From Roseateles violae (GTDB lineage Bacteria; Pseudomonadota; Gammaproteobacteria; Burkholderiales; Burkholderiaceae_C), in NCBI RefSeq assembly GCF_030410485.1, contig NZ_JAUHHC010000002.1, positions 248,001-312,000 of the forward strand: a DNA stretch of 64,000 nucleotides, given 5' to 3'. Numbering within the stretch: position 1 is the stretch's first letter; the number at the start of each line of letters is the position of its first letter. The position numbers and the translations under genes were made by a program. Below are positions 1 to 64,000 of this stretch, piece after piece. Under the pieces are notes generated by a model. The model worked only from the letters and a program-made list of their open reading frames with translations, was not told where the DNA came from and ran no database searches.

Positions 1-582
1 GTAGCGGCCCAGGTGCCGGTCCGGCGCCCAGAGGATCTTCTGGCCCTGCGCCTTCAGGTGCGCGACGATCTCCAGCGCGCAGGAGCTGGTCACCATCCAG
101 TCGGCGCGCGCCTTCACCGCCGCGCTGGTGTTGGCGTAGACGACGACCTGGCGGTCCGGATGGGCGTCGCAGAAGCGCGCGAACTCGTCGGCCGGACAGC
201 CCAGATCCAGCGAGCAGGTTGCGTCCAGATCCGGCATCAGTACGCGCTTCTCGGGCGAGAGGATCTTGGCGCTCTCGCCCATGAAGCGCACGCCGGCCAC
301 GACCAGGGTCTGGGCCGCATGGTCGCGGCCGAAGCGGGCCATCTCCAGCGAATCGGACACGATGCCGCCGGTCTCCAGCGCCAGGTCTTGCAGATCGCCG
401 TCCACGTAGTAATGCGCGACCAGTACCGCATTGCGCGCCTTTAGCAGCGCCGCGGCCCTGGCCTTCAGATCCCGGCGCTGGGCCGGGTTCAACGGCGCTG
501 GCACCTTGGCCCAGGCATGGGCGGTGCAGCTGGCACCTTCGGCGTCCTGGCGGGTGTAATCGAAAAGAACTTGCTCGCTCAT
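1..582 (-). CDS. nadA: quinolinate synthase NadA (3' end cut by window edge)
   Basis: Condenses iminoaspartate with dihydroxyacetone phosphate to quinolinate in de novo NAD synthesis; a cytoplasmic [4Fe-4S] enzyme. The first 194 residues are visible, roughly half of the usual 340-380. Family signatures seen: [10 protein letters not shown] (56-65), [16 protein letters not shown] (95-110), [10 protein letters not shown] with the first cluster cysteine at 123, a [13 protein letters not shown] stretch (149-161) and PDRHLGRY at the cut. The remaining two cluster cysteines lie outside the window. The ATG at 582 has no Shine-Dalgarno but has a GACAAT box six bases upstream, compatible with a leaderless transcript. 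The identification is firm. Confidence 0.95.
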
Positions 583-594
583 GCAGCGATTGTC
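580..594 (-). promoter_or_regulatory. candidate leaderless promoter of nadA (-10 box to ATG)
   Basis: Read on the minus strand, GACAAT is followed by six bases and then the ATG, so a transcript starting about seven bases after the -10 box would begin at the start codon. No Shine-Dalgarno is present and no convincing -35 was found. Same geometry as the ispD, MFS and Sel1-protein starts in this window. Confidence 0.4.
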
Positions 595-607
595 GCCGAG
601 CCCGGAT

Positions 608-1390
608 TCAGCGCTCGAGCCAGGCCCGGAAGGCCCCGGCCCGCTCCTGGCTGATCAGCAGCTCGCCGTCCAGGGCCGGCGTCAGCTCCAGCCGCAGGCG
701 CCCCTTGCCGGCCGCGGCGAAGCGGCGCACCGCGTCGGCGGCGACCAGCAGCTGCCGGTTGGCGCGGAAGAAGCGGCGCGGATCGAGCCGCTGCTCCAGC
801 TCGCCCAGGGTCGGCTCGACCAGAAAGCGCTGGCCGGCGCGGTCGACCGCGAAGCTGAGCTTGTCCAGCGAGACGAAGCAGGCGATGGACGCGATCTCCA
901 GTGCATGGAACTGGCCGCCCTTGCGGCCGACGATGCGTTGCTGCTGCTCCTGCGCTGCCGGGCCGCCGCCGAGCGCCTGCAGCAACTGCTCCAGCCTATC
1001 CAGGCGCGCATCGCGCGGCTCGGCGCGGAACAGCCGCGCCTTGGACAGTGCCTGGGCCAGGGCGGCATCGGAGACCGGCTTCAGCAGGTAGTCGACCGCC
1101 AGCGCCTGGAAGGCCTGCAAGGCGAAGCGATCGTAGGCGGTGGTGAAGATCACCGGAATCGCCAGCTGCCGCTCGCGGAACAGCTCCAGCGACAGGCCGT
1201 CGGCGAGCTGGATGTCGAGCAGCAGCAGCTCCGGCGCGGCCGCGCCCGCGTGGGCGGTCAGCCAGTCCAGCGTGCCCCGCACCGTGTCGCTGTGGCCGAG
1301 CAGCTGGACCTCGGGCGCCACGCGGGCCAGGGTCGCGATCAGGCGCTCGCGCGCCGGCGCCTCGTCCTCGGCGATGAAGACGGTCTTCAT
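608..1390 (-). CDS. LytR/AlgR-type response regulator (REC + LytTR)
   Basis: Response regulator of 260 residues. The receiver domain (about 1-120) has the acidic pair ED at 8-9, phospho-acceptor D59 in LLLLDIQ and K104 in YLLKP. A LytTR-type DNA-binding domain fills 160-260 ([18 protein letters not shown], then [10 protein letters not shown]). The start at 1390 overlaps the upstream sensor kinase stop by 4 bp (ATGA), so the two are translationally coupled and form a cognate pair. Targets are unknown; the nearest other genes give no clear clue. Confidence 0.9.
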
Positions 1391-2466
1391 GCGGCGGACT
1401 CCAGCGGCCGCAGCGGCACCAGGGGGATGCGGACCTCGAAGACGCCGTCCTCGCGCCGCCGCTCCAGCGCGCGGCCGCTGAGCAGGCGGCAGCGCTCGTC
1501 CAGATTGGCCAGGCCCAGGCCCGGCGAGGGCAGGGCGCTGCGGCGCGGGCGCAAGGCATTGCGCACCTGCACCGCGTCGCCGGCAAGGCTGAAGTCCAGC
1601 CGCAGCGGCTGCGCCAGGCTGGCCTCGTTGTGCTTGATCGCGTTCTCCATCAGGGTCTGCAGCGCCAGCGGCGGCAATTGCCAGCGCGCGGTCTGCAGGG
1701 CCGGGTCCAGCTGCAGCGGCACGGCCGCGCCGAAGCGCAGCGCCAGCAGCCGGTGGTAGTGGCGCAGAAAGGCGAGCTCCTCGTCCAGCGGCACCAGATC
1801 GCGCTGGCGGCTGTCCAGCACATAGCGGTAGATCTCCGCCAGGGTGTCGCTGAACTCGCGCGCCAGCGCCGGCTTGCTGGCGATCAGATGGCCCAGGGTG
1901 TTCAGGCTGTTGAAGAGGAAATGCGGATCGAGCTGGGCCTTCAGCGCGGCCAGCTCCGCCTGCGCGCGGGCGCGCTCGAGGCGCTCGACGCGCAGCATGT
2001 CCGACTCGCGCTCGCGGATCAGGAACATGGTCTCGTAGGCATGGGTGACGAAGAGCACGCAGATCACATTGGTCGCGACGACCAGCTTCAGCGCCTCGAC
2101 GTCGACGGCCAGGCCGGCGATCCAGAACCAGGCCAGCAGGGCCGCCACCGTCAGCGGCGCCGTGTACAGCACATTGGCGCTGACCAGCATCATCAGCTTG
2201 CGCAGCGGATGCGCGAACCAGTTCAGGTGTTCGCGCTGCTTGAACAGCAGCCAGCGATTGCCCCACCAGATCGCGCCGGCCAGCGCGACGAAGCCGATGA
2301 GGCCCAGCCAGAACACCGGCTCCCGCGCCGTCAGCGGGCCATAGAGATTGCTGATCCACGGAATCGTCAGGCCGAAGGCCAGCGAGCCGCAGGCCATCAG
2401 TGGCCGGTCGTCGAAACTGACCGGCGGCGGCTTCGGTTGAACGGTCTCGGCTTTCGGAACGCTCAT
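1387..2466 (-). CDS. LytS-type sensor histidine kinase
   Basis: Membrane sensor kinase of 359 residues, partner of the overlapping LytTR regulator. The N-terminal part has about four hydrophobic segments (25-45, 50-70, 95-118, 125-145) and no obvious extracytoplasmic domain. A short coiled linker (150-178) leads to the His_kinase motif LDPHFLFNSLNTLGH with the phospho-acceptor H182. The ATPase N-box LMENAIKHN and a GLGLANL G-box follow. This is the AlgZ/LytS/YehU architecture. The start has a purine-rich upstream stretch but no strong Shine-Dalgarno. Confidence 0.9.
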   Translation of the reverse strand: MSVPKAETVQPKPPPVSFDDRPLMACGSLAFGLTIPWISNLYGPLTAREPVFWLGLIGFVALAGAIWWGNRWLLFKQREHLNWFAHPLRKLMMLVSANVLYTAPLTVAALLAWFWIAGLAVDVEALKLVVATNVICVLFVTHAYETMFLIRERESDMLRVERLERARAQAELAALKAQLDPHFLFNSLNTLGHLIASKPALAREFSDTLAEIYRYVLDSRQRDLVPLDEELAFLRHYHRLLALRFGAAVPLQLDPALQTARWQLPPLALQTLMENAIKHNEASLAQPLRLDFSLAGDAVQVRNALRPRRSALPSPGLGLANLDERCRLLSGRALERRREDGVFEVRIPLVPLRPLESAA

Positions 2467-2549
2467 CTGCGGTTTCGGTTTCCGGCGGCTAGGGTTCTGG
2501 CGGCGGCGGGTCCAGCATGGCCGCCTCGACGACCACCAGGGAGACCCCG

Positions 2550-2954
2550 ATGGACAGCGTGCAATTCAACTACCCGGCCGTCATTGTGGCGGCGCTTTTG
2601 AGCTTCGTGATCGGCGGCGCCTGGTATTCGCCGATCCTGTTTGCGCGAGCCTGGATGGCCGAGGCCGGCATCGACGAGCAGCGCGCCCGCCAGGCGCGGC
2701 TGGGCCTGGTGTTCGGCCTCTCGGCCCTGGCCTCGCTGGTGATGGCCTTCAATCTGGCCGCCTTCATCGGCGCCAAGGCCAGCCTGGGCTTTGGCCTCTT
2801 CGCCGGCTTCGCCACCGGCCTGGGCTGGGTGGCGATGAGCCTGGCCGTCATCTACCTGTTCGAGCAGCGCTCGCTGAAGCTCTGGCTGATCAATGCCGGT
2901 TACCAGGTCGTCGCGTACACGGTGATGGGTGCGGTCATCGGCGCCTGGCGCTAG
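2550..2954 (+). CDS. DUF1761 family membrane protein
   Basis: Small integral membrane protein (134 residues) with four hydrophobic segments, beginning VIVAALLSFVIGGAWYSP, the typical DUF1761 N-terminus with a conserved tryptophan and YSP. The ATG at 2550 was chosen over an upstream in-frame ATG at 2517 because AGGGAGA sits just before it. Function is not established for the family. Its stop shares bases with the stop of the convergent LysR gene. Confidence 0.8.
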   Translation: MDSVQFNYPAVIVAALLSFVIGGAWYSPILFARAWMAEAGIDEQRARQARLGLVFGLSALASLVMAFNLAAFIGAKASLGFGLFAGFATGLGWVAMSLAVIYLFEQRSLKLWLINAGYQVVAYTVMGAVIGAWR

Positions 2955-3901
2955 ACCGTCGTCGAAGACGCCGCCGCCTCGGCCAGCAGCCACTGCTCGA
3001 AGGCGCGCACCGCCGGCCGGGTGCGGGCGGCCGGGTCGACGATCAGCTGGTAGGCGCGTGCCGAGGCGATATGCGCCTCGAAGGGGGTCACCAGCTGGCC
3101 GCTCGCCAGCAGCGCGTCGACCAGGGGCCGGCGGCCCAGGGCGACGCCCTGGCCGGCCACCGCGGCGGCGATCGCCTCGGCATAGCTGGTGAAGCTCAGG
3201 CGCGAGGCCGGGCGCAGATCGGCCAGGCCCCAGGCGCGCAACCAGGGCTCCCATTCGGCCGGCATGCCGCTGCCGGCGTCGCTGTCCATCGCCAGGTGCA
3301 GCAGGGTGTGGTGGACCAGATCGGCCGGCTCGCGCAGCGGCAGCGCCAGCTCGCCGACCAGGCCCGGGCTGCAGACCGGCTGCATCTCCTCCTCGAACAG
3401 CTGCAGGCCGCCGGGCACGGCGCCGACTTTGCCGTATCGCACCGCCAGGTCGAAGCCCTCGGCGGCCAGATTGCGATTGTCCAGGGTCGCGTCCAGCCGC
3501 ACGTCGATGCCCGGATGGGCGCGGGTGAAGCCGGGCAGGCGCGGGATCAGCCACAGCGCGGCAAAGCCCGGCGTTGTCGTCAGCGCCAGCACCTCGCGCT
3601 GCTGCGGCGCGCGGATCTCGCGCATGGCGCCGCGCAGGGTCGCCAGGGCCACCGTGCAGGCAGCCAGCAGGCGCTGGCCCTCGCCGGTCAGCGCCAGCGC
3701 GCGGTGCCGGCGGGTGAACAGCGCTGCGCCGATCTCGTCCTCCAGCGCGCGCATCTGCCGGCTCATCGCCGACTGGGTGACGAAACGCTCGGCGGCCGCC
3801 TTGGTGAAGCTCAGATGCCGCGCCGCCGCCTCGAAGGAGGCGAGCAGGTCCAGCGGCGGGAGGCGGTCCAGCGGCCTGTTGTTATTGGCTCTTGGTTGCA
3901 T
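2951..3901 (-). CDS. LysR-family transcriptional regulator
   Basis: DNA-binding regulator of 316 residues of the GcvA-like branch. The N-terminal winged helix starts LPPLDLLASFEAAARHLSFT and includes the recognition helix around TQSAMSRQMRALEDEIG; the substrate-binding domain follows (about 95-300). The ATG at 3901 gives a standard LysR length; a longer in-frame reading to 4015 would add a tail not seen in the family. It is divergent from the DUF2917-GNAT genes and two perfect palindromes lie in the shared intergenic region, so control of those genes and of itself is the simplest inference. Confidence 0.9.
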   Translation of the reverse strand: MQPRANNNRPLDRLPPLDLLASFEAAARHLSFTKAAAERFVTQSAMSRQMRALEDEIGAALFTRRHRALALTGEGQRLLAACTVALATLRGAMREIRAPQQREVLALTTTPGFAALWLIPRLPGFTRAHPGIDVRLDATLDNRNLAAEGFDLAVRYGKVGAVPGGLQLFEEEMQPVCSPGLVGELALPLREPADLVHHTLLHLAMDSDAGSGMPAEWEPWLRAWGLADLRPASRLSFTSYAEAIAAAVAGQGVALGRRPLVDALLASGQLVTPFEAHIASARAYQLIVDPAARTRPAVRAFEQWLLAEAAASSTTV

Positions 3902-3930
3902 GCGTCCAAGGAATGCGAAGAGTTCCGATT

Positions 3931-3948
3931 GATCGTTTGTGAACGATC
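3931..3948. promoter_or_regulatory. inverted repeat, candidate LysR operator 1
   Basis: Perfect 7-bp arms GATCGTT and AACGATC separated by TGTG, 30 bp upstream of the LysR start. The interrupted dyad near a divergently transcribed LysR gene suits a LysR recognition site; binding is inferred. Confidence 0.4.
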
Positions 3949-3956
3949 GCGCGCTC

Positions 3957-3970
3957 GACGAATATTCGTC
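3957..3970. promoter_or_regulatory. perfect 14-bp palindrome, candidate operator 2
   Basis: GACGAATATTCGTC reads the same on both strands and lies eight bases from the previous dyad. Paired sites are common for LysR autoregulation and divergent control. It could instead be an unrelated palindrome. Confidence 0.35.
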
Positions 3971-4061
3971 CGAGCCCGGCTTTTGTGCAAGCCCCCGCCG
4001 ATGCTCGTCGGGCATGCGTACGGCGCATGCGAGAAAAGACCTTCCTCACCAGGAGTCCGCC

Positions 4062-4319
4062 ATGCTGATCGACACCCCCAGCGCCCGCCTGCTGCTGCAA
4101 CGCGGCCAGACCTCGCGCCTCAGCGGCGCCGCCCATGCCCATCTGGCGAGCGCCGCGGGCACGCTCTGGATCACGATCGACCATGACCGGCGCGACATCG
4201 TGCTGGAGCCCGGCCAGGGCTTCGATGTCGACAGCGCCGAGGATGTGCTGGTCTGCGCGCTCGGCGGGCCGGCCGTGCTCGATCTGCAGCCGCGGATGGC
4301 GGCGCTGGCGGCGGCCTGA
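4062..4319 (+). CDS. DUF2917 domain protein
   Basis: Short protein of 85 residues with the compact beta-rich DUF2917 pattern: GTLWITIDHDRRDIVLEPGQGFDV. No signal peptide or membrane segment. The ATG at 4062 is preceded by AGGAG with good spacing. The next gene (GNAT) starts two bases after its stop, so the two are co-transcribed. Function unknown; the cupin-like look suggests a small binding protein, which is speculation. Confidence 0.75.
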   Translation: MLIDTPSARLLLQRGQTSRLSGAAHAHLASAAGTLWITIDHDRRDIVLEPGQGFDVDSAEDVLVCALGGPAVLDLQPRMAALAAA

Positions 4320-4321
4320 GC

Positions 4322-4915
4322 ATGGACGCCGTCGCCACCCTGCTGGCCGCGCTGCGCCGGCCGCTGCCGCCGGCCGAGCCGGCCCCCGCGCTCACCGCGC
4401 CCGAACGCCTGGCCCTGCCGGGCGGTCGCGCGGTGTTGCTGCGCACTATCACGGCGGCCGATGCCGAGGCCGAGCAAGATTTCGTCGCCCATCTGTCGCT
4501 TGATTCGCGGCACAAGCGCTTCCATATCGGGCTGCAGCGGCTGAGCCCGGGACTGCTGCGCCAGATGATCGAGGTCGACCAGCGCGACCATGTGGCCCTG
4601 GTCGCCGAGGTGCTCGACGGCAGTGGGGTACTGGTCGCCGACGCCCGCTATGTGCGCGATCCGGCCCAGCCGGACGCGGCCGAGTTCGCGATCGCCGTCG
4701 CCGACGACTGGCAGAGCCTGGGCCTGGGCCGGGCGCTGATGGCGCGGCTGGCGGCGCGCGCGCGGCGCGATGGCCTGCGCCGGCTGTTCGGCGATGTGCT
4801 GCACGGTAACCGGCGCATGCAGGTGCTGATGCAGGGCCTGGGCGCCACGGCCCATGCCCATCCCGACGGGCCGCAACTGATGCGGCTGGTCTTCGAGCTG
4901 GAGAACAGCCTCTAG
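4322..4915 (+). CDS. GNAT family N-acetyltransferase
   Basis: Predicted acetyl-CoA-dependent acyltransferase of 197 residues. A proline/alanine-rich N-terminal 30 residues precedes the GNAT fold. Motif A is clear: EFAIAVADDWQSLGLGRALM with the pyrophosphate-binding Q-x-x-G-x-G/A at 131-136; motif B follows around DVLHGNRRMQVLMQGLG. Substrate cannot be told. It follows the DUF2917 gene by two bases. Its stop codon TAG is part of the CTAG that borders the palindromic element downstream. Confidence 0.85.
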   Translation: MDAVATLLAALRRPLPPAEPAPALTAPERLALPGGRAVLLRTITAADAEAEQDFVAHLSLDSRHKRFHIGLQRLSPGLLRQMIEVDQRDHVALVAEVLDGSGVLVADARYVRDPAQPDAAEFAIAVADDWQSLGLGRALMARLAARARRDGLRRLFGDVLHGNRRMQVLMQGLGATAHAHPDGPQLMRLVFELENSL

Positions 4916-5060
4916 CAGGCTGTTGAAAAACTGCTGCGGCGACCCGCTGCGTCGTTGCGCGGTGCTCGGAATCCTCACGTACCTCCAGTACGTTGCGGTT
5001 CCTGCGCTCCGGGCGCCTAGCCGCGGGCCGTCCTCGCGACGTTTTTCAACAGCCTGCTAG
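4912..5060. mobile_element. MITE-like palindromic element with 20-bp perfect terminal inverted repeats
   Basis: The 149-bp element has ends that are exact reverse complements over 20 bp (4912-4931 and 5041-5060), each bordered by CTAG, which could be a target-site duplication. The interior is also partly self-complementary around 4965-5015. It carries no gene. It sits exactly between two convergent genes, and the stop codons of both (TAG of the GNAT gene, TAG of the AraC gene on the other strand) lie in its terminal CTAG. Such a hairpin could end transcription from both sides. Only one copy is in the window. Confidence 0.7.
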
Positions 5061-5854
5061 GCCTTGGCGAAGAAGCGGCTCGGCGGCATGCCCACCGTGC
5101 GCGTCACCATCGCGGTGAAGGCGCTGGCGCTGGCATAGCCCAGCTCGGCGGCGATATGGCTCATCGGCCGGCGCCGCGCCGCCATCGACAGCGCATGGGC
5201 CAAGAGCACCTGCGAGCGCCATTGCGCATAGCTGGTGCCCAGCTCGTTGCGGAACAGGCGGGAGACGGTGCGTGGACTGGCGCCGACCTCGGCCGCCCAG
5301 TCGTCCAGGCTGGCGTGGCGCCCCGGCGCGTTCAGCATCGCCTCGCACAGCCGCCGCAGGCGCTTGTCCTGCGGCAGCTCGACGCCCAGGCGCAGCGTGC
5401 GGGCGCGGCCAAGTTCGTCGACGATCAGCGCATTCATCAGCGGCTCGCGTGCCGGGTCGGGCGCCGCCTTGGGATCGGTCGGCAGCGCCAGCACCAGCTC
5501 GCGCAGCAGCGGCGAGACCTCCAGCACCCGGCAGGCCTGCCAGGCGGGGCCGTCCAGCAGCCCCGGCAGCAGGTAGAGCGTGCGCAGATCGGCCTGCTCG
5601 ATCGCGCTGACCGCGTGGACCACGCCCGGTGGGATCCAGACCGCCCGCGAGGGCGGGACGATATAGGTACTCTGTTGTGCGCTGACCCGCACCGCGCCGG
5701 TGACCGAGAACACCAGCTGGCCCCAGTCGTGCAGATGCGGCTGGATGTCCATTTGGTGTTCCATCAGCCGCGCCTTGCCGCGCAGCGGTCGCTCGGGGCT
5801 CGGCGCATAGGCGTTCGGGTCCAGCGGCGGCAGCAGCTTGCGGGCGGTGCTCAT
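5057..5854 (-). CDS. AraC-family transcriptional regulator with cupin sensor
   Basis: Regulator of 265 residues. An N-terminal AraC-type cupin (about 30-140; DWGQLVFSVTGAVRV, then VPPSRAVWIPPGVVHAV) is followed by two helix-turn-helix motifs (about 165-262; SLDDWAAEVGASPRTVSRLFRNE and HIAAELGYASASAFTAMV). It is divergent from an MFS transporter gene 85 bp away, the usual arrangement for a local effector-responsive regulator of an exporter. The ligand is unknown. The stop codon lies in the end of the adjacent palindromic element. Confidence 0.88.
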   Translation of the reverse strand: MSTARKLLPPLDPNAYAPSPERPLRGKARLMEHQMDIQPHLHDWGQLVFSVTGAVRVSAQQSTYIVPPSRAVWIPPGVVHAVSAIEQADLRTLYLLPGLLDGPAWQACRVLEVSPLLRELVLALPTDPKAAPDPAREPLMNALIVDELGRARTLRLGVELPQDKRLRRLCEAMLNAPGRHASLDDWAAEVGASPRTVSRLFRNELGTSYAQWRSQVLLAHALSMAARRRPMSHIAAELGYASASAFTAMVTRTVGMPPSRFFAKA

Positions 5855-5927
5855 TGGGGGAGCAGGTTGTGACTCAAATTCGATGAAGCTTGTCGAACTA
5901 TCGTAACCCGGACGGCGCGGCCCCGCC

Positions 5928-5942
5928 TACAGTGCGGGCATG
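5928..5942 (+). promoter_or_regulatory. candidate leaderless promoter of the MFS gene
   Basis: TACAGT lies six bases before the ATG at 5940 and there is no Shine-Dalgarno. A start seven bases after the -10 box would place the mRNA 5' end at the ATG. The -35 region is weak, fitting activator dependence on the divergent AraC protein. Confidence 0.4.
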
Positions 5943-7193
5943 AATACCGCCACCCTCGCTCTGGATCCGCGCGACCAGGCCCGTCGCGACTACGGCACGA
6001 TCAGCCTGATCGGCCTTGCCCATGGCAGCTCGCATTTCTTCCACATGCTGCTGCCGCCGCTGTTCCCGGCCTTCATCCGCGACTTCGGCCTCAGCTATTC
6101 GGAGCTGGGCCTGCTGGTGACGACCTTCTTCGTCATCTCCGGCATTGGGCAGGCGATGGCCGGCTTCCTGGTCGACCGCCGCGGCGCGCGGCCGGTGCTG
6201 TTCGCGGCGCTGAGCTGCTTCGTGCTGGCCTCCATCGCCGCCGGCCTGGCGAATGGCTTCGGCGGCCTGATGCTGGCGGCGGCGCTGGCGGGCCTGGGCA
6301 ACTCGCCCTTCCACCCGGTCGACTTCACCATCCTGAACAAGCGCGTCTCGCAGGCGCGGCTGGGTCATGCCTTCTCGGTGCACGGCATCACCGGCAATCT
6401 GGGCTGGGCGCTGGCGCCGGTGTTCTCGATCGGCATCGCCACCGCCACCGGCAACTGGCGCTGGGCCTATCTGGGCACGGCCCTGGTCGCGCTGGCGGTG
6501 ATCGCCGTGCTGCTGTGGCGGCGCGATCTGGTCGACGACCGCCAGGGCAGCTGGGGCCATGCCAAGCCAGCCGCCGGCGCCAAGGAAGAACATCCGATGG
6601 CCTTCCTCAAGCTGCCCTCGGTCTGGCTGTGCTTCTCCTTCTTCTTCTGGACCACGGCGGCGCTGTCGGCCGTACAGAGCTTCGCCAGCCCGGCCCTGGG
6701 CAAGATGTACGGCCTGCCACTGTCGGTGACCGCCTATGTGGTCACCGGCTACATGCTGTGCGGCGCGGTGGGCATGGTGATCGGCGGCTTTCTGGTCGCC
6801 AAGGTCGAGCGGCTGGAGCGCACGATCGCGCTGGCCATGCTGCTGGCCGCCGCGTTGCTGCTGCTGACCGCCAGCGGCTGGCTGCCGCCCTATGCGGCCG
6901 CGGCCGTCGCCGCCTTGGCCGGCTTCGGCACCGGCCTGGCCGGGCCCTCGCGCGACATGCTGATCAAGCGCGCCGCCCCGCCGGGCGCCACGGGCCGCGT
7001 CTACGGCACCGTCTACTCGGGCCTGGATGTCGGCTTCGCGCTGGCCGCGCCCGTCTTCGGCGCGCTGCTGGACCATGACCAGCCGTCCAGCGTCTTCGTC
7101 GGCGCGGCACTGGCGCTGCTGCTGGGCATCGGTTCGGCCGGCCTGGTCGGCCTGCGGGTCGCGGCGGGCCGCTTGAAGAGCGCGGTGGCCTAA
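5940..7193 (+). CDS. MFS transporter, fosmidomycin-resistance (Fsr)-like
   Basis: Inner-membrane major facilitator of 417 residues with about twelve hydrophobic segments. Family marks include the early HGSSHFFHMLLPPLFPAF segment, the loop 2-3 motif region GFLVDRRGARPVL, and GNSPFHPVDFTIL, which resembles the Fsr group. A short cytoplasmic loop with AKEEHP separates the two halves near residue 215. Likely an exporter of a small molecule; substrate not readable. Transcribed away from an AraC regulator. The last bases overlap the convergent gene downstream. Confidence 0.88.
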   Translation: MNTATLALDPRDQARRDYGTISLIGLAHGSSHFFHMLLPPLFPAFIRDFGLSYSELGLLVTTFFVISGIGQAMAGFLVDRRGARPVLFAALSCFVLASIAAGLANGFGGLMLAAALAGLGNSPFHPVDFTILNKRVSQARLGHAFSVHGITGNLGWALAPVFSIGIATATGNWRWAYLGTALVALAVIAVLLWRRDLVDDRQGSWGHAKPAAGAKEEHPMAFLKLPSVWLCFSFFFWTTAALSAVQSFASPALGKMYGLPLSVTAYVVTGYMLCGAVGMVIGGFLVAKVERLERTIALAMLLAAALLLLTASGWLPPYAAAAVAALAGFGTGLAGPSRDMLIKRAAPPGATGRVYGTVYSGLDVGFALAAPVFGALLDHDQPSSVFVGAALALLLGIGSAGLVGLRVAAGRLKSAVA

Positions 7194-7783
7194 GGGCCGT
7201 CTACCAGGGCCGTCAGCGGCGCGCCCCAGGAGATGGGCGGCGGCGGATGGGGCTGGACCGGGAAGCTGGGCGCCAGGGTCAGCTCGAGCGGCGTCTCGGC
7301 CGCCTTGTGCTCGACGACCAGGGCGGGATGGTCGAAGCGCCGTGCCGAATAGCTCTGCACGACGGCGCCCGAGACCAGGGCGGCGCCGTCGACGAACAGG
7401 GTGAAGCAGCCATCGCGCAGCCGTCGGCCGCCGGCCGGCTCGGCGCCGGCGCCCGGCTGCGAGACGCGGCCTCCCTGCCACCGGAGGCTGGCCGCCTCGT
7501 CCAGCCAGCGCGCCTGCAGCGGCTCGGCGGTTTCGGGGAAGGCCAGGCGCTGGAAGTCCTGTCTTCGATGCGCATGCTCGCACAGCGAAAGCTCGCCGGG
7601 CCGTGAGGGCTGGAACAGGCGCAGGCGCCAGCGTTGCTGCGCCTCGGGCCGGACGGCCTCCTGGGCAGGGTGCTGCTGCGCCTGTGCGCTCATGCACAGG
7701 AGCGCGGCAGTGCCCGCCAGCAGCCAGCAAGGTTTTCGCGATCGCAAGGCCTCATCCCCTCGGCTTGAACTCGGCCGGATCAT
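7190..7783 (-). CDS. exported protein of unknown function
   Basis: A protein of 197 residues from the ATG at 7783, with an N-terminal signal peptide (about KPCWLLAGTAALLCMSAQA). The body contains RWRLRLFQPSRPGELSLCEHAH, a paired-cysteine stretch ending DGCFTLFVDGAALVSGAVV, and a proline-rich C-terminus. I recognise no family. A longer start at 7816 is possible but would place 11 extra residues ahead of the signal peptide. It overlaps the convergent MFS stop by 4 bp. Confidence 0.6.
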   Translation of the reverse strand: MIRPSSSRGDEALRSRKPCWLLAGTAALLCMSAQAQQHPAQEAVRPEAQQRWRLRLFQPSRPGELSLCEHAHRRQDFQRLAFPETAEPLQARWLDEAASLRWQGGRVSQPGAGAEPAGGRRLRDGCFTLFVDGAALVSGAVVQSYSARRFDHPALVVEHKAAETPLELTLAPSFPVQPHPPPPISWGAPLTALVDGP

Positions 7784-7934
7784 AAAAGGCCTCGGCAGGT
7801 AGCCGGCTCGCGGCAAATAAGATTGCCAATCCGCGGGCGCGACAAGGAGCGCTGATCGTGGTGCGGGGACGCGCGATTGCCCCGGGCACCACGATTGCCG
7901 CGCCGCTGCACAGGATGCCTGCCAGGAGCTGACG

Positions 7935-8273
7935 ATGAATCCCGCCCCGCCTTATTCCAGCCAGGAGCCGAGCCGCGCCGAGGTCGAGGCGATGGCGGGC
8001 TGCACCGTGCTCGAGTTCGGCGCCAACTGGTGCGGCATCTGCCAGGCCGCGCAGCGGCAGATCGGCGAGGCGCTGGCGGCGCAGGGACCGCTGCGCCATC
8101 TGAAGATCGAGGACGGCCGCGGGCGGCCGCTCGGGCGCTCCTTCGGCATCAAGCTGTGGCCGACGCTGGTGATGCTGCGCGACGGGCGCGAGGTCGCGCG
8201 CGTCGTGCGGCCCGCCGGTGTGCGCGAGATCGCCGCTGCGCTGGCGCGGCTCGCCGACCCGCCGGCTGCCTGA
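7935..8273 (+). CDS. thioredoxin-family protein
   Basis: Small redox protein of 112 residues with a complete thioredoxin fold: active site WCGIC (W32, C33, C36) in VLEFGANWCGICQAA and cis-proline P76 in KLWPTLVMLRDG. The WCGIC variant instead of WCGPC suggests altered redox potential or partner choice. No signal peptide, so cytoplasmic. The ATG at 7935 is preceded by CAGGAG. It faces the reductase-like gene 8 bp downstream, suggesting a dedicated pair. Confidence 0.85.
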   Translation: MNPAPPYSSQEPSRAEVEAMAGCTVLEFGANWCGICQAAQRQIGEALAAQGPLRHLKIEDGRGRPLGRSFGIKLWPTLVMLRDGREVARVVRPAGVREIAAALARLADPPAA

Positions 8274-8281
8274 GCTGGGGT

Positions 8282-9247
8282 CTACTGCGCGTCGCGCTCC
8301 CGCAGCGCGTTGTGCAGCGCGGTCGCGGCGATGGCGCCATGGCCGAAGGCGACCGCGATCTGGTCCAGCGCGCTGACCAGATCACCGGCCGCATAGAGAC
8401 CGTCGACGCTGCTGCGGCAATGGGCATCGACGACGACCGCCCCGCGCTCGTCCAGCCGCGCGCCCAGCTGCGCCGCCAGCGAGTTGCGCGGGCGCACGCC
8501 CAGCGCCGCGTAGAGCACGTCGAAGCGCGGCTGCGTCGCGTCGCTCATCCGCACCCGCGCCCCGCCCGCGTCGAGTTCGAGCGCTTCGGCCACCGGCGTG
8601 TCGGGCGGGCCGCTCAGCGCGATCACGCGCACGCTGGCCGCATAGTCGCGCAGGAAGTCGGCCTCGTGCTCGGCATGCGCGGTGTCGCCAAGCACGCCGA
8701 TATGCCGGCCGCTGTGCTCGTGGCCATCGCAGATCGGGCATTGGCGCAGCAGGTCGGCCTCGCAGAGCTGCGCGGTGCCGGGCAGCGCCGGCAGCCGGTC
8801 CTCGACGCCGGTGCACAGCAGCAGGGTTCGCGTCCGCAGCGGCAGCGTCTCGGCGGCGAAACGCAGCTCGAACAGCCCGTCCTCGCGACGCTGCGCGCTG
8901 CCGATCTCGCCGTGGATCACCGCGCCGCCGAAGCGGCCCAGCTGCCGCTGCAGGCGGCGTATCAACTCCGCGCCGGCAATGCCGTCCGGGTAGCCGGGGC
9001 AGTTGTGCGAGCGACTGACCTTGAGCAGGCGGCTGCCGCCGGCATCGACCAGCAACACTCGGCGATGGAAGCGCCGCAGATAGATCGCCGCGGTGAGGCC
9101 GGCCGGCCCGGCGCCGACGATCAGGCAGTCGAAAGAGGCGGTGTTCGGCAAGATGGATGAGTGATGAGAAAAAGCGGGGTGGGGGACGCTTGCCGGCCTC
9201 GGCAATGGCCATGCCCGCCGCGCCGGGCGGGCGACTGTCGGCGCCAA
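8282..9247 (-). CDS. thioredoxin-reductase-like FAD/NAD(P)H disulfide oxidoreductase
   Basis: Flavoprotein of up to 321 residues. The FAD-binding GAGPAG is at 45-50, the redox pair is CPICDG (C170, C173) in the position of the thioredoxin reductase CATC motif, an NAD(P)H-binding region follows (IGVLGDTAHAEHEADFL), and the C-terminal FAD motif is GLYAAGDLVSALDQIAVA. The NADPH motif is degenerate (GDTAHAEHEA rather than GGGDSAxEEA). The start is uncertain: the ATG at 9247 gives about 38 residues before the domain, while a TTG at 9151 would start near the fold. It probably reduces the adjacent convergent thioredoxin-like protein. Confidence 0.82.
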   Translation of the reverse strand: MAPTVARPARRAWPLPRPASVPHPAFSHHSSILPNTASFDCLIVGAGPAGLTAAIYLRRFHRRVLLVDAGGSRLLKVSRSHNCPGYPDGIAGAELIRRLQRQLGRFGGAVIHGEIGSAQRREDGLFELRFAAETLPLRTRTLLLCTGVEDRLPALPGTAQLCEADLLRQCPICDGHEHSGRHIGVLGDTAHAEHEADFLRDYAASVRVIALSGPPDTPVAEALELDAGGARVRMSDATQPRFDVLYAALGVRPRNSLAAQLGARLDERGAVVVDAHCRSSVDGLYAAGDLVSALDQIAVAFGHGAIAATALHNALRERDAQ

Positions 9248-9336
9248 CCTACAGCGAAAGCAAGCGCGGGCCTACCGCGGCGAGGAGGGGGAAGTCTCAC
9301 GATGCGGGCACCCAGCTTTCCATTCGGAGGTCCATC

Positions 9337-9843
9337 ATGCCGACACCCGCCAAAGCCAGCCCGTCCCCAGCCCGTCCCGCTGCCAGGAGCGCCGCCCGCC
9401 CCGCGCGCCAGCCGGATGCGATCGCGATACTGCGCGAGGATCACAAAAAGGTCGCCGCGCTGTTCGAGCAGTACGAACATGCACGGTCCGCCAGCGTCAA
9501 GCGGCGGCTGGTCGAGACGATCTGCCACGAGCTGAAGGTCCACACCGCGATCGAGGAGGAGGTCTTCTATCCGGCCTTCAAGGCCGCCCTGAAGGACAAG
9601 GAACTGGTGCCCGAGGCACGCGTCGAACATGCCTCGGTGAAGAGCCTGATCGAGCAGGTCGAGGGCCGGGAGCCCGATGGCGAGGACTTCGACGCCAAGC
9701 TCAAGGTGATGGGCGAGTTCGTCAAGCACCATGTGAAGGAGGAGCAGAACGAGATGTTTCCCAAGGCGCGCAAGTCCCGGCTGGACCTGGTCGAGCTGGG
9801 CCGGCTGATGGCCGAGCGCAAGCAGCAGCTGATGGCGCACTGA
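9337..9843 (+). CDS. hemerythrin HHE-domain protein
   Basis: Cytoplasmic protein of 168 residues with a basic Ala/Pro-rich N-terminal 25 residues and a four-helix hemerythrin domain. Likely di-iron ligands are H36 (REDHKKV), H64 and H69 (CHELKVHTAIEEEVFYP), E74, H98, and H131/H132 with E135-E136 (FVKHHVKEEQNEMFP). The ATG at 9337 follows GGAGG. Members bind O2 or NO or protect Fe-S proteins. It lies 12 bp before a metal-transporter-like gene on the same strand, a likely two-gene operon. Confidence 0.88.
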   Translation: MPTPAKASPSPARPAARSAARPARQPDAIAILREDHKKVAALFEQYEHARSASVKRRLVETICHELKVHTAIEEEVFYPAFKAALKDKELVPEARVEHASVKSLIEQVEGREPDGEDFDAKLKVMGEFVKHHVKEEQNEMFPKARKSRLDLVELGRLMAERKQQLMAH

Positions 9844-9855
9844 GCGCCGGAAGTC

Positions 9856-11178
9856 ATGGCCGCCGCCAATGCGCGCAAGGCCGGCTCCGCGGCGGCGGCC
9901 AAGGCGCTCGCCGAGGACGAGGGCAATGTGCTGCAGCGGCTGGGCCCGGGCCTGATCACCGGTGCGGCCGACGACGACCCCAGCGGCATCGCCACCTACA
10001 GCCAGGCCGGCGCGCAGTTCCGCTTCGGCCTGGTCTGGACCCTGCTGCTGACCACGCCGTTGATGATCGCGGTGCAACTGGTCTCGGCCCGCATCGGCTA
10101 CGTCACCAGCCGCGGCCTGGCGGCCAATATGAACCGGCTCTGCCCGCGCTGGGTGACGGTGGCCGTGGTGGCGGCGCTGGTGGTCGCGAACACCATCAAT
10201 ATCGCCGCCGACGTGTCGGCGATGGCCGAGGCCACGCGGCTGCTGCTGCAGGGCCCGCAATGGCTTTATGTGCTCGCCTATGGCGTGCTGTCGGCGCTGG
10301 CCCAGGTCTATATCAGCTACGAGCGGACCGTGCGCGTGCTCAAGTACCTGACCCTGGTGCTGTTCGCCTACGTCGCCCTGGTGCTGGTGCTCAGGGTGCC
10401 CTGGGCGCAGGCCTGGTCGGAATCGATCCGCCCCTGGGCGCATCTGCAGCAGGGCTCGCTGAAGGACTATGCGGCCATGGTGGTGGCGATGCTGGGCACG
10501 ACGATCTCGCCCTATCTGTTCTTCTGGCAGGCGACGCAGGAGGTCGAGGACCAGAAGTGCCGCCCGCTGTCCGAGGCGCAGCGCCATCAGCCGCAACGGA
10601 TGAAGGCGCATCTGCGCTCCATGCGGCAGGACACCTTGATCGGCATGCTCTTGTCCAACGGCATCGCCTTCTGCATCGTCTTGTCGGCGGCGGTGGCGCT
10701 GAACCTGAACGGACATACGAATATCCACTCCTCGGCCGACGCCGCCGCGGCGCTGGAGCCGGTGGCGGGGCGCATGGCGCTGGCGATCTTCAGCCTGGGC
10801 ATCATCGGCACCGGCCTGCTGGCGATCCCGGTGCTGGCCGGCTCGGCGGCCTATGCGGTCAGCGAGGTCTTCGGCTGGCGCGCCGGGCTGTCCAGGCGCT
10901 TCCAGGACGCGCGCGGCTTCTATTCCATCATCCTGACCGCGACCCTGTTCGGCACCGGCCTGAGCCTGTTCCAGGTCGATGCGATCGCGGCCCTGGTCTG
11001 GAGCGCGGTCATCAACGGCGTCATTGCGGTGCCGGTGATGGCCATCCTGCTGCTGATCGGCCGCTCGAAGTCGCTGATGGGCCGCTACACGGTGCCGCGC
11101 GCGACCGAATGGGCAGGCTGGGTCGCCACCGGCGTGATGGGCCTGGCGGCGGTGCTGATGTTCGTCACCATGGCCTGA
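9856..11178 (+). CDS. NRAMP-superfamily divalent metal transporter-like protein
   Basis: Inner-membrane protein of 440 residues with about eleven hydrophobic segments. It opens with LGPGLITGAADDDPSGIATYSQAG, the TM1 region of the NRAMP superfamily, but the canonical DPGN is replaced by DPSG (D41-G44). In TM6 the MPH metal motif is replaced by a TISPYLFFWQATQ stretch. These are the residues that coordinate Mn/Fe in classical NRAMPs, so substrate may differ (for example Mg, as reported for NRMT relatives) and should not be called Mn by default. Co-directional with the hemerythrin gene. Confidence 0.8.
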   Translation: MAAANARKAGSAAAAKALAEDEGNVLQRLGPGLITGAADDDPSGIATYSQAGAQFRFGLVWTLLLTTPLMIAVQLVSARIGYVTSRGLAANMNRLCPRWVTVAVVAALVVANTINIAADVSAMAEATRLLLQGPQWLYVLAYGVLSALAQVYISYERTVRVLKYLTLVLFAYVALVLVLRVPWAQAWSESIRPWAHLQQGSLKDYAAMVVAMLGTTISPYLFFWQATQEVEDQKCRPLSEAQRHQPQRMKAHLRSMRQDTLIGMLLSNGIAFCIVLSAAVALNLNGHTNIHSSADAAAALEPVAGRMALAIFSLGIIGTGLLAIPVLAGSAAYAVSEVFGWRAGLSRRFQDARGFYSIILTATLFGTGLSLFQVDAIAALVWSAVINGVIAVPVMAILLLIGRSKSLMGRYTVPRATEWAGWVATGVMGLAAVLMFVTMA

Positions 11179-11188
11179 CGCGGCCCGG

Positions 11189-14100
11189 CTATTTGTCGAA
11201 GGCGGCCAGCGCGCCGCGCAGGTTCTCCAGCGTGGCCGGCTTGACCAGGTGCTCGTCGAAGCCGGCGTTCAGCGCGCTGCGCCGGTCCTCCGGCTGGCCG
11301 TAGCCGGTCAGCGCCACCAGCCGGACCTCGGCGGTCTCGGCCGCGGCGCGCAGCCGGCGCGCGACCTCGTAGCCGTCCATCTGCGGCAGGCCGATGTCCA
11401 GGAAGATCACCTCGGGGCGCCAGTCGGCCGCGACGCGCAGCGCGTCGTCGGCGCTGAAGGCGGTGCGCAGCTCATGCTGATCGGCCTGCAGCAGCAGCTC
11501 CAGCGATTCGGCCGCGTCCTGGTTGTCGTCGACCACCAGGATCCTGAACGGCCGCTGCGGCGGCCGCTCCGGCGCCGCCACCTGCGCCGCGGCGGCCTGC
11601 ACCAGCGGCAGGCGGATCTCGAAGCGCGCCCCCTGGCCCAGGCCCGGGCTGCTGGCGCTGACGCGGCCGCCGTGCAGTTCGACCAGGCCCTTGACCACCG
11701 ACAGGCCGATGCCCAGGCCGCCCTGGGAACGGTCCAGCGTGCGGTCGCTCTGCACGAACAGATCGAAGATGTCCGGCAGCAGCTCGGGCGCGATGCCGGG
11801 CCCGTTGTCGGTCACCGACAGCACGCCTTCCGCGCCCTCGCGCCGCACCGCGATCTCGATCTGCCCGCCCGGCTCGGTGTACTTGGCCGCATTGCTCAGC
11901 AGGTTCACCACGCTCTGCTGCAGCCGGATCGGGTCCGCGCTGACCGGCAGCGGGTCGAGGCTGGGCAGGACGGTCACGCGGTGCTGGCGCGCCTTCAGCA
12001 GCGACTCGGTCGCCTCCAGCGTCGGCGCGACGATCGAGGAGAGGTCCAGCGCTTCGCGCTGCAGCTCGACCCGGCCGCGGTTGATGCGGGAGACGTCGAG
12101 CAGGTCGTCGACCAGGCGCGAGAGCTGCAGCGCCTGCCGGTTGATGATCTCGATCACGCGCGCCGCGCTGGCGTCCGGATGGCCGAAGCGGCGCAGCAGC
12201 TCGCTGGCGCTGCGGATCGGCGCCAGCGGATTGCGCAGCTCATGCGCCAGCATGGCCAGGAACTCGTCCTTGCGCCGATCGGCCAGGCGCAGCGATTCCT
12301 CCATCTGCTTGCGCGCCGTGATGTCGAAGGAGACGCCCGACAGCGCGACCGCCTCACCGCGCTCGTCGCTGAGCACCGTGCCGCGCAGTTCCAGCCAGCG
12401 CAGCGAACCGTCGCGGCGCAGCACGCGCAGCTCGTCCTGCAAGGGTCCGCCCTCGGCGATCGCACGCTCGAGCAGCGCCCGGTGGCGGCCGGCATCGTCC
12501 GGATGGATCAGCGCATCGGCCTCGTCGACGGTCAGCGGCAGCGCGTCGAGCAGCTGGCGCGCGTTCTCGGACAGGCTAACGCGGCGGCTGGCCAGGTCGA
12601 CCGCCCAGGTGAAGAGCCGGGCCTGGGCCAGGCCCAGGCGCAGCTGCTCCTCGGCGACGCGCCGCATCCGGTCCAGCGCCAGCATCGCGCCGACCCGCGC
12701 CAGCAGCTCGCGCGCGCTGAAGGGCTTGACCAGATAGTCGTCGGCGCCGGCGTCCAGCCCCTCGATGCGCGCCTCCTCGCCGGCGCGCGCCGACACCAGC
12801 ACCAGCGGGATCGTGCGCAGCTGCTCGTCCTCGCGCAGCCGCTTCAGCAGGCCGAATCCGTCCAGGCGGGGCATCATCACGTCGGACACCACCAGGGCCG
12901 GCCGCTGGCGCCGGATCGCGGCCAGCGCCTCGATGCCGTCGCCGACCGTCTCCACCTCGTACAGCGGCTCGAGCAGGCGGCGGATGTACTGCCGCATATC
13001 GGCGTTGTCGTCCGCGATGATCACGCGGGCGCCCTGGATGCCCTTGTAGCGCTCGCCCAGCGGCGCGGCCGGCGCGGCGGCGCCGTCGGCCGGCGCGTCA
13101 TCGTCCGGCTCGACCCAGCGCAGCGCTTCCTGCACATAGGCGATGTGCTGGGTGGAGGCCGGCTCGTCCTGGGCCGGCAGCAGCTGTTCCGGTGGCAGAT
13201 GGCTCTTGCCGAGCGGCAGGCGCACCCGGAAGGTGCTGCCCGCGCCCGGACGGCTCTCGACGCCGACTTCGCCGCCATGCAGCTTGACCAGCTCGGAGAC
13301 CAGGGCCAGGCCGATGCCGCTGCCCTCCTGGGTGCGCCCGATCGCGCCCTCGATGCGGTGGAAGCGCTCGAACAGGCGCGGCAGCTGCTCCTGCGCGATG
13401 CCCACGCCGCTGTCGGCGACCTCCAGGATGGCGTGCCGCTCCTCGGCGCCGATGCGCACCTCGACGCTGCCCTGCAAGGTGTACTTCAGCGCGTTGGACA
13501 GCAGGTTCAGCAGCACGCGCTCCCACATATCGCGGTCCACATAGGCCGGTATCGGCGTCGCATGGCAGCGCACCGTGTAGCGCAGGCCGGCCCGCTCCAT
13601 CGCCGAGCGGAAGCTGCTGGCGATCTCCTCGCTGAGCCGGCACAGATCGACCAGGCGGTAGCTGGCCTTGTGGCGGCCGGCCTCGATGCGCGAGAACTCC
13701 AGCAGCGCGTTGACCAGCTTGGCCAGGCGCTGCGCATTGCGCTCGGCCATGCGCAAGGGCGGCTGCAGCGGCGGCGGCAGGCGTTCGTCGTGCAGGCTGT
13801 CGGCCAGCGGGCCCATCATCAGGGTCAGCGGCGTGCGCAGCTCATGGCTGATATTGGAGAAGAACACCGTCTTGGCGCGATCGAGTTCGGCCAGCTGCTC
13901 GGCGCGCCGGCGCTCGCGCTCGACCGTTTCGACCCGGATCGCCGCGCCGGACAGGGCCAGGGCGACGCGCTCCAGAAAGGCCTGGTACTCCGGGTCCAGC
14001 CGCAGCCGCGGGCTGATGCCGATCAGCAGCACGCCCTCGGGCCGCTCCGGCGCTAGGCCAGCGAGCGGCAGCAGCAGCGCCTGCTCGCAGGCCTCGGGCC

Positions 14101-14899
14101 AGGGCGCGACGGTCAGCGCATGAGCCAACCGCGCCGACAGGTCCTCGACCAGCAGCGGCGCACCGTCCGCCAGCACCTGCGCGAGCGGCAGTCGCTCGTC
14201 CAGCTCGGGGGCCGCGGCCGGCAGCCGCAGCGCGGCGCTCAGCGTCTGCGTGGCCGGGTCGAGCCGGTACAGCGTCGCGAACGGAATGTCGTGCGGATCG
14301 CTGGCCAGCAGCTCGGCTGCGCGCGTCCAGATCTCGTCCAGCGAGCCCGCCAGCGCCAGGCTCTCGTTGAAATCGCGCAGCAGCCGGGTGCGGCGCTCGC
14401 CGATCACCCGGTAGGTGGTTTCGAGCACCGCGTTGAAGATGCCCTCGACCCGGCCGTTCTCCCCGCGTATCGGGCTGAAGGTGTAGTCGAAATAGCATTC
14501 CTCGACAAAGCCGTGGCGGCGCATCGCCAGCAGCTGGTCGGTGGAGCGGGTGGCGCGGCCGGTCCGCACGACGCTGTCGAACAGCGGGCCGATGGTGTCC
14601 CAGATCTCGGGCCAGACCTCGGCGGCGGCGCGCCCCAGCGCCCAGGGATGCTTGGAGCCGAGGATGGGGCTCCAGTCGTCGTTGTAGAGCAGGGCCAGCT
14701 GCGGCCCCCAGTAGATCGCAATCGGGAAGCTGCTGCCCAGGCAGATGCTCAGCGCCGAGCGCAGGCTTTGGGGCCAGTCCTGCACCGGGCCGACGGCGGT
14801 GCCAGGCCAGTCCACCTGCCGGATGGCGGTGGCCAACTGGCTATCCCCATCGATGAAGTCGAACGGGCCGTCCCCGCTCGCTGCTGCTGCGCTGCTCAT
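11189..14899 (-). CDS. multidomain hybrid histidine kinase with two kinase cores and two receivers
   Basis: A 1236-residue soluble signalling protein. Order: PAS-like (about 35-165), GAF (175-325), HisKA with FFSNISHELRTPL, HATPase (about 455-570; LLNLLSNALKYT, GSGIGLALV), receiver 1 (about 640-755; VVSDVMMPRLDG, LVKPFS), PAS with ITARKQME (about 780-890), second HisKA with FLAMLAHELRNPL, second HATPase (GLGIGLSVVKGLVELHGG), and receiver 2 (about 1115-1236; FLDIGLPQMDG, LVKPAT). No membrane segment. GGAGGG precedes the ATG. No separate output regulator is adjacent. Two kinase modules in one chain suggest tandem phosphorelay or duplication. Confidence 0.9.
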   Translation of the reverse strand: MSSAAAASGDGPFDFIDGDSQLATAIRQVDWPGTAVGPVQDWPQSLRSALSICLGSSFPIAIYWGPQLALLYNDDWSPILGSKHPWALGRAAAEVWPEIWDTIGPLFDSVVRTGRATRSTDQLLAMRRHGFVEECYFDYTFSPIRGENGRVEGIFNAVLETTYRVIGERRTRLLRDFNESLALAGSLDEIWTRAAELLASDPHDIPFATLYRLDPATQTLSAALRLPAAAPELDERLPLAQVLADGAPLLVEDLSARLAHALTVAPWPEACEQALLLPLAGLAPERPEGVLLIGISPRLRLDPEYQAFLERVALALSGAAIRVETVERERRRAEQLAELDRAKTVFFSNISHELRTPLTLMMGPLADSLHDERLPPPLQPPLRMAERNAQRLAKLVNALLEFSRIEAGRHKASYRLVDLCRLSEEIASSFRSAMERAGLRYTVRCHATPIPAYVDRDMWERVLLNLLSNALKYTLQGSVEVRIGAEERHAILEVADSGVGIAQEQLPRLFERFHRIEGAIGRTQEGSGIGLALVSELVKLHGGEVGVESRPGAGSTFRVRLPLGKSHLPPEQLLPAQDEPASTQHIAYVQEALRWVEPDDDAPADGAAAPAAPLGERYKGIQGARVIIADDNADMRQYIRRLLEPLYEVETVGDGIEALAAIRRQRPALVVSDVMMPRLDGFGLLKRLREDEQLRTIPLVLVSARAGEEARIEGLDAGADDYLVKPFSARELLARVGAMLALDRMRRVAEEQLRLGLAQARLFTWAVDLASRRVSLSENARQLLDALPLTVDEADALIHPDDAGRHRALLERAIAEGGPLQDELRVLRRDGSLRWLELRGTVLSDERGEAVALSGVSFDITARKQMEESLRLADRRKDEFLAMLAHELRNPLAPIRSASELLRRFGHPDASAARVIEIINRQALQLSRLVDDLLDVSRINRGRVELQREALDLSSIVAPTLEATESLLKARQHRVTVLPSLDPLPVSADPIRLQQSVVNLLSNAAKYTEPGGQIEIAVRREGAEGVLSVTDNGPGIAPELLPDIFDLFVQSDRTLDRSQGGLGIGLSVVKGLVELHGGRVSASSPGLGQGARFEIRLPLVQAAAAQVAAPERPPQRPFRILVVDDNQDAAESLELLLQADQHELRTAFSADDALRVAADWRPEVIFLDIGLPQMDGYEVARRLRAAAETAEVRLVALTGYGQPEDRRSALNAGFDEHLVKPATLENLRGALAAFDK

Positions 14900-15043
14900 C
14901 TGCCCTCCGTCGCGTTTTTGCCGGGATCCTAATGCGCGATCGCGTCTGGCGATGGACGCTAACCCGGCTCGGGCGGCGCCGGCAGCGGCGCCGGGCGCAT
15001 CGCGTTGTCGGACGCTTCCTGCACGCGGCAGGCGCAGCGGCGA

Positions 15044-16081
15044 TCAGGGCGCGAAGCGGTCCTCGTCCATGAAGAGCGTGAACTTGCTGCAGACCTCCTT
15101 CAGCTTGCGCGCCTTGTCCAAAGCCTCCTTCAGCTGCGCCGGGTCCACCGCGGCGACCGGGCGCAGCACGAAGATCTGCGAGGCGTCGCCCAGCCTCAGC
15201 CCGCCATTGGGCAGCGTCTCGTAACTCATCTCGGCCCAGTCCCAGGAATACTGCCTGCCCTTGGCGTCGACGATCAGCGGATCGCAGACATTGGTGTCGT
15301 CCTTGACGATCCGGACCTGGGTGTCCTGCAGGTTGTACTGGACGATCTCGTAATTTTTCAGCGGCGCCGTCGCCGCGTACGAGTCGAGCACGATCTGCCA
15401 GGTGAGTTTGGAAGCCTGGTGCTCTTCGTCGTTGATCAGCTCGAACAGCATGTCCGAAGCCTTCAGGCGATTGCGGTTCTCGGGGCGCTCGTGGACCAGC
15501 AGGATCATCGCCTCGTAGTACTTGGCCGCCTGCCGCAGCGCGGGCACCTGCGGTTGAAGCAGCGAGCGCGCCATCGCGATGTCCTTGGGGACGTAGTCGC
15601 CGCTCAGGTATTCGGTGGCCAGCCTTTGTTTGGCGGCAAGATGGCCGGCATCGGCCGCCTTGCGCAGATGGCGCATATAAAGGCTTGGCCGTCTGCCCTC
15701 CGGGTGCAGCGCATAGAAGGCGGACACATAGTCGGCAAAAGCCAGGCCCTGGGCCGAGGCGCGCGACAGGAACTTGGACATGTCCAGACCCGGCACCGCT
15801 GCCATCTTGCCGTGCATGACGCCGACGACGACCAGCAGCATGGCCTTTGCATCGTCGGCGCGGGCCGCATCGACCAGTTCCTTGCTGCGTGCCCGGTAGT
15901 CGAACTGCTTCTGCAGGAAGTCGGTGATCCGCAACTGGGTCCAGTCGGCGGGCTCGAAGCCCCATCGGTCGCGCGCTTGCGCCTGAGCCGGCAGCCAGGC
16001 GCTGCAGGCCAGTAGCAGCGCGAGGAGGTGGGGGCGAAGAAGCCGGCCTGGCGGCCGGGCCGGCGAAGAAGGGAGGATCAC
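15044..16081 (-). CDS. exported Sel1-like repeat protein
   Basis: A 345-residue protein with a signal peptide (LLALLLACSAWLPAQAQA, cleavage near residue 36) and a helical Sel1/TPR-like region (about 75-200) including HLRKAADAGHLAAKQRLATEYLSGDYV. The C-terminal part is a beta-rich region of no recognised family ending with a LKEVCSKFTLFMDED stretch. The start is a GTG at 16081 without Shine-Dalgarno; GATAAT six bases upstream supports it as a leaderless start. Function unknown; Sel1 proteins often mediate protein contacts in the envelope. Confidence 0.7.
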   Translation of the reverse strand: MILPSSPARPPGRLLRPHLLALLLACSAWLPAQAQARDRWGFEPADWTQLRITDFLQKQFDYRARSKELVDAARADDAKAMLLVVVGVMHGKMAAVPGLDMSKFLSRASAQGLAFADYVSAFYALHPEGRRPSLYMRHLRKAADAGHLAAKQRLATEYLSGDYVPKDIAMARSLLQPQVPALRQAAKYYEAMILLVHERPENRNRLKASDMLFELINDEEHQASKLTWQIVLDSYAATAPLKNYEIVQYNLQDTQVRIVKDDTNVCDPLIVDAKGRQYSWDWAEMSYETLPNGGLRLGDASQIFVLRPVAAVDPAQLKEALDKARKLKEVCSKFTLFMDEDRFAP

Positions 16082-16093
16082 CGGGCGATTATC
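16079..16093 (-). promoter_or_regulatory. candidate leaderless promoter before a GTG start
   Basis: On the minus strand GATAAT, five of six matches to the sigma-70 -10 consensus, is followed by six bases and then GTG. No Shine-Dalgarno is present. This helps choose the GTG as the start of the Sel1-like protein. Confidence 0.45.
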
Positions 16094-16126
16094 GTCGCCG
16101 CACCTTCGCTCGGCTCTGCCGGCCGA

Positions 16127-16957
16127 TCACCACCTCGTCTCGAACGCCAGGCGGATCAGCAGGTCGTCGTTCCAGCGCAGCGCCGGCGGCAGGCCGGGGC
16201 GGTTGTAGGGATCCAGGTTGTACCGGTGGTAGTCGGCACTGAGGACGATGGCCGGCTGCTTGAGCGTGCCGCCGCCCATCAGCGCGCTGGCGTCGATGCG
16301 CATCGCCGCCTGGTACTGGCTCAGCAGCGACTGGCTGCCGTCTTGCCAGCCGCGCGCCATGCCGCTCAGCGAGACCGATTCGCCGAGCTTCAGCCCGAGC
16401 CGGCCGGTGACGGCATAGGCGAAGACGCTGTTGCGCAGGGTGCTGCGGTCGTAACCGACCTCCTTGGGCGCATCGTCGTCGAGCTCCATGAAGAACCAGC
16501 CGGCACCGGTCTCCACCGAGGCCTGCAAGACCTGGCCCTGATAGCCGAAGACCAGGGCCGGCAGCGCGGTGATCTGCCGCTCGATGCCGCTGACCGTGTT
16601 CATCCGCGTCTGCAGATCGGCCGTCCAGCCCAGCCGCAGCTGCTGCGAGCGCCACAGCTCGCCGTCGCTGCCCAGGTGCAGCTGCCACCAGAGCGGGATG
16701 TGGTCGCTGTCCAGATGGTCTTTGTCGCGGTCGAGGAAGAGCTCGAAGGAGCCGTACAGATGGCGGCCGCTCGCGCTGCGCTGGTCGACCGAGACGCTGC
16801 CGTTGAGCCCATGGGTATGCGAGTCGACGTCGCGGACGGCGAAATCGTGCAGTCCCAGCGAGTAGCGCCAGTCCTCCTCCGCCCGGGCGGGGCCGGCGGC
16901 CAGCGTCGCGGCAAGCAACAGGGGCGCCAATACGGCGGTGGGCAGGGATAGTTTCAT
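16127..16957 (-). CDS. exported beta-rich protein, possible outer-membrane barrel
   Basis: A 276-residue protein from the ATG at 16957, chosen because GGAGGAG lies just upstream (an earlier in-frame ATG at 17011 lacks this). It has a signal peptide ending near AGPARA. The rest alternates hydrophobic and polar residues typical of an outer-membrane barrel (LYGSFELFLDRD, LRLGWTADLQTRM, FAYAVTGRLGLKLGESV) and ends with an aromatic residue after R: LAFETRW, as barrels do. No specific family recognised. It is the last of three co-directional exported-protein genes after the DUF3300-DUF2950 pair. Confidence 0.65.
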   Translation of the reverse strand: MKLSLPTAVLAPLLLAATLAAGPARAEEDWRYSLGLHDFAVRDVDSHTHGLNGSVSVDQRSASGRHLYGSFELFLDRDKDHLDSDHIPLWWQLHLGSDGELWRSQQLRLGWTADLQTRMNTVSGIERQITALPALVFGYQGQVLQASVETGAGWFFMELDDDAPKEVGYDRSTLRNSVFAYAVTGRLGLKLGESVSLSGMARGWQDGSQSLLSQYQAAMRIDASALMGGGTLKQPAIVLSADYHRYNLDPYNRPGLPPALRWNDDLLIRLAFETRW

Positions 16958-17007
16958 GGGCTCCTCCTCGGGGCCGTGCGTCCAGCGCGCGGCCGATGCG
17001 GCGGCGC

Positions 17008-17931
17008 TCAAGGCGCCGTCTTGCGCCAGCTCGGATCGGGATCGAAGCGCGTCATCGCGCGCGCGAGCGCATCGGTGTCGGGGCCGAGGTCCTTCTCGTA
17101 GACGACGCCCTCGTGATTGATCATGAAGCTCATCACGCCGGTGTCACCGTAGCGCACCGGCCAGGCGACCAGGGCGAAGCCGGCACGCATGCGCCCGCCG
17201 ATGATGTAGTCATAGGCGCCGCCGCGCGCGTTCTTACCCTGGGCGGTGAGGATCTTGTACTGATAGCCCCAGTAGCCCGGACCCTTGGGCGGTTGCTGGG
17301 CCAGCAGCGGTCCCAGCGGGCTGCGGTCGATGTCCAGCGGGCTCGGCCAGTAAAGGCCGTCGCGTGCGCCGTCCGAGCTGACCAGCTTGCGCGCGTACTC
17401 GCGCACGCCCTCGCCGCTGCGGTCCTGGCTTGCATACTCGAGCTGCGCGTCGTAGTAGGCCTGCACCGCCTGGATCGCCGCCAGCTCGTTGCGGCCGATG
17501 CGGGCAGTGCGCAGCCGGTCCTTGCCGGCGACCGGGTCGAAGCGCCATTGCGCGGACTTGTTCTTGACGATGGGAATGGGCAGGGTGAAGCCCGGCTGCT
17601 CGCCGACGGTCAGCAGGGCCGTGCCCTCGCTCTCCTGCTGGATGCCATGCTGCTTGTCCCAGGCGGCCAGAAAGGCCTGGACGTCCTCATGGCTCAGATC
17701 GTCGGTCGGGATGAAGCGCTTCCAGTCCTTGCCCAGCACCGTCTCCAGGCTCTTGGCGTCCTTGTCGCGGATCGCCTTGACCAGGGCCTCGGACGCCGCT
17801 TCGGGCGTCGCATAGCTCTTCTGCGCCAGCGCGGCCAGCGGCGCGGCGATCAATGTGGCCGACAGCAGCAATCGGGCGGCGAGTCCGGCGATCCGGGGGG
17901 CTTGCATCATGTTCTCCATAGCCATCGTCAA
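17008..17931 (-). CDS. DUF2950 family exported protein
   Basis: A 307-residue protein with a signal peptide (about 14-36, LAARLLLSATLIAAPLAALAQ). The mature part matches DUF2950: YATPEAASEALVKAIRDKDAKSL at the start, a central RNELAAIQAVQAYYDAQLEYAS, and late GGAYDYIIGGRMRAGFALVAWP and GVMSFMINHEGVVYEKDLG. The ATG overlaps the stop of the DUF3300 gene by 4 bp, so the two are coupled. DUF2950 and DUF3300 genes are commonly neighbours in Proteobacteria, implying a joint periplasmic or surface role that is not characterised. Confidence 0.88.
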   Translation of the reverse strand: MTMAMENMMQAPRIAGLAARLLLSATLIAAPLAALAQKSYATPEAASEALVKAIRDKDAKSLETVLGKDWKRFIPTDDLSHEDVQAFLAAWDKQHGIQQESEGTALLTVGEQPGFTLPIPIVKNKSAQWRFDPVAGKDRLRTARIGRNELAAIQAVQAYYDAQLEYASQDRSGEGVREYARKLVSSDGARDGLYWPSPLDIDRSPLGPLLAQQPPKGPGYWGYQYKILTAQGKNARGGAYDYIIGGRMRAGFALVAWPVRYGDTGVMSFMINHEGVVYEKDLGPDTDALARAMTRFDPDPSWRKTAP

Positions 17932-19307
17932 CGGCGCCGACCGCCGGCCCGGGCGCCGCCGCCGGCGCCGCGCGAACCCATCGATTGCCGGCTGCTGTTG
18001 CCGCGGTCGAACTGCTGGCGCGACTGGCCCGGATTGCTGGCGCCGCGCAGCGCGTGATCATTGCCGCCCAGCGCCTGCGCGCGCTCGCGCGAGGCGGCGA
18101 TATTGCTGCTGCCGCCGCCGGCTCCGAAGTCACGGCCGCCGGCGCCGCCCAGATCGCGAGCACCGCCACCGCCGAAGTCGCGGCCGCCGGCACCACCGCC
18201 GAAATCGCGGCCGGAGCGATCGACCGCCTGCTGCGCGCGCTGCCGCGCGGCCGGGTCATTGCGCAGTTGCTCGCGCGCCTGCGCCGGATCGATGCCGCGG
18301 CTTTGCAGCACCGACTGCGCCTGCTGGCGGCGCGATTCGGTCACCGGATCGCGGCCGCGGAAGTTGTTGCGCGCCTCGGCATTGCCGCGGCCCTGACCGT
18401 ACTTGTCGCGGCTGGCCTGGTCGCGGTAGGGCACGCCCTTGCGGTTGGCCGCGTTGTGCTGGAACTTGTTGTTGCCGCGGTCGCGCGGCTCGACGCGGTT
18501 GATGTTGTTGAAGCGATCGACGTCGATATTGATGTCGCCGCCGCCCCAGTTGCAATTGCCCCAGAGGATGGAGCCGATCGCCACGCCCCAGAACACGCCG
18601 GCCGCAAAGGCGCCGGGGTAGTAGCCGGGATAGTAGTAGGAATAGGGCGGCCAGTAGTAGGGCGGGTAGTAGGGATAGGGCCAGGGCCCGTAGACCACAT
18701 TGGGGTCATAGGCCGGCACATAGACGACATCGGTCTTGGCCGGCTCGATGATGATGACCTGCTGGTTGTTGGCCTCGGTCTTGGTCGACACGAGCTGCTG
18801 CTCGTTGGACTTCAGGTTGCCCTGCGCCTGCGCCTTCGCGCGCAGCCGCTGCACGGCGTCCAGCATTTCCTTGGAGGAGGCGAGGAAGGCGTCGCCGAGG
18901 TTCTGCACCCAGTCCGGCTTGTCGCCCATCGCCTGCAGCACCTGCGGAAAGGCGGCCAGCGCCTTCACCGCCGGATCCCAGGCCTGGTCCTGCACCTTCT
19001 GCACCGCGGCGTTGCCCTTTTCGTCCTTGTTCGCCTTCGACCACTTGGCCGCCTCGGCGACGTCGGCCGGGTAGGTGGCCGCCATCAGCACCTGCGACAG
19101 CAGCGAATCGGGATAGAGGGCGATCGGCGCGACCAGCTGTTCGTACTGCTCGGCGCTGAAGCTGGCGGTCGAGGCGGTGCTGGAGGCCGGGGCCGGCGAC
19201 GGGGCCGCGCTCTGCGCCATCGCCGGCCGGCTCTGCGCGATGACCACGGCCGGCAGCAGGGCCAGCGTACACATGCGAAGCAGCCGTTGCGATGCGAGGG
19301 CTTTCAT
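17928..19307 (-). CDS. DUF3300 family exported protein with low-complexity RG/GGG tail
   Basis: A 459-residue protein from the ATG at 19307, with a signal peptide ending RPAMAQ. The DUF3300 domain (about 40-290) starts with SAEQYEQLVAPIALYPDSLLSQVLMAATYP, given here as two parts: SAEQYEQLVAPIALYPD and SLLSQVLMAATYP. It includes VVYVPAYDPNVVYGPWPYP, a Tyr/Pro-rich stretch and a hydrophobic glycine-rich segment. The C-terminal 170 residues are disordered, rich in R, N and Q, with repeated RDFGGG-like units (about 395-435), and end GGRRR. Coupled by ATGA to the DUF2950 gene. The tail suggests binding to nucleic acid or wall polymer, which is speculation. Confidence 0.88.
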   Translation of the reverse strand: MKALASQRLLRMCTLALLPAVVIAQSRPAMAQSAAPSPAPASSTASTASFSAEQYEQLVAPIALYPDSLLSQVLMAATYPADVAEAAKWSKANKDEKGNAAVQKVQDQAWDPAVKALAAFPQVLQAMGDKPDWVQNLGDAFLASSKEMLDAVQRLRAKAQAQGNLKSNEQQLVSTKTEANNQQVIIIEPAKTDVVYVPAYDPNVVYGPWPYPYYPPYYWPPYSYYYPGYYPGAFAAGVFWGVAIGSILWGNCNWGGGDINIDVDRFNNINRVEPRDRGNNKFQHNAANRKGVPYRDQASRDKYGQGRGNAEARNNFRGRDPVTESRRQQAQSVLQSRGIDPAQAREQLRNDPAARQRAQQAVDRSGRDFGGGAGGRDFGGGGARDLGGAGGRDFGAGGGSSNIAASRERAQALGGNDHALRGASNPGQSRQQFDRGNSSRQSMGSRGAGGGARAGGRRR

Positions 19308-19423
19308 GCTGCGGACCTTACTACGGAGGCGACCGGTCGGGCAAGGGTCCGGTGTTGCCTTTACGTTTCGGCCGGCGGGGCGGCGCATGACCTGACCCTG
19401 CCGCCGGCGCGCGGCGGCCGCGC

Positions 19424-19440
19424 TACAGTCGGCAGGCATG
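19424..19440 (+). promoter_or_regulatory. candidate leaderless/short-leader promoter of the TPP-enzyme gene
   Basis: TACAGT lies eight bases before the ATG at 19438, with no Shine-Dalgarno. The spacing is two bases longer than the other leaderless candidates here, so a very short leader is also possible. Confidence 0.35.
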
Positions 19441-21165
19441 AACAGCGGCAAGCCCCCCCCCGAAGCCGGCGCGCGTCTCGCCGGCCATGCACTCGTCGAG
19501 GCGCTGATCGCGCAGGGCATCGACACCGTCTTCGGCGTGCCCGGCGAAAGCTATCTGGCCGTGCTGGACGGCTTCCACGAGCACCGCGACCGCATCCGCT
19601 TCATCGCCTGCCGGCAGGAGGGCGGGGCGGCCTTCATGGCCGAGGCGCAAGGCAAGCTGACGGGGCGCCCCGGCATCTGCTTCGTCACCCGCGGGCCCGG
19701 CGCGACCAATGCGTCCATCGGCCTGCACACGGCCTTCCAGGATTCGACGCCGATGGTTCTGTTCATCGGTCAGGTCGCCAGCGGGCAGCGCGACCGCGAG
19801 GCCTTCCAGGAACTCGACTACCGGCAGATGTTCGGCCCCGGCACGCTGGGTTTTGCCAAATGGGTCGGCGAGGTGCAGGACGCCGATCGCCTGCCCGAGT
19901 ACATCGCGCGCGCCTTCCATACCGCGCTGCAGGGCCGGCCCGGCCCGGTGGTGCTGGTGCTGCCCGAGGACATGCTGACGCGGCAAAGCGCCGCGCCGGT
20001 GCTGCCGCGCGTGGTGGCCGCCGAGGCCTGGCCGACGCCGCAGGCGCTGGCGGAGCTGCGCGAGCGCCTGCTGGCGGCCCGGCGGCCGCTGCTGATTGCC
20101 GGCGGCGGCGGCTGGAGCGCCGATGCCTGCGCGGCGCTGCAGCGCTTCGCCGAGGCCTGGAGCCTGCCGGTCGGCTGCGCCTTCCGCTTCCAGGACCTGT
20201 TCGACAACCGCCATCCGCTCTATGCCGGCGATGTCGGCATCGGCATCAATCCGAAGCTGGCGCAGCGGGTCAAGGACGCCGACCTGATCGTCGCGCTCGG
20301 CGCGCGCCTGGGCGAGATGACGACCGGCGGCTATACCTTGCTGCAGGCACCGCGGCCGGCGCAGCAGCTGGTGCACATCCATGCCGGGGCCGAGGAGCTG
20401 GGCCGCGTCTATGCGGCCGATCTGCTGATCAACGCCAGCATGGGCTGCGCCGCGCCGGCGCTGGCGACGCTGGCGCCGCCGGCCGCCTGCGCCTGGGCCG
20501 ACTGGAGCGCGCAGGCCCAGGCCGACTACCAGGCCAATCTGCTGCCCCAGCCGGTCGCGCCGCTGGACATGGCCGAGGTCGTCCAGACCCTGGGCCGGCT
20601 GCTGCCGGAGGGCACGATCTACACCAACGGCGCCGGCAACTACAGCGGCTGGCTGCACCGCTTCCACCGCTACACGGCGCTGCACCAGCATGGCCGCACG
20701 CAGCTGGCGCCGACCTCGGGCGCGATGGGCTATGGCGTGCCGGCGGCCGTGGCGGCGGCCCTTCTTCAGAAGGAGCGCTGGGTTGTCAACATCGCCGGCG
20801 ACGGCGATTTCCTGATGAGCGGCCAGGAGCTGGCCACCGCCACCGGCTATGGCGCGAAGAAGCTGATCGCCATCGTCGTCGACAACGGGACCTACGGCAC
20901 CATACGCATGCACCAGGAGCGCGAATACCCGGGCCGCGTCTCGGGCAGCGATCTGTTCAATCCGGACTTCGTCTTGCTGGCCCAGGCGCATCGCTGGGCC
21001 GCCGAGCGGGTCGAGCGCAGCGAGGACTTCGAGCCGGCGCTGCGGCGCGCGCTGGCGGCCGAGGGACCCAGCCTGCTGCATCTGCGCCTGTCGGCCGATG
21101 TCTCGACCAGCCGCGCGACGCTGACGCAGATCCGCGCGGCCGCGCGCCAGCGTCTGGGACAATAG
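19438..21165 (+). CDS. thiamine-pyrophosphate-dependent enzyme, acetolactate-synthase-like
   Basis: Cytoplasmic enzyme of 575 residues with the three-domain POX/AHAS fold: N-terminal Pyr domain with catalytic glutamate E61 (CRQEGGAAFMAEA) and GPGATN, a central domain with ARLGEM, and a C-terminal PP domain with GDGDF near 454 and DNGTYGTI, the Mg-TPP motif. No AHAS small subunit gene is adjacent, so valine/isoleucine synthesis is not implied; related uses include decarboxylation of other 2-oxo acids. The next gene, an S4 protein, begins four bases after its stop. Confidence 0.85.
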   Translation: MNSGKPPPEAGARLAGHALVEALIAQGIDTVFGVPGESYLAVLDGFHEHRDRIRFIACRQEGGAAFMAEAQGKLTGRPGICFVTRGPGATNASIGLHTAFQDSTPMVLFIGQVASGQRDREAFQELDYRQMFGPGTLGFAKWVGEVQDADRLPEYIARAFHTALQGRPGPVVLVLPEDMLTRQSAAPVLPRVVAAEAWPTPQALAELRERLLAARRPLLIAGGGGWSADACAALQRFAEAWSLPVGCAFRFQDLFDNRHPLYAGDVGIGINPKLAQRVKDADLIVALGARLGEMTTGGYTLLQAPRPAQQLVHIHAGAEELGRVYAADLLINASMGCAAPALATLAPPAACAWADWSAQAQADYQANLLPQPVAPLDMAEVVQTLGRLLPEGTIYTNGAGNYSGWLHRFHRYTALHQHGRTQLAPTSGAMGYGVPAAVAAALLQKERWVVNIAGDGDFLMSGQELATATGYGAKKLIAIVVDNGTYGTIRMHQEREYPGRVSGSDLFNPDFVLLAQAHRWAAERVERSEDFEPALRRALAAEGPSLLHLRLSADVSTSRATLTQIRAAARQRLGQ

Positions 21166-21169
21166 GCCC

Positions 21170-21391
21170 ATGCAAACCATCGACTTCGAACTGCGCGGCG
21201 AGTACATCGAGCTGGACAAGCTGCTGAAGGCCACCGGCCTGGCCGAGAGCGGCGGCCGCGCGCGCGTGATGATCAGCGAGGGTCTGGTCCGGGTCGACGG
21301 TCAGCCGGAGTCGCGCAAGACGGCCAAGATCCGCGCCGGCCAGCAGGTCGGCCTGGACGGCGTGCGGATCGCCGTGCGGGCGGGCGCCTAG
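21170..21391 (+). CDS. S4-domain RNA-binding protein (YbcJ/RlbA-like)
   Basis: A 73-residue protein made almost entirely of an S4 RNA-binding domain: FELRGEYIELDKLLKATGLAESGGRARVMI is the alpha-L core, here cited as IELDKLLKATGLAESGGRA, followed by GLVRVDGQPESRKTAKI. Members of the YbcJ group associate with the ribosome or RNA. It follows the TPP-enzyme gene by four bases and overlaps the convergent GGDEF-EAL gene stop. A GACAAT lies six bases before its ATG but overlaps the previous stop codon. Confidence 0.88.
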   Translation: MQTIDFELRGEYIELDKLLKATGLAESGGRARVMISEGLVRVDGQPESRKTAKIRAGQQVGLDGVRIAVRAGA

Positions 21392-23562
21392 GCTCGCGAG
21401 CGCTGGCGCAGCCAGCCCTCGAACTCGGCCGCCGTCTGCGGCCGCGCATACAGATAGCCCTGGGCGGTCTCGCAGCCGGCCGCGCGCAGCGCCTGCTGCT
21501 GGCCCTCGGCCTCGACGCCCTCGGCGACGACCGACAGGCCCAGCGCGCGACCGATGCCGATGACGGCGCTGGCCAGCGCGCGGTCGTCGGCGTCGCGCTC
21601 CAGATCGCGCACAAAGCTCTTGTCCAGCTTCAGCTCGCGCACCGGCAGGCGCTTCAGATAGGACAGGCTCGAATAGCCGGTACCGAAGTCGTCGACCGAC
21701 AGGCGCACGCCCATCGCGTCGAGCGCGCGCAGCTGCTGGCGCGCCTGCTCGTTGTCGTCCAGCATCAGCCGCTCGGTGACCTCCAGGGTCAGGTGGCGCG
21801 GCTCCAGCCGGTGCCGCACCAGCAGCTGGCCGACATGGGCGGCCACATCGTCCTGGTAGAAACGCAGCGCCGAGACATTGACGGCGATATTGGGCACCGG
21901 CAGCGCGCGCGCCAGCCAGTTGCTCAGCTGGGCGCAGGCGGCCTCGAGCACCCAGGCGTCCAGCGCATTGACCAGGCCGCATTCCTCGGCCACCGGGATG
22001 AAGGTGTCGGGGCTCAGCGCGCCGAGCTCGGCATCGGTCCAGCGCAGCAGCGCCTCCACGCCGACCAGCGCGCCGTCGGCCAGGCTCAGCTTGGGCTGGA
22101 AGTGCAGGCTGAGCTCGCCGGCCGAGAGCGCGCGGCGCAGCGCGCTCTCGATGCGCAGGCGCTCATCGAGCGCGCGGTTCATCGCCTGCAGGAAGTAGCG
22201 GCTGCAGTTGCGGCCCGAGCGCTTGGCCTCGTACATCGCGATGTCGGCGTTCTTCAGCAGCGACTCGAGCTCCTGGCCGTCGGCCGGGAAGGTGGCGATG
22301 CCGATGCTGGCCGACAGCTTCAGCTCGACCCCCTGCACGCGCAGCGGCTCATGCAGGGCCGCATGCAGCTTGTCGGCCACATGCATCGCGTCGACCGCGC
22401 TGCAGCCCGGCAGCACGGCGGCGAACTCGTCGCCGCCGACGCGGGCCAGGGTGTCGGTGTCGCGCACCTGGGCCAGCAGGCGCTGCGACAGCTCCTTCAG
22501 CACCTGGTCGCCGCTGGCATGGCCCAGCGAGTCGTTGATGGTCTTGAAGCGGTCGAAGTCCAGCAGCAGCAGGGCGCCCGGCGTGTCCTTGCGCAGCGCC
22601 AGCTGCAGCGCCTGCTGGGCGCGGTCGGCGAACAGGCTGCGGTTGGGCAGGCCGGTGATGCCGTCGTAATAGGCCAGGCGCTCGATCTGGCGCTGGTGCT
22701 CCTCGTGGCGCAGCGCCACCTGGCACAGCTGCACGCAGGCCTCGACCATGCGGCGGTGGAAGGGCGCCACCGGCCGCGGCTCGCGGTAGTAGAGCGCGAA
22801 GGTCGCGCCGACCTGATCGGCCGCGGTGAAGATCGGGTTCGACCAGCAGGCCGCCAGCTCATAGCTCTGGGCCAGCTCGCGGTAGTCGTCCCACAGCGGG
22901 TCGCGGCCGATATCGCTGACCTCGACCGGCGCGCGCCGCCAGGCGGCGGTGCCGCAGGAGCCCGCCCTCGGGCCGATCGGCGCGCCCTTGATCGCGGCGC
23001 TGAAGCTGGCCGGCAGGCTGGGCGCGGCCAGCGGCTGCACCTGGCCGCTCTCGTCGACGGCCAGCACCGTGCAGATCACGTCCGGCGCCAGCGCCTCGAC
23101 GCGCCGGCACAGCAGGTCCATCACCACCTGCAGCGGCCGGCCCAGCGCGACCGCCTCCAGCACCTCGCGCTGCAGGCCGGCCACCGCGTCCTGCTCGCTG
23201 CGCTCGTCCAGCGGCGCCAGCAGCAGGGCCGTGATCGCGCCGGCCGGCGGCGCCAGCAGCGGCCGCAGCGGCCGCGCCAGCAGCGGCATCGGCGGTTGGC
23301 TGTAGGGCTGGCGCAGCGCCAGCCGCACGCTGCGGCCGGCTTCCTGCTCGGCCTGCAGCTGCTCGCGCCACAGCAAGGGGCTCAGGCCTTCGAAGAAATG
23401 CTGCAGATCGGGAGTGGCGACGCCGTCGGCGGCGGCGCCGGCCCAGCGCATGAAGTTGCGGCTGGCATGGCGGACATGGCCGGCCTCGTCGACCCAGATC
23501 AGGCCGAGATCGGCGCTGTCCAGCGCATCGCAGAGAAGCTGTGCATCGGGCGTGGCGGGCAT
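21388..23562 (-). CDS. PAS-GAF-GGDEF-EAL protein (cyclic-di-GMP signalling)
   Basis: A 724-residue soluble protein from the ATG at 23562. PAS (about 1-110; SADLGLIWVDEAGHVRHASR), GAF (about 140-290; contains the CGTAAWRR motif with its cysteine), GGDEF with intact VGGDEFAAV near residue 377, and EAL with GVEALLRW near 498, NVSALRF and later DDFGTGYSSL and KLDKSFV. Both catalytic signatures look intact, so both synthesis and hydrolysis of cyclic-di-GMP are possible. An in-frame extension upstream to 24192 is a GC-rich artefact. Divergent from the pectate lyase gene, 470 bp apart. Confidence 0.9.
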   Translation of the reverse strand: MPATPDAQLLCDALDSADLGLIWVDEAGHVRHASRNFMRWAGAAADGVATPDLQHFFEGLSPLLWREQLQAEQEAGRSVRLALRQPYSQPPMPLLARPLRPLLAPPAGAITALLLAPLDERSEQDAVAGLQREVLEAVALGRPLQVVMDLLCRRVEALAPDVICTVLAVDESGQVQPLAAPSLPASFSAAIKGAPIGPRAGSCGTAAWRRAPVEVSDIGRDPLWDDYRELAQSYELAACWSNPIFTAADQVGATFALYYREPRPVAPFHRRMVEACVQLCQVALRHEEHQRQIERLAYYDGITGLPNRSLFADRAQQALQLALRKDTPGALLLLDFDRFKTINDSLGHASGDQVLKELSQRLLAQVRDTDTLARVGGDEFAAVLPGCSAVDAMHVADKLHAALHEPLRVQGVELKLSASIGIATFPADGQELESLLKNADIAMYEAKRSGRNCSRYFLQAMNRALDERLRIESALRRALSAGELSLHFQPKLSLADGALVGVEALLRWTDAELGALSPDTFIPVAEECGLVNALDAWVLEAACAQLSNWLARALPVPNIAVNVSALRFYQDDVAAHVGQLLVRHRLEPRHLTLEVTERLMLDDNEQARQQLRALDAMGVRLSVDDFGTGYSSLSYLKRLPVRELKLDKSFVRDLERDADDRALASAVIGIGRALGLSVVAEGVEAEGQQQALRAAGCETAQGYLYARPQTAAEFEGWLRQRSRA

Positions 23563-24032
23563 GGCGGGCGGGGCGCGGTGACGAGGTCTGCATTCTGCGC
23601 GCGCCATCCCCCCGAGGCGAGGGGGTGTCGGCGAATGATTCAGGGATTGCCTGCATGGACGCCATCGCTGAAAAATAAAACACTGTTCCAATTCAAGAGC
23701 TGTCCGGTCGGCCCGCCTGTGCGGGCCCGGCCAGACCGTCGGCCCGCCCCGAACCTCCGCGTCGGCCGGCCGACCGGTCGACAGAGGTGCCGTCGCGCTG
23801 CAGCGCCGGCGCCCGCTTCTTGAGCCGAAGCGGCCGCCCGCAGTCTCCCGCGGCCGCACGCGCCGTCGACGCCTGCCGCTTCGTCCGCGCCTCTCTCCCC
23901 GTCGGCCTGCCGCCGATGTTTGCCGACCGGCTGACCACAGCCGGGCCGCCGGTGTGGGCGGCGCCGTGTCATGTGCAGAACCAGGGGCGCCCCGCGTGGC
24001 TCGCGGGCGTGCTTCGCAAGGAGACAAAACCG
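23563..24032. other. 470-bp gene-free divergent region
   Basis: Lies between the GGDEF-EAL gene and the pectate lyase gene. Near 23640-23695 it holds an AT-richer patch, unusual for this window, with a KdgR-like dyad. From about 23700 to 24015 it is very GC-rich with several potential stems (for example around 23770-23790), ending in AGGAGA before the lyase ATG. I see no convincing gene; it may be a long 5' leader. Confidence 0.5.
23673..23693. promoter_or_regulatory. candidate KdgR-like operator
   Basis: The 21 bases contain AAAACA and TGTTCC around a one-base centre. They agree at 17 of 21 positions with the KdgR box as I recall it (GAAACA-T-TGTTTC core with A/T-rich flanks). KdgR represses pectinolysis genes in enterobacteria and its relatives occur elsewhere. 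The site lies 340 bp upstream of a pectate lyase gene. Binding is inferred; the consensus is from memory. Confidence 0.35.
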
Positions 24033-26381
24033 ATGAGAGTGATTGCGCTGAAACACAGGCGGACGCTGCTGGCGTCCTCGATCTCGCTGGGCCTGCTGGC
24101 CTGCGGCGGCGGCGAACCGGCCCAGCCGACCCTGTCCGGCACGCAGGACGCCGATGCGACGGCCGCCCGGCCGCTGGCAGCGGACGGGACAAGCAGCGCC
24201 GAAGGCGCCGCCGCCAAGGCCCTGGCCACGCGCGAGCCGCGACCGATCACGCCGGCGCCGGCGCCGGTGATCGACGCTGTCAGCACCACCGACATCACGG
24301 CGCCGCTGCTCCTGGACATGGGCGAGCGCAACTACTCGGCGCCTGTGCTGGTCGGCGGCCTGCATTCGCCGAGCAACTACCGCGCCGCGCCGCGCCTGCC
24401 GGGCTGGCAGTTCGCCACCAGCGATCCGACCAATGGCGTGCTCACCTTCGAACGCGAGACCGCGCCCGACATCGGCTGGCACAACTGGTCGCGCAAGGGC
24501 CGGCTGCTGGTCACCGGCGGCTCGGCCGCGGCGGCCAACCGCGTCTACACGGTGTTCAACAAGGAACAGCTGCTGGCCGCGATCCGCGAGGCCAGGAACG
24601 AGCCCAAGATCATCCGCATCGTCGGCCATATCGACTTCCGCTGGAGCCAGGGCAACACGGTGTTCCAGGAGTACACCAGCTACCTGGACCAGAAGAACGG
24701 CGGCTCGCTGGCCATCCCCTCGAACACCACCCTGGTCGGCATCAACGACGCCAACGGCCGGCCCGCGCGCCTGACCGGCACGCAGATCCTGATCGGCAAG
24801 GAGGCCGCGCTGACGCCCGCCGGCGACCCGGAGGCCGATTTCAAGAAATGGGTGGCCGAGGGCAAGGACCCGGAGCTCTACCCGACCTGGACCCGCAACA
24901 TCATCATCCGCAATCTGGCGATCGACACGCCCTGGGACGTCAACCCGGAGGACAGCGACAACGCCTATGCGGACGGCCTGGCGATCACGCGCGGCCAGTA
25001 CATCTGGATCGACCATGTGTCCATCACCGATGGCGACACGCCCGACTCGCTGGCCAGCGACACCCGCCACGACGGCGCGCTGGACATCGTGCGCGGCTCC
25101 GACTACGTGACCGTCTCGAACAGCTATTTCTCCAAGCATCACAAGCTGACCCTGGTCGGCAACGGCGACTCGGGCCGCGCCTGGAGCGATGCCGGCCGCC
25201 TGCACGTGACCATGACCGGCAACTGGTGGGACAGCATCGGCAGCCGCATGCCGCTGGTGCGCTTCGGCCAGCTGCACCACTACAACAACCTGGTCACCGG
25301 CAGCACGACCACCAGCGATGCCGACCTGAAGTTCATGTCGGGCCTGGACGTGCGCTACAAGTCCGACGTGATCTCGGAGAGCAATTTCTACGAGTTCACC
25401 GGCCTCAAGCCCAAGGAGGTCTGCGGCAAGCTGGCCGGCGGCAAGGACGCCGTCAGCTTCCGCAGCTCGGGCCACCGCTTCATCAGCGACAAGGACGATC
25501 TGGGCAAGCCGATGACGGCCGTCATCGACGTGCAGTTGCAGGGCTGCGAGGGCCTGCCGGTGGCGCAGATGTGGGTGCCGCCCTATGCCTACACGCTGCG
25601 CCCGACCGACAGCCTGCGCACCGCCGTGCGCGCCAGCGCCGGCGCCGGCCGCCTGGGCCTGTTTGCCGTCAGCGGCCCGACGCCGCCGCCGCTGCCCAGC
25701 GCGCCGGCGCCCTCGCCGGCACCAAGTCCCACGCCCACCCCACCCCCGCCGCCACCGCCGCCGGCCCCGCCCCCGGGCCCGGCGCCCGATCCGGGCACCG
25801 GCTGCACCGTGCAGCTGCCCTGCGGCAGCGGCGGCGGCGAGCAGGCGATGAACCCGGCGCTCGCCGTCGCCGTGCCGGCCGCCGGCTATGCCGCCGACAC
25901 CGGCCGCTACAGCGTCAGCGGCGCCGGCGCCATCGACACCGGCAACCCCTACAACTTCAACTTCAAGTACACGACGCTCAGCGGCGACTTCACGTTCACC
26001 GCCCGCATCCTGGTTCAGGGCGGCAGCGGCTCCTCCGGGCGTGCCGGCATCGTCGCCAGCGAGGGGCTGAGCGGCACGCCGCTGTACGCCTGGACCGCGC
26101 GTTATGCCGGCAGCGGCGACATCCGCGCGGCGGTCAACGGCAACAACAAGTCCAGCGTGGCCGGCTTCAGCACCTCGACCCTGCCGGTGTGGGTGCGCAT
26201 CCAGCGGCGCGGCAATGCGATCTATTCGGCCGCCTCGACCGACGGCATCAGCTGGTCCGAGCGCAGCAGCACCAACGTCACGGCGGCGACGCTGTACGTC
26301 GGCCTGGCCGTGTCCTCGGGCAGCAACACCGCGCTGGCGACGGCGGACTTCGACCAACTGAGCATCGTCGGCGGGCAATGA
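24033..26381 (+). CDS. pectate lyase (PL1-type) lipoprotein with Pro-rich linker and C-terminal beta domain
   Basis: Cleaves polygalacturonate by beta-elimination outside the cytoplasm. The protein has 782 residues. The ATG at 24033 follows AAGGAG; the signal ends in lipobox LLAC with C24. A parallel beta-helix covers about 155-545 with family-1 marks: TTLVGI, ADGLAITRGQYIWIDHVS (about 313-330), DGALDIVRGSDYVTVSNSYF, HHKLTLVG (about 369), and RMPLVRFGQLHHYNN. A linker of almost pure proline, alanine and serine (about 549-590) leads to a 180-residue beta-rich domain like DUF1349/lectin folds (GDFTFTARILVQGGSG, ATADFDQLSI). Likely surface-anchored. Followed by two PEP-CTERM genes. Confidence 0.9.
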   Translation: MRVIALKHRRTLLASSISLGLLACGGGEPAQPTLSGTQDADATAARPLAADGTSSAEGAAAKALATREPRPITPAPAPVIDAVSTTDITAPLLLDMGERNYSAPVLVGGLHSPSNYRAAPRLPGWQFATSDPTNGVLTFERETAPDIGWHNWSRKGRLLVTGGSAAAANRVYTVFNKEQLLAAIREARNEPKIIRIVGHIDFRWSQGNTVFQEYTSYLDQKNGGSLAIPSNTTLVGINDANGRPARLTGTQILIGKEAALTPAGDPEADFKKWVAEGKDPELYPTWTRNIIIRNLAIDTPWDVNPEDSDNAYADGLAITRGQYIWIDHVSITDGDTPDSLASDTRHDGALDIVRGSDYVTVSNSYFSKHHKLTLVGNGDSGRAWSDAGRLHVTMTGNWWDSIGSRMPLVRFGQLHHYNNLVTGSTTTSDADLKFMSGLDVRYKSDVISESNFYEFTGLKPKEVCGKLAGGKDAVSFRSSGHRFISDKDDLGKPMTAVIDVQLQGCEGLPVAQMWVPPYAYTLRPTDSLRTAVRASAGAGRLGLFAVSGPTPPPLPSAPAPSPAPSPTPTPPPPPPPPAPPPGPAPDPGTGCTVQLPCGSGGGEQAMNPALAVAVPAAGYAADTGRYSVSGAGAIDTGNPYNFNFKYTTLSGDFTFTARILVQGGSGSSGRAGIVASEGLSGTPLYAWTARYAGSGDIRAAVNGNNKSSVAGFSTSTLPVWVRIQRRGNAIYSAASTDGISWSERSSTNVTAATLYVGLAVSSGSNTALATADFDQLSIVGGQ

Positions 26382-26401
26382 GCGCCCCAGGAGATTCGGC
26401 A

Positions 26402-27175
26402 ATGAAAAAGCAAACGCATCTGAAGAAGGCGCTGGCCGCCGCCGCGCTGAGCCTGCTGGCCGCGGCCGGCGCGAGCGCGGCCTCGGTCCACACCGTTCCC
26501 TACGCGAGCCTGTCCGGCGCCGGCCAGATCGGCTTCGAGGGCCTGGCCGAGGGCCTGCTCGAGGGCGTCGTCGGCATCGGCAATGTGCAGTTCGGCGAGC
26601 GCTTCGCCGGCCAGGAGCTCAGCGTGAGCAAGGCGCCGCGGGCCGGGGAGATCGCGCAGGACTGGTTCGACCATCTCGGCTACGGCGCGCCGACGGCCGG
26701 CCTGAGCCTGCTGGCCGGCGCGGCCGGCGCCAATCTGGGCGTCTACGACTATGGAGACGCCGACGGCAAGGCGCTGGCCGGCATCGGCCCGCTGGGCGGC
26801 GAGGGCGGCGATGCCTTCGGCCTCGGCGCGATCTCGGCGCGCTTCGCCGCCGGCCAGTCGGCGCTGGGCTTCCAGCTCCGCGATGCCGATGGGGGCAATG
26901 GCTGGCTGGCGCTGTACCGCGCCGACGGCTCGCTGATCCAGAGCATCGCGCTGGGTCCGCTGCAGAACGGCTTCTATGCCTTCGCGCGCGAGGGCGGCGT
27001 GGCCGACATCGCCGGCTTCTCGCTCTACAACGCCGACCCCTTCTACGGCGTCGCGATCGACCAGCTGCGAATTGCCGGCGCCGTCACGGCCGTGCCGGAG
27101 CCGGCTTCGCCGCTGCTGATGCTGGCCGGCTTGCCGATCCTGGGCGCCGTCCTGCGGCGCCGCCTGCGCCGATGA
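26402..27175 (+). CDS. PEP-CTERM sorting-domain protein
   Basis: A 257-residue exported protein: signal peptide (KKALAAAALSLLAAAGASA), a beta-rich body rich in Gly/Ala with YDYGDADGK and FGLGAISARF, and a C-terminal PEP-CTERM tail made of VPEPAS, a hydrophobic helix and RRRLRR. PEP-CTERM tails are cut by an exosortase (EpsH/XrtA group) and go with extracellular polymer export. The ATG at 26402 follows CAGGAG, 20 bp after the pectate lyase stop, so they are probably co-transcribed. No exosortase is in the window. Function of the body is unknown. Confidence 0.88.
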   Translation: MKKQTHLKKALAAAALSLLAAAGASAASVHTVPYASLSGAGQIGFEGLAEGLLEGVVGIGNVQFGERFAGQELSVSKAPRAGEIAQDWFDHLGYGAPTAGLSLLAGAAGANLGVYDYGDADGKALAGIGPLGGEGGDAFGLGAISARFAAGQSALGFQLRDADGGNGWLALYRADGSLIQSIALGPLQNGFYAFAREGGVADIAGFSLYNADPFYGVAIDQLRIAGAVTAVPEPASPLLMLAGLPILGAVLRRRLRR

Positions 27176-27242
27176 GCGCGGCCCGCTGCCGTTTCTTTTC
27201 CTCATTGGTCCATTCTCGAACCCATCCGAACGGAGACAAGAC

Positions 27243-28088
27243 ATGAAGCAGAAGATGAGCAAGCGCCTGATCGCCCTGGCCCTGCTGGCCGCCGCCGGCG
27301 CCGCCCAGGCGGCGACCAGCCTGCACAACGGCGATTTCGCCTTTACCGGCGTCAACGGCAATACGACCGTGGGCGGCTGGTCTTTCGTCGCCTTTGTCGA
27401 CATCACGGCCGGCACGACGATCTATTTCACCGACACCAATGTGCTGCAGACGCCCACCTCATCGGGCGTGTTCTCGACCACGGCCGAGACCTTCTGGTCC
27501 TGGACCGCCGCCCGCGACGTCGCGGCGGGCACCTCGGTGGCCCTGCTGGGCACCGGCGTCAACGGTCAGTACGCGGCCAGGTCCGGTGCGGCCGGTGGCA
27601 CGGCCAATGGCACGGTGACGAATCTGAACGGGGGCGCCTCGAACATCTCGAGCGGCGGCGATGTGCTCTATGCCTACCAGGCGGCGAGCTACGCCGCCAA
27701 CTACCAGCCCTCGGCAATCACCTTCCTCGGCGCGATCTCGAACCGGACGACGCCCTTCGCGAGCTCGGACAACCCGGCCGGCGCCGGCCTCAGCGGCATC
27801 CAGCTGCGCGACTACCGGATCGACGCGGCGACGGCGACCCGCTACACGCAGTTCACCAAACAGGTGACGAGCAGCGACACGCCCTATGCCTCCTTGGCCG
27901 AGCTGAAGAGCGCGCTGGCCGTCAATGGCAACTGGACGACGGTGGCCGCCTCCAACACGACGCCCATCGTGTCGGATGTGCTGGCCGCGGCCCCGGTGAC
28001 GGCCGTGCCCGAGCCGTCCAGCTATGCCTTGCTGCTGGCCGGCCTGGGCGTCGTCGGCACGATCGCGCGGCGGCGCCGCACCGACTGA
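27243..28088 (+). CDS. PEP-CTERM sorting-domain protein
   Basis: A 281-residue exported protein with a signal peptide (LIALALLAAAGAAQA), a body that begins with FAFTGVNGNTTVGGWSFVAF and continues with DITAGTTIYFTDTN, resembling lamin-tail-like domains in other PEP-CTERM proteins, and a tail of VPEPSSYALLLAGLGVVG then RRRR. GGAGA precedes the ATG. It lies 67 bp after the previous PEP-CTERM gene, and a rho-independent terminator follows, so it closes this transcription unit. The two PEP-CTERM proteins share no body similarity that I can see. Confidence 0.88.
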   Translation: MKQKMSKRLIALALLAAAGAAQAATSLHNGDFAFTGVNGNTTVGGWSFVAFVDITAGTTIYFTDTNVLQTPTSSGVFSTTAETFWSWTAARDVAAGTSVALLGTGVNGQYAARSGAAGGTANGTVTNLNGGASNISSGGDVLYAYQAASYAANYQPSAITFLGAISNRTTPFASSDNPAGAGLSGIQLRDYRIDAATATRYTQFTKQVTSSDTPYASLAELKSALAVNGNWTTVAASNTTPIVSDVLAAAPVTAVPEPSSYALLLAGLGVVGTIARRRRTD

Positions 28089-28108
28089 GCGCTGTTGGAG
28101 AACGGCAG

Positions 28109-28132
28109 GGCGGCCCGTGTGGCCGCCTTTTT
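28109..28132 (+). terminator. rho-independent terminator
   Basis: Seven-base-pair stem GGCGGCC/GGCCGCC, loop CGTGT, followed by five T. It lies 20 bp after the second PEP-CTERM stop. There is no matching T-tract on the other strand, so it does not serve serB. Confidence 0.85.
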
Positions 28133-28139
28133 CTTTCGC

Positions 28140-28840
28140 TCAGCCGAACAGCGTCAGCAGCCGGTCCAGCCCGCCCTGGTTGATCGCGACCATCGCCTGC
28201 TCGCGCACCTTGGGCTTGGCATGGTAGGCGACCGAGAGCCCGGCCGCGCCCATCATCAAGAGGTCGTTGGCGCCGTCGCCGACGGCGATGCATTGCGCGG
28301 GCCGGGCGCCGATCTGCTCGGCGCATTGCAGCAGCATCCGGCGCTTCTCCTCGCCGTCGCAGATCTCGCCCCAGGCCTGCATCACCAGGCCGCCGCTCAG
28401 CGCGCCGTCGACGATCTCCAGCTCGTTGCTGCGCACGAAGTCCATGCCCAGCTCGGCGGCGACGTAGCGGGTGAAGAAGGTGAAGCCGCCCGAAACCAGC
28501 ACCAGCTTGAGCCCGGCCGCCTTCAGCGCCGCACACAGCTCGCGCGCGCCGGGGTTGAACTGCAGCTTGGTCGCCAGCACCTGCTCCAGCGCCGACACCG
28601 GCACGCCCTTCAGCAGCGCCAGGCGGCGGCGCAGGCTGTCCTTGAAGTCGGCGATCTCGCCGCGCATCGCGGCCTCGGTGATGGCGGCGACCTCGGCCTT
28701 CTTGCCGGCCGCGGCGGCGATCTCGTCGATGCACTCGATATTGATCAGGGTCGAGTCCATGTCGAAGGCGGCGAGACGGAAATCGGTGAGAAGCAGCGGC
28801 GGCGTGAAGCCTTGAATCACGAGATCGTTCATATTCGTCA

Positions 28841-28841
<1 letters not shown>
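28140..28841 (-). CDS. serB: phosphoserine phosphatase SerB
   Basis: Hydrolyses O-phosphoserine to serine, the last step of serine synthesis. The protein has 233 residues. HAD motifs are complete: FDMDST (nucleophile D27, D29), LVSGGFTFF, a conserved lysine in the cap-to-core region and GDGANDLLMM. Shorter than E. coli SerB because the N-terminal ACT-like region is missing, as usual in betaproteobacteria. The ATG at 28841 overlaps the mfd stop (TGATG), so it is translationally coupled to mfd; a second ATG at 28832 is also possible. Confidence 0.93.
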
Positions 28842-32299
<3,458 letters not shown>

Positions 32300-32396
32300 C
32301 GCGAGTAGGCACTACAAATAAGTTCAGCCCCGGAAAGGGGCGTCAGCCTCATTGTAGGCAGCCATGGCATGCTAGGGGCCGTTGGAGGTTGCAGTC

Positions 32397-33065
32397 ATGA
32401 CAATGCAGGTGGGCATCTATCTGTTCGACGAGGTCGAGGTGCTGGACTTCGCCGGCCCCTTCGAGGTGTTCTCGACCGCCGCGCGGCTGGCACGGCGCGA
32501 GGAGCAGCCCGAGCCCTTCGAGGTGCGCACCCTGGGGCCAAGTCTTGCGCCGGTGCGCGCGCGGGCCGGCCTGATGGTGACGCCCCAGCACGCGATCGCC
32601 GAGCATCCGGCGCTGGACCTCCTGATGGTGCCCGGTGGCGTCGTCGATGCCGAGCTGCAGCGCGAGGGCCTGGCCGACTGGCTGCTGGTGCAGAGCTGCA
32701 AGCTCAAGGTCTTGGCCTCGGTCTGCACCGGCGCCTTTCTGCTGGAAAAGGCCGGCCTGCTGAACGAGCGCGAGGCGATCACGCATTGGGAGGACATCGA
32801 CGCGCTGCGCGCCGCCTCGCATGCCTCGGGCTCGCTGCTGCGCGTGCTGGCCAACCAGCGCTGGGTCGAGGCCAAGCCGGCCGTACACCAGGGCGGTGTC
32901 TGTCGCCTGTTCAGCTCGGCCGGCATCTCGGCCGGCATCGACCTCAGCCTGCACCTAGTCGCCGAGCTGGCCTCGCCGGAGCTGGCGCGGCGCACGGCCC
33001 GGCAGATGGACTACGACTGGCGGGCGGCCAACGGCACGCTGGTGCAGGCCGCCTATGGTCGTTAG
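32397..33065 (+). CDS. DJ-1/PfpI superfamily protein
   Basis: A 222-residue cytoplasmic protein of the class I glutamine amidotransferase-like superfamily, of the type fused to AraC domains elsewhere but here alone. The nucleophile-elbow cysteine is C110 in SVCTGAFLLEKAGLL; a downstream WEDIDAL region and VCRLFSSAGISAGIDLSLHLV complete the fold. The ATG at 32397 was chosen because GGAGG lies eight bases upstream; a TTG at 32382 would start before that site. Related proteins include isonitrile hydratase (InhA); activity here is not shown. Divergent from mfd, convergent with the rlmN-like gene. Confidence 0.85.
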   Translation: MTMQVGIYLFDEVEVLDFAGPFEVFSTAARLARREEQPEPFEVRTLGPSLAPVRARAGLMVTPQHAIAEHPALDLLMVPGGVVDAELQREGLADWLLVQSCKLKVLASVCTGAFLLEKAGLLNEREAITHWEDIDALRAASHASGSLLRVLANQRWVEAKPAVHQGGVCRLFSSAGISAGIDLSLHLVAELASPELARRTARQMDYDWRAANGTLVQAAYGR

Positions 33066-34096
33066 GCGGCCCGGATTGGGATGCTGCGTCCCTTTGCTTC
33101 GCGCGCCCGCAGCTGCCCGCAGCCGCCGTCCACATCCTGGCCGGCCGAGTCGCGCAGCTTGGTCAGCACGCCGCGCTGGTGCAGGCGGCGGGCGATCTCG
33201 CGCGCCTTGTCCCAGCTGGGCCGCCTGAAGGCCAGGTCCGGGATGGTGTTGTAGGGGATCATATTGAGGATCGCGTAGCGGCCCTTCAAGAGCCGCACGA
33301 TGCCGTCCAGCTCGTCCTCGCCGTCGTTGACGCCGTCCAGCAAGGTCCACTGGTACTGGATCGGATAGCCGCTGGCGCGCGCATAAGCCTCGCCGGCCTC
33401 GACCAGCTCGTCGGGCGCGATCCGCGGCGCGCGCGGCAGCAACTGTTCCCGCAGCGCCGCCTTGCTCGTGTGCAAGGACAGCGCCAGCGCCGGCTTCACC
33501 TCGTCGGGTCCGAGCGCGTGCAGGCGCTCGAACACGCGCGGATCGCCGACGGTGGAGAACACCAGGTTCTTGTGGCCGATATTGCCCACCGTGCCCATCA
33601 GCTCGATTGCCTCGAGCACGTTGTCGAGGTTGTGGGCCGGCTCGCCCATGCCCATGAAGACGACCTTCTTCACCGGCCGCAGCCGGCGCGCCAGCGCCAG
33701 CTGGGCGACGATCTCGCCGCTGCTGAGCTGGCGGATCAGGCCCTCGCGACCGGTCATGCAGAACTGGCAGCCGACCGCGCAGCCGACCTGGCTGGACACG
33801 CACAGCCCCTCGCGCGGCAAGAGCACGCTCTCGACCGTCTGGCCGTCGGCCAGGCCGACCAAGAGCCGCGCCGAACCGTCCTCGCCCGGGTGTTCGGAGA
33901 TCAGCCGCGCGAGGCCCTGCAACTCGGCATCGAGCGCCGGCAGCGCCTCGCGCAGGGCGAGCGGCAGGAAATGTTCGGGCCGGCGGCGGCCGCGGTCGTG
34001 GGGCAGGGCCTGCACCCAGTCGCGCAGCACGCGCTGCTCGTGCTTGGGCAGGGCACCGAGCGCGCGCAGGCGCTGGCGGAGGGTGTCGATATGCAT
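33062..34096 (-). CDS. RlmN/Cfr-family radical SAM 23S rRNA/tRNA methyltransferase
   Basis: Radical SAM methylase of 344 residues. The [4Fe-4S] motif is C106-x3-C110-x2-C113 (CAVGCQFC). The two catalytic cysteines of the family are also present: C99 in LCVSSQVGC and C326 in DVDGGCGQL. MGMGEPAHN gives the SAM-binding GEP-like site. All this predicts C2 methylation of an adenine. In most Burkholderiales the main rlmN lies near ndk and ispG, so this copy beside ispD could be a paralog; the symbol is therefore left open. It ends on bases shared with the DJ-1 gene and is divergent from ispD. Confidence 0.85.
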   Translation of the reverse strand: MHIDTLRQRLRALGALPKHEQRVLRDWVQALPHDRGRRRPEHFLPLALREALPALDAELQGLARLISEHPGEDGSARLLVGLADGQTVESVLLPREGLCVSSQVGCAVGCQFCMTGREGLIRQLSSGEIVAQLALARRLRPVKKVVFMGMGEPAHNLDNVLEAIELMGTVGNIGHKNLVFSTVGDPRVFERLHALGPDEVKPALALSLHTSKAALREQLLPRAPRIAPDELVEAGEAYARASGYPIQYQWTLLDGVNDGEDELDGIVRLLKGRYAILNMIPYNTIPDLAFRRPSWDKAREIARRLHQRGVLTKLRDSAGQDVDGGCGQLRAREAKGRSIPIRAA

Positions 34097-34130
34097 GATG
34101 GTGGAAGGCGGCGATTTTAAGGGGCCTCCC

Positions 34131-34145
34131 TACAATGGCGGGATG
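34131..34145 (+). promoter_or_regulatory. candidate leaderless promoter of ispD
   Basis: TACAAT, five of six consensus matches, is followed by six bases and then the ATG at 34143. No Shine-Dalgarno is present. Best example of the leaderless pattern in this window. Confidence 0.5.
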
Positions 34146-34850
34146 ACGAACTACACAGTGGGCGTGCAGCCGCGCTGCTTTGCCCTGGTCCCGGCCGCCG
34201 GCGTCGGGGCGCGCTCCGGGGCCGACGGCCCCAAGCAATATGTGCCGCTGGCCGGTCGGGCGATGATGGCCCACACGCTGGCCGCCCTGGCCGCCGTGCC
34301 GGAGCTGGCCGGCACCCTGGTGATGCTGTCGCCGGACGATGATCGCTTCGAGGCGGTCGTGCCCGGCTTCGATGCGCAGTGGGTCGTCCGCCGCGGCGGC
34401 GCGACGCGGGCGGAGACGGTGGCCAACGGCCTGGAAGAGTTGCTGGCGCGCGGCGCCCAGCCGCATGACTGGGTGCTGGTGCACGACGCGGCGCGCTGCC
34501 TGATCCGGCCCGAATGGGTCGCGCGCCTGATCGCCGCCTGCGCCGACGACGAGGTCGGCGGCCTGCTGGCCCTGCCGTTGGCCGACACGCTCAAGCAGGC
34601 CAGCCACGGCCGGGTGATGGCCACCATCGACCGCAGCGCCAAATGGGCGGCGCAGACGCCGCAGATGTTCCGCCTGGGCCTGCTGCAGCCGGCCCTGCGC
34701 CAGGCCACGGAGGCGGTCACCGACGAGGCCAGCGCCATCGAGGCGCTGGGCCACCAGCCGCTGCTGGTCGAGGCCTCGCTGGAGAATTTCAAGGTCACCT
34801 GGCCGGCCGATTTCGCGCTGGCCGAACGTTTGCTGAGGAGTCGCGCATGA
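34143..34850 (+). CDS. ispD: 2-C-methyl-D-erythritol 4-phosphate cytidylyltransferase IspD
   Basis: Third step of the MEP isoprenoid pathway: MEP plus CTP gives CDP-methylerythritol. The protein has 235 residues. The nucleotide-binding N-terminus is LVPAAGVGARSGADGPKQYVPL with the conserved arginine and lysine; VHDAARCL holds the catalytic aspartate region; the C-terminus contains AQTPQMFR and a TDEASAIE stretch. An in-frame extension far upstream is not supported. Its stop overlaps the map start by 4 bp. Confidence 0.95.
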   Translation: MTNYTVGVQPRCFALVPAAGVGARSGADGPKQYVPLAGRAMMAHTLAALAAVPELAGTLVMLSPDDDRFEAVVPGFDAQWVVRRGGATRAETVANGLEELLARGAQPHDWVLVHDAARCLIRPEWVARLIAACADDEVGGLLALPLADTLKQASHGRVMATIDRSAKWAAQTPQMFRLGLLQPALRQATEAVTDEASAIEALGHQPLLVEASLENFKVTWPADFALAERLLRSRA

Positions 34851-35593
34851 CGGTCGAATCGGATCAGGATATCGCCGGCCTGCGGGCCGCCGGGCAGGTG
34901 GTCTCGACGGTGCTGAAGCGCATGCTCGATGCGATCAAGCCCGGCATGACGACATTGGAGCTGGACCAGATGGGCGCGGCCTGGCTGGCCGAGATGGGCG
35001 CCAAGTCGGCGCCGGCGACCAGCTACAACTTCCCCGGCGCCACCTGCATCAGCATCAACGAGCAGGCGGCCCACGGCATCCCGGGCTCGCGCAAGATCGT
35101 CAAGGGCGATGTCGTCAATGTCGACGTCTCGGCCGAGCTGGGCGGCTATTTCGCCGACACCGGCGGCACCCGCATCGTGCCGCCGACGACGCCGACCAAG
35201 ACCCAGTTGGTCTTCGCCGCCCAGTACGCGCTGGAACAGGCCTTGAAAGAGGTGCGCCACGGCGCGCGCCTGAACCGCATCGGTCATGCGATCTCGCGCG
35301 TCGCCCGCGCGCACCGTTTCAAGGTGATCGAGAACCTGTGCAGCCATGGCGTCGGCCGCTCGCTGCACGAGGAGCCCGAGTACATCCCCGGCTACTACGA
35401 CGATGCCGATCCCCGCTATCTGAGCGAAGGCATGGTGATCACGATCGAACCGTTCCTGTCGACCAAGAGCACGCGGGTCGAGGAGGAGGCCGACGGCTGG
35501 ACCCTGTCCGGCGCCAAGGGTAATCTCTCGGCCCAGTTCGAGCACACCTTGATCGTCACCCGCGGCGCACCGATCGTCGTGACCCGTCACTGA
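34847..35593 (+). CDS. map: type I methionine aminopeptidase
   Basis: Removes N-terminal methionine from nascent proteins using a dinuclear metal site. The protein has 248 residues. Metal ligands can be seen in VNVDVSAELGGYFADTGG (two Asp), SHGVGRSLHEEPEYIP (His), TIEPFL (Glu) and SAQFEHTLIVT (Glu). The ATG at 34847 overlaps the ispD stop and follows GAGGAG. Position between ispD and ispF is unusual, since these are often adjacent or fused; map more often sits beside rpsB or secY genes, so this may be a second map gene. Confidence 0.92.
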   Translation: MTVESDQDIAGLRAAGQVVSTVLKRMLDAIKPGMTTLELDQMGAAWLAEMGAKSAPATSYNFPGATCISINEQAAHGIPGSRKIVKGDVVNVDVSAELGGYFADTGGTRIVPPTTPTKTQLVFAAQYALEQALKEVRHGARLNRIGHAISRVARAHRFKVIENLCSHGVGRSLHEEPEYIPGYYDDADPRYLSEGMVITIEPFLSTKSTRVEEEADGWTLSGAKGNLSAQFEHTLIVTRGAPIVVTRH

Positions 35594-35718
35594 AATGAAG
35601 CCCCTCGTCCAAGGAGTACCTTGGCCGGTCCCCCGTGGGGAGGGCGATGCTTGCCGGCTCGACTGGCAAGCACATCGCCAGGACGGGCCGGCTTGGGAGC
35701 GGCCCGGCGCTCGGCCCG
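35594..35718. repeat. structured intergenic repeat, copy 1
   Basis: A 125-bp segment starting one base after the map stop. It shares the order AATGA-GCCCCTC, a hairpin with loop AGTA (stem CCAAGG/CCTTGG at 35609-35624), a C-run/G-run hairpin, a second stem (GCTTGCC/GGCAAGC), an ATCGCCA block and a 34-base segment (35685-35718) identical to copy 2. Stem sequences differ from copy 2 yet pairing is kept. No coding capacity. Confidence 0.7.
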
Positions 35719-35766
35719 CTGGGTTCAGACCTTGCGGGCGAATGGATTACTGAGAAGAGACTGCAC

Positions 35767-36246
35767 ATGAACATCCGCATCGGAGAGGGCTGGGACACGC
35801 ACCAGCTGGTCACCGGCCGCCCGCTGATCCTCGGCGGCGTCGAGATTCCGCACACGCATGGCCTGCTGGGCCATTCGGACGCCGACGCGCTCGCGCATGC
35901 GATCACCGACGCGCTGCTCGGCGCGGCGGCGCTGGGCGATATCGGCAAGCTGTTCCCGGACACGGCGGCCGAGTTCAAGGGCGCCGATTCGATGGTGCTG
36001 CTGGCCGAGGCCTATCGCAAGGTGCGCGAGGCCGGCTGGCAGATCGTCAATATCGACACGACCATCGTCGCGCAGGCGCCCAAGATGGCGCCGCATATCG
36101 CGGCCATGCGCGCGCGCCTAGCCGAGGTGCTGGGCATCGCCGCGAGCCAGATCAATGTGAAGGCCAAGACGGCCGAGAAGATGGGCCCGGTCGGCGAGGG
36201 GCGCGCGATCGAGGCGCGCGCCGTCTGCCTGCTGACGGCGGGCTAG
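35767..36246 (+). CDS. ispF: 2-C-methyl-D-erythritol 2,4-cyclodiphosphate synthase IspF
   Basis: Fifth step of the MEP pathway: cyclises CDP-methylerythritol phosphate with loss of CMP. The protein has 159 residues, standard size. Metal ligands appear in GWDTHQL (Asp, His) and in the [11 protein letters not shown] segment; IGKLFPDT and [14 protein letters not shown] close the site. The ATG at 35767 follows GAAGAGA; an in-frame reading from 35635 runs through repeat copy 1 and is rejected. Separated from ispD by map and the repeat. Confidence 0.96.
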
Positions 36247-36251
36247 GCGCC

Positions 36252-37514
36252 ATGGTGCGGCGACTGCTGGCCCTTTGCCTGCTCGCTGCGGCCGCCCAGG
36301 CCGGCGCCGCGGACCCGGATCCCTTCCCGCCGCTGGAGCGCTCCAGCACGGCCGAGCTGCGCTACCCGCTGGGTACCGAGAGCGAGCTGGCCGCCTATGC
36401 CGGCTGGTCCGATCTCGAGGCGCGCAGCCTGCGCCTGGCGACGCTGACGCGCGGCGCCTTCAGCGGCGCGGCCGGCCTGAAGATCCATTACCGGCTCTAC
36501 CGCCACCGTGCCGAGACGCGCGGCACCGTCGTGCTGGTGGCCGGCCGCACCGAGGGCCTGGTGATGTACCAGGAGCTGATCCTCGACCTGCTGCGCAATG
36601 GCTATTCGGTCCATATCCAGGATCACCGCGGCCAGGGCTTCTCGCAGCGCCTGCTGCCCGAGAAGCCCAGCCTCGGCCATGTCGACCAGTTCCAGCACTA
36701 CGTCGACGACCTGGCCGCCTTTATCGATGGCCCGTCCAAGGCGGCGCGCAGCCGCCGGCCGCTGTTCCTGCTGGCGCATTCGATGGGCGGCGCCGTGTCG
36801 GCGCTCTATCTTGAACAGCAGGCGGCGAATAGCGGCGTCGCCGCCGCCGCACTGGTGACGCCGATGATGGAACCCTGGGCCGACGGCGAGGCCGACGCCG
36901 GCCTGGCCGCGCGGCTGGCCGGCGGCTATTGCGCCCGCTTCAGTGTCGACGTCGGCCCGCTGGGCCGGCTGTCCGAGCAATATGCGGAGGGCAGCGACTT
37001 CGACAGCGAATACGCCAAAGTACGCGAGGCAGCCGCCGACGCCCCCAATGCGCTGACGCACAGCGCGCGGCGTTTCGCCCGCCATTGGCAGGCCCGCGAT
37101 GAGGCGCGCTGCACGGGCGAGGACTGCGGCTGGCCCGATGCCAAGATCGGCGGCCCGTCGCTGCGCTGGTTCAACCAGGCCTGCGTCGGCTCCGAGCAGG
37201 CGCGCGGCCCGGCCGCTGCCGGCATTCGCGTGCCCGTGCTGCTGCTGCAGGGCGGGCTGGACCGGGTCGTCAAGCCCGAGGCGCAGCAGAGCTTTTGCGC
37301 GCAGCTGAACAGCGGTTCGGGCACCGGCTACTGCGTCGGGCGTCGCCTGCCCGGGGCGCTGCACTCGATCTTTATCGAGGCCGATGCGCAGCGGCAGCCG
37401 GCCCTGCGCCGGGTGCTGGGCTTCTTCGATTGCGTGCGCGGCGAGAATGAGGCCCCTCGACCGGCGAGTACGCCGGTCGGCCCCCCGCGGGGGCGGCAAT
37501 GCTCGCGGCATTGA
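36252..37514 (+). CDS. exported alpha/beta hydrolase (lysophospholipase/S33-like)
   Basis: A 420-residue hydrolase with a signal peptide (LLALCLLAAAAQAGA). The core includes GTVVLVAGRTEG, HIQDHRGQGFS, the nucleophile elbow AHSMGG, VTPMMEPW, and a late catalytic His candidate in PGALHSIF. This is the lysophospholipase L2/monoglyceride lipase type (serine aminopeptidase S33). The gene starts six bases after ispF with no clear Shine-Dalgarno. The last 22 residues (from about 399) are encoded by repeat copy 2 and are Arg/Pro-rich, so the native C-terminus was probably shorter. Confidence 0.82.
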   Translation: MVRRLLALCLLAAAAQAGAADPDPFPPLERSSTAELRYPLGTESELAAYAGWSDLEARSLRLATLTRGAFSGAAGLKIHYRLYRHRAETRGTVVLVAGRTEGLVMYQELILDLLRNGYSVHIQDHRGQGFSQRLLPEKPSLGHVDQFQHYVDDLAAFIDGPSKAARSRRPLFLLAHSMGGAVSALYLEQQAANSGVAAAALVTPMMEPWADGEADAGLAARLAGGYCARFSVDVGPLGRLSEQYAEGSDFDSEYAKVREAAADAPNALTHSARRFARHWQARDEARCTGEDCGWPDAKIGGPSLRWFNQACVGSEQARGPAAAGIRVPVLLLQGGLDRVVKPEAQQSFCAQLNSGSGTGYCVGRRLPGALHSIFIEADAQRQPALRRVLGFFDCVRGENEAPRPASTPVGPPRGRQCSRH

Positions 37515-37567
37515 GCCGCCTGCATCGCCAGCTGGGCCGGCTTGGGAGCGGCCCGGCGCTCGGCCCG
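37446..37567. repeat. structured intergenic repeat, copy 2
   Basis: A 122-bp relative of copy 1. The first stem is GACCGGCG/CGCCGGTC (37459-37478) with the same AGTA loop, the second stem is GCGGC/GCCGC, and 37534-37567 is identical over 34 bases to copy 1. Here the repeat overlaps the 3' end of the hydrolase coding region and supplies its stop codon. Confidence 0.7.
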
Positions 37568-37590
37568 AAGGGCGGGACGAAGAGTCGTTT

Positions 37591-38913
37591 CTAGGCGGCC
37601 CGCTGCAGCCGGATCACCGTCAAGAGCCCGCCGCCCTCGGCATTGCCCAGCTCCAGCTGGCCGCCCAGGCGCTGCACCGACTTCTCGACGATGGCCAGGC
37701 CCAGGCCGGCGCCGGTGGCGGCGGTGCGCGCCGCATCGCCGCGGAAGAAGGGCGTGGTCAGCCGCGCCAGCTTGTCCGGCGGCACGCCGGGGCCATGGTC
37801 GCGGACCTGCAAGAGCACCCAGGGCCCGTTCTGCGTGTGGCCGACCTCGACCAGGGCCGGCTCGCCGGGCCCATGGCCGTAGCGGCGTGCGTTCTCGAAC
37901 AGATTGAGCAGCACACGGCCCAGCTCGGTCTCGTCGGCCCAGACCTTCAGCTCCGAGGGCAGGCGGATCTGGATGCGGATCTGCGTCGGGTCGCGGAAGC
38001 CCTGCGCCTCGCGCTCGACCAGCTCGGCCAGCGGCACCGGCTGCAACTGCAGCTCGCTGGGCCGCGCATAGTCCATGAACTTGTTGATGATGGCGTCGAG
38101 CTGGTCGATGTCCTGCACCATGAACTGGCGCGCCTGCTCGTCGCTGACGCTCATCTCGACCTCCAGCCGCAGGCGGGCCAGCGGCGTGCGCAGATCGTGC
38201 GAGATGCCGGCCAGCATCACCGTGCGGTCCTCCTCCATCTTGGCCAGTTCGCGTGCCATGCGGTTGAAGCCCATATTGACCTCGCGGATCTCGCTGGTTA
38301 GCGTGCGCTCGTCCAGGCGCGAGTCGTACTCGCCCTCGCGGATGCGGCCGGCGGCGATCGAGAGCTCGCGCAGCGGCTGGTTGATCAGGCGCGCGATCAG
38401 GGCCGAACCCAGCGCCGTCGCGGCCAGCGAGATCGCGATCCACCACCAGTTGTTGAAGGAGGTGACGGTCAGCGGCGAGGCGCTGGTCTGCAGCCAGTAG
38501 GCGTCCTGGTCGACCGCGAAGCGCACCCACAGCCCGGTTTCGCCGTTGACGCTGCTCGCGACGACGGTGTCGGGCCCCAGCCGGCCGCGCAACTCGGCCG
38601 CCAGCTCCTTGGCGAAGGGGTTCATGTCGTAGGGCTGCCAGCGGTCATGGCCCTCGGCGACGCGCACCTTGACCATCTCGCTGCGCGCGATCGAGCTGAT
38701 CACGGCGACGCGGTTGATCGCGTCGGTATTGGCCAGCGCGGCGCGGCTCAGATTGACCAGGCCGGCCAGTTGCTGCGCCGCCTCCAGCGCGCGCGGCTCG
38801 GCCTCCAGCGCCTTGAAGGTCTGCTGCCAGGCCAGCACGCCGCCGGTCAGCAGCAGGGCCAGCAGGGCAAAGGTGCGCCAGAAGAGATTCAGCGCGAGCT
38901 GGGGGCGGCTCAC
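37591..38913 (-). CDS. EnvZ/OmpR-family sensor histidine kinase
   Basis: Membrane sensor kinase of about 440 residues. TM1 (about 12-32, TFALLALLLTGGVLAW), a periplasmic domain of about 130 residues, TM2 (WWWIAISLAATALGSALIA), HAMP (NQPLRELSIAAGRIREGEYD), HisKA with LAGISHDLRTPLARLRLE, and HATPase with N-box LLNLFENARRYGHG, DHGPGVP and GAGLGLAIV. The start is taken as the GTG at 38913, because no ATG lies between the regulator stop and TM1. Very like EnvZ in betaproteobacteria, where the pair responds to envelope or osmotic signals; I leave the symbol open. Confidence 0.87.
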   Translation of the reverse strand: MSRPQLALNLFWRTFALLALLLTGGVLAWQQTFKALEAEPRALEAAQQLAGLVNLSRAALANTDAINRVAVISSIARSEMVKVRVAEGHDRWQPYDMNPFAKELAAELRGRLGPDTVVASSVNGETGLWVRFAVDQDAYWLQTSASPLTVTSFNNWWWIAISLAATALGSALIARLINQPLRELSIAAGRIREGEYDSRLDERTLTSEIREVNMGFNRMARELAKMEEDRTVMLAGISHDLRTPLARLRLEVEMSVSDEQARQFMVQDIDQLDAIINKFMDYARPSELQLQPVPLAELVEREAQGFRDPTQIRIQIRLPSELKVWADETELGRVLLNLFENARRYGHGPGEPALVEVGHTQNGPWVLLQVRDHGPGVPPDKLARLTTPFFRGDAARTAATGAGLGLAIVEKSVQRLGGQLELGNAEGGGLLTVIRLQRAA

Positions 38914-38930
38914 CGAACGTTTGATCCGGC

Positions 38931-39674
38931 TCAGGCTGTCTCGTCGGGCACGAACACGTAGCCGACGCCCCAGACCGTCTGGATATAGCGCGGCTGGGCC
39001 GGATCGGTCTCGAGCAGCTTGCGCAGGCGCGAGATCTGCACGTCCAGGCTGCGGTCGAAGGGCTCGAACTCGCGGCCGCGCGCCAGCTGGGCCAGCTTGT
39101 CGCGGGAGAGCGGCTGGCGCGGGTGGCGCACCAGGGCCTTCAGCATCGAGAACTCGCCGGTGGTCAGCGGCAGCGGCTCGCCGTTCTTGGACAGGCGGCG
39201 CAGCGCCAGGTCGAACTCGAAGGGGCCGAAGGCGACCGTCATGGGCTCCTTGGACGGCGCGCCGGGCGCTTCCATCGCCGGGCGGCGGCGCAGCACCGCA
39301 TTGATGCGGGCCAGCAGTTCGCGCGGGTTGAAGGGCTTGGACAGGTAGTCGTCGGCGCCGACCTCCAGGCCGACGATGCGGTCGACCTCCTCGACCTTGG
39401 CCGTCAGCATGATGATGGGCGTGTTGTCGTTGCCGGCGCGCAGGCGCCGGCAGATGGTCAGCCCGTCCTCGCCGGGCAGCATCAGGTCGAGCACGATCAG
39501 GTCGACCGTCTCGCGGGTCAGCTGCTTGTTCAGCGCCTTGCCGTCCTCGGCCAGCAGCACGTCGAAGCCCTCCTGCGTCAGATAGCGGCGCAGCAGGTCG
39601 CGGATGCGGGCGTCGTCGTCGACGACCAGGATGCGGTTCGGTCGGGCGTTCGGGGTGCCGGTGCTGCTGTTCAT
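38931..39674 (-). CDS. ompR: OmpR-family response regulator
   Basis: A 247-residue regulator: receiver with DDD (19-21), phospho-acceptor D63 (LIVLDLMLPGEDG) and K113 (LSKPFN), then a winged-helix Trans_reg_C domain (about 145-240) with FSMLKALVRHPRQPLSRDKL and LRKLLETDP, ending WGVGYVFVPDETA. The linker RRRPAMEAPG is typical of OmpR. The ATG at 39674 has AGGA upstream. Followed within 20 bp by the kinase gene, a standard regulator-kinase operon. Confidence 0.88.
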   Translation of the reverse strand: MNSSTGTPNARPNRILVVDDDARIRDLLRRYLTQEGFDVLLAEDGKALNKQLTRETVDLIVLDLMLPGEDGLTICRRLRAGNDNTPIIMLTAKVEEVDRIVGLEVGADDYLSKPFNPRELLARINAVLRRRPAMEAPGAPSKEPMTVAFGPFEFDLALRRLSKNGEPLPLTTGEFSMLKALVRHPRQPLSRDKLAQLARGREFEPFDRSLDVQISRLRKLLETDPAQPRYIQTVWGVGYVFVPDETA

Positions 39675-39841
39675 GGCGGTCCTGTGGGCGGTCCTGAATT
39701 TGTAACAGCGGCATTGTGAGCGTGTTTTTCGGCTTTTCAAGCGCCGGCCCGCGATCGTTACAGCTCGTTTACAAAGAGTCTGGTCAACCGGCACGGCGGG
39801 CGCAACGCTAAGCTGTCAGCCCCCTGCCGCGGAGAAACCGG

Positions 39842-40570
39842 ATGAAGAACAAGACCCTGTCGACGCTTGCCTCGCTGGCGCTGCTGCTGCCCGCGCTGGG
39901 CGCCCAGGCGCAGAGCGCCGAGGCGCCGCGCGACCGGCTGAACCTGTCGGCCAGCGCCAGCGCCGAGGTGACCCGCGACCTGTTGGGCATCACTTTCTCG
40001 ACGACCAAGGAGGGCGGCGACGCCGCCGCCGTGCAGACGGCGCTGAAGCAGGCGCTCGATGCGGCGCTGGCGGAGGCGCGCAAGATCGCCAAGCCCGGCG
40101 CGGTCGAGCTGCAGGCCGGCAATTTCTCGCTGCAGCCGCGCTACACCGCCCCGCGCAGCGGCGCGGCGCCGACGATCAGCGGCTGGCAGGGCACGGCCGA
40201 ACTGCTGGTCGAGGGCAAGGACGCCGCGGCGATCGCCCAGCTGAGCGGCCGCATCGCCAGCATGAGCATCGCCCGGGTCGGCTACGGCCTGTCCAAGGAG
40301 CAGCGCGAGAAGGCCGAGGCCGAGCTGACCGCGCAGGCGATCGCCCGCTTCCGCGCGCGCGCCGCTGATTACGCGGGCCAGTTCGGTTATGGCGGCTATC
40401 AGATCGGCGAGGTCAGCATCAATGCCGCCGACAGCGGTCCGGTCCGGCCCATGCCCATGCTGCGCGCCAAGGCCATGTCGGCCGATGCCGGCGAGGCGCT
40501 GCCGGTCGAGGCCGGCAAGGCGACGGTCAGCGTGACGGTTGCCGGCTCAGTGCAGCTGCTGAAGAAATAG
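39842..40570 (+). CDS. SIMPL-domain periplasmic protein (DUF541)
   Basis: A 242-residue exported protein with a signal peptide (STLASLALLLPALGAQAQ). The SIMPL/DUF541 domain includes LNLSASASAEVTRDLLGI near the mature N-terminus, then FSLQPRYTAPRSGAAPTISGWQG and VGYGLSKEQREKAEAEL, and ends VSVTVAGSVQLLKK. E. coli YggE and BP26 belong to this family, linked to oxidative stress and oligomeric periplasmic assemblies. GGAGA precedes the ATG. Transcribed away from the ompR-type operon; the 167-bp gap between them has TTACA/GTAACA repeats but no clear operator. Confidence 0.85.
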   Translation: MKNKTLSTLASLALLLPALGAQAQSAEAPRDRLNLSASASAEVTRDLLGITFSTTKEGGDAAAVQTALKQALDAALAEARKIAKPGAVELQAGNFSLQPRYTAPRSGAAPTISGWQGTAELLVEGKDAAAIAQLSGRIASMSIARVGYGLSKEQREKAEAELTAQAIARFRARAADYAGQFGYGGYQIGEVSINAADSGPVRPMPMLRAKAMSADAGEALPVEAGKATVSVTVAGSVQLLKK

Positions 40571-40588
40571 GCAGGCGACCGCGCGCGC

Positions 40589-41371
40589 TTACTGGGCGGT
40601 CCAGCCGCCGTCCAGGCTCCAGGCCTGGCCGCGCACATTGGCGGCCGCGTCCGAGCACAGGAAGACGCTCAACTCGCCGAGCTGCTCGGGCGTCGTGAAC
40701 TGCAGCGAGGGCTGCTTCTCGGCCAGCAGTTGCTTCTTGGCGTCCTCGTTGCTGATGCCGGCCGCGGCGGCGCGCGCATCGACCTGCTTCTGCACCAGCG
40801 GTGTCAGCACCCAGCCGGGGCAGATCGCGTTGACGGTGACGCCGCTGGTCGCCGCCTCCAGCGCCACCGCCTTGGTGAAGCCGACGATGCCGTGCTTGGC
40901 CGCGACATAGGCCGATTTCTCGGCCGAGGCCACCAGGCCATGCACCGAGGCGATATTGAGGATGCGACCCCAGCCGCGCGCCTTCATCGCCGGCAGCGCC
41001 AGGCGCGTCGTGTGGAAGGCCGAAGTCAGATTGATCGCGATGATGGCGTCCCAGCGCTCGACCGGAAAGTTCTCCACCGGCGCCACATGCTGGATGCCGG
41101 CGTTGTTGACGAGGATGTCGCAGGCGCCGAACTCGGCCGCCACATGGGCCATCATGGCCTCGATCTCGGCCGGCTTGCTCATGTCCGCGCCGTGGTAGCC
41201 GACCCGGATGCCCTGCGCCGCACCGGCGGCCGCGACCTCGGACTTGGGGCCTTCGGCATCGCCGAAGCCGTTCAGAACGATGTTCGCGCCCTGGCGGGCC
41301 AGGCTCAGCGCGATGCCCAGACCGATGCCGCTGGTGGAGCCGGTGACCAGCGCTGTTTTGCCTTTCAACAT
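40589..41371 (-). CDS. bdhA: 3-hydroxybutyrate dehydrogenase
   Basis: NAD-dependent oxidation of 3-hydroxybutyrate to acetoacetate during polyhydroxybutyrate use. A short-chain dehydrogenase of 260 residues with TGSTSGIGLGIA, NNAG, catalytic Ser in LNIASVHGL and Y-x3-K in SAYVAAKHGI. The insertion TPLVQKQVDARAAAAG, with the QKQVDA pattern characteristic of BdhA, supports the specific call. The ATG at 41371 follows GAGAGGA. Divergent from an alpha/beta hydrolase gene 51 bp away. Confidence 0.93.
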   Translation of the reverse strand: MLKGKTALVTGSTSGIGLGIALSLARQGANIVLNGFGDAEGPKSEVAAAGAAQGIRVGYHGADMSKPAEIEAMMAHVAAEFGACDILVNNAGIQHVAPVENFPVERWDAIIAINLTSAFHTTRLALPAMKARGWGRILNIASVHGLVASAEKSAYVAAKHGIVGFTKAVALEAATSGVTVNAICPGWVLTPLVQKQVDARAAAAGISNEDAKKQLLAEKQPSLQFTTPEQLGELSVFLCSDAAANVRGQAWSLDGGWTAQ

Positions 41372-41422
41372 CTGCGACGTCCTCTCGTGGTTGATACGAT
41401 TGATTATGGAAGGATATGAACA

Positions 41423-42307
41423 ATGGCTGAACCGCAGCTGAATTATGTGCAGTGCCTCGGTGCCGCCGGCCTGCACCGCATGGCTTACTGGGAATGGGCG
41501 CACCAGGGCGGGCTGGCGAAGCCGCCGGTGCTGGTCTGCGTCCATGGCCTGGCGCGGCAGGGGCGCGATTTCGACACGCTGGCGCGCGCGCTCAGCGATC
41601 GCTATCGCGTGGTCTGCCCCGATGTGGTGGGCCGTGGCCGCTCGGACTGGCTGCGCCAGCCGGCCGGCTACCAGATCCCGGCCTATGTGGCCGATATGGT
41701 GACCTTGCTGGCGCGGCTCGACGTCGAGCAGGTCGACTGGGTCGGCACCTCGATGGGCGGACTGATCGGCCTGGGCCTGGCGGCCCTGCCGGACAGCCCG
41801 GTGCGCCGCCTGGTGCTGAACGACGTCGGCCCGGCGATCCGCTACGAGGCCTTGCAGCGCATCGGCAGCTATCTGGGCCAGCCGATCAGCTTCGATTCGG
41901 CGGAGCAGGGCGCCGACTACCTGCGCTCGATCTCGGCCGGCTTCGGCCCACACACCGCCGAGCAATGGGTGGCGCTGTCGCGGCCGATGCTGGTGCCGCT
42001 GGACGGCGGGCCGCGGCTGAAGCTGCATTACGACCCGCGCATCGCGCTGCCCTTTGCCGCTGTGACGCCGGAGCTGGCGGCGGCCGGCGAGGCGGCGCTG
42101 TGGCAGGCCTATGACGGCCTGCGCTGCCCGACGTTGCTGCTGCGCGGCGCCGACTCGGATCTGCTGTCGCGCGAGACGGCGCAGGCGATGACGCAGCGCG
42201 GCCCGCGCGCGACGCTGCACGAGCTGGCCGGCGTCGGCCATGCGCCCACGCTGGTGCAGCCGGATCAGATCGCGCTGGTGCGGGAGTTCCTGACCGCCTC
42301 GCCATGA
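41423..42307 (+). CDS. alpha/beta hydrolase
   Basis: A 294-residue cytoplasmic hydrolase: oxyanion region LVCVHGLARQGRDF, VCPDVVGRGRSDWL, nucleophile elbow VGTSMGGL (Ser near 110), VLNDVGPAIR, acid in LLRGADSDLL and catalytic His in GVGHAPTL. Divergence from bdhA suggests a role in hydroxybutyrate metabolism, perhaps as an oligomer hydrolase, but nothing in the protein fixes this. The last 4 bp overlap the relA start. Confidence 0.8.
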   Translation: MAEPQLNYVQCLGAAGLHRMAYWEWAHQGGLAKPPVLVCVHGLARQGRDFDTLARALSDRYRVVCPDVVGRGRSDWLRQPAGYQIPAYVADMVTLLARLDVEQVDWVGTSMGGLIGLGLAALPDSPVRRLVLNDVGPAIRYEALQRIGSYLGQPISFDSAEQGADYLRSISAGFGPHTAEQWVALSRPMLVPLDGGPRLKLHYDPRIALPFAAVTPELAAAGEAALWQAYDGLRCPTLLLRGADSDLLSRETAQAMTQRGPRATLHELAGVGHAPTLVQPDQIALVREFLTASP

Positions 42308-44610
42308 AGACCTCGGTCCATGCGGACGCCCAGCGCGCCGCGCCCATCGTCGCCTTGCTGGACGCCGAGCCGGCCGCGGCGGACTCCAGCGCGCCCGTGC
42401 TGCGCGCGCGCGCCTTCGCCGAGCCGCTGCTGACTGGCCGGCCGCTGGACACCGGCGAGGAGGCGCTGGCCCATGCCGACGGCGTTGCGACCATCCTGGC
42501 CGGCATCGGCGCGGCGCCGGCCATGCAGGCGGCCAGCTATCTGGTCTATGCCGGCGACTATCTGAACAAGCCCGAGGAGATCGTCAGCAAGGCCTTCGGC
42601 GAGTCCTATGCCAGCCTGGTGACGCACACGCGGCGCCTGGTGCAGATCCAGCGCGCCGCGCGCGAGGCGCAGCTGGATGCGCTGGGCCGCGAGCAGCGCG
42701 CCGAGCAGACCGAGCGGGTGCGCAAGATGCTGCTGGCCTTCTCGCGCGATCTGCGCGTCGTGCTGCTGCGCCTGGCTTCGCGCCTGCAGACGCTGCGCTA
42801 TTTCGCCGCCAGCAAAAAGCCCTGTCCGCAGGCGCTGGCGGCCGAGTCGCAGCAGGTGTTCGCGCCGCTGGCGAACCGGCTGGGCATCTGGCAGATCAAG
42901 TGGGAGCTGGAGGACCTGTCCTTCCGCTTCCTGCAGCCCGAGCGCTATCGCGAACTGGCGCGCGCGCTGGACGAGACGCGGGTCGAGCGCGAGCGCCGCA
43001 TCGAGGCCGCGCGCGTGGCGCTGCAGGCCGATCTGCTCGCGCATGGCATCGATGCGCAGGTGCAGGGCCGGCCCAAGCATCTGTTCAGCATCCACAAGAA
43101 GATGCAGGGCAAGGGCCTGGAGCTCGAGCGGGTCTTCGATCTGCGCGCCTTGCGCGTGGTCGTGCCCGAGGTCACCGATTGCTATGCGGCGCTGAGCCGC
43201 CTGCACGAGCTGTACACGCCGGTGGCCGGCGAGTTCGACGACTACATTGCCAAGCCCAAGGCCAACGGCTACCAGTCGCTGCACACGGTCGTGCTCGGGG
43301 CGGACGGCCGGCCGATGGAGGTGCAGATCCGCACGCGCGCGATGCACGAGCATGCCGAGCATGGGGTGGCCGCGCACTGGGCCTACAAGGAGGCCGGCGC
43401 GCGCGGCTATGCCGGCGTGGTCGCGGCCGGCGATTTCGAGGAGCAGGTGGCGGCCGCGCGCAAGGCGGTGCTGCGCCAGCTGCTGGCTTGGGAACGCGAC
43501 TTTGCCGAAGGCATGGAAGACGAAGGCGAGGGTGCCGGCGCCGCCTCGCAGCCGGTCTTCGACGACCGCATCTATGTGTTCACGCCGCAGGCTTCCATCG
43601 TCGAGCTGAGCGCCGGCGCGACGCCGATCGACTTCGCCTACGCGGTGCATACCGATCTGGGCCACCGCTGCCGCGGCGCCAAGGTCGACGGGCAGATGGT
43701 GCCGCTGAACAAGCGCCTGCAGAGCGGGCAGACGGTGGAGGTGACGGCGGCCAAGGAGGGCGGCCCTTCGCTGGACTGGCTGAACCCGGAACTCGGCTAT
43801 CTGCAGAGCCCGCGTTCGCGCGCCAAGGTGCGCGCCTGGTTCAATGCGCTGGCCGAGAAGCAGACGATCGCCAAGGGCCGCGAACTGGTCGAAAAGCTCT
43901 TGCAGCGCGAGGGCAAGACGGCGGTCAAGCTCGAGGACCTGGCGGCGCGGCTGGGCTTCAAGAATGCGGACGCGCTGTTCGAGGTGGTCGGCAAGGACGA
44001 GTACTCGCTGCGCAATATCGAGCTGCTGCTGCGCCCGCCGGCGCCCGAGCCGGACGAGGACGAGTTGCTCGCGCAGCGCCGCAGCAAGCCCAGCAGCGCG
44101 CCGCGCCAGGGGCAGGGCGGCGTGCTGGTGGTCGGCGTCGATTCGCTGCTGACCAATCTGGCGCGCTGCTGCCGGCCGGCGCCACCCGATCTGATCGGCG
44201 GTTATGTGACGCGCGGCAAGGGCGTGGCCATCCATCGCGCCGATTGCACGAACTTCCGCCAGATGGCGCAGCGCGCGCCCGAGCGGGTGATCGCCGTCGC
44301 CTGGGGCGGCGAGGTTGGGGCAGATGCGGCGGGCGGCAAGCACGCGGCGGTCTATCCGGTCGATGTCGTCGTCGAGGCGATCGATCGGCAGGGCCTGCTG
44401 CGCGATGTGCTGGAGGTTTTCGCCAAGGAGAAGATGAACGTCGCGGCCGTCCATATGCCGACGGTGCGCAGCGGCCTCAGCAAGGGCGGTGGCAAGGACG
44501 ACATCGCGCGCATGCACTTCACCGTCGAGGTCGCGGACTCGGGGCGGCTCGCCCATGTGCTGCGCAACATCGCGCAGCAGAGCGGTGTTCAGTCCGCCCG
44601 CCGAAAATAA
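42304..44610 (+). CDS. relA: RelA-type (p)ppGpp synthetase
   Basis: Stringent-response pyrophosphokinase of 768 residues. The N-terminal hydrolase-like domain (about 50-200) has lost the HD motif: the expected LLHDxxED region reads YLVYAGDYL, so hydrolysis is unlikely. The synthetase domain has GRPKHLFSIHKKMQGKG, VFDLRALRVVV and GEFDDYIAKPKANGYQSLHT; the EFDD sequence fits the RelA EXDD rather than the SpoT RXKD form. TGS (RIYVFTPQASIVELSAGATP), zinc-finger/helical region (ARCCRP) and ACT domain follow. The ATG overlaps the hydrolase stop by 4 bp. A bifunctional spoT is expected elsewhere. Confidence 0.93.
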   Translation: MKTSVHADAQRAAPIVALLDAEPAAADSSAPVLRARAFAEPLLTGRPLDTGEEALAHADGVATILAGIGAAPAMQAASYLVYAGDYLNKPEEIVSKAFGESYASLVTHTRRLVQIQRAAREAQLDALGREQRAEQTERVRKMLLAFSRDLRVVLLRLASRLQTLRYFAASKKPCPQALAAESQQVFAPLANRLGIWQIKWELEDLSFRFLQPERYRELARALDETRVERERRIEAARVALQADLLAHGIDAQVQGRPKHLFSIHKKMQGKGLELERVFDLRALRVVVPEVTDCYAALSRLHELYTPVAGEFDDYIAKPKANGYQSLHTVVLGADGRPMEVQIRTRAMHEHAEHGVAAHWAYKEAGARGYAGVVAAGDFEEQVAAARKAVLRQLLAWERDFAEGMEDEGEGAGAASQPVFDDRIYVFTPQASIVELSAGATPIDFAYAVHTDLGHRCRGAKVDGQMVPLNKRLQSGQTVEVTAAKEGGPSLDWLNPELGYLQSPRSRAKVRAWFNALAEKQTIAKGRELVEKLLQREGKTAVKLEDLAARLGFKNADALFEVVGKDEYSLRNIELLLRPPAPEPDEDELLAQRRSKPSSAPRQGQGGVLVVGVDSLLTNLARCCRPAPPDLIGGYVTRGKGVAIHRADCTNFRQMAQRAPERVIAVAWGGEVGADAAGGKHAAVYPVDVVVEAIDRQGLLRDVLEVFAKEKMNVAAVHMPTVRSGLSKGGGKDDIARMHFTVEVADSGRLAHVLRNIAQQSGVQSARRK

Positions 44611-44631
44611 TTGATCGCCGATTCGGAAATC

Positions 44632-44660
44632 TTGGACGTCTGAAAATTCCGTGCTATACT
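44632..44660 (+). promoter_or_regulatory. sigma-70 promoter of tRNA-Val
   Basis: TTGGAC and TATACT separated by exactly 17 bases, ending 12 bases before the tRNA. A textbook strong promoter and the best in the window. Confidence 0.88.
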
Positions 44661-44672
44661 GCGAAGCTCTTC

Positions 44673-44749
44673 AGGCGCGTAGCTCAGTTGGTTAGAGCAC
44701 CACCTTGACATGGTGGGGGTCGTTGGTTCGAATCCAATCGCGCCTACCA
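44673..44749 (+). tRNA. tRNA-Val (anticodon GAC)
   Basis: A 77-base cloverleaf: acceptor stem AGGCGCG pairing with CGCGCCT, D-arm with AGCTCAGTTGGTTAGAGC, anticodon stem CCACC/GGTGG with loop TTGACAT and anticodon GAC, T-arm with GGTTCGAATCC, discriminator A, and encoded CCA. It is the integration target of the adjacent element: the integrase gene runs into it from the other strand. Confidence 0.97.
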
Positions 44750-45969
44750 AATTCGGTAGGCAAAAAGCCCGATAGATCAGTGATCTGTCGGGCTTTTTCG
44801 TTTCCGGGTCCGACTGATGGGGCAGTCCGTGGGGCAGTCATTGCCTCGTTGAGCTTGGCTCGCTGGGTGCCGCCGTCGGCACCCGGGATCCATTTCGCGT
44901 ACTTGTCGATCAGCACCTTCACGTTGTGGCCGACCTGCGCGGCGATGTAGGCCGGCGTGACGCCGGCGATCAAGGCCGCCGTGCAGAAGGTATGGCGAGT
45001 GGCATAGGCGCGGCGATAGCGAATCCCGAGGCGGGCCAGGGTTGGCTTCCAGTAGGTGTCCCGCTGTGCGCGCTCGTCATGCCACGGCTTGCCGAGTTCC
45101 GGGTGTTCGAAGATCTCCGCATCCGTTCCGGGCTTGAAAGTGAACTGCATCATGACTGCGAGGGCGGCCATGGCGGCGTCCGGGATATCGACATCCCTGA
45201 CCACATGCGTTTTCGACCCGTCACGCTCCGATCCCTTGAACGTTCTTACCCGTTGGACGCGCGCAGTGCCTGTTTCGAAGTCGATGTCGCTCCATCGAAG
45301 GGCGATGATTTCTTCGGGACGCATACCAGTATGGAACGCCCAGTCGAAGTAGGCCCAGACCCGAATGTCGTAGTTCTCTGCAAAATCGCGCAAGACCCGG
45401 TCCCGCTCGGTGGGGGAAAGTGGATCAGGCAAGGTCCTGGTGGTCGCTCCGTTGGCAATGCCGATCATTGGGTTTTGAAACTTCAACGGACCGGGGTACT
45501 CGAGCTCGAAGATGCCTCTCAAAGGGATGAGGCAGTTGTTCATCAGCTTGCTGCTTGCCCATGGGTGCTTGCCAATCTTTGCTGCCAACTTGGCATGCGT
45601 CAGGTCGGCAATCGCGGTTTCTGGTCCCAGCAACGGTTTCCAGACATGGGTGACCGCATTGGTGTACTGAGACCGTGTCGCTGCGGTCAGTTTCCCGATG
45701 GAGTCGAGGTAGTCGGCGCACGCTTCAGCGAACGTTCGAGCCTTCGTGCCCGCTTTTCTGGCTCGGGAAGAGTTGGGGAATGTCTTCTCGTAGTCGAAGA
45801 TTCCTCGCTTGATCTCCCTCTCGATGCGGCGAAGCAGCACGTTGGCGATCTCGATGTTCTTGAGCGTGGGGGAGAGCCCCAGCGATTCGCGACACCGTTT
45901 CAGCTGGTAGTGAAACGTCACCCGAATGCTGTTCCCACGAACTTCTATTCCGCGCGGCAAGTCACCCAT
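44692..45969 (-). CDS. tyrosine recombinase (integrase), C-terminus read through the tRNA gene
   Basis: Site-specific recombinase of 425 residues as an open frame. N-terminal Arm-type region, SAM-like core-binding domain (about 75-165; FAEACADYLDSIGKLTAATRS), catalytic domain with Arg in TGMRPEEIIALRWSD, a Lys in the beta-hairpin, box II ATRHTF, VGH and the nucleophile Tyr in IDKYAKWI. The last residues (EKARQITDLSGFLP then DWIRTNDPHHVKVVL) come from the tRNA terminator and antisense tRNA-Val, and the stop codon lies inside the tRNA. This tail is a known signature of tRNA-integrated elements. Composition is AT-richer than the flanks. Confidence 0.92.
   Translation of the reverse strand: MGDLPRGIEVRGNSIRVTFHYQLKRCRESLGLSPTLKNIEIANVLLRRIEREIKRGIFDYEKTFPNSSRARKAGTKARTFAEACADYLDSIGKLTAATRSQYTNAVTHVWKPLLGPETAIADLTHAKLAAKIGKHPWASSKLMNNCLIPLRGIFELEYPGPLKFQNPMIGIANGATTRTLPDPLSPTERDRVLRDFAENYDIRVWAYFDWAFHTGMRPEEIIALRWSDIDFETGTARVQRVRTFKGSERDGSKTHVVRDVDIPDAAMAALAVMMQFTFKPGTDAEIFEHPELGKPWHDERAQRDTYWKPTLARLGIRYRRAYATRHTFCTAALIAGVTPAYIAAQVGHNVKVLIDKYAKWIPGADGGTQRAKLNEAMTAPRTAPSVGPGNEKARQITDLSGFLPTEFGRRDWIRTNDPHHVKVVL
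44762..44798. terminator. bidirectional rho-independent terminator of tRNA-Val
   Basis: An 18-base arm AAAAAGCCCGATAGATCA pairs with its downstream partner with one G-T wobble and ends in five T on both strands. On the plus strand it ends tRNA-Val transcription 13 bases after CCA. On the minus strand it lies inside the integrase reading frame, before the stop codon. Confidence 0.92.
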
Positions 45970-46139
45970 GATTCATACCACTCAACGTCTATGTGGATCC
46001 TCCCATCGGGAGAACGTCGGTACTCGCGGCCTTCGCGCCAGACGTGCTCCTCGATCTTTCGTCGCAACGCCTTTTCGGTGTAACCAGTGAGCTCGGCGAA
46101 CTTCTGCAGCAAGATAAATCTGACAGGTCGAGCATTCAT
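45945..46139 (-). CDS. excisionase-like small DNA-binding protein
   Basis: A 64-residue protein resembling recombination directionality factors: FILLQKFAELTGYTEKALRRKIEEHVW is a winged-helix start, here seen as FAELTGYTEKALRRKIE, followed by EGREYRRSPDGRIHIDVEWYESW, the wing with conserved tryptophan. It overlaps the integrase start by 25 bp, the usual int-xis arrangement. It would favour excision of the element. Confidence 0.78.
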   Translation of the reverse strand: MNARPVRFILLQKFAELTGYTEKALRRKIEEHVWREGREYRRSPDGRIHIDVEWYESWVTCRAE

Positions 46140-46721
46140 GACTGGGTGCCTCTTCGGTGCTCATCAGATAGTGGGACCTTGATGTCGCGTATCGCTCGGC
46201 GTTTCGGTGAACTGAAGCACTGAATCTGATACAGGTCGGCCCCATACTAGCCGGCGTCGGGTTGGAAAAAAGTCTTGCAATGCGGTGGAATTGACCGCCT
46301 TTGACGCCTCACGGCGTCGCCACAACTGGGCTCTGGACGCTTTGGACGGGCGGCTATGCGAGGGGAGGCGGTCCTAGCCCCGCACCGCGCCGCTCCAAGC
46401 CAGCGCCGCTTACCCTTCTATCCAACCTGCACCCCCGGTAAAGAGCATCGTCGCAAACGTCCGCTTAGGACTGAGCCGGTGCGAATGGCCGCGCGGACGG
46501 CCTTGCGGGCATCATGGGCATGTTGGCAGCGCCGCTGGTTGCGCACCTCACCATCCCGTCGGATGCGTGCGTGGAGGCTCGTCTTCCATGGGTTGGAGGA
46601 TGAACATAGGCCTAAGTAAGGTCTACAACGGTAGGCTGAAACAGGGTTGCCGAGCGCTCACAGGCCGGCGGCAAACTTCTTAGGCGCAATGTGAGGCCTG
46701 ACGGGCTGGAGGATGGTCCCG
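46140..46721. other. 582-bp stretch without a supported gene
   Basis: Between the excisionase-like gene and the first gene of the T6SS-linked region. It includes the int/xis upstream region and GC-mixed sequence. An open plus-strand frame at 46356-46619 has an Arg-rich, implausible product and no ribosome site. GGAGG at 46708-46712 serves the next gene. No repeat, tRNA or transposase remnant was recognised. Confidence 0.5.
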
Positions 46722-48404
46722 ATGCCACGAAGTGTGATGCTGGAGTTGACGATCGTCTGCCTTCTGCTTGCGGCGTCGGTGCCGGCCGCTGGTCAGATTG
46801 CGGGAGCGTGCCGCTTCGACGTGTCTTTACGACGATTTCAGGGGACTGACCTGCAGCAAGCGCAATGCCTGCTTCGTTCGGTGAAGCGATGGGGGAAGGT
46901 TGCAGCTGCTCCGGCCGTACTGCCCCCAGCGCTCGAGGCGCTGATCGGCAAGCCGGTGGGCTTTGGGCTTGAGCAGCTTAGAACGCTACTGGCTGCCTCC
47001 GGTCTCGATGAATCGGCTGTCGGTGGCAAGCTGAGCGCGCATGTTTCCGCTCGCTACTTCGTCATCCACGACACGAGTTCACCCTGGCTTGGCGACACGA
47101 GCTTTCCTGCCGACGACACGCCGGCATTGAACAATTTGGCGACCTACAGGAAGCCTGATGCGGTAGCGCATGTCTTCGTTAGCCGCACTGGTCAGACCTT
47201 GCTTGGGCACGACTTCAGCGAGCCATGGCGCGCCACTAAGCTTGAATCGACGGTGATAGGTCCACCCGCCAGTGGTCTTTTCCTGCACGTCGAGCTGCTG
47301 CAGCCGCGGCGCCGCGACCCAGCAGGTGGCCCCAAGAACGACGCGATGGCACCGATTCCGGGCTTCACGCCTGTGCAGTACGAGCGGCTGGCGCTGCTTT
47401 ATGCGGCCGCCAGCGCGCGCGCCGGTGCATGGCTGGTTCCCGCTATGCATGCGTCGATCGATGAGGGCCTGGTCGATGCGCATGACGACCCGCAGAACTT
47501 CGTGCTGGCCGACTTCGCATCGGCGCTGGAGCGTTTGCAGGCGGCGTTAACCGGCACCGTTTCTGAGCAGCCGCCCGCCTCGCAAGCATCAGACGCACCG
47601 GTTGCCGCTTCGTCAGCCGTGCCCGCATCTGAAGCCACGCCGGGAAGTCCGGGAGATCTTTGCGCCCCTATTGTCGCCGGACTTGCGCGCTTGACCGGCG
47701 GCGCTGAACTGCTGGCCTCCGGCAGTGGCAACAAGAGCTGGAAGTCTCTTTTCGACGAATGTGATCGGTCGGACCGTTTTGCTGGCCAAGCACTGCCCAC
47801 GCACGCGGGGAAGCCGTTGCGTTGCTCCACAGATCCCAACCGCGTGGCCTTCATCTCACGCTATGCCGATGGCACCGTGGTATTTCAAGCCAAGGCCTCG
47901 GTCGACGCCGATGGGTCGCCGGTGGTCGGCGGCAGCGGCTGGCCGAACGACGTTCAAACCTGGCTCACCTATGACAAAGGATCGAAGGACACCTTTGTCA
48001 ACGCAGAGGAAGTGCCGTTCATCGTTTTGCCGCTGCCGACCAAGGCTGCCGGCCTGTCATTGATGAAAGATATGCGCGTGGGCAAGGGCGATCTGGCAGT
48101 CGTAGTCAGCGGTGGACGCTGCACGTTCGGCGTGCTCGGTGACGCCGGACCGTGGTTCCGCCTGGGTGAGCTTTCCTTGCGCGCGCACGAGGAGATGGGC
48201 AACCCGCAATGCCGCATCCCCGGCGAACATCCGTGCAAGGGACTCAAGGGTGGCAGCGGGATCGGCATTGTCGAGGGCGTGACGTACATCGTCTTCCCGG
48301 GCACGCGGCCCAAGCCGCTGCTCAGCCAGACGGTGAACAAGGTTGTGCGCGAGCTGGCCACCGATAGGGCCCTGCGCTTCCTGCAGGCAAATACGAGACC
48401 GTAA
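46722..48404 (+). CDS. exported fusion of an amidase_2-like domain and a GH75 chitosanase-like domain
   Basis: A 560-residue protein from the ATG at 46722, nine bases after GGAGG, with a signal peptide (LELTIVCLLLAASVPAAG). The first half (about 100-285) looks like an N-acetylmuramoyl-L-alanine amidase/PGRP fold: YFVIHDTSSP (zinc His), AHVFVSRTGQTLLG, LHVELLQPRR, FTPVQYERLALLYAAA, and AMHASIDEGLVDAHDDPQNF. After a Ser/Ala/Pro linker (about 285-315) the second half resembles GH75: FQAKASVDADGSP, VPFIVLPLP, GDLAVVVSGGRCTFGVLGDAGP, RLGELSLRAHEEMG and YIVFPG, with candidate acids in DADG and GEL. Predicted to cut peptidoglycan in the periplasm or a target cell. Both assignments are from pattern recognition only. 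Confidence 0.68.
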   Translation: MPRSVMLELTIVCLLLAASVPAAGQIAGACRFDVSLRRFQGTDLQQAQCLLRSVKRWGKVAAAPAVLPPALEALIGKPVGFGLEQLRTLLAASGLDESAVGGKLSAHVSARYFVIHDTSSPWLGDTSFPADDTPALNNLATYRKPDAVAHVFVSRTGQTLLGHDFSEPWRATKLESTVIGPPASGLFLHVELLQPRRRDPAGGPKNDAMAPIPGFTPVQYERLALLYAAASARAGAWLVPAMHASIDEGLVDAHDDPQNFVLADFASALERLQAALTGTVSEQPPASQASDAPVAASSAVPASEATPGSPGDLCAPIVAGLARLTGGAELLASGSGNKSWKSLFDECDRSDRFAGQALPTHAGKPLRCSTDPNRVAFISRYADGTVVFQAKASVDADGSPVVGGSGWPNDVQTWLTYDKGSKDTFVNAEEVPFIVLPLPTKAAGLSLMKDMRVGKGDLAVVVSGGRCTFGVLGDAGPWFRLGELSLRAHEEMGNPQCRIPGEHPCKGLKGGSGIGIVEGVTYIVFPGTRPKPLLSQTVNKVVRELATDRALRFLQANTRP

Positions 48405-48568
48405 TCGACTACCGATCGAGTCGGCGGCTCTGCGGCAGAACTCGGCTCGTTGCAGACGGTCGCGAGCGACCGCTCGTGCGTCGCCTCTCCGCCGAGCCGA
48501 TGACCTAAGTCACGGTACGGTCAAGGGGCTCGCCAGTATCCTTTTCGCGTTCACCGGGAGAGTTGCAA

Positions 48569-49030
48569 GTGTCGGTCCTGTGCTGGAAAGTTGCCTTGGC
48601 TGCCGCGATTACGTTGGCTGGATGCGCTGGTCAACCGCCTGCGCCGGCCCAGGTTGTCGGGACCATTCAAGCCTCGACGCAGGTCAATCCAAGCGCTAGT
48701 AAGCGACCTTCTCCGTTGCTGGTTCGCATCTACGAGCTGAAGTCGGTGGCGGCTTTTAATAGCAGTGACTTCATGTCGCTGTATCAGCGCGACCAGGCGG
48801 AGCTGGCTGCCGACATGCTGGGGCGCGACGAGTTCGTGCTAGCGCCCGGCGAACAGAAGGCTTATGTCAAGACGCTGGCGGCGGAGACGCGATTCCTCGG
48901 CGTGGTAGCGGCCTTCCGCGACCTGGAGCATGCGAAATGGCGCACGGCGGTGGCGATACAGCCGGGGCAGAAGCAGCGTGTCTCGATCCAAGCGAGCGAA
49001 CTGTCCGTCGAGGCGGCGGTGAGCCGCTGA
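48569..49030 (+). CDS. tssJ: T6SS outer-membrane lipoprotein TssJ
   Basis: Lipoprotein of the TssJLM trans-envelope complex that contacts TssM in the periplasm. It has 153 residues from the GTG at 48569, six bases after GGGAGAG; a TTG at 48563 is too close to that site. Lipobox TLAGC with C19. The transthyretin-like domain shows LLVRIYELKSVAAFNSSDFMSLY and LAPGEQKAYVKTLAAETRFLGVVAAFRD. First gene of tssJ-tssK-tssL-tssM-tagF. Confidence 0.92.
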   Translation: MSVLCWKVALAAAITLAGCAGQPPAPAQVVGTIQASTQVNPSASKRPSPLLVRIYELKSVAAFNSSDFMSLYQRDQAELAADMLGRDEFVLAPGEQKAYVKTLAAETRFLGVVAAFRDLEHAKWRTAVAIQPGQKQRVSIQASELSVEAAVSR

Positions 49031-49033
49031 CCC

Positions 49034-50368
49034 ATGAGCTCAGCGGGCAGGGTACTGTGGTCGCAGGGCATGTTCCTGCTACCCCATCATTTCCAGCAGG
49101 AGGCAAGGCATTTCGAGTCGCTCGTCGATATGCGGCTGCGCGCTGGCGGCCCGCATAGCTGGGGATTTTTTGAGCTGGCGCTGGACGAGGGACTGTTGTC
49201 AACCGGCAAGCTGGGGCTGAGCCGTGCCAGCGGGATCTTGCCGGACGGCACGCCGTTCTCGATTCCGCAGCATGATGCCAAGCCGGCGCCGCTGGAGATA
49301 CCGGTGGACCTGAAGGACGAAATGGTCTACTTGGCCGTAGCGCTGGCGCGCGAAGGGGTGACACAGGTCTGCTTCGGCGACGAGGCGGCGCGCGAGGCCC
49401 TGCGCTGGCGCGCCGTCAACGAAGAATTGCGCGACCACACCAATGCCGCCGATGAGCCCGAAGCGGTGCAGACTGGCGCGTTGGAGCTGCGCCTTCTGCG
49501 TGCCAAGGAAACCGGGCCTGGTCAGGCACTGTTAGGGGTGGCGCGCGTGATCCAGCGTCGCAGCGACCGCCAGCTCGAGTTGGACCGCGACTACATTCCC
49601 CCGCAGACCCGCATTGATGCGAGCCAGCAACTGTCCGCTCAGGCGACCCTGCTACAGGGGCTCATCCATCAGCGCGCCAACGCCCTTGCTGGACGCATGG
49701 GACAACTCAGCCATGGTGTGTCCGAAATGGCTGACTTCTTGATGCTGCAGGCTTTGAACCGCGCGGAGCCGGTGTTCCGCCAGTATGCGCAGGCCCCCAG
49801 CGCGCATCCGCTGACGCTCTACCTGGCCTGTCTGCAACTCGCCGGTGACCTGGCGACATTTTCCAGCGATAACCGCTACCCACCCGAGTACCCGCTGTAC
49901 CACCACGAGGATCCGCGGAGTTGCTTCGCGCCGGTGGTCGCCGACCTGCGCCGCATGCTTTCCACCGTGCTGGAGCGCAACGCGGTACAGATCGAATTGA
50001 TCGATCGCAGCCACGGGGTTCGCATGGCGGTGTTCCCAGACGCCGAACTGGCCCGCCATGCCAGCTTCGTGCTGGCGGTCAACGCGCAGATGCCGGCCGA
50101 GCAACTGCGTACGCGCTTCCCTGCCCAGTCGAAGCTGGGGCCGGCGGAGCGGCTGCGTGATCTCGTCAACCTGCACTTGCCCGGCGTTGCCCTGCGCTCC
50201 CTGCCGACCGCGCCGCGCCAGCTGCCCTTCCATGCCGGCTTCCATTACTTCGAACTCGACCGGGGTGGCGAACTGTGGAAGCAGCTCGAGCGCAGCGGAA
50301 GCCTCGCATTGCATGTGGGGGCCGACTTTCCCGGCCTCGAACTCGAACTCTGGGCGATCCGGCAATGA
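49034..50368 (+). CDS. tssK: T6SS baseplate protein TssK
   Basis: Links the baseplate to the membrane complex. The protein has 444 residues, typical. Start signature VLWSQGMFLLPHHFQQEARHFE, then SWGFFELALDEGLL, the helical middle (ISYL-like MADFLMLQALNRAEPVFRQ) and a C-terminal head domain (HAGFHYFELDRGGELWKQL). Begins three bases after the tssJ stop, so transcribed and probably translated together with it. Confidence 0.95.
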   Translation: MSSAGRVLWSQGMFLLPHHFQQEARHFESLVDMRLRAGGPHSWGFFELALDEGLLSTGKLGLSRASGILPDGTPFSIPQHDAKPAPLEIPVDLKDEMVYLAVALAREGVTQVCFGDEAAREALRWRAVNEELRDHTNAADEPEAVQTGALELRLLRAKETGPGQALLGVARVIQRRSDRQLELDRDYIPPQTRIDASQQLSAQATLLQGLIHQRANALAGRMGQLSHGVSEMADFLMLQALNRAEPVFRQYAQAPSAHPLTLYLACLQLAGDLATFSSDNRYPPEYPLYHHEDPRSCFAPVVADLRRMLSTVLERNAVQIELIDRSHGVRMAVFPDAELARHASFVLAVNAQMPAEQLRTRFPAQSKLGPAERLRDLVNLHLPGVALRSLPTAPRQLPFHAGFHYFELDRGGELWKQLERSGSLALHVGADFPGLELELWAIRQ

Positions 50369-50386
50369 TCGAGCGAGGACCGGAAG

Positions 50387-51727
50387 ATGGACCCCTCCGC
50401 CCTCAACGACCCGTTCGCTGACCTGGACGACCAGCAGCGCACCTTCATCCGGCCCAGCCCTGGCGGACGCAATCCGGCTGCGCGTTCGGCCGAGCCGGCT
50501 GTCAGCGGCGAAGGCAGCCCTACCGAGCAGGCTGCGCCGGACGAGGGCCTGAATCCACTGGTCGCGCTGGCCAACCGGCTGCTGATGGCGGCGCCACAGT
50601 TGCGCGCGACCCGCCATGTCGACGACCCGGCGGCGCTACGCAATGCGCTGGCGCAAGGCATCCGCGACTTCGCCGCGCGTGCAGCAGCTCAGGGCATCAG
50701 CGCGGAGCGGGTGATGGCTGCGCGCTATGTGCTGTGCACGATGCTCGACGAGGCTGCAGCCGATACGCCCTGGGGCGGCTCGGGCCTGTGGGGACAGCAC
50801 AGCCTGCTGGCCGCCTTCCATAACGAGACCGAGGGCGGCGAGAAGGTGTTCCAGCTGATGGCACACCTGGCGGAGCATCCCGAGCAGAATCTTGACCTGC
50901 TGGAACTGATCTACGGCGCGCTGGTGCTTGGATTCGAGGGCCGCTACCGTGTCATCCCGAACGGCCGTGCTCAACTTGAGGCGGTGCGTGACAAGCTGGC
51001 CCAGATCATCCGCCGCCAGCGCGGCGACCACGCGGCGGCGCTGGCTCAACATTGGCAGGGCCAGCCGGCGCCTCCGCGAGGCTTGGCGAGCTGGCTGCCG
51101 CTGGCCGGTGCCGCGGCGCTGATGGCCTTGCTGCTGATGGGGACGTACCTGGCTCTGGCGTTCTCGTTGAGTGCACGCTCGGACCCCGTCTACGCCCAGA
51201 TCCAGGCCTTGCGGCTGACCCCGCCGCTGGTTGCAGCGCCGCAGGCGGCACCGAAGCCACGGCTCGCGCAGTTCCTGCAGTCCGACATCAAGGCGGGGCT
51301 GGTTTCGGTGCGCGACGAGGTCGATCGCAGCGTCGTGACGATCCGCGGCGATGGCGCTTTCGCGCCGGGCAGCGCTGCGCTGCTTTCCGAACGGGAAGAG
51401 CTGATGGGCCGGATCGCCGACGCTCTTGCCCAACTCGGCGGGCGTGTGCTGGTGACAGGGCATACCGACAGCCAGCCGATCGCACGCTCGGCGCGTTTCC
51501 CCTCGAACTGGCACCTCTCGGAAGCACGCGCCCGCACCGTTGGTGAGCTGCTGGTGGCGCGCCTGGTGAGCGCCGACCGGCTGCGCGTGGAGGGGCGCGC
51601 CGATGCCGAGCCGGTGGCGGGCAATGACAGCGCCGCCGGCCGGGCGCAGAACCGGCGCGTGGAGATCACGCTGTTCGTGGCCGGGCGCGGGAGCGAGGCG
51701 CCGGCCAGTCAGCCGGCGGGCTCATGA
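50387..51727 (+). CDS. tssL: T6SS inner-membrane protein TssL with C-terminal OmpA domain
   Basis: Component of the membrane complex, 446 residues. Disordered N-terminus with PFADLDDQQRTFIRP, a possible FHA/phospho-threonine site; cytoplasmic DotU domain (about 60-225; ARYVLCTMLDEAAADTPWG, LDLLELIYGALVLGFEGRYR), one TM (about 236-262), and a periplasmic OmpA-like domain (about 320-440; VLVTGHTDSQPIA, RARTVGELL, NRRVEITLF) that should bind peptidoglycan. This is the extended TssL form. Its stop overlaps the tssM start by 4 bp. Confidence 0.95.
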   Translation: MDPSALNDPFADLDDQQRTFIRPSPGGRNPAARSAEPAVSGEGSPTEQAAPDEGLNPLVALANRLLMAAPQLRATRHVDDPAALRNALAQGIRDFAARAAAQGISAERVMAARYVLCTMLDEAAADTPWGGSGLWGQHSLLAAFHNETEGGEKVFQLMAHLAEHPEQNLDLLELIYGALVLGFEGRYRVIPNGRAQLEAVRDKLAQIIRRQRGDHAAALAQHWQGQPAPPRGLASWLPLAGAAALMALLLMGTYLALAFSLSARSDPVYAQIQALRLTPPLVAAPQAAPKPRLAQFLQSDIKAGLVSVRDEVDRSVVTIRGDGAFAPGSAALLSEREELMGRIADALAQLGGRVLVTGHTDSQPIARSARFPSNWHLSEARARTVGELLVARLVSADRLRVEGRADAEPVAGNDSAAGRAQNRRVEITLFVAGRGSEAPASQPAGS

Positions 51728-54700
51728 TGGTGAAGAAGCTGCTGGGACTGGTGTTCAACCGCTGGGTACTGGCCGCCGCGCTGCTGCTGGCGCTGGCGCT
51801 GTCGATTTGGATCATCGGACCGCTCGTCGCGGTTGCAGACCGCCGCCCGCTCGAGACCGAGGCGGCCCGTTGGAACACGATCGGCGCGCTGGCACTGTTG
51901 ATGATCGTTGTCATTGCCTGGCGGCAATGGCGAGCGCGTCGCGGCAACGCGGCCGTGGTACAGCAGTTGCTGGCGGCACCAACCGGGCCGACGGCACCGC
52001 AGGAGAGTGCGGACCTGCAGGCGGTGCGCCAGCGCTTCGATCAGGCGCTGCAAACGCTGCGCCGCGCCCGTTTCGGTACAGGCGGCTTGCTGGCGGGCTG
52101 GTCGGCACGCTTCCAGGGGCGCTATCTTTACGAGTTGCCTTGGTACCTGATCATTGGCGCCCCTGGTTCCGGCAAGACCACGGCTCTGCAGAACTGCGGG
52201 TTGAAGTTTCCGCTTTCGCCGAATGCCGATGCGCAGGCGGTGCGTGGCGTGGGCGGCACGCGCAACTGCGACTGGTGGTTCACCGACCGCGCGGTGCTGA
52301 TCGACACCGCCGGGCGCTTTACCACACAGGATAGCGATCGCGACAACGACAGCGGCACCTGGGCCGGCTTCCTGGCGCTGCTCAGGCGCTCGCGACCGCG
52401 CCAGGCGCTCAACGGTGTGCTGGTGACGGTGTCGGTGCCCGATCTGCTGGCGCGAGACGTCGAAGGACGGCGCCTCTACGCAGCGGCCGTACGGCAGCGC
52501 CTGCAGGAACTGCATGAGGGCTTGTCGATCCGCTTCCCGGTCTATCTGCTCGTCACCAAGACCGATTTGCTGGCCGGTTTCATGGACTACTTCGCCACGC
52601 TGGACAAGGAGCAGCGGGCGGCGCCCTGGGGCATGACCTTTGGTGTGGAGGACGCGGGTTCGCTGCGTCAGCAGCGTTTCGGCCTCGAGTTCGATGCGCT
52701 GCAGCGGCGTCTGGTCGACGGCTTGGTCGAGCGCCTTCAGGCCGAGCCGGACTTGCTGCGGCGCGCACGCATCTATGGGTTCCCAGGGCAATTTGCCGGC
52801 GTTCGCGGACTGCTGCAGGAATTCCTCGAGTCGGTGTTCGCGCCATCGCCCTACGAGGCGGAGCCGCTGCTCAGAGGCGTCTACTTCATCAGCGGTACCC
52901 AGGAGGGAACGCCGATCGACCGCGTGCTTGGCAACATCGCGCGCAGTTACCGACTGGAGCGCGCCGTGATCGCGCCGAACCAGACCAGCGGCCGCAGCTA
53001 CTTCCTTACGCGGCTGGTTACCGAGGTGGTGCTGGCGGAGAGTGGGCTGGCCGGCACGAACCTGCAGTGGGAGCGGCGCCGGCGCCTCTTGGTGTCTGGC
53101 GGCTTTGCGGCACTGGTTCTACTAGGTGCTTGCACGCTTGGGGCCTGGACGCTCAGCTACCTGCACAACCGCAGCTATGTCGATGCGGTCGCGCAGGACG
53201 TAGAACGCGTGCGCGAACTGGTGCGCACGACGCCCAACCGCGCCTCGCCCGACCTGCTGCCGCTGGTGCCGTCTTTGGCCGCCACGCGGGGCCTGGCAGG
53301 CGGCACCGAAGGCGAATCGTGGCGGCTCGGCTTCGGTCTGAACCAAGGGCCCAAGCTCGACAGCGCCGCGCGGGCTGCCTACCAGCGCATGCTGGTCGAC
53401 GCCGTATTGCCGCGCCTGGGCCTGCGCGTCGAAGAACTGCTTCGCCAGGCCGGCAGTGCGCCGGACGGCGACTACGAGGCCTTGAAGGCCTATCTGATGC
53501 TGCACGATGCCGAGCACTTCGAGCCGGCGGCGCTGAAAGCCTATGTCGAGGCCGACTGGGACGCGCAATTGGGCCGCTCCCTGGACGGCCCGCGGCGGGC
53601 CCAGCTCAGCGAGCATCTGGATGCGCTGCTCACGCAGGGCGCGGCGGTCTCCCCCCTGGCGCCGGACCGCGCGCTGGTGGAGTTCCACCGCAACCGCCTG
53701 GCCGCGCTGAGTCTGCCGCAGCGCATCTACCGCCGGCTGCGCCACCAGGGCCTGGGCAACGAGTTTCCGGACTTCACCGTTGCGCGCGCGGCCGGCAGCA
53801 ACGCGGCGCTCGTTTTCGTGCGCGCCAGCGGTGCGCCGTTGAACGGCAAGGGCGTGCCGGGCCTGTTCTCCTACGATGGCTACCACCGCGGCTTTCAGAA
53901 GGAGGTACCGCGGGTGGCCCAGCAACTGGCCAAGGAGCAGCCCTGGGTGCTGGGCATCGCCGAGAACCAGAAGGGCATGGCTGTCGAACTCCGTGGCGAC
54001 GAACCGCTACTCGACGACGTGCGCCGGCTCTACCTGAACGAATACGCAACGACCTGGGAGGACTTCGTCGCGGATGTGCGCCTGCAGCCAATGACCAGCT
54101 TGGCGCAGTCGATTCAGATGGCGCGGCTGCTGTCCGCCCCCGACAGTCCGCTGCCGCCCTTGATGCGGGCGATGGTCCGCGAAACCACCCTGCTGGCGTC
54201 GGATGGCAAGAACCTGGTCGAGAAGACTACCGATCGCGCCACCGACATGCTGCGGCGCTCTCGCGAAGCGGTCGCCGAAGCAGTGACGGCGAAGAAGACC
54301 GAGTCCAAGGGGCCGCGCATAGAGAGCCTGGTGGACGACCGCTTCATCGGCTTGCGACGCATGGTGAGCGGACCCGAGGGCGGCAAGGCGCCGATGGACG
54401 ACACGCTGGCGCTGATTGGCGAGGCGCACATGATGCTCAACGCCGTGGACACTGCTGTCAGGGGTGGCTCGGCGCCGCCGCCATCGCCGGTGCCGCTGAA
54501 GCTCAAGGCCGAGGCGGCACGCTTGCCCGAGCCGCTGCGCGCGATGTTGGACAGCCTGTCGAATAGCAGCGCGCAGGTCTCGCAGATTATGGTTCGCCAG
54601 AATCTGGGCATGGAGGTGCGCTCGCAGGTCGGCGAGTTTTGTCAGCAGGCGGTTGCAGGTCGCTATCCGCTGGATCGCAATTCGGCGCGCGACGTCACCC

Positions 54701-55299
54701 AGGCCGACTTCGCGCTGCTGTTTGGGCCCGGCGGCAAGATCGACCAGCTGTTTCAGCAGAAGCTGGCGACCTATGTCGACACCACCACGCGGCCCTGGCG
54801 CTTCCGCGCGGTCGAAGGGGGTCCGCTGGGTGTCGACGGGGGCACGCTGCCGCAGTTTCAGCGCGCACAGGCGATCCGCGAGACGCTGTTCCCCGCCGGC
54901 AACGTGCCGTCCCTGCGGCTGCAGTTCAAGCCGGTCGAGATGGATGCCTCGCTGAAGCAGTTCATCCTCGACGTGGACGGCCAGATCGTGCGCTACGACC
55001 ACGGACCGCAAATCCCCGCAACGGTGCAGTGGCCGGGCCCGCGCGGCAGCTCGCAGGTGCGCGTGCAACTGAGCCCGCCGCTGGGCTCTGGCGCCTCCGG
55101 CATGGTTTACGACGGCCCGTGGGCGCTGTTCCGGCTGTTCGACCGCGTGCAGATCGAAGCCGGCGGTTCGCCCGAGCGCTTCCGCGCCACCTTCGATGTT
55201 GACGGCCGGAAGGCCGTCTTCGAGGTCGTCGCGAGCAGCGTTCGCAATCCATTCCGACTGCGCGAGCTGAGCGAATTCACCTGCCCCGCGGGGCTGTGA
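51724..55299 (+). CDS. tssM: T6SS inner-membrane protein TssM (IcmF)
   Basis: Large core of the membrane complex, 1191 residues. Two N-terminal TMs (about 15-38 and 53-66), a cytoplasmic NTPase-like domain with intact Walker A GAPGSGKT (145-152) and DTAGRF, a third TM (about 455-478), and a long periplasmic part with IcmF-related and C-terminal domains (GMVYDGPWALFRLFD, FRATFDVDGRKAVFEV). ATGA overlap with tssL. The tagF gene follows 10 bp later. Confidence 0.96.
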   Translation: MMVKKLLGLVFNRWVLAAALLLALALSIWIIGPLVAVADRRPLETEAARWNTIGALALLMIVVIAWRQWRARRGNAAVVQQLLAAPTGPTAPQESADLQAVRQRFDQALQTLRRARFGTGGLLAGWSARFQGRYLYELPWYLIIGAPGSGKTTALQNCGLKFPLSPNADAQAVRGVGGTRNCDWWFTDRAVLIDTAGRFTTQDSDRDNDSGTWAGFLALLRRSRPRQALNGVLVTVSVPDLLARDVEGRRLYAAAVRQRLQELHEGLSIRFPVYLLVTKTDLLAGFMDYFATLDKEQRAAPWGMTFGVEDAGSLRQQRFGLEFDALQRRLVDGLVERLQAEPDLLRRARIYGFPGQFAGVRGLLQEFLESVFAPSPYEAEPLLRGVYFISGTQEGTPIDRVLGNIARSYRLERAVIAPNQTSGRSYFLTRLVTEVVLAESGLAGTNLQWERRRRLLVSGGFAALVLLGACTLGAWTLSYLHNRSYVDAVAQDVERVRELVRTTPNRASPDLLPLVPSLAATRGLAGGTEGESWRLGFGLNQGPKLDSAARAAYQRMLVDAVLPRLGLRVEELLRQAGSAPDGDYEALKAYLMLHDAEHFEPAALKAYVEADWDAQLGRSLDGPRRAQLSEHLDALLTQGAAVSPLAPDRALVEFHRNRLAALSLPQRIYRRLRHQGLGNEFPDFTVARAAGSNAALVFVRASGAPLNGKGVPGLFSYDGYHRGFQKEVPRVAQQLAKEQPWVLGIAENQKGMAVELRGDEPLLDDVRRLYLNEYATTWEDFVADVRLQPMTSLAQSIQMARLLSAPDSPLPPLMRAMVRETTLLASDGKNLVEKTTDRATDMLRRSREAVAEAVTAKKTESKGPRIESLVDDRFIGLRRMVSGPEGGKAPMDDTLALIGEAHMMLNAVDTAVRGGSAPPPSPVPLKLKAEAARLPEPLRAMLDSLSNSSAQVSQIMVRQNLGMEVRSQVGEFCQQAVAGRYPLDRNSARDVTQADFALLFGPGGKIDQLFQQKLATYVDTTTRPWRFRAVEGGPLGVDGGTLPQFQRAQAIRETLFPAGNVPSLRLQFKPVEMDASLKQFILDVDGQIVRYDHGPQIPATVQWPGPRGSSQVRVQLSPPLGSGASGMVYDGPWALFRLFDRVQIEAGGSPERFRATFDVDGRKAVFEVVASSVRNPFRLRELSEFTCPAGL

Positions 55300-55309
55300 G
55301 GCAACGGGC

Positions 55310-55951
55310 ATGGAGGCGCCAGGCTGGTACGGCAAGCTGCTTGCGCTGGGAGATTTCGCGAGCCGGCGCCTGCCGCCCCACTGGATCAATGCCTGCGACG
55401 CCTGGCTGTCCGGGGCGCTGCGCGTTGCCGGCGCTCGGCTGGGCGAACGCTGGTTGGAGGTCTATCTCAGCGCTCCGATACTGCGCTTCGCTTGGGCCCC
55501 GGGTATCGTCGATGGCCAATGGTGGTTCGGCGTGTTGATGTGCAGCTGCGACCGGGTCGGACGCTACTACCCGCTCCTGATCGCGCAGCCGCGTCCGGCC
55601 CCACCGGCCGACGCTGCCGGACTCGAACATCTGGACGCTTGGTTTGCGCAGCTGAGTCAGGCGGCCCTGCAGACGCTCCACGACGATGGCTCTGTCGCGG
55701 CGTTGGAGCTGGCCTTGGAAGAGGCTCCGCCGTGGCCCGCCATGCCGGTGATGGGTCGAAACGCAATCGCATCGGATGCTGGGCTTGCCCGATGGTTGCC
55801 GGGCGTTGCCGCCGGCGAACTGGCCGCCCGCTTGAGCGGCCACTCTCTATGGTGGCGGACCGGCGGTGATCGTGCAGCAGTGCTATTCGACATCGTGCAG
55901 GGGCTGCCGGACGGCGCATGCTTTGCGGCGCTGCTGGGCGCCCAAGCCTAG
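55310..55951 (+). CDS. tagF: T6SS-associated protein TagF (ImpM)
   Basis: A 213-residue cytoplasmic protein of the TagF family: GWYGKLLALGDFASRRLPPHWINACDAWL at the start, cited as WYGKLLALGDFASRRLP, then FGVLMCSCDRVGRYYPLLIA and LWWRTGGDRAAVLFD. In Pseudomonas TagF represses T6SS posttranslationally, acting against the PpkA-Fha activating pathway; in Burkholderiales such proteins may be fused to PppA, here they are separate. Last gene of the plus-strand operon; ends on bases shared with the convergent pppA. Confidence 0.93.
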   Translation: MEAPGWYGKLLALGDFASRRLPPHWINACDAWLSGALRVAGARLGERWLEVYLSAPILRFAWAPGIVDGQWWFGVLMCSCDRVGRYYPLLIAQPRPAPPADAAGLEHLDAWFAQLSQAALQTLHDDGSVAALELALEEAPPWPAMPVMGRNAIASDAGLARWLPGVAAGELAARLSGHSLWWRTGGDRAAVLFDIVQGLPDGACFAALLGAQA

Positions 55952-56721
55952 TCGCGTTGCGGCCGGGTGACGTCACCGCGGTCACCGACCCAGACGGCGA
56001 TGGCGCTGAAGTTGTCTTGCTGTGCCGCGCCGACATGCTCAATTCGTTGCTGCATCGCGTCGAGCCACTCCTCCGGAGATGCGGCCTCTCCGAGCGTTTC
56101 AACTATCCCGGCGTCGTCGAGTGAACCCCACCACCCGTCGCTGCACAGCAGATAGACGTCTTCGTCCTGCAGTTGTGTTGGCTGAGCCAATGTGTGCGGA
56201 ACGACATCGCCGGACTTGCCTAATGCGGCCAACAGATGGTTGCGGTGGGGGTGGGCATCCGCCTGCTGCGGTGTGAGCAGACCCGCATCCAGCAAGCCCT
56301 GCACCACGCTGTCATCGTTGGTCAGCCTTCGCAGCAGCCCCTGGCGCACCCGGTACAGGCGCGAGTCTCCGACATGCGACCACAACGCAAGGTCACGGCT
56401 CGCGTCAATCCACAGTACGACCACCGTCGTGTGCATCTCGCACAATGCGACGTCGCGTTCCTGCTCATGGTGTAGCCGCGCGTGGGCGGCAAGCACCGCG
56501 TGCGTCAATGCGGCGGCGCCGAATTCGCGACCCTGCGCGAGCAGCGCCTGCTCGATCTCATCGACCGCATAGAGGGCCGCCGTCGCGCCCCCGCGATGTC
56601 CGCCGGCGCCATCGGCCAGCACCAGGGCCCAGGTCGGGCCTTCACGGCTCAGGCAGATGCGATCCTCGTTGTGCTCGCGGCTGCCGAGCTCGCTGCGCCC
56701 CGTGGCCGAGATGTTGAGCAT
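55948..56721 (-). CDS. pppA: PP2C-type protein phosphatase PppA of the T6SS
   Basis: A 257-residue Ser/Thr phosphatase that reverses PpkA phosphorylation of the FHA protein. Metal-binding motifs are present: SREHNEDRIC, VLADGAGGHRGG, WSHVGDSRLYRVRQG, TNDDSVVQGLL, LCSDGWWGSLDD and a final QQDNFSAIAV. The ATG at 56721 follows the tagH stop by 10 bp on the same strand. With tagF, tagH and ppkA in the window, the threonine-phosphorylation control circuit is complete. Confidence 0.93.
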   Translation of the reverse strand: MLNISATGRSELGSREHNEDRICLSREGPTWALVLADGAGGHRGGATAALYAVDEIEQALLAQGREFGAAALTHAVLAAHARLHHEQERDVALCEMHTTVVVLWIDASRDLALWSHVGDSRLYRVRQGLLRRLTNDDSVVQGLLDAGLLTPQQADAHPHRNHLLAALGKSGDVVPHTLAQPTQLQDEDVYLLCSDGWWGSLDDAGIVETLGEAASPEEWLDAMQQRIEHVGAAQQDNFSAIAVWVGDRGDVTRPQRD

Positions 56722-56731
56722 CGTGGCCCCG

Positions 56732-58243
56732 TCAGCGCGGTGTTTCGGCGCGGGGTCGCAGGCGCTCGAGTTGCTGCTGGTAAGCCGCCAGGAAGGCCTT
56801 GCCGAACAAGGTGTGGAAATCCTCTTGCGCGTCGTCGCGGATCGCCAAGTAGTGCTGGAGATAGAGCTCCCACAGTCTTGCCCGGCGGTTCATCGGCAGC
56901 AGGCTGTCCAGCACCGACTTGCCGGTCAGCTTGGCCTCCAGTTCGGTCGGGGCGAAACGGCCAAGGACGCCCTCCAGGGCGGCACGCATGCCGGCCATCG
57001 TGCCGATCGAGTGACCCAGCAGATCGTGCATCGCATCGTCCATCGCCTGGGCGCCGGCCATGAAGCCGCGCCTCGGTGGCTGCAACAGTTGTTCCAGCGC
57101 GGACTCTGCGTCCGGCGCGAACTTCAGCGGGTTGTTGTTCTGGGCCTGGATCATTGTCACCTGTGCATGCAGCTCCGACCGCGTGCTGGCGCGAACCGCC
57201 ATCAGCTGCAAAGTGCCGGCGGTGGCCGCGCGAAGAAGCTGCCCGACAGAGTGCATCAGGGCCGGCGATAGCTGCTCCGCAGGCAGCCGCACGCCGGTGC
57301 CGGCGCAGAAGGCCTCCCAGAGCTCTGCTGCATTGCCCGCGTCGAACGATGGCGTGGGCTCCGGCGTCGCGGCCTCCGGATCCGGGCCCGATGCCGGCCC
57401 GGGAGCCGTCATCGTCAGAGGCTTTGGTGGGCTGAAGGCCGCGTGCAATTCCGGCACATCGTCGGGCGGCAGTTCGGCGGGCGCGGTGCTCGGCGCTGCG
57501 CCCCCGAAAAGCGCGAGCGGATCGGTGGGCAAGGGCGGCGCAGCCTTGGCCATCGCCCCATCGCCGAGAAAATCGGCCAAACGGTCTCTGCCGCCGCTCG
57601 ACCGGAGATCGAACAAGGCATCGATCGAGACGGGCGTCTCTGAACCGGGCAATGGTAAGTCGGCTCGTGCTGGCGTTTTTGACGGTGCAGCCGGTGCTGC
57701 GGCTGCGAAAGGGTCGTAGTCGTCAGGCAGGCGCGACGTTCCCTCGTCCTCATAGGCGCTTGTTGCTGCGGATGGGCTGAGCAACTCGGCGAAAGGGTTG
57801 CTGCGGGACAGCGGTGTTCCGAGATCTCCCAGCGGCACTGGGACCGTGCCACCTCCGGAATTGGCGCCCCGAGCGGGGAGCGAGGGCAGGTCATGGACCG
57901 TGGCGGTCGTGTCCGCAGCAGCGAGAGCGTCGTCGACCACTTCCAGCAGGTAGCCGCCGATGCGCACCTGGTCGCTGTGCATCAGCGGCGCGGACTCTCC
58001 CTGTGCCAGCGCGTGATTGCGCACGAGGATGGGGTTGGCGCTGCCGATGTTGCGAATCACGTAGCCGCTGCGGCCGACCTTGATCTCTGCCTGCTGGCGT
58101 GAGATATGCCGTTCGGGGTCCGGCAAGGCCAGCGTGTTGTGATCGGCGCGGCCGATGGTCCCGCCTTGCTGATCGAAGCGTGCGGTGATCGGCTGCGTCA
58201 ACGGCCGGTCGTTGAGGGAGACGGCACGCAGGGTCAGGGCCAT
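56732..58243 (-). CDS. tagH: T6SS FHA-domain protein TagH (Fha)
   Basis: A 503-residue scaffold. The FHA domain (about 1-105) shows FDQQGGTIGRADHNTLALPD, HISRQQAEI and IRNIGSANPILV, the phosphothreonine-binding loops. A long disordered Ala/Pro linker (about 115-325) follows, then the C-terminal VI_FHA domain (GTGVRLPAEQLSPALMHSVGQLL, RSELHAQVTMIQAQNNNPLKF, LWELYLQHYLAIRDDAQEDF). The ATG at 58243 (MALTLRAVS) matches the usual N-terminus of the family; alternatives are ATG 58282 and TTG 58309, none with a Shine-Dalgarno. A 20-base motif shared with the next gene lies upstream. Confidence 0.9.
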   Translation of the reverse strand: MALTLRAVSLNDRPLTQPITARFDQQGGTIGRADHNTLALPDPERHISRQQAEIKVGRSGYVIRNIGSANPILVRNHALAQGESAPLMHSDQVRIGGYLLEVVDDALAAADTTATVHDLPSLPARGANSGGGTVPVPLGDLGTPLSRSNPFAELLSPSAATSAYEDEGTSRLPDDYDPFAAAAPAAPSKTPARADLPLPGSETPVSIDALFDLRSSGGRDRLADFLGDGAMAKAAPPLPTDPLALFGGAAPSTAPAELPPDDVPELHAAFSPPKPLTMTAPGPASGPDPEAATPEPTPSFDAGNAAELWEAFCAGTGVRLPAEQLSPALMHSVGQLLRAATAGTLQLMAVRASTRSELHAQVTMIQAQNNNPLKFAPDAESALEQLLQPPRRGFMAGAQAMDDAMHDLLGHSIGTMAGMRAALEGVLGRFAPTELEAKLTGKSVLDSLLPMNRRARLWELYLQHYLAIRDDAQEDFHTLFGKAFLAAYQQQLERLRPRAETPR

Positions 58244-58303
58244 GGGCGCGTTGGTCTGTATCGGGATGGGTGGCGCAGGCATATTCGCTGGGGCTTGAAG
58301 ATT

Positions 58304-58323
58304 CGGCAATGAACGAAAGTCAC
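58304..58323 (-). repeat. 20-base repeated motif upstream of tagH
   Basis: On the minus strand GTGACTTTCGTTCATTGCCG. It differs at one base from 59633-59652, which lies upstream of the neighbouring HEAT-repeat gene. It could be a shared regulatory site or the scar of a duplication that bracketed the gene between. Confidence 0.55.
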
Positions 58324-59534
58324 TGCGGCTTCAAGAGCCGTTGCTGGCGCCAGGCTGGCGCGGCGATGGGAAAGAGCGAGCGTCCCGGCTCGAGCAGGCA
58401 GATCAGTTGCGCGGCGACGCTGCGCTGGCGCTGTGTGCCCTCTCGCAGCACGTGTTGGCAGTGGGCCATGGTGGCGGTTGCACCCATGAAGCAGCGAATT
58501 CCCGTTGGGAGGCCGGCCGAGTGCGTTTGCCACCAGCGCCGAACGCGCTCCGGGTCGGGCCAGGGCAGGCTTTCGTCATCATCAAGCGCGACGTTCGCGT
58601 CGTCGGGATCATCGTTGGGCCCCGACTGCAGATCGGCAGGCGGTTTGCGCTCCAGGTCCAGGTCGGCGAGATCGGCGCCGGTGATCAGCGTGAAGGCCTC
58701 GCCCGCCTTGCGGGCAAGCACCTCGTCGGCCATCTGCTCGATCAGCCAGGGCACCGCGGTGGCGTCTCCCAGCAGCGCGGTAGCGCCGATCACGCGCCGC
58801 CGCAGCACGGCGTGCGGTTCCTGCGCGTGCGCGATGCGCCGAACAAATTCCCTACCGCGTGCGAAATCGATCGTCAGCAGCAGCAGGCGTTCCGCCGGGG
58901 CTTGCTCGGGGCCTTCACCAATCGCCAGCGACTCGAGCGTGGCCTCGGCCGCCCCGCGGCCGCCCAGCAGACAGGCACATTCGGCGGCCCTGAAGGCGAG
59001 CGCGGGATCTTCGTGTGCTTCAGCCAGGATCGCGCCTGCATATTGCAGCAGATCCCGTCGGCCCAGCGCGCCGGCCGCACGCAGCGCCGCGACGCGCAGC
59101 GCGGGCATGTCTTCGCCAAGCGCTGCGAGCAAGGGCGGGCCCGGGTCGACGGCATGCAGCCGGCAAGCCCCGATGGCCAGCTCTCGTCGCACCGCATCGC
59201 CTCCGAGCAAGGTGCGCACCAGGCCTCTCAGCGATGGCGCGCTGACCCAGCCCAAGGCCGACAGCAAGCCGCGCCGGGCGTCAGGCAGCGCCGCGGCGAT
59301 GGCAATCAGTCGCTGCAGCGCCGTTTCGTCGCGCTCATCGATCAGACGCACCGCCAGCGCAAACACCTCGCCGGCGCCCGGGCGCTCCAAGGCTTCGGTG
59401 CAAAGCCGCGTTCCGTAGCTGCCGGCCACTGCCAGGCCGTCCAGGTGTGCGGCGATGCGCTCGTCCAGCCGTGCCAGGTGGCGCAAGCGCACATGCGGTG
59501 CGCGCGCCAGCACCGAGCGGATATGCCGGAGCAT
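58320..59534 (-). CDS. T6SS-associated HEAT-repeat protein, TIGR02270-like
   Basis: A 404-residue cytoplasmic protein of helical repeats rich in Leu/Ala (for example LRVAALRAAGALGRRDLL and FRAAECACLLGGRGAAEATLESLA), with a later FTLITGADLADLDLE and PWPDPERVRRWW, which match the TIGR02270 family found in some T6SS loci. The ATG at 59534 is preceded by GGAGGAA with good spacing and is preferred over the ATG at 59600. Role unknown; HEAT repeats suggest a protein-binding adaptor. Upstream lies the second copy of the 20-base motif. Confidence 0.78.
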   Translation of the reverse strand: MLRHIRSVLARAPHVRLRHLARLDERIAAHLDGLAVAGSYGTRLCTEALERPGAGEVFALAVRLIDERDETALQRLIAIAAALPDARRGLLSALGWVSAPSLRGLVRTLLGGDAVRRELAIGACRLHAVDPGPPLLAALGEDMPALRVAALRAAGALGRRDLLQYAGAILAEAHEDPALAFRAAECACLLGGRGAAEATLESLAIGEGPEQAPAERLLLLTIDFARGREFVRRIAHAQEPHAVLRRRVIGATALLGDATAVPWLIEQMADEVLARKAGEAFTLITGADLADLDLERKPPADLQSGPNDDPDDANVALDDDESLPWPDPERVRRWWQTHSAGLPTGIRCFMGATATMAHCQHVLREGTQRQRSVAAQLICLLEPGRSLFPIAAPAWRQQRLLKPQ

Positions 59535-59632
59535 GGCGCTTTCCTCCGCATGTTGATGGACGACAACGGGTATTGGCGGGCGTTCAAAGGGCGGCTTCAT
59601 CGTCTGTGACGATGCCCGGCACCGACTGGCCC

Positions 59633-59652
59633 CGGCAATAAACGAAAGTCAC
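59633..59652 (-). repeat. 20-base repeated motif upstream of the TIGR02270-like gene
   Basis: On the minus strand GTGACTTTCGTTTATTGCCG, 19 of 20 identical to 58304-58323. It lies about 100 bases before the start of the HEAT-repeat gene and 64 bases before the divergent LysM gene. Confidence 0.55.
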
Positions 59653-59716
59653 GCACCTTAGTCCTGCGTCTGAGGGACACTTTCCGACATCGATCTTGTG
59701 CGAGGCGCATTCACGC

Positions 59717-60655
59717 ATGCCTGCGATGACTCATCCAGAAATGCCTACCGTGCCGCCCGGGCAGCGGCCGCGGTCCTGCTATGGCTTGGCGCTGTTGCTC
59801 GCCGCTTGCGCCCAAGCCCCAACACGGCCACCGCCCGCACCGCCGTCGGTGCCAGCGGCTGTTACCGAGATCCCAGAGCCTCCTCCGAGTCCCCCCCCCG
59901 CACCCGCGCCGGCCAGCCCGGCCTCGCAGCAGCAGGCCGGCAAGATTGCAATGACTGCGGTCGGACTGCTGGAATCGGGGCAAATGGAGCAGGCCAAGGC
60001 AGAACTGCAACGGGCCTTGTCCGCCGATCCTGCCAACAAGCTGGCGCAAAGCCTGATGCGTCAGATCACCGTCGATCCAGTTGCCGCGCTGGGCCGCGAG
60101 TCATTCAGCTATACGGTGCGACCCAACGACACGATGTCCTCCATTGCCGGTCGCTTCCTCGGAGATATCTACGCCTTCTACATCCTGGCACGCTACAACA
60201 ACATCAGCGTGCCGCGCCAATTGGCTGGTGGCCAGGTGATTCGCATTCCTGGCAAGGCACCTCCGCCTGCGTCGCCGGCCGCTCCTGCGCCTGTGGCAGC
60301 GGCTCCTGCAGCGCCAGCCACTACGTCCGCGACCGCTCCGGATTCTGGTGCTGGCGAGCGTGCAATGCGCGCCGCCGAGGCGGCGGAGCGTGCCGGCAAG
60401 CCGCAGCAGGCCTATACGGAATACCGCAAGGCGGCGAGTCTCGGTCAAGCCGGTGCGGAGGCCAAGGCTGAGGAACTGCGTCGTCAGATGGTGCAGCGCT
60501 TGTCGCTGAACGCGCGCACCGCCTTTGCCAAGCAGGATCTGGACGGCGCGATCCGCGCGTGGGAGCAGGTCCTGGAACTGGACCCTGCCAACGACACTGC
60601 CAGGTCAGAGCGTCAGCGCGCGTTGAACCTGAAGGAAAAGGTCAAGAAGCTCTGA
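59717..60655 (+). CDS. LysM-domain lipoprotein with TPR-like C-terminus
   Basis: A 312-residue lipoprotein: lipobox LLAAC, a Pro-rich linker, a TPR-like helix pair (about 75-115; ESGQMEQAKAELQRALSADP), a LysM domain (about 130-180; YTVRPNDTMSSIAGRFLGD, then AGGQVIRIPGK), an Ala/Pro linker and a second TPR region (about 215-312; AFAKQDLDGAIRAWEQVLELDP). LysM predicts peptidoglycan binding from the outer-membrane side. The start among ATG 59717 and 59726 is uncertain and lacks a Shine-Dalgarno. It lies alone on the plus strand among minus-strand T6SS genes. Confidence 0.82.
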   Translation: MPAMTHPEMPTVPPGQRPRSCYGLALLLAACAQAPTRPPPAPPSVPAAVTEIPEPPPSPPPAPAPASPASQQQAGKIAMTAVGLLESGQMEQAKAELQRALSADPANKLAQSLMRQITVDPVAALGRESFSYTVRPNDTMSSIAGRFLGDIYAFYILARYNNISVPRQLAGGQVIRIPGKAPPPASPAAPAPVAAAPAAPATTSATAPDSGAGERAMRAAEAAERAGKPQQAYTEYRKAASLGQAGAEAKAEELRRQMVQRLSLNARTAFAKQDLDGAIRAWEQVLELDPANDTARSERQRALNLKEKVKKL

Positions 60656-60670
60656 TCGCTGGTGGCTGCG

Positions 60671-61534
60671 CTAGCGCGATCGCGGACAGATGCCCGGTCC
60701 GGCGAGTAGCGTCCTGCTTTTGCCCTTGATCTGTAAAAGCCTGGCCTGGGCGACGAGGTTTCCGCCATCGAGCACCAAACTGCGGTCCAGCGCTGCGACG
60801 GCTGCCGCTTGGTTCTTGGGCAGTAGCACCTCGGCACGCTGCAGGTGCAGATCCGCCAGCTGTTGACAGGCGGCGGTGTCGCGACGATCGCGCGCAAAGC
60901 GGCGTTCGAGCAAGGCGATCGCATCGTCGAGTTCTCCCTGGGCCGCCAGCACCGCGGCATGCTCGAGCTCGTTGCGATCCGGCGGAACGGCGTTACGCGG
61001 CAGGCTCATCTCAGCGGCCGAGCTTGCGCTGCGGGTCAGCGTCAATCGCGCCGGGCGGCCCAGCAGCCCGCGTCGGTTGCGCTCGCGCTCAATCGCGCGC
61101 AGCGCGGCAGCGGCCTGCGCATGATCGGGCTGCAGCGCTAGCACCTGCAGATACTGGCCGGCAGCGGCCTCGAGTTCGCCGCGCCGCTGCAGCTGGGTGG
61201 CGCGTTGCAGCGACTGACTCAGCGCGCCATCGATCTGCTGCCGGAGCTCTGCGAGGCGCTCTGCATACTCGGGCCGGTCACTGCGCAGCACCGTAAGGAT
61301 TTCCCAGCTGATGGCGGCTTCGGCGAGCTGCCCCTGGGCCTGCTGCTCGGTCGCACGCGCGCGCAGCCGCTGTTCATAGGCCAGCGCGGCGGCCGGCGGA
61401 CCGGCCTTTTGCATCGGCGCCGGCGACGGTTCAAACGACGGTGGCCGCTGGCCGGCGCAGCCGGTCAACAGCGCGAGACAGAGCGCCAGTCGCGATGCCG
61501 GCTGCGGCGCGAGCCACGGTTCATGGCCTTTCAT
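60671..61534 (-). CDS. TPR-like lipoprotein
   Basis: A 287-residue lipoprotein with lipobox LLTGC, then helical repeats: ARATEQQAQGQLAEAAISWEIL, ELEAAAGQYLQVLALQPDHA, and LDDAIALLERRFARDRRD, the TPR pattern. The ATG at 61534 overlaps the deacetylase stop by 4 bp, so it is coupled to that gene in ppkA-deacetylase-TPR order. Its repeats resemble those of the convergent LysM lipoprotein, which ends 15 bp away; the two may work together in the periplasm. No enzymatic motif. Confidence 0.8.
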   Translation of the reverse strand: MKGHEPWLAPQPASRLALCLALLTGCAGQRPPSFEPSPAPMQKAGPPAAALAYEQRLRARATEQQAQGQLAEAAISWEILTVLRSDRPEYAERLAELRQQIDGALSQSLQRATQLQRRGELEAAAGQYLQVLALQPDHAQAAAALRAIERERNRRGLLGRPARLTLTRSASSAAEMSLPRNAVPPDRNELEHAAVLAAQGELDDAIALLERRFARDRRDTAACQQLADLHLQRAEVLLPKNQAAAVAALDRSLVLDGGNLVAQARLLQIKGKSRTLLAGPGICPRSR

Positions 61535-62598
61535 GGTTGTCCGTGGCTGCGTCCGATCTGCAGCTTGGCCTTGAAGGCGTCGAGATCGTGGTCGCCGAAG
61601 ATCATGGTCCGACGCAGCATCAGGGGCTGGGCGAAGAACGCGTTGCCGCCGGGGTGGACGGTTACCGCCAGCTCGTACTGCTGGCGTTCCAGCAGTTCCA
61701 GCACCAGCTCGTTGGCGTCGCCGAACGGATAGGCGAAATGCCGCACACGCACCGGCAGATGGCGCTGCAGCAGCTCGCGTGGAACGCGTACTTCGGATTC
61801 GAGCTCCTGGCGGTAGCGGGGCTCGCTGGCCTCGGCATCGCGCTCGATCAGATTGCGGTGGGTCTTCGAGTGGGCCTGCACATCCACCAGGCCCGACTCG
61901 GCCAGCTCCTGCAACTGGGCCCAGCTGAGCGCATCGCCGGCGCCGATGAAGTCGGTGTAGACGAACAGCGTGGCCGGGAAACCATGCTTGCGCAGCAGCG
62001 GCAGCGCATAACGGTGCACCGACTCGTAGCCGTCGTCGATCGTGATGACGACCGAGCGACGCGGCAGCGCCTGTCGGCCGGCGAGGAAATCGACCAGCTG
62101 GGACAGGCGGATCACGTGGTAGCCGTTGCGCGCCAGCCAGTCGAGCTGGGCGGCGAAGTTCGCCGGCGTGACGCTCATCTTGCCGCCGGTGCCGCCGAAG
62201 CGGTGGTAGCAGAGGATGGGCACGGTCTGGTAATGGTCGGCGTGTACGCCCAGGCGGTTCAGCGGCTGCAGCGGGATGGCCAGGGGCTGGCCGGCTTGCG
62301 CGCGGGAGATGGCATTGAAGTCGCCGATCTCCCACTCGCGCTCGGCGCTGCCGAGAAAGCGCTCGGCAAGACCGCGCAGGCTGTCTTCGGGGCCCGGCAG
62401 ATAAACGACGAAGCGTTCGCTCTGCCCGAGCAGTTCGCCGCTGCGCGGCGCGGGTGCTGTAGAAGGCGGCGCGGGCGGCACAGGCGCCGGCCCCGGCGGT
62501 GTGCTGCAGGCGGCGAGCAGCAGCAGCGCGCCGAACAGCGCCGTCAAGCCTGGCCGGAGCTGCCGCACTGCAGAGGTCGGCTTGGCCGGCCCATCCAT
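61531..62598 (-). CDS. lipoprotein with LysM-like and polysaccharide deacetylase domains
   Basis: A 355-residue lipoprotein: lipobox LLAAC, Pro-rich linker, a LysM-like segment (about 65-110; PGPEDSLRGLAERFLGS, QPLAIPL) and a polysaccharide deacetylase (CE4-like) domain with ILCYHRF, VVITIDDGYESVHRYALPLL (catalytic and metal Asp), QAHSKTHRNL (metal His pair), and FAYPFGDAN. CE4 enzymes remove N- or O-acetyl groups from peptidoglycan or polysaccharides. It lies between ppkA and the TPR lipoprotein gene in one operon, so it is likely a cell-wall modifier working with the secretion system. Confidence 0.86.
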   Translation of the reverse strand: MDGPAKPTSAVRQLRPGLTALFGALLLLAACSTPPGPAPVPPAPPSTAPAPRSGELLGQSERFVVYLPGPEDSLRGLAERFLGSAEREWEIGDFNAISRAQAGQPLAIPLQPLNRLGVHADHYQTVPILCYHRFGGTGGKMSVTPANFAAQLDWLARNGYHVIRLSQLVDFLAGRQALPRRSVVITIDDGYESVHRYALPLLRKHGFPATLFVYTDFIGAGDALSWAQLQELAESGLVDVQAHSKTHRNLIERDAEASEPRYRQELESEVRVPRELLQRHLPVRVRHFAYPFGDANELVLELLERQQYELAVTVHPGGNAFFAQPLMLRRTMIFGDHDLDAFKAKLQIGRSHGQP

Positions 62599-62608
62599 TG
62601 CGCGGGCC

Positions 62609-64000
62609 TCAGTCAGCGCGGTCCGACGGCTCCGCCGTCGGGATGTTCAGCGCAATGTTCGGCGGAGCAGGTGCCGGCGCTGCCTGGGCCGCGCCTTGAG
62701 TCTGCTGCAGCGCCTGCGCCATGCGGTCGAAGGCCGCGAACAGCAGGCCGAACTCATCCTTGCGTGGCTCGGCGATGCGGTGATCCAGATTGCCGCGGGC
62801 GATCTGGTCCAGCGCGTCGCCGATCTTCCTGATCGGGCGGGCGAAATGACCGGCCAGCAGGTACATCGCCAGCGCGACCGCCAGCACCGTCACCAGCACC
62901 AGCGCCGCCATCAGGCCCCGCGAAAGCCGCGCCACTTGCTGCAGCGGCCGCTCGGGCAGCGCCAGCGCCACATGGCCCACGTTCTTGCCCTGGAAGGTGA
63001 TCGGTGCGTCGAAGCCCAGCAGCGCCTCGTCACGCTCGCTGTAGCGCGACATGCGCACCCCGTCCTCGCGGCCGGCGAGGCCCTCGGCCTGCGGCGGCTT
63101 GTACGGTTGGCCCAGCTGCGCCGGATCGGCCGCGGCGCGTACCATGCCGGCCCGATCGCTCACAACGATGCTGTGGAAGTCGCCGGTCTTCATGATCTCG
63201 GCCACTGCCGCCTCGACTGACGGCCATTCCTCCTCCAACGCCGCCACGGCGTTCTGCGCCGCGATGAAGCGCGCCAGCGCGGCGCCGTTGTCGCTGATCT
63301 GCCGCATCAGTGCCGCCTGCTGGCGCTGCGTGATCACGCCGGCCGCCACCGCCATCACGATCGCCACAATCAGCGCCATCAGCGCAGCCCAGCGCACGCG
63401 CAGCGGCACGATGCGCTGGCGATCCTTGTCGCGCGCGGCCTCGTCGATCTCGGCCAGCACGCCGGCCAGCGCCTGTGCCAGGGCCTGGCCGGTGGAAAAG
63501 CGCCGTGCCGGGTCCTTGGCCAGGCAGCGTTCGACGATGCGGCGCAGCGCCGGCGGCACGTCAGGGCGGCGCTGCTCGATCGGTGGCGGCTCCTCCTGCA
63601 CGATCTTCATCGCCACCGCCACCACGCTGTCGCCCTCGAACGGCCGCTGGCCGGTCAGCATCTGGTAGAGCAGGATGCCGGTCGAGAACAGGTCGGAGCG
63701 GCCGTCGAGCAGCCGGCCCTGGGTCTGCTCGGGCGACATGTACTGGGGCGTGCCGAGCACGTCGCCGACGCGGGTGCGTTGCTCGGCGCCGCTGCCCGGC
63801 GCCGGGTCCATGTGGGCGATGCCGAAGTCCATCACCTTGATCGTGTCGCCGCCCTTGAGCCGCGCGATATTGCCCGGCTTGATGTCGCGGTGCACGATGC
63901 CGTGGCGGTGCGCGTAGTCCAGCGCCTGCGCCAGCTGCATGCCCATCACGAGCACCTCGCGCAGCGGCAGCGCGGCATTGCGGCCCTTGCCGTCCATCAG
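62609..64000 (-). CDS. ppkA: T6SS Ser/Thr kinase PpkA (5' end beyond window)
   Basis: The last 463 residues of a membrane Ser/Thr kinase. The kinase domain shows VHRDIKPGN, DFGIAH, GTPQYMSPEQ and DLFSTGILLYQMLTG. After it come a TM (RWAALMALIVAIVMAVAAG), a periplasmic domain of about 115 residues (FHSIVVSDRAGMVRAA, a Cache/PAS-like look), a second TM (GLMAALVLVTVLAVALAMYLL) and HAMP (ARPIRKIGDALDQIARGNLDHR), ending in a Pro/Ala tail. It phosphorylates the FHA protein to turn on secretion. The N-lobe is outside the window. Confidence 0.92.
   Translation of the reverse strand: MMDGKGRNAALPLREVLVMGMQLAQALDYAHRHGIVHRDIKPGNIARLKGGDTIKVMDFGIAHMDPAPGSGAEQRTRVGDVLGTPQYMSPEQTQGRLLDGRSDLFSTGILLYQMLTGQRPFEGDSVVAVAMKIVQEEPPPIEQRRPDVPPALRRIVERCLAKDPARRFSTGQALAQALAGVLAEIDEAARDKDRQRIVPLRVRWAALMALIVAIVMAVAAGVITQRQQAALMRQISDNGAALARFIAAQNAVAALEEEWPSVEAAVAEIMKTGDFHSIVVSDRAGMVRAAADPAQLGQPYKPPQAEGLAGREDGVRMSRYSERDEALLGFDAPITFQGKNVGHVALALPERPLQQVARLSRGLMAALVLVTVLAVALAMYLLAGHFARPIRKIGDALDQIARGNLDHRIAEPRKDEFGLLFAAFDRMAQALQQTQGAAQAAPAPAPPNIALNIPTAEPSDRAD

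Follow-up and report, generated by a model that had tools for sequence, protein, structure and literature searches.

An open reading frame of Roseateles violae that lies directly upstream of a T6SS gene cluster joins, in one exported protein, an AmpD/AmiD-like zinc amidase domain (the N-half) and a GH75 domain (the C-half). On balance we favour the view that the product is a Sec-exported, two-step bifunctional wall hydrolase, which would have arisen from two neighbouring genes for exported enzymes and would be cargo of a genomic island, not a T6SS effector; this view draws on comparisons of sequence and of gene order. The features of the locus, numbered within the 64,000-nucleotide stretch of DNA that was analysed (henceforth referred to as the window), are collected in Table 1. 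The frame of 560 amino acids is intact from the ATG at 46722 to the stop at 48404 on the + strand, and the Shine-Dalgarno sequence GGAGG is found at 46708-46712, 9 nt 5' of this ATG. Since a second in-frame ATG, at 46713, directly abuts the GGAGG, we preferred 46722 as the start. A frameshift or a chance ORF was ruled out, as the frame is long and conserved and its active sites are intact. All the motifs quoted in an earlier note on this DNA (IHDTSS, MHASID, DDPQNF, DADG, GDAGP and GELS) were present in the translation, and the export claimed there is supported by the N-terminus, which reads by eye as a signal peptide of the Sec type (MPRSVMLELTIVCLLLAASVPAAG followed by Q). Among the sequences found, the window gene was the sole full-length fusion of amidase and GH75 in a single ORF.

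Table 1. Coordinates in the window of the fusion gene, its domains and residues, the adjoining T6SS genes and the left end of the island.
Feature	Position	Strand	Basis
Fusion gene, exported AmpD-like amidase + GH75, 560 aa	46722..48404	+	ORF, Shine-Dalgarno
Signal peptide (putative), approx. aa 1-25	46722..46796	+	hydrophobic core LTIVCLLLAASVPAAG; Caballeronia homologues of both halves begin alike
N-half, AmpD/AmiD-like zinc amidase domain, aa 28-276	46803..47549	+	invariant residues, hhalign, AlphaFold/Foldseek
N-half residues	H116 47067; E191 47292; H243 47448; H254 47481; D256 47487	+	invariant in 28/28 relatives
A/P/S-rich linker, aa 277-308 (32 aa)	47550..47645	+	comparison with Caballeronia pair
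C-half, GH75 (predicted double-psi beta-barrel glycanase)	47646..48401	+	PF07335, V-Csn matches, acidic residues
C-half acidic residues	D395 47904; D397 47910; D474 48141; E483 48168	+	V-Csn D34/D36/D148/E157 equivalents
tssJ	48563..49030	+	TIGR03352 / PF12790
tssK	49034..50368	+	TIGR03353
tssL, OmpA-type	50387..51727	+	TIGR03350 / NF005444
tssM	51724..55299	+	TIGR03348
tagF-like	55310..55951	+	PF09867
tRNA-Val (GAC), island insertion site	44673..44749	+	ARAGORN
Tyrosine recombinase, island integrase	44692..45969	-	PF00589, PF12167
Left att direct repeat, 144 bp	44724..44867		138 identical to second copy

Relatives of the N-half were found by genome scan at 46 loci, nearly all of them matching residues ~5-300 only, and are mostly stand-alone exported proteins of about 280-320 amino acids. 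Their hosts include Novosphingobium and other Sphingomonadaceae, Pyrinomonadaceae/Acidobacteriota, Cytophagales, Pseudomonas and others, and within the order to which R. violae belongs the domain is present in at least one of 399 genomes. In an alignment of 28 family members the residues H116, H150, H189, E191, H243, H254, D255 and D256 were invariant. The earlier note had placed this half in the Pfam family Amidase_2 (PF01510), which held for the fold and for much of the family: the window copy itself had no match and so falls below the Pfam cut-off, a Caballeronia homologue was matched weakly (18.3 bits), and 17 of the 28 members were matched at E<=1 (best E 8.6e-6). Comparison of the N-half with AmpD/AmiD by hhalign, in which the AmpD/AmiD side consisted of proteins from R. 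violae and related genomes, gave E=8.1e-6 over residues 112-268 and set H116, E191, H243 and D256 on what we take, from general knowledge, to be the zinc ligands and the catalytic glutamate of AmpD. The AlphaFold model of the N-half was confident (pLDDT 89.4), and Foldseek ranks 1-18 among PDB entries were taken by AmpD, AmiD, AmpDh2/3, PGRP and endolysin amidases alone (best E 5.6e-4); PDB sequence searches with the full protein or with N-half profiles returned nothing useful. Judged by profiles and model, the N-half has the Amidase_2 fold but belongs to a divergent family and lies below Pfam's own threshold; its mechanism is predicted to be AmpD-like. It resembles the N-acetylmuramoyl-L-alanine amidases AmpD, AmiD and AmpDh2 (PF01510) in fold and in the predicted residues H116, H243, D256 and E191, but differs from AmpD in its divergent sequence, in ~80 additional N-terminal residues, in the fused GH75 domain and in having H254 where AmpD has Lys, two residues ahead of the last zinc ligand.

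Several members of the amidase family occur in other settings. In a Pyrinomonadaceae protein (L038:9893-11542) the same amidase domain is fused to a 3D domain (PF06725), another pairing of this amidase, here with a domain that may be of the barrel type and cut glycan. On a plasmid of Cupriavidus taiwanensis (L049:8567-10561) a protein ends in the amidase domain, and its first 445 amino acids match PDC-M68B, a candidate defence protein of the ABC-three-component type; the plasmid protein looks like a recombination chimera and its gene is followed by a DUF2272 gene. A further member, on a viral contig (L053:1626-2879), stands between phage-structural-looking genes, has a weak endolysin match (phrog_880, E 0.055) and is possibly a phage lysis enzyme. 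None of the phage records in INPHARED encodes the window protein.

The second domain claimed in the earlier note, GH75, was borne out by profiles and conserved residues, and the two-domain architecture stands with it. PF07335 matched the C-half with E=7.4e-5 and 23.5 bits, under its 27-bit cut-off, and matched the Caballeronia homologue, which is 48% identical to the C-half, over that cut-off (E=1.4e-7, 32.3 bits). A hmmsearch with a two-sequence profile of the C-half found V-Csn at 1e-5, and the top five Foldseek hits were V-Csn entries (E 3.8e-6), for a model with a mean pLDDT of only 64.4 and a V-Csn-like sequence in its alignment. D395, D397, D474 and E483 and the flanking glycines were invariant in our GH75 alignments; four acidic residues and two glycines are the only universally conserved residues of GH75, and in V-Csn activity drops five-fold with D148N and is nearly lost with E157Q (PMC9485262). 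On sequence grounds, the C-half is a member of GH75 with a predicted activity. Its best match in sequence and modelled fold, V-Csn and other GH75 chitosanases (7TVL-7TVP, PF07335), shares the four acidic residues and flanking glycines with it, whereas V-Csn is a stand-alone protein of soil-virus origin and the C-half, at about 20% identity, has six cysteines and is fused to an amidase. The distribution of the C-half is rare: GH75-like weak matches occurred in at least 2 of 401 genomes of the R. violae family (its own genome not counted) and C-half matches in at least 4 of 300 genomes of the Caballeronia family, counts that are lower bounds from about 1,100 genomes sampled, with part of the candidates scored. 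Scans of IMG/VR with close C-half queries found no relatives, and a broader GH75 alignment found nine there. Two further GH75 genes were observed: a truncated fragment (L152:7434-7973) that directly adjoins a CBASS-type cyclase and phospholipase effector, which suggests that such genes travel in defence or integration hotspots, and, in another genus of the Burkholderiaceae, a GH75 gene for an exported stand-alone protein (L151:6552-9463), located between two exported or lipoprotein-like genes without assigned function.

The two halves also occur as separate genes. On plasmid p1 of Caballeronia insecticola (NC_021289.1, from 277521) an amidase gene and a GH75 gene are adjacent and 11 nt apart: the former ends with its stop at L048:15888, and the latter begins with an ATG at 15900. 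They are 39% (amidase) and 48% (GH75) identical to the window protein in the same order; the pair differs from the window gene in comprising two genes, each with its own signal peptide, in being followed by a third gene for an exported protein and in having no T6SS nearby. The same three-gene order was present in a second Caballeronia genome, with identities to C. insecticola of 91% for the amidase and 88% for the third gene. A split caused by sequencing error was ruled out, because the gene after the stop has a signal peptide of its own and the order is repeated in the second genome. A locus for a branched-chain amino-acid ABC transporter adjoins the Caballeronia operon, and no T6SS genes were found near it. 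The third exported protein, of ~350 amino acids (L048:16745-17794 and L150:6580-8160), had no match in Pfam, NCBIfam, PHROGs or PDB and is possibly another wall hydrolase. In the window protein the 32-amino-acid linker stands where the split form has the gene junction and the second signal peptide. Read from this comparison, without a tree, it would be simpler for a split ancestor to have become fused than the reverse. A shared function of the halves is supported because they are fused here and encoded by neighbouring genes elsewhere.

The earlier note placed the gene at the head of a T6SS operon, of which only the position was confirmed: the fusion gene precedes tssJ by 158 nt on a common strand and is at the edge of an island marked by integrase, tRNA-Val and att repeats. 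The stretch between it and the integrase holds no convincing gene, which leaves the fusion gene as the first such gene to follow the integrase; its neighbour on the other side is tssJ. The left att repeat starts in the 3' end of tRNA-Val and its second copy, at which there is no whole tRNA, lies ~56.9 kb downstream and outside the window (G000:C8:349575-349717). Synteny of relA and tRNA-Val, which are adjacent at the window locus and in 14 of 17 relatives scanned (own genome not counted), served as evidence for the insertion site; a uridine-kinase gene beyond the right att repeat was dropped as an empty-site marker because it is not beside tRNA-Val in the relatives. The GC content of relA was 70.3%, that of the fusion gene and of tssJ 63%, and that of tssK, tssL and tssM 66-71%. 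As tRNA, recombinase and att repeats bound both, we place the T6SS and the fusion gene on one tRNA-Val island, and the position of the gene before tssJ may be incidental. The ~56.9-kb island (44724-64000 and G000:C8:312001-349717) carries a whole T6SS, including vgrG (~21 kb downstream of the fusion gene), a clpV-like gene, tssF, hcp, tssC and tssB; also present are Ser/Thr kinase and PP2C phosphatase genes, a DUF1173 gene and, near the far end, two further integrase-like genes.

A dedicated accessory role for the T6SS is an unlikely explanation, in our estimate. The enzyme would open the producer's own peptidoglycan for TssJLM, like TagX of Acinetobacter or MltE of enteroaggregative E. coli, and its gene would have become the first of the cluster. 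Wall-opening enzymes of T6SSs are known (PMC10433429), and export, the strand and distance of tssJ and a GC content close to that of tssJ (0.63) all fit the TssJLM-assembly role put forward in the earlier note. The linkage expected under that role is not conserved: BLAST with ten T6SS proteins found no T6SS genes at any of the 46 N-half loci (flanks up to 10 kb, some contigs being short), the Caballeronia pairs are away from T6SS genes, related T6SS clusters have no such gene next to or upstream of tssJ/tssK, and the sphingomonad copies, read by eye, adjoin rimM/trmD/rplS-type genes. Moreover, adjacency to the integrase offers another explanation for the position. The fusion protein resembles TagX and MltE in its possible role by position and in a predicted periplasmic location, but not in enzyme families or in conserved T6SS linkage. 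MltE is a housekeeping enzyme, so that the missing linkage makes a wall-opening role less probable and no more than that.

Under the favoured reading of an exported two-step hydrolase, the N-half, with H116, H243 and D256 as predicted ligands and E191 as predicted catalytic residue, would take stem peptides off MurNAc. The C-half, as a putative double-psi-barrel inverting glycanase with E483 as predicted proton donor and with D395, D397 and D474 predicted to hold glucosamine and activate water, would next cut the bared, perhaps de-N-acetylated glycan, the likely order being amidase first. The protein would work extracellularly or in the periplasm of the cell that makes it, and would not be loaded from the cytosol as T6SS cargo. 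Homology and gene order show the two domains with their catalytic residues, the relation to a split operon and the setting on an island, from which we infer activity, substrate, order of cuts and location, and the earlier claim that one protein attacks both the peptide linkage and the glycan is supported as a prediction. C30 and C49 are kept in 27 of 28 N-half members and lost together in the remaining one, and six cysteines are common to both close GH75 copies; the conserved cysteines and the signal peptide argue for an oxidising compartment. Glycan denuded by amidases is bound by the SPOR domain of RlpA (PMC6895207) and cleaved by DigH (PMC12288456), and in E. coli SddA de-N-acetylates denuded strands, yielding GlcN (PMC12440217). 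De-N-acetylation of the SddA type would thus create the glucosamine that the acidic residues of GH75 bind. From this we infer that the GH75 half could use denuded strands, with chitosan as a possible alternative. A more specific reading, which we put forward with low confidence, is that GH75 has here been co-opted for peptidoglycan, where it would cut amidase-denuded, de-N-acetylated strands, so that one polypeptide would first denude and then cleave the glycan in a new way. Several points speak against the exported two-step hydrolase: there is a single fused example, GH75 enzymes are known on chitosan and not on peptidoglycan, the N-half misses the Amidase_2 cut-off, the C-half model is of low confidence, and with the linker between them each half could have a substrate unrelated to that of the other.

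We regard as doubtful the reading of an enzyme that is secreted for scavenging or against competitors and has two substrates, in which GH75 would act on chitosan of fungal walls and the amidase on bacterial walls, and a second-step secretion system would release it. To date GH75 enzymes are known to act on chitosan, and GH75 recognises glucosamine (PMC9485262); the C-half keeps the four acidic residues, the glucosamine-binding ones included, and the signal peptide, disulphide-type cysteines and place as mobile-island cargo fit as well. However, no carbohydrate-binding domain or other extracellular marker was seen, most N-half relatives are stand-alone amidases, and the joining of the halves in one chain points to a common substrate.

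That the protein is a T6SS effector with a pair of toxic domains is highly improbable. In favour of it are the adjoining T6SS and the presence of two domains directed at the wall, which TseP (PMC11893102) and some effectors of the WHIX type (PMC12135965) have as well; against it are the N-terminal signal peptide, the conserved cysteines in both halves, the absence of PAAR, VgrG, Hcp or another effector marker domain by Pfam and NCBIfam, the lack of an adjacent immunity gene candidate, the distance to vgrG and the N-half relatives without T6SS linkage. TseP, a dual amidase-lysozyme effector, is delivered on VgrG2 and comes with an immunity protein (PMC11893102); the fusion protein is like it in combining an amidase and a glycan-cutting domain, and unlike it in having a signal peptide, no immunity candidate and GH75 instead of lysozyme. 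Amidase and glycan-cutting activity in one protein is therefore already known, and it is the pairing of amidase and GH75 that is apparently undescribed: in agreement with the earlier note, we found none in the open-access literature, judged by title.

Overall, the locus cautions that a gene beside a T6SS cluster is not automatically an effector gene, as here the neighbour may be island cargo. The N-half defines a divergent, widespread family of exported amidases in Sphingomonadaceae, Acidobacteriota and others that is mostly missed by Pfam. The amidase-GH75 fusion and the neighbouring genes in Caballeronia suggest peptidoglycan as the substrate of some GH75 enzymes in bacteria, and the fusion protein offers a ready two-domain enzyme for testing GH75 on this substrate. 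If GH75 does act on denuded peptidoglycan, it would be the first enzyme of its family with the bacterial wall as substrate, and RlpA would have a hydrolytic counterpart in it.
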